Part shown: piece after piece, positions 1 to 45,313 of the stretch | Layout of the letters: each line of letters begins with the position of its first letter | How positions within the stretch are numbered: the first letter of the stretch is position 1 | Source: a virus | Virus record (IMG/VR): IMGVR_UViG_3300045993_000477 | Span: 1-45,313 of that record | Reading direction: 5' to 3' (one strand) | Length of the DNA stretch: 45,313 nt | The notes under the pieces: generated by a model | What the model was told of the DNA's origin: nothing | Seen by the model: only the letters and a program-made list of their open reading frames with translations | The model's database searches: none | Translations under genes and position numbers: made by a program

Positions 1-1
1 T

Positions 2-49
2 GATGTGCCCTCGGTTTATGGCAACGTAATTCGAGGGCGTATTGGTTAG
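2..49 (+). CDS. C-terminal end of an unidentified gene, probably the major coat protein (partial)
   Basis: Only the last 15 codons are present, ending in the sequence YGNVIRGRIG and a TAG stop at 47-49. This is the one frame open to the left edge. The gene that runs off the right edge is a small head protein placed just before where P22-like phages keep the coat gene, and the next gene here looks like a head decoration protein. The missing piece between them should therefore be the coat protein. That is inferred from gene order; 15 residues are too few to identify a family. Confidence 0.4.
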   Translation, partial: DVPSVYGNVIRGRIG

Positions 50-65
50 GGCCTTACCCTGAGCG

Positions 66-83
66 TGGCGGCGCATCCCGCCA
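66..83. terminator. Short GC-rich hairpin, possible terminator or mRNA end
   Basis: TGGCGG and CCGCCA form a 6-bp stem around a 6-base loop in the gap between the partial left gene and the decoration gene. No T-run follows on either side, so it is not a textbook intrinsic terminator. It could stabilise an mRNA end. Confidence 0.25.
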
Positions 84-128
84 GTTACGGCAGCAATGCC
101 GTTCGCAAGAACGTAACTAGGAGTTGAT

Positions 129-812
129 ATGGGCGCACCAACGAGATTTAAGAATGGCGTAACAAACGCAGCTGTTACTAGCCCTGTGGGCATGATGGGT
201 CAGCCGGATCCTACGGAATTCCACACGTACTTCAACGACTTTGATCAGTACGTCGCGGCGGACTGGACAATCACTAACGTAGGCGTGACACCGACTGTTG
301 CTTTGACCAACGTGAACGGCGGCGCGATTCTGCAGACGAATACTGCTGGTATCGCGGATTCTGCGTATTTGCAAAAGGTCGGTTCAGGTTTCGCATTCAC
401 ATCGGGTAAGCGCGCTTGGTTCAAGGCACGGTTCTCAGTGTCTGATGCTACGCAGAGCAGCATTGTGTTTGGTCTGCAAGTGACGGATACTACCCCGCTG
501 GCAGTGAGTGATGGTATGTACTTTCTCAAAGCAGACAATGCAGCGACCTTCACGTTCAACAACGCAACAGGTTCTGTGGTTACGACTGGAACTGGCCTTG
601 GCACTCTGGTCAGTGCCACAATGAGTGAACTGGCATTCTACTACGACGGCGCCAGCGAAGCCATCTATTACCAAGACGGCGTAGTTCTGGGCCGCCTGGC
701 CATCCCCACCCTGCCAACCGGCGCGGTCACAGTCAGTTTCGGTATGGCCAACGGTGAAGCCGTCGCCAAGACTATGACCACCGACTACGTCTTCGCAGCG
801 GTCGAGCGTTAA
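129..812 (+). CDS. Phage head decoration-like structural protein, lectin-like beta-sandwich
   Basis: A 227-residue protein that starts MGAPTRFKNGVTNA and ends in TTDYVFAAVER. I recognise this pattern from phage structural proteins encoded next to the coat gene. The middle (about residues 35-220) is rich in beta strands and aromatic residues, with phrases such as KRAWFKARFSVSDAT and LAFYYDG that are typical of concanavalin/LamG-like sandwiches. There is no signal peptide or membrane segment. The start has a good ribosome site (TAGGAG, 7 bases upstream). It probably coats the capsid surface and may bind glycans. The exact role is inferred from position and fold type. Confidence 0.6.
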   Translation: MGAPTRFKNGVTNAAVTSPVGMMGQPDPTEFHTYFNDFDQYVAADWTITNVGVTPTVALTNVNGGAILQTNTAGIADSAYLQKVGSGFAFTSGKRAWFKARFSVSDATQSSIVFGLQVTDTTPLAVSDGMYFLKADNAATFTFNNATGSVVTTGTGLGTLVSATMSELAFYYDGASEAIYYQDGVVLGRLAIPTLPTGAVTVSFGMANGEAVAKTMTTDYVFAAVER

Positions 813-827
813 TCCAAGGAGCTTCTC

Positions 828-1334
828 ATGAGCATATCAGTAGACCAAGGGAAGCTGGAGGAGCTTCAGAAGTTCTCCACCTTCTTCGATTTCATCTCTA
901 ATCCGAAGCAGTACCAGGAAATCTTGAAGAGCGTCAACGAGACCCTCAAGACGATGGATGCGACGGTGAAGGCGCATACGACTGTGCAGGAAGCCGGGAA
1001 GTACCTGGCGGCTGCTCAGGCCAAGGTGGAGGAGATCAACGCTGCGGTGGAAGCGAGTAACGCCGAGATCGCTGCGAAGAAGGCCGCGTGGGAAGAGGGG
1101 CTGGCTAAGGCCCAGGAAGCCCTCGCTGCCCGTCAAGAGTCCCTGCGAATCCGCGAGCAAGCTGCGACGGTTCTCGAAGACTCCCTAGGGGAACTTCAGG
1201 AGCAGCAAGTTACGTGCAGCAAGCAACTCGATGCCCAGCAAGTCACGCTTGATTTTCGCCAAAAAGCCCTTGATGCCCAGCTCGCTGAAATGGCAGAGAC
1301 CAAGGCCAAGGTTGCTGCTTTACTAGGTGCCTGA
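828..1334 (+). CDS. Coiled-coil protein of the head/tail gene block, function unknown
   Basis: 168 residues, almost entirely alpha-helical by composition (Ala, Glu, Lys, Gln rich). Long heptad-like stretches from about residue 55 to the end suggest a continuous coiled coil. A strong AAGGAG site lies upstream, and the stop overlaps the next start as TGATG, so the fibre gene is translationally coupled to it. It could be a fibre-associated chaperone, a trimerisation partner or a minor virion protein. I recognise no family and claim no function. Confidence 0.7.
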   Translation: MSISVDQGKLEELQKFSTFFDFISNPKQYQEILKSVNETLKTMDATVKAHTTVQEAGKYLAAAQAKVEEINAAVEASNAEIAAKKAAWEEGLAKAQEALAARQESLRIREQAATVLEDSLGELQEQQVTCSKQLDAQQVTLDFRQKALDAQLAEMAETKAKVAALLGA

Positions 1335-3565
1335 TGAGTATCAACCACGTTTATTCGCAGACCGTCGCTGATGGAACAGCGACTAGCGTGGTGCGCCCGA
1401 GTGATTGGAATTCGGTCCATAGGCAGGTGCTGAACATCGGCGGGAATACCGCAGGGACGAGTCAGGTTAGTGGCGCTGACGTTCAGTTCTTCGGTGGGAG
1501 TAACATTACTCTCCACGGTACAGGGTCATCGGTTAGTGTGATAGGTCCGTCGGTGTCGCAGTTTCTTACCACCGCCCAGCCCCCCGGCGCGTACCTGACC
1601 ACGGCGGCTCAGAGTGATCACAGTCACGGATTTGTGACTACAACCACCAACGGCGCGGTGGCAGTGGTAGCAGGGTCCAACAGCAATGGTGTGACACTGG
1701 CAAACCCGGCCTGGATCACCACCTACGCTACCCAGACGGTTGATGCGAACAAAGCGGGAACAGGATTCACCAGCGCCTCGACTGCGGGCGTTGTCCCCGC
1801 GGCCACACTGAACACTGCGGGCCTGTCAATGGGTATCCCCGCGTGGATTACCACCTACGCCGCGCAGACCAACCAGACTGCCGCTTCCGGCAATATCGCA
1901 GGCGTCGGCACCACCTTCGCTGGCACCAACGTGTCTGGCTCGATGACGCTCAACAGCGCAGGACTGCAACTGAACCTCTCCGCTGGCGCTGGTGGTGGAG
2001 GTGCAGACGGGTACAACTCTGCTCAGTTCACCAATAGCACTGCCAACAGCACCATGCCTCTTTTGTGGGCAGGTAACAGCAACGGTTCGGGCAATGTCAC
2101 CATTGGGCTGACTGGCAGCATAATCACAATGTCAGCGCCGGCAGGCGGCGGTGCGGGTGATGGTGTCAACGTCTTGCAGATGGGAACCACGGGAACCACG
2201 GGAACCACGTTCTCAGCATCTACGGGGACGGTGTTCTTCAATGGATCGAACAATGTCACGGTAAGCCAGAACGGTAGCAACCAGATTGTCATCGTGGGTC
2301 CGAACGTCAGTCAGTATTTGACTACGGCAATGGTGTCGAATGCAGGTAGCAACTTTGTCGGGTTGAATTCAGCACTGACGGCAAACGGTGTGTCAGCAAC
2401 GATCAACAGTTCTGGGGTAAGCCTGAACTTTCCGGCTTTCCTGACTACTGCGGCAGCAACCAACGTCACATCTGGACGCGCTGGTACAGGCTTTACAAGT
2501 GCGTCTACTGCGGGTGTTGTGCCTGTAGGAACCTTGAACACCAACGGTCTGAGCATGGGTATCCCGGCTTGGATCACGACCTATGCCGCTCAAACGAATC
2601 AGACGGCAGCAAGTGGGAACATTGCAGGGGTTGGTACTACCTTTGCCGGAACGAACGCCACAGCAACAATGGGGCTGAACAGCGCCGGGTTAGCCTTGAG
2701 TCTGTCGGTAGCTGCGGGTGGTGCTATCAACCAGACCGGGCCGAACATCGCGGTAGCAGGTAGCACGGTGACAAGTGGTGATGTGTACTTCTCAAACAGT
2801 CCGACAGTCACATTCGGCATGGCAGGTTCAACCATCACTGCAAGTGCAGCGGGTGGTGGGGGTGGTGGCGGTGCTACGGTCAGCGGGTACGAACTGTTTC
2901 CCCCGTTGGGCGGTAACACAGCATTCAGCACGGGCGTGAATGGCACGATTTACTTCCAGAAGTTCATTGCCCCGGCCAACATCGCATTCAGCAACTTTGA
3001 GCGTCGGTACTCAGGTTCCACGGTCTCAAGTGCGATCAGTGCTCAAGCTGCTCACTCGATCAGCTATGGCTTGTACTCTCGCGGATCAGGTGCCAGCACC
3101 TCGATTTACAACCTGATTGCTTCAAGCAACTTCTTCATGCAAGCCAGCTACTCAAGCAACCTGAGTGCAGGACACACGGTAAGTGCTGGGGCTACCAGTT
3201 TCACTACCAGCAGCGCAGGAACAGTTGCACAAGGTAACCTGACAGGCTACAAACACATGTACTTCCCGTTTGTAAGCACACTGACCGCTGGGGTTGAGTA
3301 CGCCTACGCTCAGATCGTGTCCTCTGCGACAACGGGTGCTACCGGGCCACTGCGGATTGCATTCCAAGAGTTGTCGGTCATCAACAACTTGACCATTGGC
3401 AAAATTTACAACAGCACGGTAGCCGCAAGTGCAGCAAGCTTTGTCGGTGATTGGGCGCAGGGTGTGTACTCATCCTCATCCAACGGACTACCTGCAACTC
3501 TAGCGATCAGTGGTTTGACCAATGCAGTTTCTCAGCAACGTATGTATTTACAGCTTGACGCCTAA
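1334..3565 (+). CDS. Long glycine/serine/threonine-rich tail fibre or virion appendage protein
   Basis: 743 residues. It opens with MSINHVYSQTVADGTATSVV and RPSDWNSVH, a head-proximal module seen in many environmental phage fibres. It continues in low-complexity beta-rich repeats (NSAGLxLxLS, WITTYA, poly-Gly linkers) and ends in a beta-rich region of about 240 residues (from about 505) after the linker GGGGGGGATVSGYE. An internal 58-residue block occurs twice, at residues 142-199 and 384-441. Poly-Gly stretches separate modules, as in collagen-like fibres. It probably forms a trimeric appendage for host or glycan binding. It overlaps its neighbours by one base at both ends (TGATG and TAATG), so the three genes are co-translated. 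Confidence 0.65.
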   Translation: MSINHVYSQTVADGTATSVVRPSDWNSVHRQVLNIGGNTAGTSQVSGADVQFFGGSNITLHGTGSSVSVIGPSVSQFLTTAQPPGAYLTTAAQSDHSHGFVTTTTNGAVAVVAGSNSNGVTLANPAWITTYATQTVDANKAGTGFTSASTAGVVPAATLNTAGLSMGIPAWITTYAAQTNQTAASGNIAGVGTTFAGTNVSGSMTLNSAGLQLNLSAGAGGGGADGYNSAQFTNSTANSTMPLLWAGNSNGSGNVTIGLTGSIITMSAPAGGGAGDGVNVLQMGTTGTTGTTFSASTGTVFFNGSNNVTVSQNGSNQIVIVGPNVSQYLTTAMVSNAGSNFVGLNSALTANGVSATINSSGVSLNFPAFLTTAAATNVTSGRAGTGFTSASTAGVVPVGTLNTNGLSMGIPAWITTYAAQTNQTAASGNIAGVGTTFAGTNATATMGLNSAGLALSLSVAAGGAINQTGPNIAVAGSTVTSGDVYFSNSPTVTFGMAGSTITASAAGGGGGGGATVSGYELFPPLGGNTAFSTGVNGTIYFQKFIAPANIAFSNFERRYSGSTVSSAISAQAAHSISYGLYSRGSGASTSIYNLIASSNFFMQASYSSNLSAGHTVSAGATSFTTSSAGTVAQGNLTGYKHMYFPFVSTLTAGVEYAYAQIVSSATTGATGPLRIAFQELSVINNLTIGKIYNSTVAASAASFVGDWAQGVYSSSSNGLPATLAISGLTNAVSQQRMYLQLDA
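1757..1930 (+). repeat. Fibre internal repeat, copy 1 (58 codons)
   Basis: Encodes the block starting GTGFTSASTAGVVP and ending GVGTTFAGTN. It matches copy 2 at 2483-2656 in 55 of 58 residues, yet most shared residues use different codons in the two copies. Confidence 0.9.
2483..2656 (+). repeat. Fibre internal repeat, copy 2 (58 codons)
   Basis: Second copy of the block at 1757-1930. By hand count, 39 of the 55 identical residues are encoded by different synonymous codons, so the DNA repeat is weak while the protein repeat is near-perfect. Confidence 0.9.
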
Positions 3566-4296
3566 TGGACCCACAAATCATATCGAGTTACGACGGCGGG
3601 AAGCACAACGCTGACCTGACGCAGACGATCAGCCGACTCACAAAAGAGGGCGGCTACAAAGACCTGTCCTGCATCACGATCGTGCCGTGCTTTGGCTCTA
3701 TTCCTACGAAAGCGGTAGCATCATGGATGAACCTGTACGCACCACCAAATGCCAAATTTGTAAGATTGTTTGCCGTTGGGATGGAAGTGGGCTCTGCGTT
3801 TTCCACCAGTATCGAGAGCATATTAGCGAATCCGGAGCTTTCCAAATTCAAGTACATCATCACGCTGGAACACGACAACCTTCCGCCGCCGGACGGGATA
3901 GTGAAACTGCTGATGCGAATGGAAGAGCACCCGGAACTTTCATGCATCGGTGGACTTTATTTCACCAAGGGACCGGGCGGCTGTGCTCAGATTTGGGGAG
4001 ATCCGAAAGACCCCGTTCTGAACTTCAGGCCGCAAATTCCAGTGCCGGAGTCGGTGCAGGAATGCTGCGGGACCGGGATGGGCTTCAACGTATGGCGGCT
4101 CAGTATGTTTTCGGATAAGAACCTGCCGCGGCCACTGTTTGAGACTAAGACTCAGGGCGGTGTCTCCACGCAGGATCTGGCATTCTGGAGCAACGCACGG
4201 AAGCTCGGCTACCGCTGCGCTATCGACACATCAGTGAAAGTCGGGCACTATGACCTCGACGGAAAAGTAGGCGGGATTCCCGACATGACATGGTGA
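3565..4296 (+). CDS. GT-A fold glycosyltransferase-like protein
   Basis: 243 residues. The core reads like a nucleotide-sugar glycosyltransferase of the GT2/GT-A type. There is an early strand (LSCITIVPCFG, about residues 33-43), then YIITLEHDN near residues 94-102 where the metal-binding DxD normally sits (here EHD), and a downstream acceptor region ending QDLAFWSNARKLGYRCAID. There is no membrane segment. The start overlaps the fibre stop by one base, and the methyltransferase start lies inside its last codons, so fibre, glycosyltransferase and methyltransferase form one translational unit. Likely substrates are the phage's own appendage or a host surface sugar; which one is not visible. 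Family assignment is fairly secure, substrate unknown. Confidence 0.72.
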   Translation: MDPQIISSYDGGKHNADLTQTISRLTKEGGYKDLSCITIVPCFGSIPTKAVASWMNLYAPPNAKFVRLFAVGMEVGSAFSTSIESILANPELSKFKYIITLEHDNLPPPDGIVKLLMRMEEHPELSCIGGLYFTKGPGGCAQIWGDPKDPVLNFRPQIPVPESVQECCGTGMGFNVWRLSMFSDKNLPRPLFETKTQGGVSTQDLAFWSNARKLGYRCAIDTSVKVGHYDLDGKVGGIPDMTW

Positions 4297-4838
4297 AAAA
4301 AGTAGTTCCAACCAAACTCGACCTCGGCTGCGGCGGCAAAAAGAAAGAAGGCTTTCATGGCGTCGATCAGTACAAGATGGAAGGCGTGGATACGGTTCTT
4401 AAGATCGGCACTGCAAAGTGGCCGTTTGCTGATTCCTCTGTGGAGGAGGCGCACTCTAGTCATTTTCTGGAACACCTTACCGCACATGAAAGGGTTCATT
4501 TTTACAATGAGCTTTACCGTGTCCTTAAGGTAGGTGCAAAGGCCACAATCATCGTGCCGCATTGGGCATCAAATCGTGCATACGGTGATCCGACGCACCA
4601 GTGGCCGCCTGTAGCTGAAATGAGTTTCTACTACCTGTCGAAGGATTGGAGAGCTACACAAGCGCCTCATACCGACAGCAAGTGGAATAAGGATGGATTC
4701 TCTTGCGACTTCCAAGCGACTTGGGGCTATTCGTTTACACCTGAACTTGGATCACGGAATCAAGAATACATCCAGTTCGCGCTGGCAAATTACAAAGAGG
4801 CCGCCCAAGACCTCCACGCAACTTTGGTAAAGGTGTGA
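4290..4838 (+). CDS. SAM-dependent class I methyltransferase
   Basis: 182 residues with the class I motif I TKLDLGCGGKKKEGFHGVD near the N-terminus (the LDLGCG glycine loop binds SAM). An acidic strand end follows (GVDQ), then a Methyltransf_11-like HFLEHL at about residues 52-57 and YRVLKVGAKATIIVP as motif V/VI. It starts 7 bases before the end of the glycosyltransferase gene. The pair resembles small carbohydrate-modification cassettes, so the acceptor may be a sugar attached by the upstream enzyme. A peptide or small-molecule acceptor cannot be excluded. No DNA methyltransferase motif such as DPPY is present. Confidence 0.75.
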   Translation: MVKKVVPTKLDLGCGGKKKEGFHGVDQYKMEGVDTVLKIGTAKWPFADSSVEEAHSSHFLEHLTAHERVHFYNELYRVLKVGAKATIIVPHWASNRAYGDPTHQWPPVAEMSFYYLSKDWRATQAPHTDSKWNKDGFSCDFQATWGYSFTPELGSRNQEYIQFALANYKEAAQDLHATLVKV

Positions 4839-4839
4839 T

Positions 4840-5070
4840 GTGGCAGTTGCTTTTCAACTTGACGCGTTTCAGAATGATGCGTTTCAGATTGATGTTAGCT
4901 CTACCGTCTGGCCACTGGAGGCTGATGTGAGGGCCGGTGTAGTCTACGGCCCGAATGGGAATGATTACGTAGGCACCTACGCAGGTGTCACGGTTAGCAC
5001 AGTGTCTGGAGTATCCAAGTACACGAGTCAAGGTTCTGGAATCTCATATGTTGAATTGGTTGTTAATTAA
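4840..5070 (+). CDS. Small virion-block protein, function unknown
   Basis: 76 residues read from a GTG start that follows the methyltransferase stop by one base; an AGGTG site lies just upstream. It begins VAFQLDAFQNDAFQID, a duplicated AFQxDAFQ motif that I have seen at the start of small phage structural proteins. The rest is beta-rich. It lies between the sugar-modifying genes and the tail adaptor genes and is probably a minor virion or assembly protein. Confidence 0.6.
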   Translation: MAVAFQLDAFQNDAFQIDVSSTVWPLEADVRAGVVYGPNGNDYVGTYAGVTVSTVSGVSKYTSQGSGISYVELVVN

Positions 5071-5079
5071 GGAATTATC

Positions 5080-5709
5080 ATGCACCCATATAGAATTAGT
5101 TTTACTCCCGCCGACGTCTCAGCTACTGGGCTAGGCAGCGCGCTCGTTTACACAGGTACGGGGCTGCCTATCACAGCCTTCGGTACGACTGATGGATTGT
5201 GCCATCAGATAACCATCACTGGCCTGGCCGTGACGAATCACTCGGGGAAGACCTTTACTGTTGTTGGCACTGATCCAGGGGGCCGCCCGCAGAGTGAAGG
5301 CATCGCCGGCCCTAACGGCGCAGCGGTGGTTACTACTACCAAGTACTTCCAGACGGTAACAAGTATCAGTGTGAGTGCTACCACTGGTGCGGACACTTTC
5401 AACGTCGGCTGGACTGTCGGCGCGGTCAGTCCGCTCTTCCCACTCAACTGGCGTCAGCAGAATTACCAGACGACGCTCGGTCTCGTAATCACAGGAACTA
5501 TCAGTGTCACAGTCCAGCACTGTATGGACGCCCTCCACGGAGAGTACGTGGCGGTAGGCAGTGAAACCTGGTGGCCGCATTCGACTCTGGTGACTAAGAC
5601 CGTCTCGGCTGACGGCAACTACGCCTTCCCGGTCACGGCCACGCGGATCTTGATCAACTCCCTGACCGCCGGAGCCACCGTAACCTTCATCGCTACACAG
5701 AGCAAGTAA
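5080..5709 (+). CDS. Virion-associated protein, beta-rich, function unknown
   Basis: 209 residues, rich in Thr, Val and Gly with alternating hydrophobic residues, indicating a beta-sandwich (for example ITITGLAVTNHSGKTFTVVG). No membrane segment or catalytic motif is visible. The stop is immediately followed by the gp4-like start, and the ribosome site is TTAATTAAGGA, shared with the gene at 8503. Position directly before the tail adaptor genes suggests a neck or head-completion component, but I recognise no family. Confidence 0.6.
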   Translation: MHPYRISFTPADVSATGLGSALVYTGTGLPITAFGTTDGLCHQITITGLAVTNHSGKTFTVVGTDPGGRPQSEGIAGPNGAAVVTTTKYFQTVTSISVSATTGADTFNVGWTVGAVSPLFPLNWRQQNYQTTLGLVITGTISVTVQHCMDALHGEYVAVGSETWWPHSTLVTKTVSADGNYAFPVTATRILINSLTAGATVTFIATQSK

Positions 5710-6423
5710 ATGGCAGCCCCTAACAACAACACTCCCATCGCGATAATCGCTGACGCGTACTTCGATGCAGGGTTGCTGCAAGAAGGGCAGCCGCCCTCCG
5801 CCGAGCAAGTTGTTACGGGGATGCGGAAGCTTGCGGATTTGATTAACCTCTGGCAGACCCAGGGGTTGAAGTTGTGGTTGATGGAGGACCTGCCGGTGAC
5901 GTTGATCGCCGGGCAAGGGACTTACACCTTCGGCCAGCTCGGAACCGTGGTGATGGCGAAGCCGCTGCGCGTGGTGGAAGCGTACTACGCAGACGCGAAT
6001 AACATTCGGCGGCCACTGATCCCCCTTTCCTGGAACGAGTATACTCGGTTGAGCCAGGTGACGCAAACAGGCCAGCTCAATTCATATTTCGTAGACAAGC
6101 AACAGTCCGTGCTGAGTATCTTCTTCTGGTTACTCCCGGATGCAACGGCGGCTACGGGGACTGGACACCTAGTCATCCAGCGCCAAGTGAATAATTTCAT
6201 CAACCTGACCGAGACAATCAACTTCCCGGCGGAGTGGCGGATTGCCCTGCGCTGGGGACTTGCGGATGAAATCTCCACCGGCCAGCCCCAAGCCATCATG
6301 GATCGTTGCCAAGCTCGCGCCCAGGCGTATCGGTCCATGCTGGAAGACTGGGATGTTGAAGATGCGCCGACTCGGTTTACTCCGGATACGCAGGGCGGAT
6401 ATGCTCAGGGGAATTTTAGATGA
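5710..6423 (+). CDS. P22 gp4-like head-to-tail adaptor (tail accessory factor)
   Basis: 237 residues. The N-terminal helical region contains IADAYFDAGLLQEG and ADLINLWQTQGLKLWL, then the strand-rich part LIAGQGTYTFG. This is the typical start of the P22 gp4 family (packaged DNA stabilisation, head completion). These proteins form a ring below the portal that closes the packaged head and accepts the tail. The C-terminus is helical (EWRIALRWGLADEI). The protein is longer than P22 gp4. It overlaps the gp10-like gene by four bases (ATGA), the same order as in P22 (gp4, then gp10). Confidence 0.8.
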   Translation: MAAPNNNTPIAIIADAYFDAGLLQEGQPPSAEQVVTGMRKLADLINLWQTQGLKLWLMEDLPVTLIAGQGTYTFGQLGTVVMAKPLRVVEAYYADANNIRRPLIPLSWNEYTRLSQVTQTGQLNSYFVDKQQSVLSIFFWLLPDATAATGTGHLVIQRQVNNFINLTETINFPAEWRIALRWGLADEISTGQPQAIMDRCQARAQAYRSMLEDWDVEDAPTRFTPDTQGGYAQGNFR

Positions 6424-7994
6424 GTCAAGCTGAAACAGTCGCTTTGCCCAAGCGCCTCCCTCTCGTCCCTCAACCCGAGAACCGGGATGAGAGCACGGAT
6501 AAGGATTCCAAGCTCGTCAACGGGTACGTGGAGAAGGGGAAGCAAGAAGGGGAGTTCTGGGTGTTCAAGCGGCCAGGGTTGCTTCAGTACGGCACAACGA
6601 AGGTAGGTGTGGGGCTAGGCGTGTATAACTGGCTCGGGGATATTTACTCCATCTTCGGTGTGACTCTGTACAAGAATGACACAAGTATCGGGACAGTCGG
6701 CGCAACCGGGGGGATGTATCGTTTCGCATCGAGCCTTGGTGCTACACCACGGTTACAGTTAGGGAACGGACAGACCGCTTATAACTGGGACGGGACCACC
6801 CTAACCCCCATCAGCATCCTCGCTACCGTCACCGCTGGAGACTTCATCGCCGGGGTAATCTACACTATCCTGACTGTCGGTACAACCGATTTCACCTTGA
6901 TAGGAGCCGCCTCGAATACTATCGGCGTCGTGTTTACAGCCACCGGCCCTGGTGTGGGTACAGGTACGGCGACTACGGACAGTAACTTTCCCCTGCTAGT
7001 CTGTAAAGGCTGGGCGTATCTTGACGGAACTACTTACGTGATGGACCCAACAGCGTATATTCACGGGAGTGATACCGCCATTGGAATGAACCGTCCAGAT
7101 CTGTGGGTGGACCTCACCAATACGATTGGTGCGCAGATTGAACCAGACCGTGGAGTGTTCCTGGCGAAGCAGCTGGTGTATGTGCTGGCACTGAAGGAGT
7201 GGTCGACGGAGGTATTTTACGACGCGCAGAATCCCGTTGGGGCGTCTCCCCTCGGTCCGGTGCAGGGGGCTAAGATCAACTACGGTTGCGTGAGTGCGGA
7301 TTCGGTACAGGAGATTGATGGTACGTTGATCTGGCTGGCGACTAATCGAGCCAGCGCGAGCCAAGTCATCGCAGTTGATAACCTAAAGTCAAGTGTGATA
7401 TCCACCAAGCCCATCGAGCGCTTGCTGGGGGAAGCGACCTTCACTAACATTGCCTCCTTCGGCATCAAGTACGAAGGCCATCGCTTCTACGTGCTGACGC
7501 TGAAGGATGAGAACCTCACCCTTGTCTACGACATGACGGATAAGATGTGGAGCCAGTGGACTGATGTCGACGGGAACTGGTTTAAGATTGTCGCCGGAAC
7601 TTTCCAGTCGGGAACTGGCCGGATTCTCCAGCACCATAATAATGGGAAGTTGTACCTGATGGATTCCGCGTACACTTCCGACGACGGAGAAGCCATCACG
7701 GTGGATCTGTACACGCCGAACTTCGACGGAGGTACTCGCCGCCGGAAGCAAATGACAATGGAGGAATTCATCGGGGATCAGACGCCTGGGTCAATCCTCC
7801 AGGTCTGTGTGAACGACTCTGACTACGCAGCGGATTCTTGGTCCTCCTTCCGCTTGGTTGATATGAGCGTCAAGCGACCGTTGCTGACGAATTGCGGAAC
7901 CTTTGTCAAACGCGCCACGCACCTTCGGCATCAGTCGAATACCCGCTTACGCCTCCAAGGGATAGAAATGCAACTTGACCTGGGGACACTCTAA
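6420..7994 (+). CDS. P22 gp10-like tail hub / packaged DNA stabilisation protein
   Basis: 524 residues. It begins with the family-typical KRLPLVPQPENRD and has the beta-propeller-like middle and end (LIWLATNRASASQVIAVDN, FYVLTLKDENLTLVYDM). It belongs to the Phage_stabilise family, which forms the tail hub under the gp4 ring. A segment of about 50 residues (about 136-187) containing VGTTDFTLIGA and VFTATGPGVGTGTA looks inserted into this fold; the same phrase occurs as a mobile module in unrelated phage tail proteins. The protein is roughly 50 residues longer than P22 gp10, in agreement. Overlap with gp4-like is four bases. Confidence 0.8.
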   Translation: MSQAETVALPKRLPLVPQPENRDESTDKDSKLVNGYVEKGKQEGEFWVFKRPGLLQYGTTKVGVGLGVYNWLGDIYSIFGVTLYKNDTSIGTVGATGGMYRFASSLGATPRLQLGNGQTAYNWDGTTLTPISILATVTAGDFIAGVIYTILTVGTTDFTLIGAASNTIGVVFTATGPGVGTGTATTDSNFPLLVCKGWAYLDGTTYVMDPTAYIHGSDTAIGMNRPDLWVDLTNTIGAQIEPDRGVFLAKQLVYVLALKEWSTEVFYDAQNPVGASPLGPVQGAKINYGCVSADSVQEIDGTLIWLATNRASASQVIAVDNLKSSVISTKPIERLLGEATFTNIASFGIKYEGHRFYVLTLKDENLTLVYDMTDKMWSQWTDVDGNWFKIVAGTFQSGTGRILQHHNNGKLYLMDSAYTSDDGEAITVDLYTPNFDGGTRRRKQMTMEEFIGDQTPGSILQVCVNDSDYAADSWSSFRLVDMSVKRPLLTNCGTFVKRATHLRHQSNTRLRLQGIEMQLDLGTL

Positions 7995-8488
7995 TGGCTA
8001 GTGTATTTCAGCCGCCGCCAACTTACGCCTTGCCTGTTGTGGTTGATGAGATCACAGGACGGAGTGTGTTCAACCCCATCTGGCTCCGTTGGTTTATTGA
8101 CCTGAGTAAGAACTTCACCGCTACCGCTACGGGGAGCCATGAGAGCTTGTCGGGACTCCTCGGCGGTGGAGCTAACAATCATTACCATTTAACCTCCAGT
8201 CAAACCGTCATCGCTACTCAAGCGGCTAGTGGGATTCAATCCGGGTACTTGCTAGCCGCCGACTGGACTACGTTCAACGGCAAGCTGTCCGCTATTTCCT
8301 GGGATGTCCCCGGCACCATCGGCAGCACCACCCCAAATACTATCAAAGGTACGACAGTCCAGGCATCCACTGCCGCCGGCTTTATATCTAGTGATGGGAG
8401 TACAGGTTACACAGGCACAATCACTACCGCGTCGTTAGTCGGGAAAACCGTAACGATCAAGGATGGGATTATTACTAGCATCGTTTAA
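7994..8488 (+). CDS. Small tail protein in the tail-needle position
   Basis: 164 residues, starting MASVFQPPPTYALPVVVDE, with WLRWFIDLSKNF and then LLGGGANNHYHLTSSQ, a histidine-containing motif common at the junctions of phage fibres and needles. The C-terminal half is short beta strands (KTVTIKDGIITSIV). It occupies the position of the P22 tail needle gp26, directly after gp10, but lacks the long coiled coil of gp26. I would call it a tail-tip or fibre-linker protein. Start and previous stop overlap by one base (TAATG). Confidence 0.6.
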   Translation: MASVFQPPPTYALPVVVDEITGRSVFNPIWLRWFIDLSKNFTATATGSHESLSGLLGGGANNHYHLTSSQTVIATQAASGIQSGYLLAADWTTFNGKLSAISWDVPGTIGSTTPNTIKGTTVQASTAAGFISSDGSTGYTGTITTASLVGKTVTIKDGIITSIV

Positions 8489-8502
8489 TTAAGGAGTATG
8501 AT

Positions 8503-9837
8503 ATGCCAAGTGGAGATTCAGAAGCCCCTGGTGGCGGTGGGTTTAGCGGCGGTGGTGGAGTTAACTACGGTTTCACTGGGATGGGTACTACGCCGGGGTT
8601 GACAGCAGGGTATGATACGAGTCCTGGTTATACCTTCGGCAGCGGAACGGATCAAGGATTTAGTGTAGGCTCCGGCGGTTATGACATTAGCGGAGGGCTC
8701 GGCAGTTCCCTCAACGGCTTTACCAGCGTCAGCAGCCCGGCGGATTACAGCTTTAATTCCATCCTCGACATGAGTCAGCTAGGCCAGTCGAACCTAGGCT
8801 TGTCGCCGACTGGGTATTCGGAGGGGATGCAAGCAGCGCCTTCTGGTAATGCTGCTGGATACGGACTGGCGGCCCCTCAGGCTAACAATGGTTTCGGCTA
8901 TCAGCAGGAGCCAGGGTTTTTCGGCAGCAAAGCGCAGAAGATGATGAGCTTGCTTGCCCAGTTCAACCCGATTACTAGTTTGGCGAACGGGATCTATGGC
9001 ATGGCGAATGCTAAAGATCCAGTGAAGGCAGGTATTCAAGGACTGGTTGGGATGCTTCCTGGCGGCGGCTACGCTAATATGGGGTATAATGTTGCTACGA
9101 GTAACAACCCCGCCGGGACCGTGGCAACACAAGGAGCGGGCTACGTGGGCGGGATGCTTGGGGGAGCGCTGGCGGGGCAAGCTGGGGCGCAGCTGGGTAG
9201 TCAAGCCCTTGGTGGCATGCTCGGCGGGGAAGTTGGGCGGGCTAACGCAGAGGCCGCAGGGTATGGTCCTTTCGGCAGTGCCTCCCCAGCCGCCGCAGGA
9301 TTTGCTAGCGGGGCGGCAGCAGGAGCAGGTGGTGGGCCGACTGGCACACAGATGGCAGGGGGTGGTGGTGAACGTAACTGGACGGATACCCTCATGAGCA
9401 TTGGTTCAGGAATCTACGGTATGAACAAAGCCAACGCGCAGAGGGATCTGGCACAGCAAGCCGCCGCCCCTAGTGCAGCCGCAGGTGCTGCTATGCAGAA
9501 GGTTATTGCCGGGGACTTCATGAATGATCCTGGATTCAAGGCGGCGCAGATGTCCGCAGCTCGCGCGTCGAGCCAGCAACCGGGTGGTATGGCAGCTTCG
9601 GCGGCAGCACAGGCGGCGTTGAAGTTCCAGAACGACCGGATACAGACTCTCGCGGGAGCTTCGGGTTCTGGCAACGGCTATGCGAATGCGCTCAGCGGCG
9701 TCGCCAACGCGAACGACCTCGCGTCGAAGTCCCTCGGCTCCATCGGCTACGGAGTCAACGGAGGGAACACTGGGATGCCGCCTTGGTTACAATCTTGGCT
9801 AGTACAGAACGGCATGGGAGGAGCACCTCGTGGCTGA
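8503..9837 (+). CDS. Glycine/alanine-rich putative DNA ejection protein
   Basis: 444 residues with very high Gly, Ala, Ser and Gln. The first 120 residues are Gly/Ser/Tyr-rich and probably disordered. Glycine-zipper-like segments around residues 170-275 (for example GGALAGQAGAQLGSQALGG) could insert into membranes, and a helical C-terminal third follows. Position after the tail hub genes, followed by two more large helical proteins, matches the three P22 ejection proteins (gp7, gp20, gp16) in arrangement, although I see no direct sequence match. It overlaps the next start by eight bases. Confidence 0.6.
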   Translation: MPSGDSEAPGGGGFSGGGGVNYGFTGMGTTPGLTAGYDTSPGYTFGSGTDQGFSVGSGGYDISGGLGSSLNGFTSVSSPADYSFNSILDMSQLGQSNLGLSPTGYSEGMQAAPSGNAAGYGLAAPQANNGFGYQQEPGFFGSKAQKMMSLLAQFNPITSLANGIYGMANAKDPVKAGIQGLVGMLPGGGYANMGYNVATSNNPAGTVATQGAGYVGGMLGGALAGQAGAQLGSQALGGMLGGEVGRANAEAAGYGPFGSASPAAAGFASGAAAGAGGGPTGTQMAGGGGERNWTDTLMSIGSGIYGMNKANAQRDLAQQAAAPSAAAGAAMQKVIAGDFMNDPGFKAAQMSAARASSQQPGGMAASAAAQAALKFQNDRIQTLAGASGSGNGYANALSGVANANDLASKSLGSIGYGVNGGNTGMPPWLQSWLVQNGMGGAPRG

Positions 9838-10936
9838 TCTATTCGGTGCGCCCCTGGGGATCGTAGCGTCCCAGGAGAATAACCGCCAAGCTATCACGTC
9901 GGGGCTAGGGAACCTCAAGATGCTGGGGGACATCGCCCAGCAACCAGCGGAGTTGGAACTGAAGCAAACTCAGGCGAGGTTGTTTCAAGCTGACGCTACT
10001 TCGAAAGAAGCAGAGGCCGTGGCCACGCAACAGATGAATGAGCTGCAACGGCAGTTCGTGCTTAGCGCGCGGGAAGCTGGGAAGGAAGCAACGGTTGATG
10101 ATCTGGAACCAGGGACGGGGAAGCCGAAGAGTCAGGCCAGCGCGCTTCAGCGCTTCGCCGACTTCGCGGAAGGCCGGGGCGCGCCGCCGACAGTGACTGG
10201 GAAGATACGGGAACAGATCTCGAAGATCTATGAGCATGAAGCAATCACGGATTATCGTGGTCAGCAAGCTCGGCAGATTGAGGAGAAGCGGGCACTGGAA
10301 CATATGGGCAGAGTAGCGAATGTGTCGGCGGCAGCGGCGGCGAGTCCTAGGGATTATGCCCTGGCCCTGATGAATCCGGAGACACGGAAGCTTTTGCCGC
10401 CGGGACTGACCGGGGACTACGCAACGGATCGCCCAGTGCTGGAGATGATTACCCGCGCAGGGCAGGACTCTATCAAGGCGGCTGATCTGAAACGGAAACA
10501 GGAGGACAGTGCCCAAGCGCGTCTACGCAGCAAAGCGGCAGCATCAGCTAGTTCTGCGGCAGCGGATGTGTCCAGGGCACGGGCGGACTTGACCAAGCAA
10601 GTCAAGAACGACCTTGTTAAGAATGGCGGGGAAAAGTCTCCCGAAGCTAGGGATGCTCGGCAAGTCGCCACGGATGCTAAGCGGGCGGCGGAGCAAGCGA
10701 AGTTGCGGAAGGAGTTTCCTCCGTTGATCCTTGATCCTGAGTCCAGGGAACCGAACAAGATGTATATGCTGGCTGATGGGCGAGTGGCGCGCTGGGAGAT
10801 GAATCCTGCCACGGGTAAGATGGGGCTGAATGTCCTTGATACTGCGAAGGGACCGAGTCCCCTTACCCGTTCCTTAATCAATGGCAATGACCCGAGCCAA
10901 GCGGACATGGCAACAGCTGACGACATGGAGGATTGA
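9830..10936 (+). CDS. Helical internal virion / DNA ejection protein
   Basis: 368 residues from a GTG start with a strong GGGAGGAG site inside the preceding gene. The sequence is Ala, Gln, Lys and Glu rich and helical, with long coiled-coil-like stretches (residues 30-80 and 215-300). Opening phrase MADLFGAPLGIVASQENNRQ. No catalytic motif is seen. It sits between the glycine-rich protein and the giant protein, so it is probably the second of three proteins injected with the DNA. Function inferred from order and composition only. Confidence 0.6.
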   Translation: MADLFGAPLGIVASQENNRQAITSGLGNLKMLGDIAQQPAELELKQTQARLFQADATSKEAEAVATQQMNELQRQFVLSAREAGKEATVDDLEPGTGKPKSQASALQRFADFAEGRGAPPTVTGKIREQISKIYEHEAITDYRGQQARQIEEKRALEHMGRVANVSAAAAASPRDYALALMNPETRKLLPPGLTGDYATDRPVLEMITRAGQDSIKAADLKRKQEDSAQARLRSKAAASASSAAADVSRARADLTKQVKNDLVKNGGEKSPEARDARQVATDAKRAAEQAKLRKEFPPLILDPESREPNKMYMLADGRVARWEMNPATGKMGLNVLDTAKGPSPLTRSLINGNDPSQADMATADDMED

Positions 10937-10937
10937 T

Positions 10938-13900
10938 ATGGGATTCATCGCGGAAGAAGAAGCGCTTGGGGTGACTCCGGATGCTCCAGCGGCCAGGCCG
11001 AAGGTGCTGAGTGGGAGCTTTATCAGTGAGGAAGAAGCGACTGGGATTGCTCCGAAGCCAGCTTACGTGTCACCGCTGGACGCTGTGAGGACTAGGGCGC
11101 TCGGGGGCTTGGACCAGGTTGGCCAGGAAGTCAAGGCAGCTACGAATATGCTTGTCGGAATGCCGGGCGGGATTGCTGGCGTGGCGATGGATGCAGGCTC
11201 GCGGGTTAGTTCGCTGCTGATGGGGGAGAATGCGAAAACGGCGGGGGTTCGGGCGCGAACGACCTCCAATTGGGTGAATGAGAACTGGAAGAAGGTTACG
11301 GATACCCTGGGCCTATCCCGTGATGCCAGCGGTTCCAAGATCGACTCCGTGATGAACTGGGCAATGGAGGCCTCCGACAAAGGCGGCAAGTCCCTTGAGG
11401 ACGCAACCAAGGGCGTGCTGTCGCTGGAGACTACCCAGTCGGTTCGAGACACGCTGCTGAATGCGCTGGGGGTCAAGGGTATGAAGGGCGGGATCAAGCC
11501 CCGTGGAAACACTACGATGGAAGCGTTGACTGCGGAAGCTCCAGCGCTGACTCCTTCGCATGTGATGCTTATTGAACCGGCGGCTCCAGATGCTCTGCCG
11601 CCGACGAAGGCGGAGTTGAAAGCGCAGAAGGCGGCGGTGGATTCCTTGGTCGTAGACAAGACTAAGCTCCAACAGATCTTTGGGCTGGCTAAGAAAGCTG
11701 GTCCGGAAGCGGAAGCAGCGCTGGTGCAGAATCTGTTTGATCGGGTGCTCAAACCGACGACAAAGGTGACTGTAGAACCAGTTGCTCGGGCGGCTATGGA
11801 CTCCGGCGAGTTGCCTAGTGCTCCCGCTCCAGAACCTGTCCACCCCCTGGTCTCCGCGATGGAGAAGAAAGCGAACGGGTTGCTTCTCGATTCAACCGAG
11901 GCCAAGGCGGTTCGGGAAGCCGGGGTGGAGCCGAGTCAGATTACTCCGCTAATCAACGACGCGCTGACGAATCTGCGTGAAGGTAAGCTGATCACCACGG
12001 AGCAAGCGAAGGCTGTCCGCACCCTCGGCGTAGATGTGACTCGCGGGGAGATCAAGGGCGTTGATGGAAAGACTTGGTTCCAGCGCGGCAAGGCTGACCC
12101 AGCGTTGCTCGGTGTGATTAGTGCCCTCGGCATCAGTGCCCTGGCAGCCCCGCACGTGGTGGACTGGTGGAATAATTCGGGCGGATTATCGGGGGATAAT
12201 TCCAACGATCAAAAACTAACCTTAGCTGCCTTAGGCTTAGCTGGAACTCTTGGAATGAAAGGCCGGTTTGAGGGATGGGCTGAACCTAAGTTAGTTGAAA
12301 CACTTAAGGCGGGTGGGCGTGAGGGAGAGTACGCTGCCGCCAAGATCTTTGAAGATAGTTATCCACAACTCAAGCGTTCTATTACGCAAATGGGCAAGGA
12401 TCTTCCGGTTGAAGATATAGCTCAAGAGACTTATAAACGAGTCTTTGAAACTATGAAAGCAGGAGACTTTCGTGGGGATGCTAAGATCTCCACGTACCTT
12501 CATGCCGTAGCGAAGAACGCAGCTTACGATTACTTGCGTCGTGGTAAGTCTCGACTGCAAGAGACCTCGATGGAAGTTGATCCTGAAACTGGAGCTACCG
12601 CAGCACCTGAAGGCCACATGATGGCGCAGTCTCCAGAGAAGTATACTTCCGCTTATGACCAAGCCGCTGCAAACCAGATGACCCAGGCGATGCAGGGGGC
12701 GTTGGAAAAGCTACCGGAGGATCAGCAAGCGGCGTTCAACGCTATAGAAATCGACGGGATGAGTTACCTGGAAGCCGCCGAGGCGCTAAGGATTCCCGAA
12801 GGGACTGTGCGGAGTCAAGTGTTCCGTGCGAAGGAGAAGTTGAAAGCAAACCTTCGTGGGTATAAGGACTTGCAAGCGGGGAACATCGACCCGGACTTGT
12901 TGATTAAAGCAGGCGTGGTCGGTGGTGCGACTATCCTTGGCGCCGCAGCGGCTAGTGACCCTCAGCGCGGTGCGATCATCGGGGGGATCTTGGGCCTCGC
13001 CGCAGCGGGTCTATCCACCAAGCCAGCCGCCCAGGCACTAATGCGTACGACTACCCGCTTGGCGGAGATCGCGCCAGAGTTCCGCAGGAACATTCGGGAT
13101 ATGGAGCTGGCGGCTTCGAAGGAAGTCTCCAAAGCCAGCGAAGCCATCGTTGCGTTTACCAAGCCAGTCAAGGCCCTTCCCGAAGCCATCCGTGCGCAGG
13201 TGGAACAAGCTTATTACTCCGCTGATGGGGGTGCAATGGCGGAAGCGCTCAAGGGGAATCCGGAGGCGGTCTCTGGTTACCGGGCCGTGAGGAACTTCTT
13301 GACGAAGACTGAGGAGTCCCTCAAGACCCTTGGTCGATTCAAGGAAGGTATCCCTGACTACCTCCCCCTAGTCGTGAAGGATTACAAGGGCCTGATGGCT
13401 AGCCTAGGCCAGGAAGCCCGCACAGGCATCTCCAACATGCTGCACAAGGCGAATATGCAGATGCTGAAGAAGGAAGGGCGGGAGTTGACGAACACGGAAC
13501 GGTCGATGCTGCTGAATGACTTCATGCGGAATGACCCAGCCACCTCCTTCCAGCCAGGGTACGGCAAGGCCCGGCGGTTGAAGGTCACGCCGGAAACCCA
13601 GCAATTCTACATGCCCCTGGAAGACGCGCTGATCCACTACGGCCACGCGGCTATGCAGGACGTCGCAGCCGCCGAATTCTTTGGGAAGGACCTTCGCAAC
13701 TCCGGCAAGCCAGGCCACCAGTACACCAACGTGGATAACTCGATTGGGGCACTGACCGACCGGGCGCTGCGGGAAGGTAAGATGACTCCGGAGCAGGCAG
13801 TCGAAGTTCAGCAGATGCTCCGCGCTCGCTTCCTCAAGGGCGCGCAAGCTCCTTCCGGCTGGCTCCAGGATATTCGGAATGTGACTGGGGCAGGGTTGTT

Positions 13901-14993
13901 GAGCCAGATTGGGTCGGGGTTGATTCAGACTTCCGAGGGATTGCTATCCACCTACCACCACGGGATCAGGCCCGCGGTTGAAGCCGCCGGGATGCTCATC
14001 ACGCGCCGAGGAATTAAGCCAGCGGAGTTTGGCCTGGCCAACCATGTGATCGAGGAAGTCATTGGCAGTCGCGCATCCGGCAGGGTACTGAGTGGATTGT
14101 TGAAGGTGAACTTGCTAGCGACCTTGGACCAACTCGGGATGAGTCAGAACCTGACCGCGAGCTTCATCAAGAATCGGCGGCTGGTCAACACCCCTGAAGG
14201 GATAGCGAAGTTGACGGAGAAGTGGGGACCTGACTACGGTCCGGACATGCCTCGGTTGGTTGAGGAGTTGCAGGGTTCGACTGCTAAGGCTCGGACTCCC
14301 CTGGTTGACTCGCTGCTGTACCAGGAACTTTCCGACGTTCGCCCGACCTCTCGTGCTGAAGCCACCGAACTCTTCAACGCGCACCCGAACACTCGGATGA
14401 TGTATCACTTGAAGCAGTTTATGTTAACCCAGGCGGATGTGTTGTATCGGGACTCGTACAAGAAGATCAAGTCCGGCAACCCCAAACAAGTCGCGGAGGG
14501 GCTGAAGAACTTCGCTCTCTACGCCGCCGCGCTCTCCGTTGTCACCATCCCTTCTAACTCCATCAAGGACTGGATGATGGGCAGGCCGCTCAAGATCGAC
14601 AACATAGATCTCGTACATAACTTTGTACAGAACTTCGGGCTGTCTCGCTACACGATTGATAAGGTGAAGCGGTCGGAGACCCCAGGCCAGGAGATGGTGG
14701 CCGTGGGAGCGAAGATGCTTACCCCTCCTGTAGTCAGCATGGCGGAGACGCTGGGTAAGGGACTGAGTGATCCCAAGCAACTCGTCCCGCTGGTCCCCCT
14801 GGTCGGCCGGGCTGTCTACAACCAGGAGTTCGGCGGGAACGAAGCGAAGAGGAAATCCGATGCTCTCCAAGCTCGGCTGGTCTTGCGCGATGCCAAGGAA
14901 GCTCGTAACCCCACGCTCCGTACCGCCAGGCTCAAACGCCGGGCTGCTGCCAAGGCCGCGGCAGATGCGAAATTAAAAGGAGCTGGAAAGTGA
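10938..14993 (+). CDS. Giant multi-domain putative ejection protein with an embedded ECF sigma factor
   Basis: 1351 residues from ATG at 10938 (GGAGG, 7 bases upstream); an earlier ATG at 10881 lies inside the previous gene and has no such site. Layout: two short FI[AS]EEEA[LT]G motifs (residues 2-12 and 27-37); a helical N-terminal region; a hydrophobic segment near 388-408 and another near 427-442; an ECF sigma-2 domain (about 455-536); a linker; sigma-4 (581-644); glycine-rich hydrophobic segments (655-692); a long helical part; and near 1190-1215 another hydrophobic segment. The C-terminal half resembles domains of large phage polyvalent or internal virion proteins. As the last of three ejection-type genes it is probably packaged and injected. 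The sigma part is unmistakable; packaging is inferred. Confidence 0.8.
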   Translation: MGFIAEEEALGVTPDAPAARPKVLSGSFISEEEATGIAPKPAYVSPLDAVRTRALGGLDQVGQEVKAATNMLVGMPGGIAGVAMDAGSRVSSLLMGENAKTAGVRARTTSNWVNENWKKVTDTLGLSRDASGSKIDSVMNWAMEASDKGGKSLEDATKGVLSLETTQSVRDTLLNALGVKGMKGGIKPRGNTTMEALTAEAPALTPSHVMLIEPAAPDALPPTKAELKAQKAAVDSLVVDKTKLQQIFGLAKKAGPEAEAALVQNLFDRVLKPTTKVTVEPVARAAMDSGELPSAPAPEPVHPLVSAMEKKANGLLLDSTEAKAVREAGVEPSQITPLINDALTNLREGKLITTEQAKAVRTLGVDVTRGEIKGVDGKTWFQRGKADPALLGVISALGISALAAPHVVDWWNNSGGLSGDNSNDQKLTLAALGLAGTLGMKGRFEGWAEPKLVETLKAGGREGEYAAAKIFEDSYPQLKRSITQMGKDLPVEDIAQETYKRVFETMKAGDFRGDAKISTYLHAVAKNAAYDYLRRGKSRLQETSMEVDPETGATAAPEGHMMAQSPEKYTSAYDQAAANQMTQAMQGALEKLPEDQQAAFNAIEIDGMSYLEAAEALRIPEGTVRSQVFRAKEKLKANLRGYKDLQAGNIDPDLLIKAGVVGGATILGAAAASDPQRGAIIGGILGLAAAGLSTKPAAQALMRTTTRLAEIAPEFRRNIRDMELAASKEVSKASEAIVAFTKPVKALPEAIRAQVEQAYYSADGGAMAEALKGNPEAVSGYRAVRNFLTKTEESLKTLGRFKEGIPDYLPLVVKDYKGLMASLGQEARTGISNMLHKANMQMLKKEGRELTNTERSMLLNDFMRNDPATSFQPGYGKARRLKVTPETQQFYMPLEDALIHYGHAAMQDVAAAEFFGKDLRNSGKPGHQYTNVDNSIGALTDRALREGKMTPEQAVEVQQMLRARFLKGAQAPSGWLQDIRNVTGAGLLSQIGSGLIQTSEGLLSTYHHGIRPAVEAAGMLITRRGIKPAEFGLANHVIEEVIGSRASGRVLSGLLKVNLLATLDQLGMSQNLTASFIKNRRLVNTPEGIAKLTEKWGPDYGPDMPRLVEELQGSTAKARTPLVDSLLYQELSDVRPTSRAEATELFNAHPNTRMMYHLKQFMLTQADVLYRDSYKKIKSGNPKQVAEGLKNFALYAAALSVVTIPSNSIKDWMMGRPLKIDNIDLVHNFVQNFGLSRYTIDKVKRSETPGQEMVAVGAKMLTPPVVSMAETLGKGLSDPKQLVPLVPLVGRAVYNQEFGGNEAKRKSDALQARLVLRDAKEARNPTLRTARLKRRAAAKAAADAKLKGAGK
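12267..12869 (+). other. Embedded ECF (RpoE-like) sigma factor domain pair, sigma-2 and sigma-4
   Basis: Region 2 reads VEDIAQETYKRVFETM, then DFRGDAKISTYLHAVAKN and AAYDYLRRGKSR, matching the ECF pattern DxxQExF, FRGDSxFxTWLYxIAxN, xxDYLRR. Region 4 reads LPEDQQAAFNAIEIDGMSY, LEAAEALRIPEG and TVRSQVFRAKEKL, matching LPxxxRxxxxLRxxxGxSY, xEIAxxLxxPxG, TVRSRxxRAREKL. E. coli RpoE has GTVRSRIFRARE at the helix that reads the -35 box, and the RSxxFRA core is kept here. Both domains needed for a minimal ECF sigma are present and separated by about 45 residues. The 60-base lines I counted in this part are 42-45% GC, against 63% in one line of the downstream part. Confidence 0.9.
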
Positions 14994-15049
14994 GTTCGTT
15001 CGAATTATCCCCCCAGCCATTACCTCAGTCCAACCTTCCAGGGAACTAA
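14990..15049 (+). CDS. Possible 19-codon peptide (GTG start)
   Basis: A GTG start overlaps the stop of the giant gene as GTGA. AAAAGGAG lies 7 bases upstream, and a TAA follows 19 codons later. The peptide is polar (SFELSPQPLPQSNLPGN). The good ribosome site argues for translation, but its end overlaps the -35 box of the promoter at 15042, and a peptide this short has no recognisable content. Confidence 0.3.
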   Translation: MSSFELSPQPLPQSNLPGN

Positions 15050-15069
15050 ATCATGCACTTCGAGTCTAA
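15042..15069 (+). promoter_or_regulatory. ECF sigma-E type promoter P7 upstream of the tailspike block
   Basis: GGAACTA at 15042-15048, a spacer of exactly 15, and GTCTAA at 15064-15069. An extra G precedes the -35 box and T follows the -10, as in the early copies. Predicted start of transcription is near 15075, about 19 bases before the GTG of the zinc-ribbon gene. It would drive the zinc-ribbon, tailspike and lysis genes. Confidence 0.7.
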
Positions 15070-15093
15070 TGTACTGAAACCTAGGAGATTCTC

Positions 15094-15486
15094 GTGGGCA
15101 TAGGACGGGCTGATTACTTCGCGATGGGCGACTGGAATGCTACCTGCTATGAATGCGGCAGGAAGCGAAAGGGCTCGGCGCTTCGGAAGAACTGGCAAGG
15201 GTATTTCGTCTGCCCAGAGCACTGGGAACCGAGGCAACCTCAGGACTTCGTACGGAATGTCCCTGATGTGATTACGCCTCCGTGGGCACAGCCGATGCCA
15301 GCGGATAGTTTCCGTTTCTCCTGCGACCTGTGGTCATCCAGTCCAATGGCGGATTACGGTACGGCGGACTGTGCTACGGTTGGAGGAAATACGAGTGTTG
15401 AAGTCGCCTGGATGGCACAGCATTATCCCGCTATTGCTGGTGAAGCAGTGGCTAGTAGATCAATCTCTGGAAAGGTAATTGTATGA
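15094..15486 (+). CDS. Zinc-ribbon-like small phage protein
   Basis: 130 residues from GTG with AGGAGA upstream. An N-terminal CYECGRK (CxxC) and a downstream FVCPEHWEPRQPQDFVR (CxxxH) form a plausible zinc-binding set; this arrangement recurs in small proteins encoded near phage tail genes. The remainder carries two more cysteines and no known domain. It follows promoter P7 and overlaps the first tailspike by four bases. Role unknown; it may assist tailspike assembly or act early on the host. Confidence 0.65.
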   Translation: MGIGRADYFAMGDWNATCYECGRKRKGSALRKNWQGYFVCPEHWEPRQPQDFVRNVPDVITPPWAQPMPADSFRFSCDLWSSSPMADYGTADCATVGGNTSVEVAWMAQHYPAIAGEAVASRSISGKVIV

Positions 15487-17288
15487 CGACTTTTATTGAT
15501 GGTAGTACCGTGATTACGGCGGCTTGGCTGAATAGCGTAGGGGAGTATATACCCGCTGGAACAGGCGCGGTTACGACGACTGTGCAGAGTAAGTTGCGGG
15601 AGTCAGTTTCAGTTAAAGACTTCGGGGCAGTTGGAGATGGTGTGACGGATGAATCAACAAAAGTCCAAGCTGCAATCACATATCTGCACTCAATTGGTGG
15701 TGGGTCTCTACACATCAACGGGACATTCTTGTGTGATTCCTTGACCAGCTATGACAACATCAGAATGTGGGGTGATGGACCACAGTGCAAACTGATTCAA
15801 GTGTCAGGCACAACAAACAGACACATCACCATTGACAGTGGATCATCAACGGTTAACTATGACGGCATTGTTTTTGAGAACTTCCAGATTATTAACAACA
15901 CAGGTACGTTCTATGAGTTTGCCCACTTGGTACATCTTGGTGGGGTGTCAAATACCTTGTTTTCTAAGATGTACATCACTGGTTCACGCGGTGATGGTGT
16001 GTACCTAGCTGGGCAAGATATAGCAGTAGTAGCTGAACGTCATAACAAAAATGTCACTTTCAGGGACTGTGTTTTTAATGGCGTAAATAAAGAAAACAGA
16101 AATGGTGTTTCAGCCATTGACTGCGATGGTCTGACGATAGATAACTGTGTATTCAAAAATTACACAAAATCTACTATGCCGGGGCCGATTGACTTGGAAC
16201 CTGACGCTCAAATCTTCCATGTCATCAGAAACGTAGTTATCACAAACAACACCTTCACTGGTAATGGAGGTGGGTGGGGCGTTGCGGCTTATACAAACTC
16301 TGCCGTTTTGACTACGCCACTTTCAGCAATCGTCATCAGAGATAATTACTTTGATTCGACTAACACTACAAGTGGTGCGGATATAACACTTCAAACCTTG
16401 GAGGATACAACTACTGTTCCCCACATGAGCATCTTGGTTTCAGGCAATACCCATAAGACCAGCGCTCCTCCAGTTCTAGTTAAGAACATCAATGGGGCAG
16501 CATTTAGTTCAAATCTTTATCAGGGTTCAAGTGGGTTTAATGTGGGGACGCAGACTGTAGCTGCTGAGACTGCGAGAAACATCATCATCAGAGACAACAG
16601 TTTTCTTGATGCTGGTAATGCGGGTGGGATACTTCAATTTGGGTCAGTCAGCTACCTGACGATAGATAACAACGTATTTTTGCCTAAATCGACTATAACC
16701 AAAGCCATAAATTTTGTTGGGTCTGGTGTTACGACGGTGAGCCAGTATGTCAACATGACAAACAATCTGTTTGTTAAGGGGACGGCTCAAATAACCGTTG
16801 TTGATTTTGCATTTCATACTCTAACTACTGCAACAAACAGATATGAAGGCAACCTGACAACCGCTGCGATAACAAACAACTACTTTACTGCTGCTGATTC
16901 CTCTGACCTACCTTTTGCGTGGACGCCTGTGTTGTCTGGAACTGGTGGATCTGCGACCCACACGGCAACTGGAAGCTACGTCAAAGTCGGGAAGGTAGTC
17001 ACTGCAACCTGCGTTATCAACATTAGCGCTTCTACGGCAACAGGTGCGCTGAAGATTACTGGCCTACCTTACACAGCGCAGTCTGGAACAAACAAAGACA
17101 GTGCTTTTTTCATCATGTCTGGTGTGGTGACTATTCCTGCAAGTAGCACCTTGTTTGGTTTGATTTCCCCTAACGCCACACAGATAACTTTGTGGTCACA
17201 AAGTAGTGCTGGAAATGCTGCGTTGCAGGGTAGTGCGCTTGGAGCATCAAGCTATATCTATTTCACGTTTAGCTACATAGCTGCATAG
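15483..17288 (+). CDS. Tailspike 1, right-handed beta-helix (pectate lyase-like)
   Basis: 601 residues. N-terminal anchor with ITAAWLNSVGEY and PAGTGAVTTTVQSKLRESVS, then VKDFGAVGDGVTDES at about residues 47-61. That is the signature start of the pectate-lyase-type beta-helix domain found in tailspikes. Helix coils with repeated N-x-F and NNxF turns run to about residue 470, followed by a C-terminal beta-rich domain (FAWTPVLSGTGGSATHTATG) typical of trimerising fibre ends. It probably binds and cleaves a surface polysaccharide. Base composition is visibly more AT-rich than the head genes, as expected for an exchanged host-range gene. It shares the N-terminal region with the second tailspike. 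Confidence 0.85.
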   Translation: MTTFIDGSTVITAAWLNSVGEYIPAGTGAVTTTVQSKLRESVSVKDFGAVGDGVTDESTKVQAAITYLHSIGGGSLHINGTFLCDSLTSYDNIRMWGDGPQCKLIQVSGTTNRHITIDSGSSTVNYDGIVFENFQIINNTGTFYEFAHLVHLGGVSNTLFSKMYITGSRGDGVYLAGQDIAVVAERHNKNVTFRDCVFNGVNKENRNGVSAIDCDGLTIDNCVFKNYTKSTMPGPIDLEPDAQIFHVIRNVVITNNTFTGNGGGWGVAAYTNSAVLTTPLSAIVIRDNYFDSTNTTSGADITLQTLEDTTTVPHMSILVSGNTHKTSAPPVLVKNINGAAFSSNLYQGSSGFNVGTQTVAAETARNIIIRDNSFLDAGNAGGILQFGSVSYLTIDNNVFLPKSTITKAINFVGSGVTTVSQYVNMTNNLFVKGTAQITVVDFAFHTLTTATNRYEGNLTTAAITNNYFTAADSSDLPFAWTPVLSGTGGSATHTATGSYVKVGKVVTATCVINISASTATGALKITGLPYTAQSGTNKDSAFFIMSGVVTIPASSTLFGLISPNATQITLWSQSSAGNAALQGSALGASSYIYFTFSYIAA

Positions 17289-17293
17289 CCATC

Positions 17294-17353
17294 ATGGAAT
17301 ACCACACATTCTGGATTCTCTCCTCTCAGTTCCTTAAAGGACTAACAAAATGA
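17294..17353 (+). pseudogene. Truncated copy of the start of the 19312 gene (19 codons)
   Basis: Reads MEYHTFWILSS and stops after 19 codons. The first nine codons match the start of the gene at 19312 (MEYHAFWILYA) with 24 of 27 bases identical, then similarity ends. Its stop overlaps the next ATG as ATGA. It looks like a leftover from insertion or duplication of a tailspike gene, though it might still serve as a coupling leader for tailspike 2. Confidence 0.6.
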
Positions 17354-18909
17354 CTACAAAGACTTTTATTTCTGGCACAACCATTGACAGTGCTTGGCTC
17401 AACGACGTTGACGCTTCGGTTTATCACGGGCAGTTAGATAATGGTACGCCGAATGCTGCGATTGCTCAGTACCTCCCCGCTGGCACTGGTGCAGTTGTTA
17501 CGACTGTGCAGACCAAGCTGCGGGAGAGTGTGAGTGTGAAGGACTTTGGTACAGTTGGTGATGGGGTGACTGATGATACAGCAGCGATTCAGGCTGCGAT
17601 TGCTGCACTTACCACAGCAGGTGGCACTCTAGTATTTCCAAGGGGGACTTATCTTTGCCTGTCCATGTTGGTATTTAAGAACAACATAAATTATGTCGGT
17701 GAGGGTATAAACGCAACCGTTCTGAAATACACAGGTTCATCAGACCAGATTCAGATCAACAACCCAATCAACTCATCCACCGCTGCGTACTATAGTGTTA
17801 TGGACATGACGCTATGGTCAACGGTAAGCACAAGCAAGAAAGCAAACTTTGCTGACGTTGGATCATCGTTTATAAACTTCTATCGAGTCTCGTTCACTGG
17901 TAATGACTGTGGTCTTATCCTTGATCAGTCTGAAATGGTTATGGTTGATGGGTGTGTTTTTGCTGGACATATCTCTGCATCCTCATGGCTTGTTAATGGC
18001 CCATCACACCGTGTTGGAGCCAGTGGAGGATTTACAAATAGAATCACGTTTAATAATAATCAATTCAACGAGTCTGCAATCTGTGGACAGATCGTTGACG
18101 ATGGGGGCCACGTAAGAACCTACAGCAATAATAATTTCAATGCTGGAAGCGTTCAAGTTAGATTGGCTGCTGCTGACACTGTGAGTGTTATTGGTAATGA
18201 AATGGAAGGTGCCAATACAACAGCAATTCTACTGGCGAATACCTACTCTACTCTTGGGGGAGGGGCGGCATCAGGGTCTAACGGTCCTATTCGTATAGAC
18301 AGCAACATGTTTGTCAGTAGTGGGTCCTACAGTATCACTGGAACTGCAAGTTGCTGCACTTCGTTAATTTACACAGGGAATACGTTCTTCTTGGATGGTA
18401 CTGGAGCAGCCCCTGATAACACCCCAACCACGTTTGTAAACACTGTAAATGCTTTTAATAATATAAATACTCTAGCTGGAGCAAGTCCATTCAATAACTA
18501 TAATATAGACACTACATGGACTCCTGTTATCGGCGGTGGCACTACACTTGGCGGCGCTACTTATACAACCCAAAAGGCTAGGTATACGCAAGCTGGGAAT
18601 AGGACTAACTTTGACATAGAAATTTCTTGGTCTGCTTTAACGGGGGGTGCAGCAGGGCAGTTATACATGTCATTACCAAAGGCAGTTTTAGCAGACGCCG
18701 GTCCAACATTTACACCCGTAATGGTATTTGCGGCAGGTCTTACTCTAGCAGCCGGGGCGCAGGTATATGCGTTAATAAACTCTACGAACGGTATCTTTGG
18801 AACTTCTGGGACACTTCAGTTTTACACAAGCAATGCGGGAGCGGGAGTAGCTTTAGCAATTCCTGCAAGTGGGACTGTGTATGTTTCTGGTTTCTTTGTA
18901 TCAAAGTAA
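17350..18909 (+). CDS. Tailspike 2, right-handed beta-helix paralogue
   Basis: 519 residues. It shares with tailspike 1 the block PAGTGAV, TTVQ.KLRESVSVKDFG and VGDGVTD, but carries an extra N-terminal stretch (DASVYHGQLDNGTPNAAIAQ). The beta-helix core has different turns and the C-terminal domain starts at TTWTPVIGGGTT. The shared anchor and different body suggest two receptor-binding proteins with different glycan targets, one possibly docked on the other or on the same tail hub. AT-rich like tailspike 1. It starts inside the truncated gene copy upstream. Confidence 0.85.
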   Translation: MTTKTFISGTTIDSAWLNDVDASVYHGQLDNGTPNAAIAQYLPAGTGAVVTTVQTKLRESVSVKDFGTVGDGVTDDTAAIQAAIAALTTAGGTLVFPRGTYLCLSMLVFKNNINYVGEGINATVLKYTGSSDQIQINNPINSSTAAYYSVMDMTLWSTVSTSKKANFADVGSSFINFYRVSFTGNDCGLILDQSEMVMVDGCVFAGHISASSWLVNGPSHRVGASGGFTNRITFNNNQFNESAICGQIVDDGGHVRTYSNNNFNAGSVQVRLAAADTVSVIGNEMEGANTTAILLANTYSTLGGGAASGSNGPIRIDSNMFVSSGSYSITGTASCCTSLIYTGNTFFLDGTGAAPDNTPTTFVNTVNAFNNINTLAGASPFNNYNIDTTWTPVIGGGTTLGGATYTTQKARYTQAGNRTNFDIEISWSALTGGAAGQLYMSLPKAVLADAGPTFTPVMVFAAGLTLAAGAQVYALINSTNGIFGTSGTLQFYTSNAGAGVALAIPASGTVYVSGFFVSK

Positions 18910-18910
18910 T

Positions 18911-19180
18911 ATGAACCCCCTCTACATTTTCATTGCCTTACAGGTGTTGGACATTATCAGCACGGTGATCGCACTCCAAGACCCAGCGCATGAGGCTAAC
19001 CCCGTGATGAAAAAGATCATGGACACGCTTGGTGTGGTTCCTGCTCTAGTCCTCGTTAAATGCGCCGTGGTTGGGTTTCTTTGGTACTACCAAGCACTGA
19101 TACCAGCCGAAGTGTTCTGGGCCTTGAGTGGCTTCTACGTCTGGATTGTTTTCAACAACATCAAGGTGATCCGCAAATGA
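18911..19180 (+). CDS. Small membrane protein, DUF5658-like
   Basis: 89 residues from ATG at 18911, one base after the tailspike stop; an earlier in-frame ATG lies inside the tailspike gene. It has hydrophobic helices at about residues 2-19, 42-60 and 65-82. The phrase LQVLDIISTVIALQDPAHEANPVM matches the DUF5658 pattern (LQxLDxxTT...EANPxM). It lies at the head of a run of membrane genes ending with the holin, so a part in lysis or membrane modification is plausible. Function unknown. Confidence 0.65.
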   Translation: MNPLYIFIALQVLDIISTVIALQDPAHEANPVMKKIMDTLGVVPALVLVKCAVVGFLWYYQALIPAEVFWALSGFYVWIVFNNIKVIRK

Positions 19181-19269
19181 GTGACTTAACTAAATCCGAC
19201 TTTGCAGCCCTTGGGGGGGCAATAGGAAACAACATTGTGTTGTCGGGTAGTTATTTTGTGGCAACTTAA
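19177..19269 (+). CDS. 30-residue peptide with a G7 run, uncertain
   Basis: The start overlaps the previous stop as ATGA. It reads MSDLTKSDFAALGGAIGNN and ends SGSYFVAT. Codons 12-14 span a run of seven G. Both shifted frames close sooner than the frame given, so nothing is gained by a frameshift. It is probably a small coupled gene; no family is seen. Confidence 0.4.
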   Translation: MSDLTKSDFAALGGAIGNNIVLSGSYFVAT

Positions 19270-19311
19270 CATGACCATGCCCCAAGACAAACAACTCATC
19301 AAGGTAATCTA

Positions 19312-19482
19312 ATGGAATACCACGCCTTCTGGATACTCTACGCCCTTGTCACTGGGGGAGGCATCTACGCATTCAATGCACACGACTGTACGCGGTTGGG
19401 TGAAATCACCAAGCAAGAAACGCAGTTCGTTGTGAATACCTGCTACGTTAAACGCGACGATAAATGGGTGGTAGCGAAATGA
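19312..19482 (+). CDS. Small membrane-anchored protein (56 residues)
   Basis: Begins MEYHAFWILYALVTGGGIYA, one N-terminal hydrophobic helix, followed by a polar tail with two cysteines (HDCTRLG, NTCYVKRD) that would face the periplasm. The next gene starts inside its last codons (ATGA). A broken copy of its start lies at 17294. Size, position and topology fit a small lysis-cassette or spanin-like membrane protein, but there is no lipobox and no firm family. Confidence 0.6.
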   Translation: MEYHAFWILYALVTGGGIYAFNAHDCTRLGEITKQETQFVVNTCYVKRDDKWVVAK

Positions 19483-19877
19483 CAACTCTAGAATCTGACT
19501 TCACCCCACTTGGCGCTCCCGAAGCGCGCAACCGCAGGCACGGTGATGCAGATGTGATTGAGATTTGCCCACAAGACAACTGCCCGAACTTGTTCATTCT
19601 TGAGCGGCGAGTCAATCGCCATCGTAAGGAACTGGATACCCACATGGTACACATCGAAGAACTAAAATCGATGGTCAAGTCTGTCGCGGTGCAGGGGGAG
19701 AAGAACAGCGCTGATACTGCGGAGATTCTGGAAATCGTGACCCTTGCCAAGAGCTTCTTCAAGGTGTTGGGATGGATCGGGGACAAGCTAAAACCACTGA
19801 TTGGGTTGTCCCTTGCCATCAGCAGTGTGGCGGCGATCATCTGGGCTTCCGGATCTAAATGGGGAGGTAAGCCATGA
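19479..19877 (+). CDS. C-terminally membrane-anchored coiled-coil protein, holin accessory-like
   Basis: 132 residues from ATG at 19479 (ATGA overlap); an alternative ATG at 19464 lacks that coupling. A polar N-terminus with CPQDNCPNLFILERRV is followed by a helical coiled-coil region (about 45-85) and one strong membrane helix near 101-122 (LIGLSLAISSVAAIIWASG). The helix-then-TM layout resembles XhlA-type holin accessory proteins. It lies in the membrane-gene run before the 3-TM holin. Confidence 0.6.
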   Translation: MTTLESDFTPLGAPEARNRRHGDADVIEICPQDNCPNLFILERRVNRHRKELDTHMVHIEELKSMVKSVAVQGEKNSADTAEILEIVTLAKSFFKVLGWIGDKLKPLIGLSLAISSVAAIIWASGSKWGGKP

Positions 19878-20062
19878 GCAAGAAGATTGCGGCGGCAGCG
19901 CACACGCTGGAACAGCAGTTGAAAGCTTTCCGTGAGATGGTGGAGAAGCGAGAGCGGGCGGCTGAACAAGCTTGGGTGGACACAGTACCAAATATCGCGG
20001 AGAACGAAGCATTCAAGCGGCTGAAGGTGTTACAGGACCGCTGGCTGAAGGAGAACCTATGA
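19874..20062 (+). CDS. Small helical protein in the lysis region
   Basis: 62 residues, highly charged and helical (LEQQLKAFREMVEKRERA), no membrane segment. It starts with ATGA overlap and ends with ATGA overlap into a 24-residue membrane peptide, so it is part of a tightly coupled cassette. No family recognised. Confidence 0.6.
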   Translation: MSKKIAAAAHTLEQQLKAFREMVEKRERAAEQAWVDTVPNIAENEAFKRLKVLQDRWLKENL

Positions 20063-20133
20063 GCAGTAAAGTCATCTCATTCGCGGTTGTCGGCGTGGTA
20101 GTCGCCATGCTGATTTGGTTCTCCACGCACTGA
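20059..20133 (+). CDS. 24-residue single-span membrane peptide
   Basis: Reads MSSKVISFAVVGVVVAMLIW then FSTH: a short positive start, one hydrophobic helix and a short tail. The start overlaps the previous stop (ATGA), and the holin gene follows after 10 bases. Tiny single-TM peptides next to holins often adjust lysis timing; that is inferred. Confidence 0.5.
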   Translation: MSSKVISFAVVGVVVAMLIWFSTH

Positions 20134-20143
20134 AAGGGAAATC

Positions 20144-20647
20144 ATGGACCCGATTAGCATCGCAATGGGCTTGTCCCAGTTCGCCCCTTCAATCATCCGC
20201 TGGATCACCGGGAGTGACAAGGCCGCCGACGCTGCCCAGAAGGTGGTGGATGTGGCTACCTCGATCACCGGGAAGCCGGCGGACCAAGTGATTGACGCGC
20301 TCAAGGCAGATCCGGCGCTGGTGCTGGACTTCCGTAAGGCAGTGATGGCGAATGAGATTGAGCTTGATCGGATGTACCTTGCCGACGTTGCCAGTGCCAG
20401 GCAGCGAGATGTGTCCTTGGCTGCCCACAACTATCGCGCTGATTCCATGTACGTGCTGGCGGTGCTGCTGATTGCTGCACTGGTCTACGTGGTGCTGAAG
20501 TCAGGGCTGGATGAGTACGCCAAGGGGATTATAACGCTGGTGCTCGGGCGCTTCCTTGGGTACTTGGATAATATCTACAACTTCGAGTTTGGCACGAACC
20601 GAAGCAGTAAGGTTAAGGATGCAACGATTGAGAATCTATCACGGTAG
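20144..20647 (+). CDS. Holin of the 3-TM GTA type
   Basis: 167 residues. It starts MDPISIAMGLSQFAPSIIRW, the characteristic opening of GTA_holin_3TM proteins. An amphipathic helical middle follows (DKAADAAQKVVDVATSITGK), then clear membrane helices near 103-118 (SMYVLAVLLIAALVYVVLK) and 126-142. This family releases particles by permeabilising the inner membrane. No endolysin gene is recognisable in the cassette. The last 35 bases overlap the convergent minus-strand gene. Confidence 0.75.
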   Translation: MDPISIAMGLSQFAPSIIRWITGSDKAADAAQKVVDVATSITGKPADQVIDALKADPALVLDFRKAVMANEIELDRMYLADVASARQRDVSLAAHNYRADSMYVLAVLLIAALVYVVLKSGLDEYAKGIITLVLGRFLGYLDNIYNFEFGTNRSSKVKDATIENLSR

Positions 20648-20813
20648 GGACATCGCGCCATTCAAAAACATCTTGATCCACGCCGGAATCAAACCAGCTA
20701 TATCTAGGCGCTTTATCTACCCACTTCTGCTGCAAGACCTTGATAGTGATTGTTTTCCCGTAGCGGTCTAGGGTTTCACGCTCAATCCAGCGGAGTTCGG
20801 TGGTGGAGATCAT
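20613..20813 (-). CDS. Small protein at the end of the minus-strand operon
   Basis: 66 residues (MISTTELRWIERETLDRYG...). It reads like a short phage-encoded protein describing an exchange of charged and aromatic residues; a similar KVLQQKWVD phrase is frequent in phage small proteins. It overlaps the upstream gene by four bases (ATGA) and overlaps the holin gene end-to-end on the opposite strand by 35 bases. No function assigned. Confidence 0.55.
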   Translation of the reverse strand: MISTTELRWIERETLDRYGKTITIKVLQQKWVDKAPRYSWFDSGVDQDVFEWRDVPTVIDSQSLHP

Positions 20814-21016
20814 TTCAAAGCCCTTTCTATTTGTATGATTGCGTTTAGTGCGCCTAGTCTGCGTGGCGCGGGATTGCTTTTAATCCACTCAAGCGCCCTC
20901 CGCAGTGCAGCGTCTTGCTTTGCGATTGTTTCTGCCTGTTTAGCCGCCGCCAGAAGTAGTTCCTTAATCTCAACACGCAGTTCCCGCTCGGTGTCGGGTA
21001 TGTGTGTGATGGTCAT
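20810..21016 (-). CDS. Small coiled-coil protein, function unknown
   Basis: 68 residues, starting MTITHIPDTERELRVEIKEL, almost fully helical with heptad spacing, then a basic stretch (NPAPRRLGAL). Four-base overlaps with both neighbours place it in one operon with 20613 and 21013. Confidence 0.6.
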   Translation of the reverse strand: MTITHIPDTERELRVEIKELLLAAAKQAETIAKQDAALRRALEWIKSNPAPRRLGALNAIIQIERALK

Positions 21017-21498
21017 GCCTTGCTCCTGATGGCAGCTTCTCCTGCACGAACCAAACCCCTATAGGCATTTAGCTTGCGTAAAGGATTACCTTCAGGTAAG
21101 CCAATTTCTGGCATGGCTTGAAGAACCATGAAATCGACTTCCGCATCAGTTAGAGGCTCAGGCGTGGCTAACCGTTTACCTTCTTCAAACCCTTTATTCC
21201 ATGCGCCAATAGGGTCGTAAGGCACTGGCGGGTGGGTGTAGAGTTTGTGATTACCAACAGCTAAATCACGAAACCCAGACAGTTGTTTAAGTTCATAAAT
21301 ATCACGACCAAACTCAACCCAGACATCAACCTCTGCCACAGGCTCCGCACTCGGATCTGCCAAAACAGATTGCAATGCGTCGATAGAAGTAGCTACCTTT
21401 GCTTCATCTTCAATCCTGTAGTTGTAGCTGTTGTCAAAAGTCCTGTCCATCATTACAAGCGCCTCCAGCGCCAGCTTCATTGCGGTGATGTGTATCAT
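21013..21498 (-). CDS. Phage accessory protein of unknown function
   Basis: 161 residues from ATG at 21498 (MIHITAMKLALEALV), five bases after the previous stop with GAAGG upstream. Earlier in-frame ATGs at 21552 and 21516 overlap the upstream gene. The MKLALEAL start, a central IDALQSVLADPSAEPVAEVD and TPEPLTDAEVDFM near residues 115-130 are typical of small modular proteins in phage genomes. No catalytic motif. Confidence 0.6.
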   Translation of the reverse strand: MIHITAMKLALEALVMMDRTFDNSYNYRIEDEAKVATSIDALQSVLADPSAEPVAEVDVWVEFGRDIYELKQLSGFRDLAVGNHKLYTHPPVPYDPIGAWNKGFEEGKRLATPEPLTDAEVDFMVLQAMPEIGLPEGNPLRKLNAYRGLVRAGEAAIRSKA

Positions 21499-21502
21499 GG
21501 TG

Positions 21503-21778
21503 TCAATACCCTTCATAAGCCACACGGCCCAAGCGTTTAGCAAGCATATCAACCAACTCTTGTGCTTTGTCCTGCCATGTTTCTCTCATGTACTGGTCAT
21601 ATCGCCCGTCGTGGTAGGTTGCGTGTTGCAGCAAGTCAAGGCACTCATGCAGCAAAGCGGAATCGGAGCCACCGGAGACTTTTGACTTGTCCGAAGTTTG
21701 CTTCTGTGCGATTGCAATCTCTTTGAGTTCTGCAATACGCTTTTCCATCACTTCGACTTGTTTCAGTATGTCAGTCAT
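21503..21778 (-). CDS. Small helical accessory protein
   Basis: 91 residues. N-terminal coiled coil (LKQVEVMEKRIAELKEIAIA) followed by HECLDLLQHATYHDGRYDQY. It overlaps the preceding gene by four bases. No known domain. Confidence 0.6.
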   Translation of the reverse strand: MTDILKQVEVMEKRIAELKEIAIAQKQTSDKSKVSGGSDSALLHECLDLLQHATYHDGRYDQYMRETWQDKAQELVDMLAKRLGRVAYEGY

Positions 21779-22077
21779 TCTGTTTTCTCCTTGAGCATGG
21801 CTCGGATAGCATCGGATGTACCTTGCAGGATTGCTACCGACCCCGTACCCGGTGTTTGCCTTGATTCACACACCTTTGCAGCATCATCAATCGCTTCGTT
21901 GTACGCCGCTTGCATCGCGGCTTTAATTTGGTCGGCGGTGTAGAGAGTTCTATTACCAAAAGCGTCATGTTTTTCTGGCTCTGACAGTGGTGTAGGTAAA
22001 CTCATTTTCTTTTCCTTCGCGGGATTATTTCTATAGCGTTTATCTGTTAGTGCTTTAGGTTCGGCTAGATGGATCAT
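21775..22077 (-). CDS. Small accessory protein, two possible starts
   Basis: 100 residues from ATG at 22077, supported by AAGGAG 5 bases upstream and an ATGA overlap with the 27-residue gene. An internal ATG at 22005 also has a good site (AAGGA) and would give 76 residues starting MSLPTPLSEPEKHD. The C-terminal part, YTADQIKAAMQAAYNEAIDDAAK, is a pattern common in phage proteins that pair with the 21013 type. Function unknown. Confidence 0.6.
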   Translation of the reverse strand: MIHLAEPKALTDKRYRNNPAKEKKMSLPTPLSEPEKHDAFGNRTLYTADQIKAAMQAAYNEAIDDAAKVCESRQTPGTGSVAILQGTSDAIRAMLKEKTE

Positions 22078-22157
22078 TGATGCTCCTTGTTAGCTTTAAG
22101 GTACTTCTCACACCAGGCGTCGAACCTGGCCCATAGGTGGGTGATATATTCGCGCAC
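22074..22157 (-). CDS. 27-residue peptide, GTG start
   Basis: Reads MREYITHLWARFDAWCEKYL then KANKEHQ. AGGAG lies 7 bases before the GTG, and the stop overlaps the next start as ATGA. It is amphipathic and helical. Too short for family assignment, but the signals are those of a real gene. Confidence 0.55.
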   Translation of the reverse strand: MREYITHLWARFDAWCEKYLKANKEHQ

Positions 22158-22173
22158 GTTATGCTCCTATAAT

Positions 22174-23418
22174 TCAAACGATTACCGAATCTGGCGTGAT
22201 GATCTGCCGGGCCGCCTTGCAGGGCTGGAGGCGCATTCCGAGGGAGGTGGAGACTAGTTCCACTTGCCCCGAGCGAATCGCGCCGGAGAGGATACCTTCG
22301 AAATCCCGGTGATCCGGGAAGTAGAGGTGGATCATCTTGTAAGCCTCTTCGTAGGTGACGCTGCCCTTCCTGATAACATACTCGATGAAGCGCTCGGCTT
22401 GCATTGAATCCTCCGTGCGACCGATGCGGCTGAACACTTTGGGCATATCGGCTTCCAGGTCCAGCAGCATATTGTTTGCGAGCTGGAGATCGTCGGCTGT
22501 GATTACCCGGTCGGAAGATCGCGACGCACTGATCACCATGGCGACTTTGTGCATGTGAGTCTGCTTCCGGGCGGCGTAGCCTTGGGCCATCTGATCGTCC
22601 ATCCGGGAGACCGCGTCGCCCCAGAAGTTTTCATACCACGATGCTCCCCAAGCGCGGGCGTTGGCAGTCAGGGAGAAGGGACCTGTCATCATGCTGATTT
22701 GCTCGAGGTCGTGGATGAGCTTGTCTCTAACAGCTTCGTCTTCTCCATTCACTTGCTCGTCAACATAAGCAACGTACCTTTCTTTCTTCTCAGCGTACAC
22801 AAAGATGCAGCGGGAAGTAAGACCTCCTCCAATCATAGCCTGGGGCATATTATCTGCTACCCAATGGGGAGTCGTGGCAGCGATAAGGTTAATCCAGGGC
22901 GCTTCCACTGTATCATTACCTGACATTTTAGTAATCTTTTCATACGAGCGCTTACCATCCCACAGCTCCAGTAGCAAGTTAACCATATCCTTATCTTGGA
23001 GATTAAGCAAGGAACCTAACTCCGACGCAACGAGTGTTAAAGGTGACATAGGATGCCATTCACCTTGCCATTCGTAAGCTTCAGACGAGGCTGCAAAAGC
23101 AGTAACGAGAGCTTGCCAGGTAATAGCATTAGGTCCGAATTTAACACCTGGCACTTTCTTAAGCAAGTCCATTGCTATATCTATCGTGGTGGATTTAGAT
23201 ACAACTCCCGGCGGGGCAACGAATATAATGTAAAAACTGGGGAACCATGAAAAGCGTTTTTGGTCTAACCATACACGTCTGCGAAGACACCCCGCGATGG
23301 CACTGACACCTGCCCAGAAGTGCATACGCTTGGGGGCTTCTGTAACTGAAGCGTAGTTTATATAAGCAGGTAGCCAATCGCCAAAGTGCCTTGCTCCTAT
23401 CTCGTCAATGTTTCCCAT
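22174..23418 (-). CDS. DUF3987-type P-loop ATPase, replicative helicase-like
   Basis: 414 residues from ATG at 23418 (MGNIDEIGARHFGDWLPAYI; AAGGT upstream). An earlier ATG at 23589 lies within the preceding gene. The phrase APKRMHFWAGVSAIAGCLRRR and FVAPPGVVSKST (residues 67-77) are characteristic of DUF3987. The Walker A is altered, with Ser where the second Gly of GxxxxGK[ST] normally stands. TLVASELGSLL is the likely Walker B area. These proteins take the place of a helicase/primase in many phage replication modules. The gene follows the DNA polymerase in the same operon. Helicase activity is inferred from context. Confidence 0.7.
   Translation of the reverse strand: MGNIDEIGARHFGDWLPAYINYASVTEAPKRMHFWAGVSAIAGCLRRRVWLDQKRFSWFPSFYIIFVAPPGVVSKSTTIDIAMDLLKKVPGVKFGPNAITWQALVTAFAASSEAYEWQGEWHPMSPLTLVASELGSLLNLQDKDMVNLLLELWDGKRSYEKITKMSGNDTVEAPWINLIAATTPHWVADNMPQAMIGGGLTSRCIFVYAEKKERYVAYVDEQVNGEDEAVRDKLIHDLEQISMMTGPFSLTANARAWGASWYENFWGDAVSRMDDQMAQGYAARKQTHMHKVAMVISASRSSDRVITADDLQLANNMLLDLEADMPKVFSRIGRTEDSMQAERFIEYVIRKGSVTYEEAYKMIHLYFPDHRDFEGILSGAIRSGQVELVSTSLGMRLQPCKAARQIITPDSVIV
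23241..23268 (+). promoter_or_regulatory. Antisense match to the ECF promoter pattern (P9)
   Basis: GGAACCA, a 15-base spacer and GTCTAA on the plus strand inside the minus-strand DUF3987 gene. The -10 box and spacing are perfect; the -35 is GGAAC with CA in place of TT. It would make an antisense RNA toward the polymerase operon. It lies in coding sequence, so chance remains possible. Confidence 0.35.
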
Positions 23419-23639
23419 GGAGGACCTTTCCGCGCAATGGCTATGAGTTGGCTGACGGTAGATTGAACGGTGTTGTACTGTTGAGCGATAAGCCTTTGCG
23501 GAAGTCCTTGATTGGATAGTCGTAACATCTCTAGCATTACGTCCGGGGTCCCCGCAAGTGATCGACTGTTTTGTTCTTTCGGCAGCCACCTACAATTACT
23601 AGGTTCGTAGTTTCCGTTGTTGTTAAAAGTGTTGCTCAT
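23397..23639 (-). CDS. Truncated HNH/AP2-type homing endonuclease remnant with HTH tail
   Basis: 80 residues. It begins with the very end of an HNH domain (NNNGNYEPSNCRWLPKEQNS) and lacks the front half with its catalytic histidines. The gene at 25071 shows a full version of this fold. The C-terminal half (SNQGLPQRLIAQQYNTVQST) looks like a helix-turn-helix DNA-binding end, usual in such endonucleases. The start overlaps the polymerase stop (TAATG). It is probably a decaying mobile gene, or a leftover DNA-binding protein. Confidence 0.6.
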   Translation of the reverse strand: MSNTFNNNGNYEPSNCRWLPKEQNSRSLAGTPDVMLEMLRLSNQGLPQRLIAQQYNTVQSTVSQLIAIARKGPPWETLTR

Positions 23640-25078
23640 TATTCAACATCTCCCCAGGATACGGTCGACGTCTTGACACCAGTTGGGATTACGAGTGGTG
23701 GATCGTAAGGGATCTCAATACGAGAATGCTTCTCCATCAGCGGAAGGATATAATCTCTCCGGTGGGTAGGGAATTGTCCGGCCAAAGAGTCATGAACTTG
23801 AAGGAGTACTTGGACTTCAGGAATGTTCTCGTAGAAGCTCGTCCAGATTCTATTAATTAAAATTCCAACCGTGGACTGAGGAACCCAGGCGAGTGCTTCG
23901 GGAAGTAGGGCTTCCATGCGATCAAAGATATACCATCTGTATCCCCAGCGATTCTCGACAAATCTGTACTTGTTGATCTGATCAAAGGTCCGAGCGTGCC
24001 ATTGTGCGATGCCTGGGTGGGCAGAGAACCAGTACTTCTGAGCTTGGTCAATTTCATGGACCGTCCGACCTGTGTGAGCAGCTACCGTCTTAGCCCCACC
24101 GCCGTAGTTCGTAGCGTGGGCGAAGACCTTAGCGAACTCCCGAGCGTGCTTGAGAGGGATGCGATGGTCCTTGTAACGAGGGTGGGATTCGACTAGTTCG
24201 TCGAGGGGCGGCGGTTCCTTCTTCGCTATGATGAACGCGTTAAGCAAATGCATATCCACTCCCTGGATCATGGCGGCAATCCAGTCCGGCTCCCCCGCCT
24301 CTCTCACTACGACTTGTAAGTCTGCCCGGTCAAGGTCCATGTCGAAGAAAGTAAAGCCCGCGTCCGGTCCATACATTGAGCGTATGTTAGGTAAGGTGAA
24401 GTCCATAGATCCACGAGCAGCTGCTTTTCCGCTGGACTTAGACTTCTCGGAAGGAATTGTTTGCAGATTTCCTCCACTTCCGAAAGGGTTTTTGGACGAA
24501 CTGAGTCGGTATGAGTAAGGGGCAGATTTTCCACCAGCGTCTCCTGCTATGTTGAATGAACAGCGCATACGGCCATCTTCATCCAGCGGCATCATCACGA
24601 AGTCCCCGAGGAACTTGTGAAGCGTGCGGATGTCGGCGATGGCGTTGCAGATTGGTTTGATCAGAGGCTCCTTGGCGGCGAGCTTGGACAGGGCTTCATC
24701 GTCGCAGGTCGGGGACATTTTGGTTTGTCCTTGGACTACCGTGCGTTTGTAGATGACGGGTTGCTTGAGGTCCTCGTACATTAGTACTTGCATCTGCTTC
24801 GGCGACGAAGGATTGATGGTGTGCCCAAGGATATTGTGGAGGAAGGCTTCACGCTTTGACAACTCCTCCTGAATGTCTAGGGCCATTTGATTCTTTACTT
24901 CAGAGCGAATCCGCACACCTTTAATCATGGCGGCTAGGACAGGCCTGAACAGCTTTTGCTGCGTATCATCCACGTGTTCGAGCTTCATTGCTTGCGCTGT
25001 GATGCGAAGCACTTCTCCTACCTCACGCGTGTAGACGCAATCCTTGCAGTTATATTCCCACAGTTGGTCATCACTCAT
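23639..25078 (-). CDS. Family A DNA polymerase, polymerase half of a split gene
   Basis: 479 residues. Begins SDDQLWEYNCKDCVYTREV, which is the end of the exonuclease domain (the YxxKDxxxT element after Exo III), so the front of the enzyme is encoded separately at 25493-26506. Polymerase motifs are present: motif A FFDMDLDRADLQVV (Asp246), motif B REFAKVFAHATNYGG (Arg313, Lys317, Tyr325), motif C LLQVHDSLAGQ (Asp430, with Ser instead of the usual Glu after it). The thumb/fingers region is complete. The start overlaps the HNH gene by eight bases. The two halves probably assemble into one enzyme. Confidence 0.85.
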   Translation of the reverse strand: MSDDQLWEYNCKDCVYTREVGEVLRITAQAMKLEHVDDTQQKLFRPVLAAMIKGVRIRSEVKNQMALDIQEELSKREAFLHNILGHTINPSSPKQMQVLMYEDLKQPVIYKRTVVQGQTKMSPTCDDEALSKLAAKEPLIKPICNAIADIRTLHKFLGDFVMMPLDEDGRMRCSFNIAGDAGGKSAPYSYRLSSSKNPFGSGGNLQTIPSEKSKSSGKAAARGSMDFTLPNIRSMYGPDAGFTFFDMDLDRADLQVVVREAGEPDWIAAMIQGVDMHLLNAFIIAKKEPPPLDELVESHPRYKDHRIPLKHAREFAKVFAHATNYGGGAKTVAAHTGRTVHEIDQAQKYWFSAHPGIAQWHARTFDQINKYRFVENRWGYRWYIFDRMEALLPEALAWVPQSTVGILINRIWTSFYENIPEVQVLLQVHDSLAGQFPTHRRDYILPLMEKHSRIEIPYDPPLVIPTGVKTSTVSWGDVE

Positions 25079-25493
25079 GCTGCCGCCGATTGTTAGCTTG
25101 CTCGGTCCAAGTGGCCCAACAGCAGTTAGCTTTATTGTAGTTTACGTTTGAGTCTTTACGTTCTAGCGTTAGGCCTTCAATCCAGCTAGGCCAGAGGTCT
25201 TTGTAAAAGTTTTTGAATTGCTTCCACTCGGCACTATAAGTAACACCGCGCTCCCCGTACCAGTGATACTGAGTACTGTTCGGATTATCACAGCGAGTTT
25301 TCATGTTGCACCAAGCTAGGTAAAAAGGATGGTGCTTGTGTAGGCCTAGTCTAGCAAGTTCTCCATGTTCCATTGATTGAAAGCCGGGCAGAGTGGCGTT
25401 AACATCTTGCCCTTTCATCAGGCGTTTGTAGTGCTTACCACACAGCCCGCGAGCAAAAGTTTCCTTCATACAATCATCAGCGTAGCAAAACAT
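25071..25493 (-). CDS. HNH-type homing endonuclease inserted in the DNA polymerase gene
   Basis: 140 residues. N-terminal cysteine cluster (CYADDCMKETFARGLCGKHY, a small zinc-binding module), then YLAWCNMKTRCDNPNS and YHWYGERGVTYSAEWKQFKN and finally NYNKANCCWATWTEQANNRR. This is the W-x-M-x-x-RC ... YGxRG ... NY-x-x-x-NCRWAT order of phage HNH/AP2-type homing endonucleases. It overlaps the exonuclease half by one base (TAATG) and the polymerase half by eight bases, and uses the end of the first half as its ribosome site (GAGGAG). Confidence 0.8.
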   Translation of the reverse strand: MFCYADDCMKETFARGLCGKHYKRLMKGQDVNATLPGFQSMEHGELARLGLHKHHPFYLAWCNMKTRCDNPNSTQYHWYGERGVTYSAEWKQFKNFYKDLWPSWIEGLTLERKDSNVNYNKANCCWATWTEQANNRRQHE

Positions 25494-26506
25494 TATTTCT
25501 CCTCTATTTTCCAGTTAGTGTACCAGTCGCTGTAAAGGGACGCGAGAAAGTCCAGGCCTTTTGGCAACGCGCAGAAGCAAGAATGCTGTGTTATCATGGT
25601 ATCTTGCGCTACGTTGGGGATGAAGTGCCAGTAGCGATAAGTGTACTGGCAGTCGAATAAAAGATTCTGACCACGCACTTTGATCTTCGGGTGAGTGAGG
25701 AGTTTGTATAACTTGTGTATTAAGTAAGCTTCTTGGTCTGGTTCCCAGTAGTCGGCGTAGCCATCAGTGACTGGGATGCAGATAGCTTCTTCAACAGACC
25801 ACGACAACCCAACGCAGCGGATATGCTTAGAGTGGATGAAAGTTTCTAAGTCGAACTCGATCCAGGTTTCGTCCGCTAGCTCTGTCTTTGCCATGAGCAT
25901 ATCAAGCGTAGACTCAGCAAGCTCAAAGCTCGGGCGGACTATGAACTTCCACCCTGGCTTGTTCGTGTACGGGCCAGGGTAGGTCATGTGTCGCTTGGCC
26001 CGGCGGAGATCGGACAGGACCACTGCGCGCTGAGGCCACTCGCGGATCACTGCGCCAGGGGTGAGGGTAGGGATGACCTTGCGACCGTGGGCCGTGACGA
26101 GCTGGGAGCCGCGCCACTTCAACACCCCCCAGTGGCCCGTGAGCACCCAACACGCCAGGTTGCCGAAGGCGATAATCAGATTCGGCTGGACCATCTCGAT
26201 CTCAGCAGCTAGCTCTGCCGCGCCCTGATGAATCTCCTCAGTGCAATAAAGGTCCTGGAGAATCCGATGCTTCGGGCCAATGTCCTTCTTCTTCAGGGCG
26301 ATCCAAGTACTCAGCTGTCCGAAGGGAGGTCGGGTTTTGCAAGCTAATGTAACATAACACTCTGCCCTCATAATGCCAACCTCATGCAGCATTCTGTTTA
26401 ACTCCATGCCGGAGGCTCCATCAAAAGGAACTCTATCACGTTCCCCGGGAAACTCTCCGACAAGCAATACTCTTGCAGGTATAGGGCCCTCGCCATGAAT
26501 TCTCAT
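25493..26506 (-). CDS. Uracil-DNA glycosylase-like domain fused to the 3'-5' exonuclease half of DNA polymerase
   Basis: 337 residues from ATG at 26506 (AAAGGA upstream; ATGA overlap with the HNH gene before it). Residues 13-50 hold VLLVGEFPGERDRVPFDG, the first motif of family 4/5 uracil-DNA glycosylases. The second motif is weak (TLTPGAVIREWP, lacking the usual His-Pro). From about 210 the DnaQ-like exonuclease begins: Exo I IEFDLET (Asp219, Glu221), Exo II GQNLLFDCQY (Asp285), Exo III start AQDTMITQH (Asp302) and LPKGLDFLASLYSDWY. Translation stops right there, and the rest of the enzyme is at 23639-25078. It supplies proofreading to the split polymerase. Confidence 0.8.
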   Translation of the reverse strand: MRIHGEGPIPARVLLVGEFPGERDRVPFDGASGMELNRMLHEVGIMRAECYVTLACKTRPPFGQLSTWIALKKKDIGPKHRILQDLYCTEEIHQGAAELAAEIEMVQPNLIIAFGNLACWVLTGHWGVLKWRGSQLVTAHGRKVIPTLTPGAVIREWPQRAVVLSDLRRAKRHMTYPGPYTNKPGWKFIVRPSFELAESTLDMLMAKTELADETWIEFDLETFIHSKHIRCVGLSWSVEEAICIPVTDGYADYWEPDQEAYLIHKLYKLLTHPKIKVRGQNLLFDCQYTYRYWHFIPNVAQDTMITQHSCFCALPKGLDFLASLYSDWYTNWKIEEK

Positions 26507-26961
26507 GACGGTTCCTTTAACCAAGCCCCGTCGGTTTTAGTTTTAATGCGACTGATTGCGGAAGGGTTAACTGCATAGGTACGAGCTATGCTGCTGTTAC
26601 TTAGTCCTAGTGAAAGTAATTTACGAATCTTAAGGACTTGCTCTTCTGTTAATTTACCTGAGGCACTTTGGCGCCCGTGAGGCAGTCGCCCTTTAGTCGC
26701 AGCATCCTGCATATTAGCTTGTCGAGTACCCGCAATAAGATGTGCAGGATTTAGGCAATTTCTTACATCGCAAGTGTGCATTACGTCCAGCCCTGTAGGC
26801 ACCTCTCCGTGGTATAACTTGTATACTAATCTGTGTACTCCCTGGGGGCGACCTTCGTGACGTAGCTGCCCGTAACCATTGTCGCTTTGACTTCCTAGCC
26901 ACAGATGACACGTAGCAGTTACTTGTGTTTTAGATTTGAGCTTTTGCTCCAGCGTTGCCAT
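26503..26961 (-). CDS. HNH endonuclease (HNH_3 type) with C-terminal HTH
   Basis: 152 residues. CHLWLGSQSDNGYGQLRHEG, VHRLVYKLYHGEVP, VMHTCDVRNCLNPAHLIAGT and RQANMQDAATKGR follow the classical HNH_3 layout, with His in VHR, MHTCD and NPAHL as the likely metal and catalytic set. Residues 100-147 (LTEEQVLKIRKLLSLGLSNS ... AISRIKT) form a helix-turn-helix that probably provides target specificity. It sits directly upstream of the polymerase front half with an ATGA overlap, a third homing-type gene in this locus. Confidence 0.8.
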   Translation of the reverse strand: MATLEQKLKSKTQVTATCHLWLGSQSDNGYGQLRHEGRPQGVHRLVYKLYHGEVPTGLDVMHTCDVRNCLNPAHLIAGTRQANMQDAATKGRLPHGRQSASGKLTEEQVLKIRKLLSLGLSNSSIARTYAVNPSAISRIKTKTDGAWLKEPS

Positions 26962-26962
26962 T

Positions 26963-28300
26963 TCATACTCCCAAAGCTAGGTCGAGTTCGCTTTGCTCTT
27001 TGAGTTTGTTTAATCGACCTACTGCTATGCCGAAGGATGCTTGATCCATCTCGATAGCGGTGGCACGGACCTTGGCTTCATGAGCCGCTGTGAGGATAGG
27101 GCCGCTGCCGCAGAATGGGTCGAGGACAGCTTGACCGGGAAGGCAGGTGCGACTGAGCAAGTCGGCGTAGAGCGCGACAGGCTTCTGCGCAGCGTGTCCA
27201 AGGTTCGTATCAGGCGGGTAGTCCAGCACGTCCCCGAGCATCTTGAGGATAGGCCGCTTTCCTTTAACCGCGTACATTATGGTCTCATACTTCCGTTGAG
27301 GACCCCATTCTGGCCACGGTGCGCGCATCCCGGACTTCTTGTACCAGAGCAGGGGGGTGCGAAAGACCTGCCAGCCCGCGTCCCCGAACGTCTGCTTGAG
27401 GTGGTGGAACCAGTCGATGTCGCAGAATAGGTAGAGGTGAGCCAGGGGCTTGGCGAGGCGGTAGGATTCAGGGGCGAGTACCTTCATGATTTGGAGGAAG
27501 TTCGCCGCGGAGTCTTCGTAGCCGTGACCGCCCGCAGCGAGGCCGCCGGAGTCCCCGAACTCATCTGCGTTCATGCCGTAAGGAGGGTCGGTGAGGATGC
27601 AGTCGAACTGTTCGGAAGGAGCGGCGGCCATCCAGTCGAGGGAGTCTTCGTTCAGTACCTGGTGGAAGTCGGCGGTGAAGGTCCGTCCGACGGCGGCCCC
27701 TAGCGCCCGGTGCTGGTTCTGCGTTTCAGCTTTACGTAAGATCTTAAATGCTTCATCGACGGTTTTCGCTGCTTTGACCGCAGGATTGTCCAGGTGCTTT
27801 GCAACAAGTAATTCCCGCCGTGTGTTTTCTTGATGGATACCTTCGCTGCTCCCGCGAACCTCGAGAGAAATGGCAGCCACGTTAGGAGCCGGTTCGCCTC
27901 GGGTTGCCGCCTGCGCGGTACGAAGGGCCGCGAGGCGAGCGTGGGCGGCTGCACGCTCCTGCCAGGATAGATCGACCCGGTGAATGTTCTCGGATAGCTC
28001 AGCTTCCTCCGCCGCGAGGGGATCGAGGTCGGAGAGGAGGGTGTAAGGGATGAAGTTGCTGCGGACGACTTCTCCATCATGCATGAACTGTCCGCCGAGG
28101 GCATAGAGGTCAGTGATGGCACGGAGCCTGCGCTCTCCGGCGACGAGGTAGTAATCATCTCCAACAATGCGAAGTATGATGGGGTGGAGGAGACCCTGGG
28201 TCGAGATGACCTCGGAGAATTCACGGAGTTTTCCTTCATCAAATGTTCTCCGTTGACGGTCAGGGGCGACTTTGATCGCTTCGATGTGTATGAGCTTCAT
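26963..28300 (-). CDS. ParB-like nuclease domain fused to a DNA adenine/cytosine-N4 methyltransferase
   Basis: 445 residues. Residues 1-110 are a ParB N-terminal (ParB/Srx) domain: LREFSEVISTQGLLHPIIL, YYLVAGERRLRAI (55-61) and LSENIHRVDLSWQE. From about 205 comes an amino-methyltransferase: catalytic motif DPPYG at 238-242, then the SAM loop LDPFCGSG at 393-400, the beta-class order. The fusion is a known phage architecture. It probably methylates phage DNA against host restriction and may have nicking or partition-like activity through the ParB part. It overlaps the membrane gene upstream by four bases. Confidence 0.8.
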   Translation of the reverse strand: MKLIHIEAIKVAPDRQRRTFDEGKLREFSEVISTQGLLHPIILRIVGDDYYLVAGERRLRAITDLYALGGQFMHDGEVVRSNFIPYTLLSDLDPLAAEEAELSENIHRVDLSWQERAAAHARLAALRTAQAATRGEPAPNVAAISLEVRGSSEGIHQENTRRELLVAKHLDNPAVKAAKTVDEAFKILRKAETQNQHRALGAAVGRTFTADFHQVLNEDSLDWMAAAPSEQFDCILTDPPYGMNADEFGDSGGLAAGGHGYEDSAANFLQIMKVLAPESYRLAKPLAHLYLFCDIDWFHHLKQTFGDAGWQVFRTPLLWYKKSGMRAPWPEWGPQRKYETIMYAVKGKRPILKMLGDVLDYPPDTNLGHAAQKPVALYADLLSRTCLPGQAVLDPFCGSGPILTAAHEAKVRATAIEMDQASFGIAVGRLNKLKEQSELDLALGV

Positions 28301-28509
28301 TTTTTATGTAGGTAGTTGAAGAGCCGTCGGAGCGCGTAGCTGCGGACCAGCGAGACTAAGGTAAAAATAATCCCTATGGCGATGTTACTCGACAAAGGGA
28401 TGTGGATTCCGAACCAAGGGAAGACTAGCAACTGGGCGCCTAGGGCCACTATGTATCCAAGCACCACGTTGATAGTGGCTTCGATGAGGGACTCTAGGCG
28501 CGATTGCAT
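28297..28509 (-). CDS. Two-span small membrane protein
   Basis: 70 residues with hydrophobic helices at about 11-30 (INVVLGYIVALGAQLLVF) and 42-56 (NIAIGIIFTLVSLV), then a basic tail (RSYALRRLFNYLHKK). I recognise this family as one very common in phage genomes (DUF7220-like), function unknown. There is no Shine-Dalgarno before the ATG; it lies six bases after the previous stop, so it is probably translated by coupling. Confidence 0.65.
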   Translation of the reverse strand: MQSRLESLIEATINVVLGYIVALGAQLLVFPWFGIHIPLSSNIAIGIIFTLVSLVRSYALRRLFNYLHKK

Positions 28510-28515
28510 AGGAGG

Positions 28516-29001
28516 CTAGCTCGGCAGGACTGAGCCAACGCGCTCTTGAATGGCGTCGTTGTAGAGTTCGTGATTGATTTTCACCATCACGGTCTTACCT
28601 TGCAACTGACGCCACGACCAGGGGACTCCAGCGACGTTAGTACCTGTCGCGTCCCTGTAGTCTTTCTGGCGGCGGTTCTTCCCCTTGGTGTTGTCCAGGC
28701 CGCCTTGGGCGTTCAGGTCCAGGAAGGCGCGGTCAGTCAGGGTCAGTTCTGGCGGGATGCCCAGGCCTTGGACGGATGAAGGGACCTGGATTCGCAGAGG
28801 GATCAGCATGGAGATCCACGGCTTGCCAGCATTGTCGCCTTTGCTGACCGTGCCGGAGTCCGTCTTGATTTCGCCAATTACGGCCAGGTAGAGGCCGTTA
28901 GGCTGGTCAGGATTTTCCGTAGGGAGGGGCGGACGCTTCTCATTTGCTTCGTTGATCTGGGCATCGAGAAAGACCGAGGGATCGAAAGAACTTGTACCCA
29001 T
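28516..29001 (-). CDS. Putative ssDNA-binding-type protein of the recombination block
   Basis: 161 residues, starting MGTSSFDPSVFLDAQINEAN. The core (LYLAVIGEIKTDSGTVSKGD ... PWISMLIPLRIQV) resembles the DUF669/OB-like proteins that accompany Sak4-type ATPases and act as single-strand binding partners. It lies two small genes after the Sak4-like ATPase. AGGAG is well placed. Assignment rests on context and general pattern, not on a firm motif. Confidence 0.45.
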   Translation of the reverse strand: MGTSSFDPSVFLDAQINEANEKRPPLPTENPDQPNGLYLAVIGEIKTDSGTVSKGDNAGKPWISMLIPLRIQVPSSVQGLGIPPELTLTDRAFLDLNAQGGLDNTKGKNRRQKDYRDATGTNVAGVPWSWRQLQGKTVMVKINHELYNDAIQERVGSVLPS

Positions 29002-29058
29002 TTGAGTAACTCCTAGTTTGGGTTTTTGGGAGCATTCAACGCAGCTCCCGGCGCGTAT

Positions 29059-29226
29059 CTAGACGTAATGGGTTTCTCGCTTGGTGACCTTGACGAGGAC
29101 CGTGCCGGGGGAGAACTGGACCTTCGCCGCTTCGAGCAGGAGCTTGATGGCTTCGGCCTGGGTCTTCCCGGCAGGGATGGGAAAGGTTACGGCGGCTGTG
29201 AGGACTACGTAGGATTTCTGGCTCAT
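29059..29226 (-). CDS. Small protein (55 residues), coupled to the ATPase gene
   Basis: Reads MSQKSYVVLTAAVTFPIPAG, then KTQAEAIKLLLEAAKVQF and SPGTVLVKVTKRETHYV: strand, helix, strand. The start overlaps the ATPase stop as ATGA. It is too small for a named domain. The beta-alpha-beta layout could be a small nucleic-acid or partner-binding fold. Confidence 0.6.
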   Translation of the reverse strand: MSQKSYVVLTAAVTFPIPAGKTQAEAIKLLLEAAKVQFSPGTVLVKVTKRETHYV

Positions 29227-30095
29227 GCGCTTACTCCCGCCCGTTTCTTCCAGATATCCATGATCTGGCCGAAGTCCGGAGTGATCTTGCTGCGGTAGCC
29301 CAAGGACCGCGTCTTCGTATCCACGCCGTAAGCTGCGGTGTCCCAGAAGAACTTGTCGGCCTCGCGGGTCGTGTAGATGATGTCACTGAACAGCGTGGGA
29401 ATTTCCGTCGCCAAGGCCTTGCCAATCGCCTTGATCATCACCTTGGTGGTTTGAGTAACCGCGTCGGTTTCCCGGTCCACGTGGGCAGTCATGGCGAAAG
29501 TGCAGGTGAGGCCTTGGGTGCAAAGGCGGAGAAAGTTCATCAAGTTGTTCTGGGCCACGCCGTAGTCGCCTGGGCTGGCCATTGGACGGGAACCGATCTG
29601 CATCTTCATCGCAGCATTCGCTGTTTCCGTCAAGGAATCCATCACGAAGATCTGCTTGGAGGTGAACGCGTCGATAGGACCAAGGACCTTGCCAGTCCGA
29701 TCATCTGTGAAGTTGGAGCAGGATTGCAGGATCTTAAAGAACGCGTTGTTGTCGCCGCCTCGGTTGGAGTCGACGGATTTTGCGAGGGCCTCATAGCTGA
29801 GCTTCCCCACGTTATCTGCCGTCGTCATCAGGGCTTTGAGGGAGATCGGCTTGGTTCCTTGCTGGTGCCAGTAGATGTTCGGCGGCGGTTCCTTCCCGTG
29901 ATCGCGGAAGTAGCCGAGGAGAGTTTCCAATCCGTTCTCGGTGAAGAGGATAGCGACTTCGAAACCATTGGTCGTGGCCCAGTCGCAGAGGGTCCCTATC
30001 GCGTAGGTTTTGCCAGTTCCGCCTAGGCCCATTAAGCAAACCTTAGGTCCGACGAGCTGCTGTGCGTCTTTGGTGATTATTGTGTCCGGTGTCAT
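29223..30095 (-). CDS. Sak4-like RecA-fold ATPase (AAA_24)
   Basis: 290 residues. Walker A GLGGTGKT at 23-30 after a strand KVCLMG; Walker B-like strand KQIFVMDSL in the middle followed by TETANAAMK; then TFAMTAHVDRE, a sensor-type strand. This is the AAA_24/Sak4 pattern of phage single-strand annealing ATPases, which load on or pair ssDNA during replication and recombination. Ribosome site AAGGA; ATGA overlaps on both sides. It fits with the Cas4-like nuclease upstream in the operon. Confidence 0.78.
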   Translation of the reverse strand: MTPDTIITKDAQQLVGPKVCLMGLGGTGKTYAIGTLCDWATTNGFEVAILFTENGLETLLGYFRDHGKEPPPNIYWHQQGTKPISLKALMTTADNVGKLSYEALAKSVDSNRGGDNNAFFKILQSCSNFTDDRTGKVLGPIDAFTSKQIFVMDSLTETANAAMKMQIGSRPMASPGDYGVAQNNLMNFLRLCTQGLTCTFAMTAHVDRETDAVTQTTKVMIKAIGKALATEIPTLFSDIIYTTREADKFFWDTAAYGVDTKTRSLGYRSKITPDFGQIMDIWKKRAGVSA

Positions 30096-30433
30096 GTTGA
30101 TTCCTTGATCAGGTTTTCATAGTAAGCGAGGTGGACGTCGAATTCTCTGGCGATGCACTCGCGGGACAGCTCGTTGAGGTTGTAGGCGATCTCTCCGCAG
30201 AGGAGACTGCCAGGGATACCCCACGGCTCCGGGTGGCTGCGGCAACCGACTTCCGCAATGCGGAAAGGGTAAGGATTGGACGCCTTGTCGGTGAGGACTG
30301 CACGTGCCCAGATGTCTCCGCAGAAGCGGCAGAAGTAAGCTCGGGAAGGCCAGCCCCAGGAGTCTGCGGGTTGAGACGCGTAGGAGAAGGTGCCGAGGAA
30401 AGCTCCCTCCGCGATAATGTAGCCGTTTGGCAT
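30092..30433 (-). CDS. Zinc-finger-like small protein
   Basis: 113 residues from ATG at 30433 (MPNGYIIAEGAFLG), one base after the Cas4-like stop. A longer reading from 30562 overlaps that gene and is unlikely. YFCRFCGDIWARAV (CxxC) and VGCRSHPEP (CxxH) can bind one zinc ion. Such proteins are common beside recombination genes in environmental phages. Function unknown. Confidence 0.6.
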   Translation of the reverse strand: MPNGYIIAEGAFLGTFSYASQPADSWGWPSRAYFCRFCGDIWARAVLTDKASNPYPFRIAEVGCRSHPEPWGIPGSLLCGEIAYNLNELSRECIAREFDVHLAYYENLIKEST

Positions 30434-30434
30434 G

Positions 30435-31355
30435 TCATGCTTCCTCTCCCAGAACCGTTTCGGTCCTTGCCACTGGGTCCCAGCGGCGGCGTTGGAATTG
30501 TTGCGCGAGCAACGGAGCGGGATCGCGCATCTGACAAACTGACTTAAACGGACACCCACCATACTCCGCGCAAGCGTGGTCCAGATTCCAGTCCCAGTAC
30601 CCGGACTCCCAAGCCTGCTTCATCTTGGCTATGTCTCGGAGGAGTTGCTCGTACCATCGCTCTATAAGCCAGGCGGGTCGATAGGTGATGGCTTGAAGGG
30701 TGTCGTATTTGGTTTTAAGAATTGAAACTCCTCGGACAAGGAAGCCATCAAGCTTAATGCCAGCTCGGGCGGCACCCCAGACATAACCAGTGAACTGGCT
30801 ACGTAGATCCCACTGACGAGGCCAGCTGGCTCCAAGCTGCGATGTAGTTTTGTCATCTTCTCCAAGGTGCATCCCCTCGTACTCTACCATCATGTCCATG
30901 CGGCCAGAGTATAAAATTGGCTCACCCGTTTCAGGGTGAAGAATGTCTAGCGGCTCGAGGAAGGAGAACTCGATTCCTCGCTTGCCGCCGGGAAGGGTCA
31001 TGGGGATGGCTCGGTCCTCGCCGAGGCGGTACTGGGAAAAGTAATACTCCAGTGCCCCGGCGGTACGCTCCGCTGACTTGGGAGACTCGGGCGGGCACTC
31101 GAAGTTCCCGTAGGCAGTCAACAACGCGTGGAGGCCGATGGTGAGGGATTCATCAGGGGACTTCCCGTCGATGTAGTAGGCGACTCGGGCTTTCTCAATC
31201 CCGGTTGCGTAGGCTGCTCCGGCGTGAAGGTGGACGGATTGATCCCTCAGCTTATAGTGGTCGATGAATTCGAGCTTGGCTTTTTGAGGGCACGACTTGA
31301 ACGCGGCCATTGTGGTACTGTCGAGTACCTTGGGGAAGGGACTGCGCGCGCTCAC
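30435..31355 (-). CDS. Cas4/AddB-like PD-(D/E)XK nuclease with Fe-S cysteines
   Basis: 306 residues from GTG at 31355 (GTGA overlap, CGGAG upstream). LDSTTMAAFKSCPQKAKLEF gives the N-terminal Cys22. GRMDMMVEYEG has Asp154, and EDDKTTSQ has the Asp168-x-Lys pair of the PD-(D/E)XK core; RSQFTGYVWGA is the QxxxY motif. Cysteines at 262, 268 and 274 (CAEYGGC, PFKSVC) complete a four-Cys iron-sulphur cluster as in Cas4 and AddB. This is the 5' or 3' exonuclease that creates single strands for the Sak4-like ATPase. There is no CRISPR nearby. Confidence 0.8.
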   Translation of the reverse strand: MSARSPFPKVLDSTTMAAFKSCPQKAKLEFIDHYKLRDQSVHLHAGAAYATGIEKARVAYYIDGKSPDESLTIGLHALLTAYGNFECPPESPKSAERTAGALEYYFSQYRLGEDRAIPMTLPGGKRGIEFSFLEPLDILHPETGEPILYSGRMDMMVEYEGMHLGEDDKTTSQLGASWPRQWDLRSQFTGYVWGAARAGIKLDGFLVRGVSILKTKYDTLQAITYRPAWLIERWYEQLLRDIAKMKQAWESGYWDWNLDHACAEYGGCPFKSVCQMRDPAPLLAQQFQRRRWDPVARTETVLGEEA

Positions 31356-31657
31356 AGTGCTGACTCCGGGGAGTAGCTCAAGCAAGCCAGGTCCGTACAG
31401 CGTTCCTTCAACTCCTTCACTTCCTGCTCGGTGTTGGCCAGGGTAGACTGGATGCGCTTGTTCAATTCCGCCAAGGCCGGACCCACACATTGCTCCGGCG
31501 TGGGTAGCTCGATCTCCACTGCTCCGACTTCCAGGGAATTCTCCGGCGCCTTCTCCCCGTCTTGCCGAACGGCCCAGTGCCAGGAATACGGAGACTCTGA
31601 GTTGCCCTTGGCGAGTTTCTCCAACCCGTCCGCTGTCACGTAGATGTGAACTTTCAT
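31352..31657 (-). CDS. Hypothetical protein with C-terminal coiled coil
   Basis: 101 residues. N-terminal beta strands (MKVHIYVTADGLEKLAKG), a predicted loop, and a helical end (ALAELNKRIQSTLANTEQEV) with three cysteines near the terminus. AAGGAG is well placed; GTGA overlap with the nuclease gene. No known domain. Confidence 0.6.
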   Translation of the reverse strand: MKVHIYVTADGLEKLAKGNSESPYSWHWAVRQDGEKAPENSLEVGAVEIELPTPEQCVGPALAELNKRIQSTLANTEQEVKELKERCTDLACLSYSPESAL

Positions 31658-31714
31658 ACTAACTCCTTCTTACTCGCTGGTGGGACTGCGCCAGCACAGA
31701 ATTTGGTTGACCGC

Positions 31715-31945
31715 TTACAGACCCTCAAGCTCCGCCAGCATATCAGCCTGGGGCGGAGGTGCCGTGCGCTTGCTAGCTGCTGCGCCACGCTTGGCAGCTC
31801 CCGCCGCCTGGGATGCTGCCATGCGACCTGCGCGAAGGTAGGTTACGGCTTCCTTCATTTCGTCGAGGGTCAAGGTGCCTTCGGCAGCGCGGAGTCTCCA
31901 ATTGGAGATCTTAGATTGAAGTTCCAGGGGTATCGGTCCGCTCAT
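31715..31945 (-). CDS. Small Ala/Arg-rich helical protein
   Basis: 76 residues. A helical N-terminus (LELQSKISNWRLRAAEGTLT, LDEMKEAVTYLRAGRM), then a basic Ala/Lys/Arg stretch (AAGAAKRGAAASKRT) that could touch DNA, then an acidic end. It resembles small proteins that phages encode next to Cas4/Sak4 modules. Coupled by ATGA to the membrane peptide upstream. Confidence 0.6.
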   Translation of the reverse strand: MSGPIPLELQSKISNWRLRAAEGTLTLDEMKEAVTYLRAGRMAASQAAGAAKRGAAASKRTAPPPQADMLAELEGL

Positions 31946-32073
31946 AATAATCTCGCTGGTTTAGTGCAGTTGGTTGATGGGGAAGCGTAGAGGTGGTAGA
32001 TCACTGGCACGGCGGCTAGGATAGCCAGACCGAGGAGGATCAGCACCAACGCCTTGATTGCTCGGTCGATCAT
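31942..32073 (-). CDS. 43-residue single-span membrane protein
   Basis: Reads MIDRAIKALVLILLGLAILA then AVPVIYHLYASPSTN: one strong hydrophobic helix and a short C-terminal tail. ATGA overlaps on both ends show it belongs to the operon. Function unknown; membrane placement is clear from the sequence. Confidence 0.6.
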   Translation of the reverse strand: MIDRAIKALVLILLGLAILAAVPVIYHLYASPSTNCTKPARLL

Positions 32074-32336
32074 GGAAGGAGTTTCCTCAAGGCTTCAATT
32101 GCCTCGGGACTCCCGCGAACCAAGAACGCACCTGGCGCTGAGCCTGCCCAGGGAGCTAGATCCACCGACTGCTCGGTGAAGTACCCTCGGAGGAGATCAA
32201 TCATAAAGCGAGAGTACCCGCCGTGAGGAACTCGCTGCTCGAGCTCAGAGAACAGATGCGCGCCGAGCTGGGTGTATAAAGGAAGCGGCAAAGCCACATT
32301 GAGTGGCTGGGAAGGAATCGCATTGGGCCTTTTCAT
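32070..32336 (-). CDS. Small protein with ribbon-helix-helix-like layout
   Basis: 88 residues. LNVALPLPLYTQLGAHLF has the strand-helix opening of ribbon-helix-helix proteins, then HGGYSRFMIDLLRGYF as a second helix, then a tail. It could be a small DNA-binding regulator. Sequence conservation with known Arc/CopG proteins is not evident, so this is a guess from layout. Confidence 0.5.
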   Translation of the reverse strand: MKRPNAIPSQPLNVALPLPLYTQLGAHLFSELEQRVPHGGYSRFMIDLLRGYFTEQSVDLAPWAGSAPGAFLVRGSPEAIEALRKLLP

Positions 32337-32524
32337 AGGTCATCCCAGTCTTGATCCAACTCCGGATCATCGCGTTCCTCGACTTCCCACAGGTGGCCTT
32401 GGAGGCTCGCGCTGAGGACATTAGCCACGGCGGCTTCGGAGTCCCCGTCCAGGACCACTTCTGTGAAGTCCTCTAGGGGCATTCCTGGACCCACGCGAGG
32501 TCGGATGTGTAGTTTAATTGTCAT
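32333..32524 (-). CDS. Small acidic protein
   Basis: 63 residues with a strand-rich start (MTIKLHIRPRVGPGM) and a very acidic tail (EERDDPELDQDWDDL). The strongly negative tail could mimic DNA or bind a basic partner. Ribosome site GGAAG; four-base overlaps with both neighbours. No family recognised. Confidence 0.6.
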   Translation of the reverse strand: MTIKLHIRPRVGPGMPLEDFTEVVLDGDSEAAVANVLSASLQGHLWEVEERDDPELDQDWDDL

Positions 32525-33120
32525 ATGACTTCCCTTATAGCATTGATGGTTTTGATTGATAGCTCAGGCAGTACGTTAGTCCCTGCGGGGAGGTTGAAGA
32601 AACTGAACGGGATTGCTCCGGGAGGGGAAGCGAAGGTGGTAGCTTCCACGAGTTCTACTGCGTCCAAGGTCCCTTCGCCATAGTAGGCGGCGACCAGGAC
32701 CTTGGCGGCGGATACATGCAAGTCGCGGAGGACCAGATCCATCTCCATTGTGCGGGAAGTATTCCAGGGACGCTTGCCGGAGGACACGGGTTCGAAGGAA
32801 GGAGCGCCCCAGACGCCCGTAACGTACTCGCTGGTTTGCGTGGGGATCTCTGTGAACTCGCGGACGAGACGCCTTGCTCCGGGGAAGTGCTTGTTGGTGT
32901 ACTCTGTGAAGGTGCCGAGGAGTCGCTTCGTCTCCTGGTGGACTAGGGCGAGACTTCGCTGGGCCACCCAGTTGCTGTGGAGGTTAATCTCCAGCGTGGG
33001 TTCGGTTTGCCGACGCTCTTTGGGTTCTGCTGCCCTGCGCTCCTGCTGCCTCTGCATGGCGGAGCGCGCTTCTTTAAACAACTCGTCGAGCGACAAGGAG
33101 GAAAGGTCTTGGTTTGACAT
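32521..33120 (-). CDS. First gene of the replication operon, function unknown
   Basis: 199 residues. N-terminal helical, basic part (SLDELFKEARSAMQRQQERR) and a longer mixed C-terminal part (residues 45-199) with no clear motif. It is the first gene behind promoter P1 (33191-33218), so it is probably made very early. The ribosome site sits in the sequence GAGGCTC shared with other first genes of ECF-type operons. No signal peptide or membrane helix. Confidence 0.6.
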   Translation of the reverse strand: MSNQDLSSLSLDELFKEARSAMQRQQERRAAEPKERRQTEPTLEINLHSNWVAQRSLALVHQETKRLLGTFTEYTNKHFPGARRLVREFTEIPTQTSEYVTGVWGAPSFEPVSSGKRPWNTSRTMEMDLVLRDLHVSAAKVLVAAYYGEGTLDAVELVEATTFASPPGAIPFSFFNLPAGTNVLPELSIKTINAIREVI

Positions 33121-33190
33121 AGGTTGAGCCTCAAGTTGGTGTAATGTTCGCTGGGGTTATACAATCATAATTCCCGCACATTACACCCCA

Positions 33191-33218
33191 TTAGACGCGG
33201 ACTCCCGCAAAAAGTTCC
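33191..33218 (-). promoter_or_regulatory. ECF sigma-E type promoter P1 for the replication operon
   Basis: On the minus strand: GGAACTT, 15-base spacer, GTCTAA. Upstream of the -35 box is an AT-rich palindrome (GGAAATATATTTGG) that could act as an UP element. Predicted transcription start near 33185, about 65 bases before the 33120 gene, and the whole 20613-33120 block may lie downstream. Confidence 0.8.
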
Positions 33219-33249
33219 CGAGCTTTCCAAATATATTTCCAGACACTCG

Positions 33250-33288
33250 GGGAAGTCGGGTGGCAACTGCAAATCGCTCCGACTTCCC
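33250..33288. other. 10-bp perfect inverted repeat upstream of P1
   Basis: GGGAAGTCGG and CCGACTTCCC flank a 19-base loop. No T-run follows. It lies between the end of the 33378 gene and promoter P1 and may be a terminator-like RNA end for the upstream operon or a protein-binding site. Confidence 0.5.
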
Positions 33289-33322
33289 GCCTATGCCCCC
33301 AGGAGGCTCAATCACTGGGTAA

Positions 33323-33338
33323 AGGGAGACAGCTCCCT
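33323..33338 (-). terminator. Hairpin terminator candidate after the 33378 gene
   Basis: On the minus strand AGGGAG, loop CTGT, CTCCCT, followed by TTTA. The stem is 6 bp with a 4-base loop, and the T-tract is weak. A second hairpin (33362-33377, stem CCCCT/AGGGG) abuts the stop codon of the 33378 gene. Together they probably separate the early operon from P1. Confidence 0.45.
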
Positions 33339-33377
33339 CTCCGGAAGGGACGCTTGCGCATCCCCTCGAGACAGGGG

Positions 33378-34022
33378 TTAGATCTCGCTGAGTGCTTCGT
33401 CGGCGTCGACCTTGGCAGTCTTGGCCAGCTTGGCCTCCTCGAGGCGCTTGATGATAACGCCAGTCTTGGTGCCAGCCACGCGGAAGGAATCGTACAACGC
33501 ACGACGGGTAAGGCCTTCGTCGGAGTCCAGCTTCTTCTGCAAATACGCCTTGACAGTCGCCAGGTCCTTGCCGGTTGCTTCGCAGATAGCCTGGACGACG
33601 ATGCTGGCGCCGGAGACGGAGCCGCCTTGACCAGCTGCCCGACCAGCACCCCACTTGCCAGATTGAATCTGAGCATTCAAGTCGTCGATTGCCAGAACCA
33701 TGTCTTCTTCGGTCAGTGGCTTGTCAGCAGTAGTCGCCAGCTCATCACCGAATTTCTGTTCCGCTCCATGCCCCGCGAAGCGAGCGAGCAAGGCCAAGGG
33801 CAGCGCCATCGTGCGCGTCTCCCCATTCCGGAAGTCCATACGGATGCTGATAGCCCCCGCCTGGACCTGCATCACATCGCCTTCTACCGCGATCAAGGAT
33901 TCATTAAGCAACGTCTCCTTGACCACTTTTCTCTTCCCGGCGAAACTCACCGTGCGACCGTCAGTCATCACAACGTCTTGATACTCGGTGGTTTTCTTGG
34001 GAACTTTTACTTCGTCATTCAT
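33378..34022 (-). CDS. Early protein of unknown function
   Basis: 214 residues. The first part is beta-rich (TVSFAGKRKVVKETLLNESL, VEGDVMQVQAGAISIRMDF), the middle has ALPLALLARFAGHGAEQKFG, and the last 75 residues are helical with GLTRRALYDSFRV, a layout that may include a DNA-binding end. The ribosome site is TAGGAG. It is the last gene of the operon that starts at P2, with terminator-like hairpins after it. I have seen similar proteins in environmental phages but know no function. Confidence 0.6.
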   Translation of the reverse strand: MNDEVKVPKKTTEYQDVVMTDGRTVSFAGKRKVVKETLLNESLIAVEGDVMQVQAGAISIRMDFRNGETRTMALPLALLARFAGHGAEQKFGDELATTADKPLTEEDMVLAIDDLNAQIQSGKWGAGRAAGQGGSVSGASIVVQAICEATGKDLATVKAYLQKKLDSDEGLTRRALYDSFRVAGTKTGVIIKRLEEAKLAKTAKVDADEALSEI

Positions 34023-34125
34023 CTCGTAACTCCTATATGAAGCCCTTTATAATGGGCGGCTTCGAAATTCCCGTAGCAGGCTGAGCCTACAGCGGAAGGA
34101 GGACTCGCCTCCCTCGACTGTGGGT
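34023..34125. other. Hairpin-rich gap between two early genes
   Basis: 103 bases with three small inverted repeats: GAAGCC/GGCTTC, GTAGGCT with its near-mirror AGCCTGCTAC, and GGAGG/CCTCC. No promoter match to the ECF pattern. It may process or attenuate the P2 transcript. Confidence 0.35.
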
Positions 34126-34356
34126 TCAATTCTCTCCGTCCACGATGGCCTGGATCTCCATGCCCAGATCCTCGGCGGCTTCGATTGCCGTATCGAGAAG
34201 TTCCAGCTCCCCGGTCAGTTCCTCGTACTTCGGAGAATCCTCATTCATCTCGTCCAAGCGCGCTTGCTCAAGCTCCTGCAGTTCTTTGAGCTTGGCCTCA
34301 ATAACTTCCAGCTCGGTGACTTGCTTCGCGAGTTCTTTCTTTGTTGCTACAAGCAT
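34126..34356 (-). CDS. Small coiled-coil early protein
   Basis: 76 residues, one long acidic coiled coil (LAKQVTELEVIEAKLKELQE, ELTGELELLDTAIEAAEDLG). GGAGAGAG is the ribosome site. First gene behind promoter P2, only about 28 bases from the predicted transcript start. Could bind and redirect a host protein; no family. Confidence 0.65.
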   Translation of the reverse strand: MLVATKKELAKQVTELEVIEAKLKELQELEQARLDEMNEDSPKYEELTGELELLDTAIEAAEDLGMEIQAIVDGEN

Positions 34357-34389
34357 TTTCTCTCTCCAATTAGTTGATTGATGAAATTG

Positions 34390-34417
34390 TTAGACGGGTT
34401 CTTTGTCCATTAGTTCC
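34390..34417 (-). promoter_or_regulatory. ECF sigma-E type promoter P2
   Basis: Minus strand: GGAACTA, 15-base spacer, GTCTAA, with G before the -35 box and C after the -10. Predicted start near 34384, driving 34126-34356 and 33378-34022. Confidence 0.75.
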
Positions 34418-34434
34418 CCAGAATTCCGGTTTAT

Positions 34435-34707
34435 TTAATCCGCCTCGGGATAATCGCGCGAGGATTCCGTCAAGGTCTTCTCCAGCGCCTCTTCAATCTT
34501 CCAGCGTTCTTCCTCTGTCATTTTCCGTTCCAGCCACTCCGCATACCGTCCCTTGCGGTCGAGGATCTGAAACTCCACTTCCGCTGGATCGTCCGGGAGC
34601 CAGTTGTCAATATGTCCCCTTCGCCCATCCCGGAAGGGGGCGTAGCTAATCAACTCCGCTTGGCAGGGGATGCCGCTAACCTTACAAGCAATCGTAATAT
34701 CACTCAT
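34435..34707 (-). CDS. Small early protein
   Basis: 90 residues from ATG at 34707 (MSDITIACKVSGIPCQAELI), GGGA upstream. An earlier ATG at 34734 lies in the previous gene. The first 60 residues are beta-rich and the rest helical and charged (MTEEERWKIEEALEKTLTES). It overlaps the previous gene by eight bases. Function unknown. Confidence 0.6.
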   Translation of the reverse strand: MSDITIACKVSGIPCQAELISYAPFRDGRRGHIDNWLPDDPAEVEFQILDRKGRYAEWLERKMTEEERWKIEEALEKTLTESSRDYPEAD

Positions 34708-34900
34708 TTCCCTGCTCCCTAGTCGCCTGGGCAATCCAAGCTGTCAGCCGCTCAATCCTCGATTGATTGTAGATGACTAGGGCCTCCGCATACTCCGCTC
34801 CGGATTCCGCAGCGAGCTTCTCCCGCTGCGCATCGACCAGCTCCAACACCGCTAGCTCCAGCGGAGTCGAGCGGATAAACAATTTCATAAGCCAGTTCAT
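34700..34900 (-). CDS. Small helical early protein
   Basis: 66 residues (MNWLMKLFIRSTPLELAVLE...), helical throughout, with AAGGAG upstream. It looks like the small phage proteins with a LAVxELxDAQREKL core that occur in gene arrays. Four-base overlap with the gene before it. Confidence 0.6.
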   Translation of the reverse strand: MNWLMKLFIRSTPLELAVLELVDAQREKLAAESGAEYAEALVIYNQSRIERLTAWIAQATREQGNE

Positions 34901-35082
34901 TTGAATGCTCCTTCAAGATAAATAATAAGCCATCTCGCATAGCCTGTCGCCAAGCGATGCCCTTCAAACACAAAGAAGTCAAGCTGGTCTTCCTCCGCTT
35001 GCTGCCATGCTAGGTGAAGCGAGCGGAGCTTCGCCGGAGTCCAGGAGACTGCGGGAGGTTGAGTCCCTTGGTCGCTCAACAT
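34897..35082 (-). CDS. Small early protein
   Basis: 61 residues from ATG at 35082 (MLSDQGTQPPAVSWTPAKLR; GGGAG upstream). Helical core with LHLAWQQAEEDQLDFFVFEG. Coupled to both neighbours by overlaps. No family. Confidence 0.55.
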   Translation of the reverse strand: MLSDQGTQPPAVSWTPAKLRSLHLAWQQAEEDQLDFFVFEGHRLATGYARWLIIYLEGAFK

Positions 35083-35189
35083 ACTAGCTCCCGTAGGATC
35101 ACATAGCACCCATCGCTGGGCATCACAGCTAGCCAGACTACCAGCGCCAGCGCCCAGAGGATCAGGGCATCACGGTCTTCCTTGCTCAT
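35076..35189 (-). CDS. 37-residue membrane peptide
   Basis: Starts MSKEDRDALILWALALVVWL; one hydrophobic helix (about residues 8-23) and a tail with two cysteines (GCYVILRELVC). GGGAGG lies before the ATG. Longer upstream reading frames lack signals. Function unknown. Confidence 0.6.
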   Translation of the reverse strand: MSKEDRDALILWALALVVWLAVMPSDGCYVILRELVC

Positions 35190-35398
35190 GGTGCCTCCCA
35201 GTATGTCACTGGGTTGATGATGTAATCCGACGCAGCGTAGTAATCCAGTCGCCCGTCTTCGTAGATTATCCCGTAGGAGTCCTGGCCGTTGAAGCGATTC
35301 TGATACTTCACCACCTTCATCACGCGGACGTGATCGCCTGGATACCAGCCATCCCCGGCGATGCACTTGTCCGCAATTTCCTTAGTCACGGTACTCAT
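35186..35398 (-). CDS. Small early protein
   Basis: 70 residues (MSTVTKEIADKCIAGDGWYP...). It has several Tyr, Asp and Gly residues and strands (DSYGIIYEDGRLDYY). The pattern suggests a compact beta fold of SH3-like size. GGGAG upstream, ATGA overlaps at both ends. No assignment. Confidence 0.6.
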   Translation of the reverse strand: MSTVTKEIADKCIAGDGWYPGDHVRVMKVVKYQNRFNGQDSYGIIYEDGRLDYYAASDYIINPVTYWEAP

Positions 35399-35538
35399 TG
35401 CTTAATCTCCCAGTTCGCGAAGCCCGCACATTCCTCCGCAGTCTCACAAGTCGCGTACACATGCTTGCTGTACACCTCCCCGACCGCGAAGCCGAGGCAG
35501 AATAGTAGGACCAGCGCAATCCCTCGAGCGGCCTTCAT
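35395..35538 (-). CDS. 47-residue secreted or membrane protein, tandem paralogue B
   Basis: MKAARGIALVLLFCLGFAVG is an N-terminal membrane helix or signal-like segment; then EVYSKHVYATCETAEECAGF. It shares GFA.GEVY.KH.Y.TC.T..EC.G...W.I with the next gene upstream. Two cysteines five residues apart may pair in the periplasm. Starts by ATGA overlap with its paralogue. Confidence 0.65.
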   Translation of the reverse strand: MKAARGIALVLLFCLGFAVGEVYSKHVYATCETAEECAGFANWEIKQ

Positions 35539-35678
35539 TCCCCGATCCTCCATCCACTCACTCCTTCACACTCACTGTCCGTCGTACACGTTGAGTAGAG
35601 GTGTTTGATGTAAACCTCTCCGGACGCGAAGCCCAGGAAGAAGATCACGGCCAAGGCGGCCACCCAGCGCGCTTTCAC
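35535..35678 (-). CDS. 47-residue secreted or membrane protein, tandem paralogue A
   Basis: GTG start (GTGA overlap, AGGTG upstream). MKARWVAALAVIFFLGFASG is the membrane or signal segment, then EVYIKHLYSTCTTDSECEGV. It is the same length and layout as the 35395 gene, so the pair arose by tandem duplication and then diverged. Possible role in the host envelope early in infection, such as blocking superinfection; inferred only. Confidence 0.65.
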   Translation of the reverse strand: MKARWVAALAVIFFLGFASGEVYIKHLYSTCTTDSECEGVSGWRIGE

Positions 35679-35830
35679 GCTGTCACCTGCAGTTCATGCC
35701 GACGAAGGCCTGTAGGAGCACGCGGCGGCGGAGCTGGTTGCTTTGGTTCCTGCGACCACGGAGCGCGTTCCCGCTTGTCCCAGTTTGTCTGGCCATCCTT
35801 AGTCGGATTATTGCTTGGTTGCTTGTTCAT
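35675..35830 (-). CDS. Small proline-rich, basic early protein
   Basis: 51 residues from ATG at 35830 (MNKQPSNNPTKDGQTNWDKR), then a Pro-rich tail (KQPAPPPRAPTGLRRHEL). Probably disordered. First gene behind promoter P3; its ribosome site lies in GAGGCTC. A reading from 35890 would start inside the predicted transcript start area and is unlikely. Confidence 0.6.
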   Translation of the reverse strand: MNKQPSNNPTKDGQTNWDKRERAPWSQEPKQPAPPPRAPTGLRRHELQVTA

Positions 35831-35893
35831 AAGAGCCTCAGTTGGTTGATTGATTGATTCGCGTTGATTATGTCCGCATAATCCCCGCACACA

Positions 35894-35921
35894 TTAGACG
35901 CTTGCTGGCCATCAAAGTTCC
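35894..35921 (-). promoter_or_regulatory. ECF sigma-E type promoter P3
   Basis: Minus strand: GGAACTT, 15-base spacer, GTCTAA, flanked by GG before and T after. Predicted start near 35888, about 58 bases before the 35830 gene. It lies in the gap after the HTH gene and heads a run of nine small genes (35830 to 34435). Confidence 0.8.
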
Positions 35922-35930
35922 CCAGTTTCA

Positions 35931-36338
35931 TCATCGTGCACCATAAGCTTTCGTCTTATCCATCACGCTCTGCTCCACTCCGAGCGTCTTCGCTTCTTGC
36001 GCCAGCCGGGACAGGCCACTCGGCGGCTGCTCATCTGCCTCTGGCTCCCCTAGCCCCTTAAGCATACTTTCCTGCAGCGCCAGCAGCCGCTCCGCCGTGT
36101 CATCCAGTTCCCTCTTCGAGCTGGCCGCTGGCCCTACCCCTTGCCACACTTCTCCTCTGACAATCCGCCCTATCTGCACGACACTCACGCCGTAATCCCT
36201 GGCCAGCTGCCCTTGCGTCACATGGCCCTGGTTGTAGAAAGCCCGAATCTCCTGCACCTTCGTCATCGTCAGCACGGCTCGGCGCAAGTTATTCTTTTGA
36301 AACGGCCCGTTACCCAGGCTTGGTGTATCAGCATTCAT
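35931..36338 (-). CDS. HTH DNA-binding protein
   Basis: 135 residues from ATG at 36338 (GGAG upstream inside the previous stop region); an ATG at 36353 has no such site. Residues 22-70 read VLTMTKVQEIRAFYNQGHVT, then GQLARDYGVSVVQIGRIVRG and EVWQGVG. This is the HTH of HNH-associated or resolvase-like regulators. The remainder is helical and acidic with SRLAQEAKTLGV. A candidate early transcription regulator, next to the EndoVII-like gene. Confidence 0.65.
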   Translation of the reverse strand: MNADTPSLGNGPFQKNNLRRAVLTMTKVQEIRAFYNQGHVTQGQLARDYGVSVVQIGRIVRGEVWQGVGPAASSKRELDDTAERLLALQESMLKGLGEPEADEQPPSGLSRLAQEAKTLGVEQSVMDKTKAYGAR

Positions 36339-36339
36339 A

Positions 36340-36687
36340 TCAATAATCTCCATGTTGTTTCAAATAAGCCAATAAATTTCTCAGTACAATTCTATTATCC
36401 TGAATCTTCCCCAGCAAGCGATTACATTCTCCACACAGCAGCCCTCGCACATCCTCCTCCTCACACGGGCGGCCCTCCACGTGCCTATGATCCACTTGTG
36501 GTTTAAGTCCAAACTTCCCCATGTCCTTAATCGTCGGGTGTGCCAGTCCCTTCTCACAGCCCGCACACTTCCCTTCTTGCCTTTCATAAAACACTTTCCA
36601 TTTCTCATGCGTCAGTTTATACGCTTTCCAAGCATCCTGCATCCAGGTTTTAGGCGCCCAGCCCCAGGGTACTAACTCTTGTGCCAT
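36340..36687 (-). CDS. Recombination endonuclease VII-like (T4 gp49 family)
   Basis: 115 residues from ATG at 36687 (AAGGAG upstream; an ATG at 36717 is earlier but lacks a site). KCAGCEKGLAHPTIKD, KPQVDHRHVEG, VRGLLCGECNRLLGKIQDN and LRNLLAYLKQHG follow the Endonuclease VII layout: two CxxC zinc pairs, the catalytic VDHxH, and the CNxxLG helix. It resolves branched DNA before packaging. It is the first gene after the long leader of promoter P4. Confidence 0.8.
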   Translation of the reverse strand: MAQELVPWGWAPKTWMQDAWKAYKLTHEKWKVFYERQEGKCAGCEKGLAHPTIKDMGKFGLKPQVDHRHVEGRPCEEEDVRGLLCGECNRLLGKIQDNRIVLRNLLAYLKQHGDY

Positions 36688-36726
36688 ATCAACTCCTTGG
36701 TTAAAAAACAACAACACCGCACACTC

Positions 36727-36853
36727 GCATAGCTCAACCTTCCGGGTTTTCTAAAGCCCTAGACAGTATTTGTATTATGAGAAAAAAAATATATAACTTA
36801 AATAGAGTCAATTCTTTTTCGAGGGAATAAATATTCGGTACGTTGAGCTATGC
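36727..36853 (-). repeat. Inverted repeat around an AT-rich loop in the P4 leader
   Basis: GCATAGCTCAAC at 36727-36738 and GTTGAGCTATGC at 36842-36853 form a perfect 12-bp stem, with AACAAC/GTTGTT runs just outside. The 103-base loop is strongly AT-rich (about 36770-36835). The whole structure would be in the 180-base leader RNA of P4, or may mark a replication origin or protein-binding region. Confidence 0.55.
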
Positions 36854-36872
36854 GCGTTGTTGTTGTTGTTTA

Positions 36873-36900
36873 TTAGACGCGCATCTTCCCGAAAAGTTCC
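36873..36900 (-). promoter_or_regulatory. ECF sigma-E type promoter P4
   Basis: Minus strand: GGAACTT, 15-base spacer, GTCTAA, with G before and T after. Upstream of the -35 box is an AT-rich GGAAAATAAA stretch. Predicted start near 36867, giving a leader of about 180 bases before the EndoVII-like gene. Confidence 0.8.
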
Positions 36901-36966
36901 CTTTATTTTCCAAGGGTTTCGGAAGCGACAAAAGGGCCTTTCGACCCTTTTACTGTCCAATTACTC

Positions 36967-37089
36967 TCAGCCCCGCGCCGCTTTTGCCCATTTGACGTAG
37001 ATCAGAAATTGATTAAACGTCAGCGGTTTTGCCCTTGCTACGCGCATCCGAGCTTTGTGCTCTAACCATCCATCAATAAGTTCATTCAT
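36967..37089 (-). CDS. 40-residue basic early protein
   Basis: Starts at ATG 37089 (MNELIDGWLEHKARMRVARA, AAAGGAG upstream), then KPLTFNQFLIYVKWAKAARG. Basic and helical; it may bind nucleic acid or a host factor. ATGA overlap with the papain-like gene. No family. Confidence 0.6.
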   Translation of the reverse strand: MNELIDGWLEHKARMRVARAKPLTFNQFLIYVKWAKAARG

Positions 37090-37517
37090 GATAACTCCTT
37101 TAAAAGTTGTTCCATCCGTTTGATTTTCAACAGCGTGGTTTCTGTAACTTTCCAAACTCGCACCAACGTCGTGCTTGCTCGAGATGTGTTATCCCAGTCT
37201 AGAACGACCCCATTCACAACTGCGAAAGCGTGTCCGTGCTTATGTACAATAAACCGTCCCGTTTTCGCCACTTCCAGAAAGGCTTCTAACCGCAGCCCCT
37301 CTGCCATTGTAACCCGCTTCATTCCAAGCACCTCCTCATGCACTCGAATCGAGACGGCTACATCAGTCCCCTTTTTCATCCGCCGCCCGCCCGCGCTGAA
37401 CGTCATACTCGCGATCTCGTAGCTAGTTCCAGTTGCGCTCATCAGCGCGCGAATCGAGCAGTCTGCCTTGTCTGCGAATGGCCGCGGCTGGCCATAGCTT
37501 GTGCTGTCCTTTTTCAT
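37086..37517 (-). CDS. Papain-like fold protein, putative cysteine protease
   Basis: 143 residues. FADKADCSIRALMSATG has the catalytic-type Cys20 at the start of a helix, and RFIVHKHGHAFAVVNGVVLD has the His (about residue 95) and a following Asp. This is the arrangement of papain-like proteins found widely in phages. It is early (behind P5), so it may cleave a host protein, or be an inactive binder. The C-terminus is a helical basic stretch. Ribosome site GGAGGCTC. Confidence 0.6.
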   Translation of the reverse strand: MKKDSTSYGQPRPFADKADCSIRALMSATGTSYEIASMTFSAGGRRMKKGTDVAVSIRVHEEVLGMKRVTMAEGLRLEAFLEVAKTGRFIVHKHGHAFAVVNGVVLDWDNTSRASTTLVRVWKVTETTLLKIKRMEQLLKELS

Positions 37518-37583
37518 CCTGAGCCTCCATATCGAGCAACATCGCTCGGCGGAGCGGCCTCATAAACCGCTCGACCTAGCCTG

Positions 37584-37979
37584 TTACATCGAGGCCAGTT
37601 CAGCCATCAACTTCTCGTTATACCAAGCCATCGCCTCGGCATACGACTTCCCGAGCTTGGTGGCAATTGCCTGAATCGCCGGGTTGATGGGCGCTGCCTT
37701 GGGCGCAGCCACCTTCATATTCCACTCGAGGTTAGCCGCGTTTTCATAAAACCCCACCATCGCCTCCACCTCCGCGCGCCTCATCGCCTCGGTAATGGTG
37801 AAGTTATTCGATGCGTCCTTGGTCAGCGCCGCCGAATCCCCGATACGCGCTGCCATCCCATGCAGTGCCGCGTATTCGTAGTTAGCCGCTGACATCTTCT
37901 CCGCGTTGAACGTGATGGAATCCAGTCCATCAAACGTGAACGTTACCGAGCGAGCAGCTGTGTTAATTGTCTTTTTCAT
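37584..37979 (-). CDS. Early protein of unknown function
   Basis: 131 residues. The N-terminus is a beta hairpin (MKKTINTAARSVTFTFDGLD, SITFNAEK), then a helical region (ANYEYAALHGMAARIGDSAA) and a C-terminal helix pair (IQAIATKLGKSYAEAMAWYN). I recognise similar proteins from other environmental phages without known function. First gene after promoter P5; ribosome site GAGGCTC. Confidence 0.65.
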   Translation of the reverse strand: MKKTINTAARSVTFTFDGLDSITFNAEKMSAANYEYAALHGMAARIGDSAALTKDASNNFTITEAMRRAEVEAMVGFYENAANLEWNMKVAAPKAAPINPAIQAIATKLGKSYAEAMAWYNEKLMAELASM

Positions 37980-38057
37980 AATGAGCCTCTTTAAAAAACC
38001 CGGTCAAGTCGCCGGACAATGCCGCCTGTCACGCGGCATCATTCGATGTATTAACTG

Positions 38058-38085
38058 TTAGACGGATAGTTTCGTTCGAAGTTCC
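38058..38085 (-). promoter_or_regulatory. ECF sigma-E type promoter P5
   Basis: Minus strand: GGAACTT, 15-base spacer, GTCTAA. Seven bases upstream of the -35 is the palindrome ATTGTAACAAT (38092-38102), in the same register as at P6. Predicted start near 38052, about 73 bases before the 37979 gene. Confidence 0.75.
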
Positions 38086-38088
38086 GTC

Positions 38089-38106
38089 TAAATTGTAACA
38101 ATCAAT
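38089..38106. repeat. 18-bp direct repeat with palindrome, copy at P5
   Basis: The sequence taaattgtaacaatcaat occurs here and at 38338-38355, each time 3 bases beyond the -35 box of a promoter. The ATTGTNACAAT core is palindromic, as expected for a dimeric regulator or an UP element. At P5 it overlaps the stop of the 38102 gene. Confidence 0.6.
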
Positions 38107-38263
38107 GAGCTTTAACATCCGATTGAAGCTCAAGCTCCATCGCCTGAAACAGTGCATAATAACAAGCCTGCTCATTACCACGTACCCACTCCAGCTCAGC
38201 CTGGTTCCGAAACCAGCCGATTAAAAATCCGTAAGTCTTTGGGTATCGTTGTGCATTGTTCAT
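38102..38263 (-). CDS. 53-residue early protein, first gene of the early region
   Basis: Starts MNNAQRYPKTYGFLIGWFRN, then a helical end (LEWVRGNEQACYYALFQAME). GAGGCAC precedes the ATG. It is the outermost early gene, about 38 bases downstream of the predicted P6 transcript start, and so may be among the first made. No family. Confidence 0.6.
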   Translation of the reverse strand: MNNAQRYPKTYGFLIGWFRNQAELEWVRGNEQACYYALFQAMELELQSDVKAH

Positions 38264-38306
38264 TGTGTGCCTCGTTGGTTGTGTTGTTGTGCGTTATGCG
38301 CAGGTA

Positions 38307-38334
38307 TATGACGCATGGCATTGATGGAAGTTCC
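38307..38334 (-). promoter_or_regulatory. ECF sigma-E type promoter P6 (weaker -10)
   Basis: Minus strand: perfect GGAACTT, 15-base spacer, then GTCATA instead of GTCTAA. Upstream has the same 18-bp repeat as P5. Predicted start near 38301, before the 53-residue gene. Confidence 0.6.
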
Positions 38335-38625
38335 GGGTAAATTGTAACAATCAATAAATATATCTGTTGTATTAAAACAACTGCAGCCATGTTGCTGGCA
38401 TACAACGTGGTAACAATCCAACTGTCGCGCGCCAGCAACAACCCGCCCGCCTGTGTGAAAAAGCAACACGCCCCAATCCGAGGCCGGGGGGGCAAACGTA
38501 CGCAAGTCGTAAAAAATGATAAATGCACTACGATATAGTTTAGCGCTGATCAGACATCCCTCGAATTATGATACCATACCTCCCTCGGAGTGACCTAGCT
38601 AACTAACAGCTAATTGTGAAAGCAG
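38335..38625. other. Divergent intergenic region between early and packaging genes
   Basis: 447 bases without a gene lie between 38263 and 38711. This inner part contains the second copy of the 18-bp repeat (38338-38355), a 10-bp inverted repeat TGTTGCTGGC/GCCAGCAACA (38390-38399 and 38431-38440), a smaller GTTGT/ACAAC hairpin just before it, a run of seven G, and AT-rich stretches. No convincing sigma-70 promoter. Its position suits an origin, a pac site or a control region, none of which I can confirm. Confidence 0.45.
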
Positions 38626-38654
38626 GGAACTTTTTGCTCGAAACGCGGATCTAA
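38626..38654 (+). promoter_or_regulatory. ECF-type promoter variant P8 upstream of the terminase
   Basis: Plus strand: GGAACTT, then ATCTAA 16 bases later (15 in the others, with GTCTAA). The GGGAACTTTTTGC part is identical to P1. Predicted start near 38660, about 51 bases before the small terminase gene. Confidence 0.5.
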
Positions 38655-38710
38655 CCAGGTGTTAGACGGGCACTGACCAGCCGCCCGCCGCCCGCCAAGG
38701 AGTAAGGTTC

Positions 38711-39250
38711 ATGGACACTGTTGAAGATACCAGCCCGCCGCCCGAGTTCGCGGATTTGCTAGAAGCGCGACAGGTCTTCGGCTCCCGCGCGCCCACGATG
38801 GGGGTAGTGGCAAAGATTCGGTACTCCCATACGGACATGATAGACTTTATCATTGCGAATCCCGGCATCACGCAGAATGATATTGCCGCTCGGTACGGTT
38901 ACTCGGTAGGCTGGGTCAGCAATGTGATGGCGAGTGATGCTTGGCAGTCAGCCATGGCGGCCCGGCGAACCGAGATCTGTGATCCGGTCCTCGTCGCCAC
39001 GGTGGAGGAACGGTTTAAGGGAATCACTCTGCTGAGCCTCGAGCGCCTGAAGCAGAAGCTCGAAGCCCCACAGGTTTCGGATAACGTAGTCCTTCGGGCG
39101 GTGGAGCTGGGGGCCAAGGCCCTGGCCGTCGGCGGCAACGCAGCCCCCGCGGTCCCTCAGGGCGACCACCTCGCGCAACTAGCTAACAGGTTAATTGATC
39201 TCCAATCGCGGGTTCGTCTCGCTCACTCTCCTGAGGTGATAAATGTTTAA
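38711..39250 (+). CDS. Terminase small subunit-like protein
   Basis: 179 residues with AAGGAG upstream. Residues 40-80 (YSHTDMIDFIIANPGITQND, IAARYGYSVGWVSNVMASDA) are a helix-turn-helix for DNA recognition. The rest is helical (ITLLSLERLKQKLEAPQVSD), suited to ring assembly. Position before the large terminase, portal and scaffold is that of the small subunit that selects phage DNA for packaging. It overlaps the next gene by eight bases. Confidence 0.75.
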   Translation: MDTVEDTSPPPEFADLLEARQVFGSRAPTMGVVAKIRYSHTDMIDFIIANPGITQNDIAARYGYSVGWVSNVMASDAWQSAMAARRTEICDPVLVATVEERFKGITLLSLERLKQKLEAPQVSDNVVLRAVELGAKALAVGGNAAPAVPQGDHLAQLANRLIDLQSRVRLAHSPEVINV

Positions 39251-39461
39251 AGAATCTGATGAAAGCTTCGGCGGCAAGCCGGCGGCTGTGAAAACCGGCA
39301 AGACCCTGGGCATGGCCAGTGCGCCGAAGATGCCTCGCGGGAATGATGAAGGCGGACGGTTTGTCTCGAGGAACCTGGTTCCAGTGAAAACCGCCGAGGC
39401 CTTCGTACCCACCCCCGCCGAGCCGGTGCGTATGCGTTTCAAGATGGGCGGAGGTTGCTAA
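39243..39461 (+). CDS. Small basic packaging-region protein
   Basis: 72 residues, starting MFKESDESFGGKPAAVKTGK. Gly, Lys and Pro rich and probably disordered, with RFVSRNLVPVKTAEAFVPTP. Coupled to the terminase small subunit gene. Similar short basic proteins occur between terminase genes of related phages. Function unknown. Confidence 0.6.
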   Translation: MFKESDESFGGKPAAVKTGKTLGMASAPKMPRGNDEGGRFVSRNLVPVKTAEAFVPTPAEPVRMRFKMGGGC

Positions 39462-39590
39462 ATGGCCCTCCCGAGGAAGCGTGCTCCGGCCCCGGTGAAG
39501 CCCGGGCGGCAATCACCTGCCTTCGGTATCCCTCGCTCGATCCTCAAGCGCGCTCCCACATCCACCCCCGCGAAACGTAAGTGCAAATGA
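39462..39590 (+). CDS. 42-residue very basic proline-rich peptide
   Basis: Reads MALPRKRAPAPVKPGRQSPA then FGIPRSILKRAPTSTPAKRK. It begins right after the previous stop and ends with an ATGA overlap. About a quarter of residues are Lys or Arg, so nucleic-acid binding is likely. Confidence 0.55.
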   Translation: MALPRKRAPAPVKPGRQSPAFGIPRSILKRAPTSTPAKRKCK

Positions 39591-39901
39591 ACTACCGGAG
39601 TGTCATCAATGCCAAGACAACCAGCGCCACAGAAGACGCGGTCTTCGACTTCGCCAACCAGTACGTCGCAGGGGAAACGGTCGCCAGTGGATCCGTTACA
39701 GCGATTGTCTATTCTGGCACAGATGCCACGCCATCGGGGGTCCTTTCAGGTGCCGGGACCCTCTCGGGTACCAAGTTTATTCAAAAAGTAGTCGCCGGGA
39801 CAGAGGGGGTGGCGTACTTGCTAACCTGCACCACCACGAGCAGTGTGGGGAAAATCCGCAGCCTCGAGGGGTTCTTAGTCATAGTTCCGCCGGGGGTTTG
39901 A
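39587..39901 (+). CDS. Small beta-rich structural protein
   Basis: 104 residues from ATG at 39587 (ATGA overlap); a GTG six bases earlier is possible. MNYRSVINAKTTSATEDAVF, then alternating strands (VTAIVYSGTDATPSG, GVAYLLTCTTTSSVGKI) as in phage Ig-like or stabilising proteins. I recognise this family from environmental phage packaging regions. It ends in TGATG overlap with the large terminase. Confidence 0.6.
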   Translation: MNYRSVINAKTTSATEDAVFDFANQYVAGETVASGSVTAIVYSGTDATPSGVLSGAGTLSGTKFIQKVVAGTEGVAYLLTCTTTSSVGKIRSLEGFLVIVPPGV

Positions 39902-41376
39902 TGGGCGCAGTCACTCTCACTGCTGACCTTATAGAAGCCTTCGGCGGGACTTTCATCTCGCCGAAGTACGACACGCCTTGCCCTACGCCTCCCTTCCATC
40001 GGGCGGCTTGGGCACTGTACGGCAGTGATACAGCGAACGTGTGCGTAGTGGCTCCGCGGGACCACGCGAAGTCCTCGGCGCTATCAATGGTCTACATCCT
40101 CGCGGAGATATTGTTCAGGAAGTCCGACTATGTGATCCTGGTCGGTTCGACTGAGGACGGGGCGGCTGAGCAGCTCGGGAATATCGCCGAGGAATTGCTT
40201 GAAAACGAAGACCTGATTCGGGAATTCGGAGTGAAGAAGTTCCTCCGGACCGCCACTACCGACATAATCTGTGAGATGAATGACGGTTATCGCTTCCGTA
40301 TCCTCGCTCGCGGCGCAGAGCAACGTATCCGGGGTCGCCTGTGGAAGGGCAAGCGCCCGAACCTCCTTGTCTGCGACGACATGGAAGATGATGAACAGGT
40401 ACAGAATGCTGATCGGCGCAGGAAATTCCGCGTTTGGTTCTTCCGGGCGGCCAAGCAGGCCCTGAGCAAGTCGGGCAGGATTCGCGTTCATGGGACTATT
40501 CTCCACGACGATTCCCTCCTGAATCGCCTTCGCAAGAACCGCACCTGGTCCATGCAGTTCTACGCCGCTCATCAAAGCTTCGACGATTTCTCCAACATCC
40601 TCTGGCCGGAGCGCTGGACAGAGGCCCAGCTCCGCGCTCGTCGCCAGGAATTCATCGAGGACGGTGACGCCGCCGGTTACTCCCAGGAGTTCCTAAACGA
40701 CCCCCTGGATCACTCCGACGCGTTTCTCAAGCAGTCCGACTTCCACGCAATGAAGGACCCGGATGACTACGACGCCGAAAAAATCATATGCGCTGCTGCG
40801 GATTTCGCAGTATCCCGTGCCGACAAGGCAAACCGGACCGCCTTCGTTATCGGCGGTAAAGATGTTGACAATATCCTCCACCACCTGGATGTCCGAAAAG
40901 GACGCTGGGATCCTACTGAGTGGATTGACGAAATGTTTGAAATACAGCAGCAGTGGAACCCCGAAGTCTTCTGGGTGGAAGATGGAGTGATCTGGAAGTC
41001 AGTTAAGTCGATGATCTATCGGGAAATGCAGGTTCGGGATATTCGCATCAACTTCGAAGCGATTCTGCCCGTCAAGGACAAAGGGACCAGGGGTCGCCCG
41101 TATCAGCGCCGGATGCGGTCGGGGCAGTGTCGCTTTGACAAGAAAGCTGAGTGGTATCCGGACTTTGAACAAGAAAACCTTCGCTTCTCCGGCGCTGCCC
41201 AGGCGACCTTGGACGACCAGTTCGATGCGGCGGCGTTACTCAGCCGTGGGTTTGATGATCTGGCCCAAGCAGAGCCGGAGGATTTCTTCACCGACGACGA
41301 GTGGGAGATGGAGCGTGGTTTCTGGAACAGGCCTAAGGCCGGCGTCGACGGACGTTCACTGGTGACAGGTTACTGA
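39901..41376 (+). CDS. terL: Terminase large subunit
   Basis: 491 residues. The ATPase has the Walker A-type VAPRDHAKSSALS near residues 49-61, then a Walker B strand LLVCDDMED (about 154-162). The nuclease domain has CAAADFAVSRADKANRTA with its first Asp near 300, and DDQFDAAALLSRG near 438-450 as the C-terminal acidic element. It packages DNA into the prohead with the portal and cuts at the pac or headful site. It overlaps the portal gene by one base (TGATG). Confidence 0.88.
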   Translation: MGAVTLTADLIEAFGGTFISPKYDTPCPTPPFHRAAWALYGSDTANVCVVAPRDHAKSSALSMVYILAEILFRKSDYVILVGSTEDGAAEQLGNIAEELLENEDLIREFGVKKFLRTATTDIICEMNDGYRFRILARGAEQRIRGRLWKGKRPNLLVCDDMEDDEQVQNADRRRKFRVWFFRAAKQALSKSGRIRVHGTILHDDSLLNRLRKNRTWSMQFYAAHQSFDDFSNILWPERWTEAQLRARRQEFIEDGDAAGYSQEFLNDPLDHSDAFLKQSDFHAMKDPDDYDAEKIICAAADFAVSRADKANRTAFVIGGKDVDNILHHLDVRKGRWDPTEWIDEMFEIQQQWNPEVFWVEDGVIWKSVKSMIYREMQVRDIRINFEAILPVKDKGTRGRPYQRRMRSGQCRFDKKAEWYPDFEQENLRFSGAAQATLDDQFDAAALLSRGFDDLAQAEPEDFFTDDEWEMERGFWNRPKAGVDGRSLVTGY

Positions 41377-43436
41377 TGTTGAACTTAGACTCCCCCATTA
41401 CGCTGACCGCGAAAGCGATTAACTCGCCAAACTTGTGCGAGATGTTTGAGCTAGCGGACCTCGACCGTATCGGGAGTGAGTGCTATCAGGGCTACCTGGC
41501 TGACGAGCAGTCTCGCAGTGCGTGGTTGAAACGCAATGAAGCCGGGATGGACCTGGCCCTGCAGATCTCCAAGGACAAGTCCTTCCCCTGGCCCGGCTGC
41601 GCCAACGTCAACTTCCCCCTCGTGACCATCGCGGCGATGCAGTTCCATGCGCGCGCTTACCCTGCCATAGTCAACGGGAGTGAAATCGTCAAGTGCGCTA
41701 CCTTCGGCAACGACGCGGCGGCACTGGAGCGTAGCGAGCGCATCAGCCAGCATATGTCTTGGCAGCTGTTGTACCAGGACACGAACTGGGAAGCGCAGGC
41801 GGACAAGGCAATACTGAACCTCAGTATCGTCGGCACGAATTTTAAGAAGTCGTATTACTCCTCTTCCCTCCGCCACAACGTGAGTGAGCTGGTCCTGGCC
41901 AAGGATCTGGTCATCGACTACTGGGCCAAGTCCGTCGAGGACTGTCCGCGCAAGACCCATAGAATCCCCATGTCCCGCAATGAGATCTACGAAAAGATCA
42001 TGCGGGGCATCTACACGGACTGTCTCGAGGAAGCCTGGTACACTGCTGCACCCGCCCCTCGCCGCAGCGAGCAGCAAATTCAACAGGACAACAGGCAAGG
42101 CGTAACCCCCCCTCCACCGGATGACACTACATCTCTGCTCATGCTTGAGCAACACTGCACACTCGACCTGGATGGAGACGGTTACGCCGAGCCTTATATT
42201 GTGACCCTGGAGCACGGGTCGAAGAAGGTGCTGAGGATCGTTACGAGGTTCAACTCGGAGAAGGACATCGAGCGCGTAGCCCTCGGGGCGAACAAGGGCA
42301 AGATCATCAAGATCACTCCTATGGAGTACTTCACCGAGAACACCTTCATCCCTTCCCCTGACGGAGGCATCTATGGTATTGGCTTTGGGGTATTCCTTGG
42401 ACCCCTCAACGAGGCGGTTAATTCGCTGGTCAATATGCTTCTTGACAGCGGCACGATGCAGACGACTGCTGGGGGATTCCTCGGCCGTGGAGCCAAGATT
42501 AGAGGCGGAGTTTATACTCTCGCGCCGTTTGAGTGGAAGAGGGTTGATTCGACTGGTGACGATCTGCGGAAGTCGATCTATCCCCTTCCTGTCAATGCAC
42601 CGTCGGACGTACTTTTTCAATTGCTGAGCTTGCTGATTAACTACACCTCTCGCGTGAGTGGCACAACGGACATCACAGTGGGAGAGAATCCCGGTCAGAA
42701 CACCCCCGCTAGTTCCATGCAGACTATGGTGGAGATGGGGCAGAAGATCTACACAGCAATCTTCAAGCGCATCTGGCGGTCTGCGAAACAAGAATTCGCG
42801 AAACTGTACCACCTCAACGGGACCTTCTTGCCGCCGGACGTCCCCCAGGCCTATGGTGCCACCCGCGCCGACTACCAGGGTGATGCTAGCATGATCGCGC
42901 CAGTCGCCGACCCGAACGTGACCAGCGAAACCATGCGTCTCCAGCAAGCAGTGGGGTTGAAACAAGCCGCCGCTACAACCGCAGGATACAACAAAGATGC
43001 TGTGGAAACTCGTTACCTCAAGGCCCTTCGGATCGATAACATCCCCGAGGTATTCCAGGGCACCGCTGGTCAGCCGCCGGCCAAGGACCCCAAACTGGTT
43101 ATCGAGGAAGCGAAGATTCAAGGTCGTCTGGCCGAGCAAGACAAGGCCTTGCAAGCCGCGATGCAGCAGTTTATCGTGTCTCTCCAGGAAGAGCAGCGCC
43201 TTAACAACGCCAAGATCGTGGAACTCCAGGCCAAGGCGCAGAATGAAGCTGCTAACGCTCAAACTGAAGTGGTCTACGCCCAGGTGGCTATGGTAAACGC
43301 CCAGATCGCTGACATGAAACGCCAGAACGAGCACATCAACACTCGCATCGAACAGATGCTGGCCGCAGCAAAGATCCAGTCGGATCATGAGCTAGGCCTC
43401 AAGGCGGCGGCTAAACCCGCGGAAAGTAAAAAATGA
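41376..43436 (+). CDS. Portal protein, P22 type
   Basis: 686 residues, in the size range of P22 gp1. The N-terminal part contains FPWPGCANVNFPLVTIAAMQ; the middle contains VGTNFKKSYYSSSLRHNVSE and IYGIGFGVFLGPLNEAVNSL; a C-terminal coiled coil (about 575-665) ends in a basic tail. The ring sits at one vertex, passes DNA in and out, and binds the gp4-like adaptor. It lies directly after the large terminase, with the scaffold two small genes later. Confidence 0.85.
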   Translation: MLNLDSPITLTAKAINSPNLCEMFELADLDRIGSECYQGYLADEQSRSAWLKRNEAGMDLALQISKDKSFPWPGCANVNFPLVTIAAMQFHARAYPAIVNGSEIVKCATFGNDAAALERSERISQHMSWQLLYQDTNWEAQADKAILNLSIVGTNFKKSYYSSSLRHNVSELVLAKDLVIDYWAKSVEDCPRKTHRIPMSRNEIYEKIMRGIYTDCLEEAWYTAAPAPRRSEQQIQQDNRQGVTPPPPDDTTSLLMLEQHCTLDLDGDGYAEPYIVTLEHGSKKVLRIVTRFNSEKDIERVALGANKGKIIKITPMEYFTENTFIPSPDGGIYGIGFGVFLGPLNEAVNSLVNMLLDSGTMQTTAGGFLGRGAKIRGGVYTLAPFEWKRVDSTGDDLRKSIYPLPVNAPSDVLFQLLSLLINYTSRVSGTTDITVGENPGQNTPASSMQTMVEMGQKIYTAIFKRIWRSAKQEFAKLYHLNGTFLPPDVPQAYGATRADYQGDASMIAPVADPNVTSETMRLQQAVGLKQAAATTAGYNKDAVETRYLKALRIDNIPEVFQGTAGQPPAKDPKLVIEEAKIQGRLAEQDKALQAAMQQFIVSLQEEQRLNNAKIVELQAKAQNEAANAQTEVVYAQVAMVNAQIADMKRQNEHINTRIEQMLAAAKIQSDHELGLKAAAKPAESKK

Positions 43437-43681
43437 GCAGAGTTATGTCGGAAGACGAATTCTTGGAATGGAAGTCACACCCAGTAACCCTGGCGGTGAT
43501 GGAAATCCTCGCGGCCAAGCGGGACGAAATGCGCCATGCTTGGGAGGGAGGTAGCTTTACCGACTACGACGCCACGGCTATGGCCCTGACGAATGTCGGT
43601 AATATCGGTACTTGCAAAGGGTACGCCTTTGTTCAAGACCTTGATTATGAAACGTACCTAGGAGAGTTGAAAGATGAGTAA
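43433..43681 (+). CDS. Small protein after the portal gene
   Basis: 82 residues, MSRVMSEDEFLEWKSHPVTL; an ATG at codon 5 is an alternative start. Helical, with an acidic end. ATGA overlap with the portal gene and overlap with the GroES-like gene. Similar small proteins follow portal genes in P22-like environmental phages; function unknown. Confidence 0.6.
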   Translation: MSRVMSEDEFLEWKSHPVTLAVMEILAAKRDEMRHAWEGGSFTDYDATAMALTNVGNIGTCKGYAFVQDLDYETYLGELKDE

Positions 43682-44006
43682 CTTGAATACCTCAGGCCTC
43701 GAGCCTCGGGGCGTCGCTGTGTTGATTCGCCAGTACGAACCGGAGCGCAAGCAGTCCTTGCTGGTTCTGCCTGATTCGGTCCAAGGCCGCCTGTCTATGG
43801 TTGACATGCGGGCGACTGTGATTGCCATCGGCCCCAATGCCTGGCATGATGAACCCTCCCCCCGCGCGGAGTTGGGTGAAAAAGTCATGGTCACGCAGTT
43901 TGCTGGCGCTATGGTCAAAGGCCCGGCGGATGGCCAGTCCTACCGGCTGGTGAATGACCGGGATATCTTCTGTGCCATCACGCATGAGGAGGCGGATCAT
44001 GTCTGA
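43674..44006 (+). CDS. GroES-like (Cpn10) co-chaperonin
   Basis: 110 residues. GVAVLIRQYEPERKQSLLVL is the first strand and mobile loop area, then ATVIAIGPNAWHDE and LGEKVMVTQFAGAMVKGPAD and YRLVNDRDIFCAI, the pattern (G.V.A.G.G......V..GD.V......G......YL.v.e.DI.a.) of Cpn10. It may replace host GroES when GroEL folds the coat protein, as T4 gp31 does. It sits directly before scaffold and head genes, as expected. The start overlaps the previous gene by eight bases. Confidence 0.72.
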   Translation: MSNLNTSGLEPRGVAVLIRQYEPERKQSLLVLPDSVQGRLSMVDMRATVIAIGPNAWHDEPSPRAELGEKVMVTQFAGAMVKGPADGQSYRLVNDRDIFCAITHEEADHV

Positions 44007-44850
44007 TGTAGAAGCCCCCGTGGTGGAAAGCCAGCAGCCTATCGAAGTCCAGCGCGAAGCTGAGAAGATGGGCTGGATTCCTCCGACCCGTTTCAAGGGT
44101 GATCCCTCCCGCTTTGTCGACGCTGACACTTACATCAAGCGCGGCGAGGAAGTCCTTCCCATCGTCAAGGAACAAAATAAGCGGCTTCATAATGAACTCG
44201 ACTCTCTCAAACGGGAATCCCAGGCAACTGCGCAGGCGCTCAAGACGGCTCAGGACGCTATCGCTCAGATGGAAGAGCGCCATACTGTTGCGACTCAGAA
44301 GGCAGTCGAGGATGCTCGCCGCCAAGTCAAGGCCCAGCTGGCCGCAGCGAGTGAGGCTGGCGATCATGAAGGGGTCGCGGAACTGACGGAGCAGCTCACC
44401 AAGATGGCCGTGACGGAACCGGCGGCTAAGGTAGCTCCCGCTCCAGCTCCCGAGCCTCAGTTTACTCCCGACGCCGCCCTGGTGGAATGGAACGCCGAGA
44501 ACCCTTGGTTTGGTACCAACAAGCGCAAGACAGCGCTGGCCCTTGCAGTCGCTCAGGAACTTCGGGAAGGCGGCGAGACGTCCTCCGGTCGCGTGTTCTA
44601 CGACAAAGTCCTGGCCGAAGTCGACAAGGAACTGGGCGTCCAGCAACCTCGCGGAGACAAAGTCGAAGGTGCTCGTGGCAGTGACGGTGGCAACGCCTCC
44701 GGTACTCGTGGTCGCAGCTACGCCTCTATGCCCTCCGAAGCCCGCGAAGCCTGCGACGGCGACGCCAAGCGTTTCGTTGGGGAAGGCAAGAAGTACAAAA
44801 CTATCAACGAATGGCGTAGTCGTTACGCCGAGATTTACTTTGGAGCATAA
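43999..44850 (+). CDS. Scaffolding protein
   Basis: 283 residues from ATG at 43999 (GAGGAGG upstream; the earlier ATG at 43954 lies in the previous gene). Acidic N-terminus (MSDVEAPVVESQQPIEVQRE), a GWIPPTRFKGDPSRFVDAD segment, then a long coiled coil (about 60-160) and a Pro/Ala linker, then helices. Length and shape are those of phage scaffolding proteins that shape the coat shell. Between the portal and head genes. Confidence 0.75.
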   Translation: MSDVEAPVVESQQPIEVQREAEKMGWIPPTRFKGDPSRFVDADTYIKRGEEVLPIVKEQNKRLHNELDSLKRESQATAQALKTAQDAIAQMEERHTVATQKAVEDARRQVKAQLAAASEAGDHEGVAELTEQLTKMAVTEPAAKVAPAPAPEPQFTPDAALVEWNAENPWFGTNKRKTALALAVAQELREGGETSSGRVFYDKVLAEVDKELGVQQPRGDKVEGARGSDGGNASGTRGRSYASMPSEAREACDGDAKRFVGEGKKYKTINEWRSRYAEIYFGA

Positions 44851-44852
44851 TC

Positions 44853-45313
44853 ATGGCGATTGAGAAATTAAACCCAGCAACATCCAGCACCGCCGCACGG
44901 GAGCGCAAGCGCATCCCTATGTCCGTGCCGGTTCAGCGACTTGAAACTGCTGAAATCCCTGGATACCATCTCCACTGGTTCCTCAGCACCGGCGAGCGTC
45001 TCCAGCGTGCTCTGGACGGTGGGTACGAATTTGTAGATGAACGCGAGATCAAGGTCAACAATGTTTCCCTCGGCGGCGATTCCGCCCTCTCGGGTAACAC
45101 CGATCTTGGCTCCCGAGTAAGTGTTGTCTCCGGACAAGAGGTAGGTAAAGACGGCCAGCCAACTCGGTTGATCCTTATGAAGATCAAACAAGAATGGTGG
45201 AAGGAGGACCAAGCGCAGGTCGAGGCTAGGAATACCAAGGTTCGAGATGCCCTGTTGGGCGGGATGATTGGGGCTGAGCAAGATCGCCAAGGCGATTCCC
45301 AACACCGCTATGT
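44853..45313 (+). CDS. Head-region protein of unknown function, truncated by the window edge
   Basis: At least 153 residues, open to the right edge. It begins MAIEKLNPATSSTAARERKR and contains IPMSVPVQRLETAEIPGYHL, HWFLSTGERLQRALDGGYEF and VDEREIKVNN, a phrase typical of a small head protein that precedes the coat gene in P22-like environmental phages. The ribosome site is weak (TGGAGC), two bases after the scaffold stop. The rest, and the coat gene itself, are missing. Confidence 0.65.
   Translation, partial: MAIEKLNPATSSTAARERKRIPMSVPVQRLETAEIPGYHLHWFLSTGERLQRALDGGYEFVDEREIKVNNVSLGGDSALSGNTDLGSRVSVVSGQEVGKDGQPTRLILMKIKQEWWKEDQAQVEARNTKVRDALLGGMIGAEQDRQGDSQHRY

Follow-up and report, generated by a model that had tools for sequence, protein, structure and literature searches.

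The window analysed here, the whole 45,313-nucleotide viral stretch of IMG/VR record IMGVR_UViG_3300045993_000477, carries a DNA polymerase gene in two pieces with an HNH-type gene between them, which raises the question whether the pieces are rejoined or act as two polypeptides. Three open reading frames, all on the minus strand, make up the locus. P0001 (25493..26506, 337 amino acids, C-terminus ...WKIEEK followed by TAA) holds UDG and an exonuclease part according to Pfam (UDG, 8.8e-18; DNA_pol_A_exo1, 2.1e-5) and PHROG; P0003 (25071..25493, 140 amino acids) is an HNH homing-type endonuclease gene by its PHROG match and a homologue in a distant relative; P0002 (23639..25078, 479 amino acids; Pfam DNA_pol_A, 1.4e-25) begins with MSDDQLWEYNCKDC and contains Exo III, then thumb, palm and fingers with the motifs A, B and C. 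The ATG of P0003 is placed on the stop codon of P0001 (TAATG, an overlap of 1 base) and is preceded by a ribosome-binding-like GAGGAG, while its own stop lies within the start of P0002, in the 8-base overlap ATGAGTGA (25071..25078, minus strand), which suggests translational coupling. The ribosome site of the polymerase half is weak in the window (anti-SD dG -5.0, as low in 21.5% of control start codons), so that its translation would lean on such coupling. A sequence-only reading of this DNA had proposed that an HNH-type gene splits the polymerase, and reading frames, overlaps and profile matches agree with it.

The same reading had the exonuclease half stop after Exo III, which is wrong. The residues that I take to be Exo I (D219 and E221, codons at about 25852-25844) and Exo II (N281 and D285, about 25666-25652) are in P0001, and those that I take to be Exo III (Y9 and D13, in YNCKD, 25054-25040) are in P0002; the Exo I D/E, the Exo II D and the Exo III Y/D are the same in every one of the 105 aligned rows. 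The split thus parts Exo I and II from Exo III and, as the latter opens the polymerase half, passes through the proofreading active site. The predicted model of the closest intact relative, L008 (94% identical in the polymerase half), matches Klenow and Bst Pol I (TM to target 0.77-0.81), and with this predicted Pol I fold, Exo I-III and motifs A, B and C the enzyme has the features of a family A polymerase with proofreading. In that model the insertion site is the sole stretch of at least 3 residues with a pLDDT under 50 (residues 337-340).

P0003 has no Pfam match, and its affiliation comes from the PHROG HNH families (phrog_3377, 1.1e-30 over residues 52-138, in the phrog_3377/374 group), with W61, R67, C68, Y119, N123, C124 and W126 as conserved residues and several positions that differ from the family consensus. 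Its model is predicted with a core pLDDT over 90; for the putative beta-beta-alpha metal fold, a search against the PDB gave nothing under E 0.001, with PacI as the best HNH entry (E 2.9). At the same site of a distant polymerase (L210, recovered with L110 as query) I found an HNH gene 55% identical to P0003 over 137 amino acids, in an enzyme whose polymerase core is only 45% identical to that of the window. These are the two full-length copies found at this site; a search of viral contigs with P0003 gave no matches, searches with P0001 and with the tract alignment described below gave no further HNH carriers, and the bacterial and archaeal genomes searched contained one distant relative only. 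Two other HNH genes flank the polymerase. One, 3' of it and absent from the sequence-only reading, is a decayed 80-amino-acid frame with a TAATG overlap (23397..23639, minus strand; PHROG search), which is present at the same place in full length in L008. The other (26503..26961, minus strand; HNH_3 and helix-turn-helix by Pfam and PHROG) overlaps the start of the UDG-exonuclease half and is context, outside the split itself.

A survey of relatives shows what the gene looks like elsewhere. The polymerase gene is uninterrupted at the site in 109 of 128 distinct loci, a count from which 3 loci lacking the exonuclease part were set aside; as the survey was gathered by sequence patterns, with 6 of the 128 being annotated phages chosen as top matches, its fractions are not population frequencies. 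P0001 and P0002 match consecutive parts of the phrog_17 polymerase family (549-785 and 804-1232 of 1445), and since these parts are in one frame in the 109 intact loci, the arrangement is not due to chance. Seven loci are split at the same site (the window, L022, L025, L210, L109, L110 and the Caulobacter phage Kuura, L002, an isolate). Homologous HNH genes are present at the split in the window and L210; L022 retains a 31-codon HNH remnant, with 87 nucleotides between two halves in the same frame; Kuura has two unrelated small ORFs; and L025, L109 and L110 are split without any insert, the halves of L025 being joined by a stop/GTG overlap. A single sequencing error is an unlikely cause, because the splits recur across separate contigs (an identical junction is present in two, L110 and L112), in an isolate and with differing spacings, although this is less certain for L109 and L025, each seen in a single contig. 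Splits elsewhere in the polymerase occur before motif A and after Exo III (the latter in L183 and L185), and intein-like inserts are present in L040 and L185.

These relatives also bear on the possibility that the gene is made whole again. Phage polymerase introns commonly hold HNH genes, and P0001 and P0002 share a reading frame, 417 nucleotides apart, as would be expected if a compact group I intron, with its core overlapping the HNH frame, were spliced out to restore one polymerase. The sequence-only reading had argued that an almost entirely coding insert could not accommodate a classical group I intron outside the HNH gene, an argument that proves weak: in Pf-WMP3, according to the part of PMC3428280 that describes it, some of the intron core is encoded within the endonuclease ORF itself, and a high coding density is thus not enough to exclude one. 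Its conclusion nevertheless holds. A permissive Rfam scan of 24900-25650 gave no matches at E<=5, whereas under the same settings the introns of Pf-WMP3 (E 7e-6) and SPO1 (E 0.0016) were detected, though neither reaches the Rfam gathering score. Moreover, the HNH start codon, which has a ribosome site ahead of it, marks the end of the exonuclease half, and split relatives retain both halves with 87 nucleotides or nothing between them, which an intron would not leave behind. I therefore reject a group I or II intron, the compact version being extremely improbable, and likewise an intein or split intein in the window, as the insert opens with a stop codon (TAA). The existence of intact relatives, a comparison which had been proposed as a check, does not make the insert an intron. 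An endonuclease gene thus interrupts a reading frame that relatives carry intact, with no self-splicing element detected around it, two features expected of genes-in-pieces created by a free-standing homing endonuclease.

Alternatively, frameshifting, stop readthrough or ribosome bypass could yield a full-length polymerase in some translation events. T4 gene 60 uses ribosome bypass, and CCT-TAG-C in L183 and L185 is a possible +1 shift site; passages of PMC2988022 describe T4 gene 60 as split by mobA. However, the split alleles differ in spacing (417 and 87 nucleotides) and in frame relation, which in L025 and L110 is other than the same-frame arrangement of the window and L022, and in L022 and L109 the polymerase half is equipped with a strong start signal of its own; in L022 the ATG is preceded by AGGAGG, with an anti-SD dG of -10.2, a value that 1.8% of 493 control start codons equal or undercut. 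I consider recoding very improbable. Two polypeptides, one of the outcomes allowed by the sequence-only reading, are the most likely products, as selection maintains both halves in split relatives that have 87 nucleotides or none between them.

Judged from the substitutions between the window and L022, the halves of the split alleles are under purifying selection (dN/dS 0.062 for the exonuclease half and 0.048 for the polymerase half) with their catalytic residues kept. This matters for the possibility that the exonuclease half is a relic, in which case the polymerase half would act by itself, with no proofreading, and the fragment with UDG and exonuclease would have another role or none. The split does pass through the exonuclease domain, and proofreading by two chains is a predicted property. 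However, 6 of 6 split rows checked retain the residues of Exo I, Exo II and Exo III, and the exonuclease tract has a dN/dS of 0.044 (window-L022), which makes a relic improbable; assembly of the pieces into an active enzyme is a prediction on which the conserved catalytic residues and low dN/dS bear indirectly.

The split allele may have moved together with its surroundings. In a putative co-conversion tract that includes the HNH gene (24854..25906, minus strand; sequence comparison), the window resembles split L022 and not intact L008: informative sites favour L022 by 145 to 47 within the tract and L008 by 266 to 99 outside it (Fisher 3e-28, with bins picked after viewing; 9e-19 in a version with a fixed 400 nucleotides). 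In trees from which 8 near-identical rows of 41 were dropped, the tract unites the window, L022 and L025 in one clade (100/100) and rejects the window with L008 (p-AU 1.6e-4), whereas the flanks place them in three different intact lineages, the window with L008, L022 with L017 and L018, and L025 with L031, and reject a single split clade (p-AU 5.9e-6). Among 105 rows, the window, L022 and L025 alone carry a 2-residue insertion after Exo I. The placement of L025 rests on amino acids and this shared insertion; third codon positions of its exonuclease tract do not side with the split relatives (42% and 36% versus 48% for L031). A quick tree from which 8 long-branch rows of 120 were dropped groups the tracts of L210, L109 and L110 in a clade (98), which another tree (31 hand-chosen rows) breaks up, with the clade not rejected (p-AU 0.71).

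A second mosaic tract, in the methyltransferase gene (28350-27900), has no HNH gene within it, so the polymerase tract could be ordinary phage recombination, with the HNH gene as a passive passenger of a split otherwise as described; L008, rather than the window, could also be the converted party. The deviations of P0003 from its family consensus, with cleavage a predicted activity, fit such a passenger. However, the tract extends to either side of the insert, the split alleles belong to three different backgrounds, and a homologous HNH gene is at the same site in the distant polymerase of L210, and I regard the passenger explanation as unlikely.

I propose instead, as the probable history, that an HNH gene inserted and homes together with the site of the split, and that the resulting polymerase of two polypeptides persists after the endonuclease is lost. 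The observations on which this draws are the anatomy, the intact relatives, the same-site HNH gene in a distant polymerase, the HNH-poor and HNH-free splits, the selection and the conflict between tract and flank trees. A small HNH gene would have entered a UDG-exonuclease-polymerase gene at the loop just before the Exo III helix and, as it brought its own start and stop, produced three overlapping cistrons on one message: UDG with the exonuclease core, the HNH gene, and the Exo III helix with the polymerase. The two enzyme parts would fold as separate chains whose non-covalent association re-forms the proofreading site at their interface. The HNH gene would most likely spread by cutting intact alleles, with repair copying the split allele and its flanks, as the mosaicism suggests; endonuclease activity and direction of transfer are presumed here. 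After homing the HNH gene would be dispensable and decay, as in the series from the full gene through the L022 remnant to L025 without an insert, and the split would persist, each half being served by start signals of its own.

Genes-in-pieces made by homing endonuclease genes are already known, and what is new here is an unusually well-staged series; I found no reports of this polymerase split in the open-access literature searched. Passages of PMC2988022 describe in Aeh1 nrdA/mobE a free-standing HNH gene in an essential phage gene, yielding two polypeptides, and a T4 mobE that starts in a UAAUG overlap with the upstream stop, as the window HNH gene does; the Aeh1 gene encodes ribonucleotide reductase, whereas the present locus has an HNH remnant, HNH-free alleles and the tract/flank conflict. 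According to the same passages (PMC2988022), gene 43 of Aeromonas phages 25 and 44RR is a replicative polymerase in two pieces, which co-purify and are active in phage 25, but it is family B, with seg43 (seg-type, GIY-YIG) or an untranslated spacer and an origin described there as unclear, while the present enzyme is family A, interrupted by an HNH gene and cut before Exo III. I-HmuI, I-BasI and I-PfoP3I, as far as the relevant parts of PMC3428280 and PMC11878797 go, are HNH genes inside phage family A polymerase genes, but they sit in group I introns, of which none was detected here, where HNH-free splits persist. In the OM43 phages MEP401 and MEP402 a small ORF divides the family A polymerase into two ORFs, but inside the polymerase domain and by an ORF whose nature, like a possible intron, is left open in the section of PMC10580990 concerned.

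Until now, split genes made by homing endonuclease genes were known from a few isolated examples, not all of which had a clear origin. Here one site offers a graded series, intact, with an HNH gene, with a remnant and with nothing, plus a homologous HNH gene in a distant polymerase, which makes testable the passage from one chain to a stable two-subunit enzyme, its reversibility and a two-chain proofreading site. For annotators, phage polymerase fragments may be genuine subunits and not introns or sequencing errors. More tentatively, insertion of a homing endonuclease gene may be the usual route to an obligate two-subunit enzyme with a shared proofreading site, of which the HNH-free splits (L025, L109, L110 and Kuura), and perhaps those at the other two positions, would be fossils; the split allele and its adapted flanks would travel as a unit, with no return to one chain, and in this way a selfish gene would repeatedly turn an essential enzyme into two chains.

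In the window, a virus record of 45,313 bases, the family A polymerase gene is broken on the minus strand into a UDG and exonuclease core ORF (26506-25493) and a polymerase ORF (25078-23639), with an HNH ORF (25493-25071) between them. The two outer ORFs match successive parts of a single family, phrog_17 (549-785 and 804-1232). The residues of Exo I (D219, E221) and Exo II (N281, D285) lie within the first ORF, and those of Exo III (Y9, D13) at the start of the polymerase ORF; the exonuclease half had been read from the sequence alone as ending after Exo III, which is wrong, as the break falls between Exo II and Exo III.

Annotated phages were searched by tblastn, and together with loci from viral-contig searches and one genome contig this gave 207 loci, 128 of them distinct with a polymerase match. 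Relatives with an intact gene, which the sequence-only reading had proposed for comparison, make up 109 of these 128 (101 extend to residue 400), and include Manatee Spring phage ctMlz233 and Microcystis phage Mel-JY34; through the split site, the sequence in close intact relatives is WKDEGKIASDVPEEQRWTYN or much like it. Three loci have no exonuclease part, and 16 are broken or carry an insert: seven at the window's site (the window, L022, L025, L210, L109, L110 and L002, Caulobacter phage Kuura), four before motif A (L003, L046, L048, L159), three after Exo III (L006, L183, L185), one by a frameshift close to the C-terminus (L145) and one by an in-frame intein-like insert (L040).

The alleles at the window's site differ in how much of the HNH gene is present. 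It is full-length in the window, and also in L210, where an HNH gene with 55% identity to that of the window over 137 residues occupies the same site, even though the polymerase cores are only 45% identical. L022, with 80% and 88% identity to the window in the two halves, has the same TAATG junction and an HNH remnant of 31 codons. L025 has no insert, its exonuclease stop overlapping a GTG start, and L109 and L110 are likewise split without insert; as their junction residues (QWKP.K...WK.G., HETE.D) resemble those of L210, the sequences suggest that both derived from HNH-bearing alleles. In Kuura, split at almost the same point, two small non-HNH ORFs lie in the gap. Judged against 493 control ATG/GTG codons, the polymerase start is strong in L022 (AGGAGG upstream, anti-SD energy -10.2, a level reached by 1.8% of controls) and L109 (GGAGG before ATG, -9.5, 2.4%), reaches -6.4 (9.1%) in L110, and is weak in L025 (-5.5, 17.6%), the window (-5.0, 21.5%) and Kuura (-2.1 or -3.9).

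Around the split gene, the upstream minus-strand neighbours are a ParB/methyltransferase gene and then an HNH_3 gene (26503-26961, minus), which has a helix-turn-helix tail and overlaps the beginning of the UDG and exonuclease ORF. Directly downstream of the polymerase ORF lies an HNH remnant (23397-23639, minus; an ORF of 80 aa that has lost about 60 codons in frame), followed by a DUF3987 primase-type gene. In L008, the intact closest relative, a full-length HNH gene is found at the corresponding place (7032-7457), and the remnant is a second case of HNH decay at the polymerase locus.

A group I intron as the cause of the split was rejected: some split relatives have just 87 nt or nothing between the halves, too little to hold such an intron, yet both halves are conserved in these phages. 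An Rfam scan of the window at gathering scores gave no match, nor did the insert region at E<=5 when scanned permissively; the identical permissive scan recovered the introns of Pf-WMP3 (E 7e-6) and SPO1 (E 0.0016), both of which score below the Rfam gathering score.

A mosaic pattern around the insert points to possible mobility of the HNH gene. Compared in bins of 150 nt, the window mostly shows 80-97% identity to L008 across the polymerase core, but this falls to 62-70% at 25950-25500 and 25050-24900, where the split L022 shows 67-89%. At positions that tell L008 from L022, the window agrees with L022 by 145:47 within 25906-24854, and beyond this tract with L008 by 266:99 (Fisher 3e-28 with bins picked after viewing; 9e-19 at a fixed distance of 400 nt). 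Trees built from 33 DNA rows group the window, L022 and L025 for the tract (100/100), where a pairing of the window with L008 is rejected (p-AU 1.6e-4). For the flanks, the window instead goes with L008, while L022 joins L017/L018 and L025 joins L031, and a single split clade is rejected (p-AU 5.9e-6). Among 105 rows, only the window, L022 and L025 have an insertion of two residues following Exo I. Third codon positions of the tract back the window-L022 kinship, and give L025 no support in the exonuclease part. For L210, L109 and L110, the flanks reject a single clade (p-AU 4.9e-10) and the tree of the tract does not settle their grouping. The ParB/methyltransferase gene holds a further mosaic tract (28350-27900), nearer to L022 than to L008 and HNH-free; exchange thus also occurs without HNH.

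The same polymerase family is interrupted elsewhere. Gaps before motif A (L003 4597-5189, L046 6634-6800, L048 6636-6878, L159 6600-6639) hold small unrelated ORFs or no insert. In L183 (7090-7140) and L185 (7930-7980) the break comes immediately after Exo III, with about 21 identical bases common to both (CCTTGGTGTCCGTCCTTAGCTC) in spite of diverged proteins; translation would continue beyond it through a GTG restart or through a +1 frameshift at CCT-TAG-C. In L185, Exo III itself is interrupted by an intein-like in-frame insert (about 7140-7910; YN|C...HN|CED) that contains a LAGLIDADG-like motif; the intein-like insert of L040 lies at polymerase motif B (6972-7855). L006 (ctLwi270) is split after Exo III (2696-2848); the gap has a frame that looks zinc-finger-like by eye, and a very strong ribosome site lies ahead of the polymerase half.

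According to the review PMC2988022, HEG insertions split Aeh1 nrdA and the T4 topoisomerase gene, gene 43 of phage 25 was possibly split by a HEG and its two products co-purify and polymerise, and the T4 mobE start lies in a UAAUGA overlap. The window split would work like the Aeh1, T4 topoisomerase and phage 25 cases, but concerns another enzyme family, its break runs through the proofreading site, and HNH-poor and HNH-free alleles survive. PMC10580990 describes OM43 phages whose family A polymerase is spread over two ORFs, and leaves an intron open; a search of open-access papers found no report of a window-type polymerase split.

Between the window and L022, dN/dS is 0.062 in the exonuclease half, 0.048 in the polymerase half and 0.044 in the exonuclease tract, rough values since synonymous sites are near saturation. 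All 105 aligned rows, six split ones among them (L210, found later, is outside this set), have the Exo I D/E, Exo II D and Exo III Y/D, and the polymerase motif residues are retained in the split rows, with a D-to-E in Kuura as sole change. Judging by these residues and the dN/dS values, both halves appear to have kept their function in the split alleles. The protein model of the intact L008 (mean pLDDT 90.8) resembles Klenow and Bst polymerase (TM to target 0.77-0.81), and its only run of at least three residues with pLDDT under 50 is the split site, residues 337-340; the motif-A split site falls within another low-confidence loop (551-570). A break in this flexible loop, ahead of the Exo III helix (345-372), is plausibly a suitable point for reassembly from two chains.

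Follow-up and report, generated by a model that had tools for sequence, protein, structure and literature searches.

Phages are generally described as starting transcription with the host's housekeeping sigma factor or by injecting a polymerase, as N4 and phiKZ do. The N4 vRNAP is a giant virion protein that is ejected for immediate transcription of the early genes (PMC4496689). Phages phiEco32 and 7-11 make a free sigma factor after infection, which serves middle and late genes from the promoter TAATGTATA (PMC4331800). Injection has been proposed for the class of large polyvalent proteins (PMC5512222). Among bacterial ECF sigma factors, the published E. coli/Salmonella sigma-E consensus is GGAACTTTT at −35 and GTCAAA at −10 (PMC1804206), and a TCTAA form of the −10 element is described in Neisseria (PMC2893595).

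The DNA analyzed here is a stretch of 45,313 nt (IMGVR_UViG_3300045993_000477; hereafter the window), and its source is an uncultured bacterial virus. The evidence set out below leads us to lean, by a little, toward the view that this phage ejects an ECF sigma to prime its early transcription. The features concerned are collected in the table.

Features of the window. Distances to the start codon begin after the final base of each −10 box.
Feature	Position	Strand	Remarks
Large modular virion-type (polyvalent/ejection-like) protein, 1370-aa ORF	10938..14993	+	Relatives
Sigma-70 region 2, aa 490–556	12348..12548	+	E=1.8e-8
Sigma-70 region 4, aa 602–654	12684..12842	+	8.7e-16
C-terminal helical region	12957..14990	+	Common to sigma-bearing and sigma-less relatives
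ECF-type promoter, gap between big virion gene and next + strand gene	15042..15069	+	Exact motif
Minus-strand block served by promoters	20810..38263	-	Gene content
Exact motif match, antisense within primase ORF	23241..23268	+	Absent from relatives
ECF-type promoter GGAACTTTTTGCGGGAGTCCGCGTCTAA	33191..33218	-	ATG at 33120, 70 bases on
ECF-type promoter GGAACTAATGGACAAAGAACCCGTCTAA	34390..34417	-	ATG at 34356, 33 bases on
ECF-type promoter GGAACTTTGATGGCCAGCAAGCGTCTAA	35894..35921	-	ATG at 35830, 63 bases on
ECF-type promoter GGAACTTTTCGGGAAGATGCGCGTCTAA	36873..36900	-	ATG at 36687, 185 bases on
ECF-type promoter GGAACTTCGAACGAAACTATCCGTCTAA	38058..38085	-	ATG at 37979, 78 bases on
Weaker ECF-type site, −10 GTCATA	38307..38334	-	Small-ORF ATG at 38263, 43 bases on
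Divergent ECF-type site GGAACTTTTTGCTCGAAACGCGGATCTAA, spacer +1 base	38626..38654	+	Score 19.0

The original prediction of seven exact sites at one spacing was confirmed: GGAAC-N17-GTCTAA, which equals GGAACTT-N15-GTCTAA wherever the TT is present, occurs five times on the minus strand and twice on the plus strand, and the window holds zero exact GGAAC/GTCTAA pairs at spacings 8–16 and 18–29. The coordinates and sequences given for the sites were all correct, and an estimated random expectation of about 0.02 on both strands agreed with the 0.019 computed for independent bases. Markov simulations of the window gave no site in 198 of 200 runs and one site in the other two. When two mismatches were allowed, 13 matches were found versus 9.7 expected, i.e., not above chance, so the strength of the motif resides in the exact boxes. 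An unsupervised search of the whole window for spaced word pairs ranked the ECF-type motif first. The motif is not palindromic, its strand is fixed relative to the genes, and an A-rich stretch lies upstream. An Rfam search gave no match, and sigma-70 promoters were not enriched in the early region (3 found versus 4.0 expected).

A purine-rich, SD-like stretch follows each of the six minus-strand sites from 33191 to 38307. These had been described as five near-perfect copies and one weaker; the site at 34390 reads GGAACTA rather than GGAACTT, and the weaker one departs in its −10 box; GTCATA variants are also present in a relative (G021). Start codons had been placed 28–180 bases away, a range recomputed as 33–185. 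The earlier list overlooked the plus-strand copy at 38626, which precedes a plus-strand gene at 38711 and the terminase operon; four relatives (L013, L017, L018, and L019) have exact divergent-strand sites at the corresponding place. A near-identical copy of the 35894 promoter lies at position 2420 of relative L009, and the site after the big gene is kept in G002, G003, G004, G006, and G008. The match at 23241, antisense within the primase ORF, had no counterpart in relatives; it is probably due to chance, and we dropped it from the family. In the minus-strand block, the small genes closest to the sites are followed by a nuclease, a Sak4-type annealing protein, a ParB-methyltransferase, DNA polymerase A, and a primase/helicase, gene content that suggests early expression. 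The promoters would thus serve early minus-strand operons, as had been claimed; further copies belong to the rightward terminase operon and to the gene that follows the big virion protein.

A motif scan of related phages, the follow-up suggested with the original prediction, found 69 exact sites at N17 versus 5 at all other spacings from 8 to 30 in 33 contigs, with position and spacing conserved. Even with a naive ORF caller that over-calls genes (coding fraction 0.96–0.98), 37 of 68 sites fell outside ORFs.

The sites have a GGAACTT-like −35 box, a GTC-type −10 box, and fixed spacing, and ECF/RpoE-type promoters are their best-supported explanation, as had been proposed from the resemblance to the RpoE consensus. 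The −35 box equals that of E. coli/Salmonella sigma-E. Matches in bacterial genomes were limited to a short Pseudomonadota MAG contig and a Verrucomicrobiales MAG contig, which are not decisive for host assignment. The −10 box is nearly always GTCTAA, one base off GTCAAA, and the 28-base overall length is that of the E. coli micA, degP, and rpoH sites. The phage promoters differ from those of E. coli/Salmonella in this GTCTAA, in a conserved spacer purine and pyrimidine, and in their location in a phage early region.

The sigma factor that might read these sites is encoded within the big ORF, which opens at 10881 and for which relatives indicate a start at 10938. What had been called an embedded sigma proved to be a complete ECF sigma with regions 2 and 4 (Sigma70_r2, 34.5 bits, cut-off 24; r4_2, 57.8 bits, cut-off 25.7). 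The NCBIfam sigma70-ECF model (TIGR02937) scored 87.9 bits (cut-off 42.9). The RpoE equivalog model (TIGR02939) scored 80.7 against 236; in relatives it ranks first or near the top of the named families. The region 4 recognition helix, TVRSQVFRAKE, is sigma-E-like, the best PDB relatives of the domain are E. coli sigma-E and AlgU, and the region 4 model superposed at 1.1 Å onto sigma-E region 4 bound to −35 DNA. The same fusion is present in the big ORFs of nine relatives (G002, G003, G006, G008, G009, G015, G022, G023, and G030), and a sigma-profile search of the window and relatives found no free-standing sigma aside from the big ORFs.

The big ORF occupies the gp16/ejection-protein position, between the tail-tube/tail genes and the tail spike. 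A model of its C-terminal fold (mean pLDDT 70, moderate confidence) is similar both to internal virion proteins from VP2 and LIMElight and to large polyvalent proteins, which together with the virion gene neighborhood points to an internal virion or ejection protein; a PDB fold search with this model gave no match. Modular exchange is seen in the protein, and there are structural matches to LPD proteins, yet the window's protein has no Pfam LPD match. A domain search of the big ORF found no single-subunit RNA polymerase domain, the hallmark looked for in an N4-type vRNAP.

We hypothesize that the phage's own RpoE-like ECF domain, with regions 2 and 4 joined by a flexible linker, reads the sites, which would act as ECF promoters for host core RNA polymerase. 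Fused into the large internal virion/polyvalent protein, the domain would be packaged and then ejected with the DNA, and would at once steer host RNA polymerase to two targets, the early block on the minus strand and the divergent operon for packaging. Because the gene that encodes the sigma is late and virion-type, the sigma could reach the early genes only by particle delivery. The sequence supports the promoters and their conservation, as well as a complete ECF domain that has recognition residues like those of sigma-E and lies in a virion-type setting. We infer that the protein is packaged and ejected, that the domain is active in the fusion (or once processed), and that the timing is early.

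Presence of the promoters was compared with the state of the fusion. Fusions that keep the −35 contact residues R171, S/T172, and R176 occur together with promoters in G000, G006, G008, G009, G015, G022, G023, and G030. These eight genomes are near-complete. Two distant fusions with changed contact residues (G066, K..Q; G067, S172V) have no promoters, and no convincing alternative repeated promoter motif was found in them; zero exact sites were found in the sigma-less distant homologues G045, G051, G058, and G060. Of the contigs longer than 25 kb, 9 of the 12 with sigma had at least two exact sites, as against none of the 7 that lack it (Fisher p ~0.002 by hand calculation, with post hoc thresholds and related contigs, which are not independent observations). 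On balance we judge it somewhat probable that the particle-delivered sigma supplies promoter specificity, with promoters and contact residues co-varying and early genes expressed with no need of host sigma-70 or sigma-E.

The main rival is that the sites are read by the RpoE (sigma-E) holoenzyme of the host, which damage to the envelope on entry would release or induce, and that the virion sigma domain has another or minor role; we regard this as possible, if rather unlikely. E. coli sigma-E promoters share the −35 box, the spacing, and all but one base of the −10 box, and similar arrays occur in phages with no recognizable sigma. One relative, G019, has a complete big protein without the sigma module and 4–5 ECF-type sites in its early region, with a drifted −35 (mostly TGAACTT). 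A separate sigma is possible there, since the contig lacks the terminase-portal part (roughly 6–7 kb, judged by relatives); a search for contigs completing it found none. Another sigma-less relative, G040, has 2–3 weak sites. Several RpoE-like promoters, but no recognizable sigma, are also present in an unrelated group of 60-kb phages (G068, G072, and G074), which makes it plausible that promoters of this kind can be served by host sigma-E. However, reading by the host leaves unexplained why the same phages keep a domain that is sigma-E-like and conserved at its DNA-contact residues, and why sites are absent where those residues are altered. In unstressed cells, moreover, RseA normally keeps the host's sigma-E bound. 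The spacer also differs, a difference that is suggestive only: position 15 is a purine in 31/31 and position 17 a pyrimidine in 28/31 non-redundant sites of the sigma-bearing family, compared with 5/10 and 2/10 in the G068 group; five E. coli sites, judged by eye, gave 4/5 and 2/5.

Both sigmas might act, the ejected one giving a first burst that is then reinforced by sigma-E of the host or by a later-acting phage factor, from a promoter code copied from the host. The promoters fit both specificities and some sigma-less relatives keep weaker versions, but we consider this combination improbable. It is very unlikely that the two-box element is no promoter but an operator or a replication/packaging site for a phage DNA-binding protein: operators can also be repeated, spaced, and intergenic, but the lack of a palindrome, the fixed strand, the upstream A-rich stretch, and the exact ECF boxes and spacing next to an SD and start codon argue against it. 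An effect of chance or composition, although chance is the probable source of the 23241 site, has a negligible likelihood given seven sites found versus 0.02 expected, and a chance origin of the motif is already refuted by its conservation in relatives.

If delivery of the sigma by the particle is true, transcription would be seized at time zero by a third route, with an injected sigma as the counterpart of N4's injected polymerase. Host RNA polymerase would be taken over at once with the host's main sigma unused, and the phage would escape both the control that the host exerts on sigma-70 and the lock that RseA places on sigma-E. The polyvalent-protein concept would gain a transcription-specificity module, and matched sigma/promoter pairs would be usable in synthetic biology.

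With N4, the predicted system shares the idea of an ejected giant virion protein acting at once on early genes, but in N4 the ejected protein is a complete single-subunit polymerase that uses hairpin promoters, whereas here a sigma domain alone would be delivered for the host core. As in phiEco32 and 7-11, a phage-encoded sigma would redirect host RNA polymerase to phage promoters; theirs is free and acts on middle/late genes, while their early genes use host sigma-70. The big protein resembles T7 gp16-type proteins in position, size, and a fold akin to annotated internal virion proteins, with no demonstrated sequence homology, and differs from them in carrying an ECF sigma. It appears similar to the polyvalent proteins (Iyer et al., 2017; PMC5512222) in being a large multidomain late-gene product in a virion gene neighborhood, in modular swapping (PcfJ-like, sigma, and others), and in the fold of its C-terminal region; that survey makes no mention of a sigma domain, which sets the protein described here apart.

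The window carries a promoter family that is almost certainly real. The exact motif GGAAC-N17-GTCTAA, the same element as GGAACTT-N15-GTCTAA where TT is present, is present in seven copies over the 45,313 bases, and no exact GGAAC/GTCTAA pair was found in the window at any other spacing from 8 to 29. The original prediction of seven sites at one fixed spacing, against a chance expectation of about 0.02, was borne out: the independent-base expectation is 0.019, and 198 of 200 simulated windows lacked any exact motif. GGAAC-N17-GTCTAA was also the top-ranked spaced word pair in an unsupervised search of the window. Five minus-strand sites precede early genes, with an SD-like stretch and then an ATG 33–185 bases on. 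All predicted positions were correct, but the divergent copy had been missed, one listed site is weaker, and the match within the primase ORF is best treated as chance.

Features of the window and of two compared phage contigs
Contig	Position	Strand	Feature	Observation
Window	10881-14993	plus	1370-aa virion-type ORF	Sigma70 region 2 at aa 490-556; region 4 at aa 602-654
Window	10938-11050	plus	Short N-terminal repeat of this ORF	FIAEEEALG / FISEEEATG
Window	15042		Motif site	3' of big virion gene; kept at that place in 5 relatives
Window	23241		Motif match	Antisense within primase ORF
Window	23639-26524	minus	DNA polymerase A gene	Two ORFs
Window	25071-25493		HNH endonuclease ORF	Separates the polymerase ORFs
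Window	26503-26961		Second HNH ORF	
Window	26963-28300	minus	DNA methyltransferase	Fused ParB-like domain
Window	38056-38092		38058 promoter	Overlapped by inverted plus-strand GTCTAA; near-symmetrical GTTAGACGG...CCGTCTAA
Window	38307		Weaker site	-10 is GTCATA
Window	38626	plus	Divergent site	One additional spacer base; upstream of 38711 gene and terminase operon
G040 (L212-L214)	1852, 6050, 31637, 47176		Near-perfect palindrome, 4 copies	CCGGGTAYAAT-N-ATTRTACCCGG
G068 (L359)	2129-7711	plus	Polyvalent protein	FtsK_gamma and LPD39 domains, no sigma

Conservation in related phages, a check named in the original prediction, was clear. Relatives gathered through a Sak4-type protein scan (53 loci) held 56 exact sites at spacing 17, one at 18 and none at 15, 16 or 19; across 33 family contigs there were 69 at N17, 3 at N18, a single site at N13, another at N26, and none at the remaining spacings between 8 and 30. 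The spaced-word-pair search placed the same motif first or nearly first in four relatives (G006, G008, G023 and G030), and in the G030 lineage the -10 has drifted to GTC(A/T/G)AA. The extended family motif comprises an upstream A-rich stretch, GGAACT(T/A), GTCTAA(T/C) and a spacer element, with a purine at spacer position 15 in 31/31 non-redundant sites and a pyrimidine at position 17 in 28/31. Most sites sit on the coding strand of the early region, and one copy is divergent. That region showed no enrichment of sigma-70-like promoters (3 observed vs 4.0 expected). Also in the early block, the interruption of the DNA polymerase A gene resembles the insertion of a homing endonuclease or an intron; the relative G083 has a single 982-aa ORF at this position.

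The embedded sigma factor was recovered within the big virion-type ORF, with regions 2 and 4 and a score of 87.9 bits against the NCBIfam ECF superfamily cut-off of 42.9; it scores far below the NCBIfam RpoE equivalog cut-off. Among solved structures, E. coli sigma-E and P. aeruginosa AlgU come closest to it. In the AlphaFold model, two domains are predicted with confidence and the linker between them with low confidence, and modeled region 4 superposed on -35-DNA-bound sigma-E region 4 with an rmsd of 1.1 A. Sigma-E touches -35 DNA through R171, S172, F175 and R176. All four equivalents are kept in the window's domain, where the recognition helix reads TVRSQVFRAKE vs TVRSRIFRARE in sigma-E (the E. 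coli sequence used is consistent with the PDB alignment).

On balance, the promoters appear to belong with this virion-protein sigma. Among near-complete or long contigs, a fused sigma with R171, S/T172 and R176 accompanies promoters in G000, G006, G008, G009, G015, G022, G023 and G030. GGAAC-N17-GTCNAA is absent from G066 and G067, both with altered contact residues (K and Q in G066; V at 172 in G067), and exact sites are absent from the more distant sigma-less homologues G045, G051, G058 and G060. All these genomes are mutually related, which makes the tallies non-independent. The main rival is that host sigma-E serves the phage promoters. The relative G019, whose complete big protein lacks sigma, retains 4-5 sites in which the -35 has drifted; its contig also lacks the terminase-portal part of the genome, where a separate sigma could lie. 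The sigma-less relative G040 has two or three weak sites; its palindrome may be an operator or some other control element. An IMG/VR scan turned up a further, unrelated group of phages, G068 (59.8 kb), G072 and G074, in which several RpoE-like promoters occur and no sigma is recognizable. Host sigma-E is therefore a plausible reader of such promoters. Joint use of both sigmas is less likely, and its probability comes on top of that of the virion-protein sigma.

If the virion-protein sigma is the reader, it could act on early genes only through particle delivery, because its gene is late. Most likely, the particle would eject the big protein ahead of or together with the DNA, and its sigma domain, active within the fusion, would capture host core RNA polymerase early and steer it towards both the early block and the divergent packaging operon. 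Tail-tube and head-closure genes precede the big ORF and tail spikes follow it; relatives point to 10938 as its true start. Its N-terminal repeat is possibly a packaging tag, and relatives' big proteins carry similar pairs (FITEAEAF/FIDEREATG, ILSFEEAM twice, FIPAEQLLG/FKSAEELLG). The C-terminal region is common to 1,046-3,144-aa proteins of other phage contigs, some with a sigma module, some with a PcfJ-like domain (L228, L229, L230 and L231, without sigma) and some with neither, which suggests module exchange within the family. The C-terminal model had no PDB matches; its BFVD matches include large polyvalent proteins as well as proteins of Vibrio phage VP2 and Pantoea phage LIMElight that are annotated as internal virion proteins.

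It has been proposed that polyvalent proteins are co-injected with DNA and give transcription or replication an immediate start (PMC5512222). Sigma factors are unmentioned in that survey and in a review of ejection proteins (PMC8954989), and no virion-borne sigma was found in a further search of open-licence papers. The big ORF occupies the same genomic place as T7 gp16-type ejection proteins. The promoters, ECF sigma and virion protein are each of known kinds; an injected sigma, if true, would be a new form of virion-borne transcription takeover.
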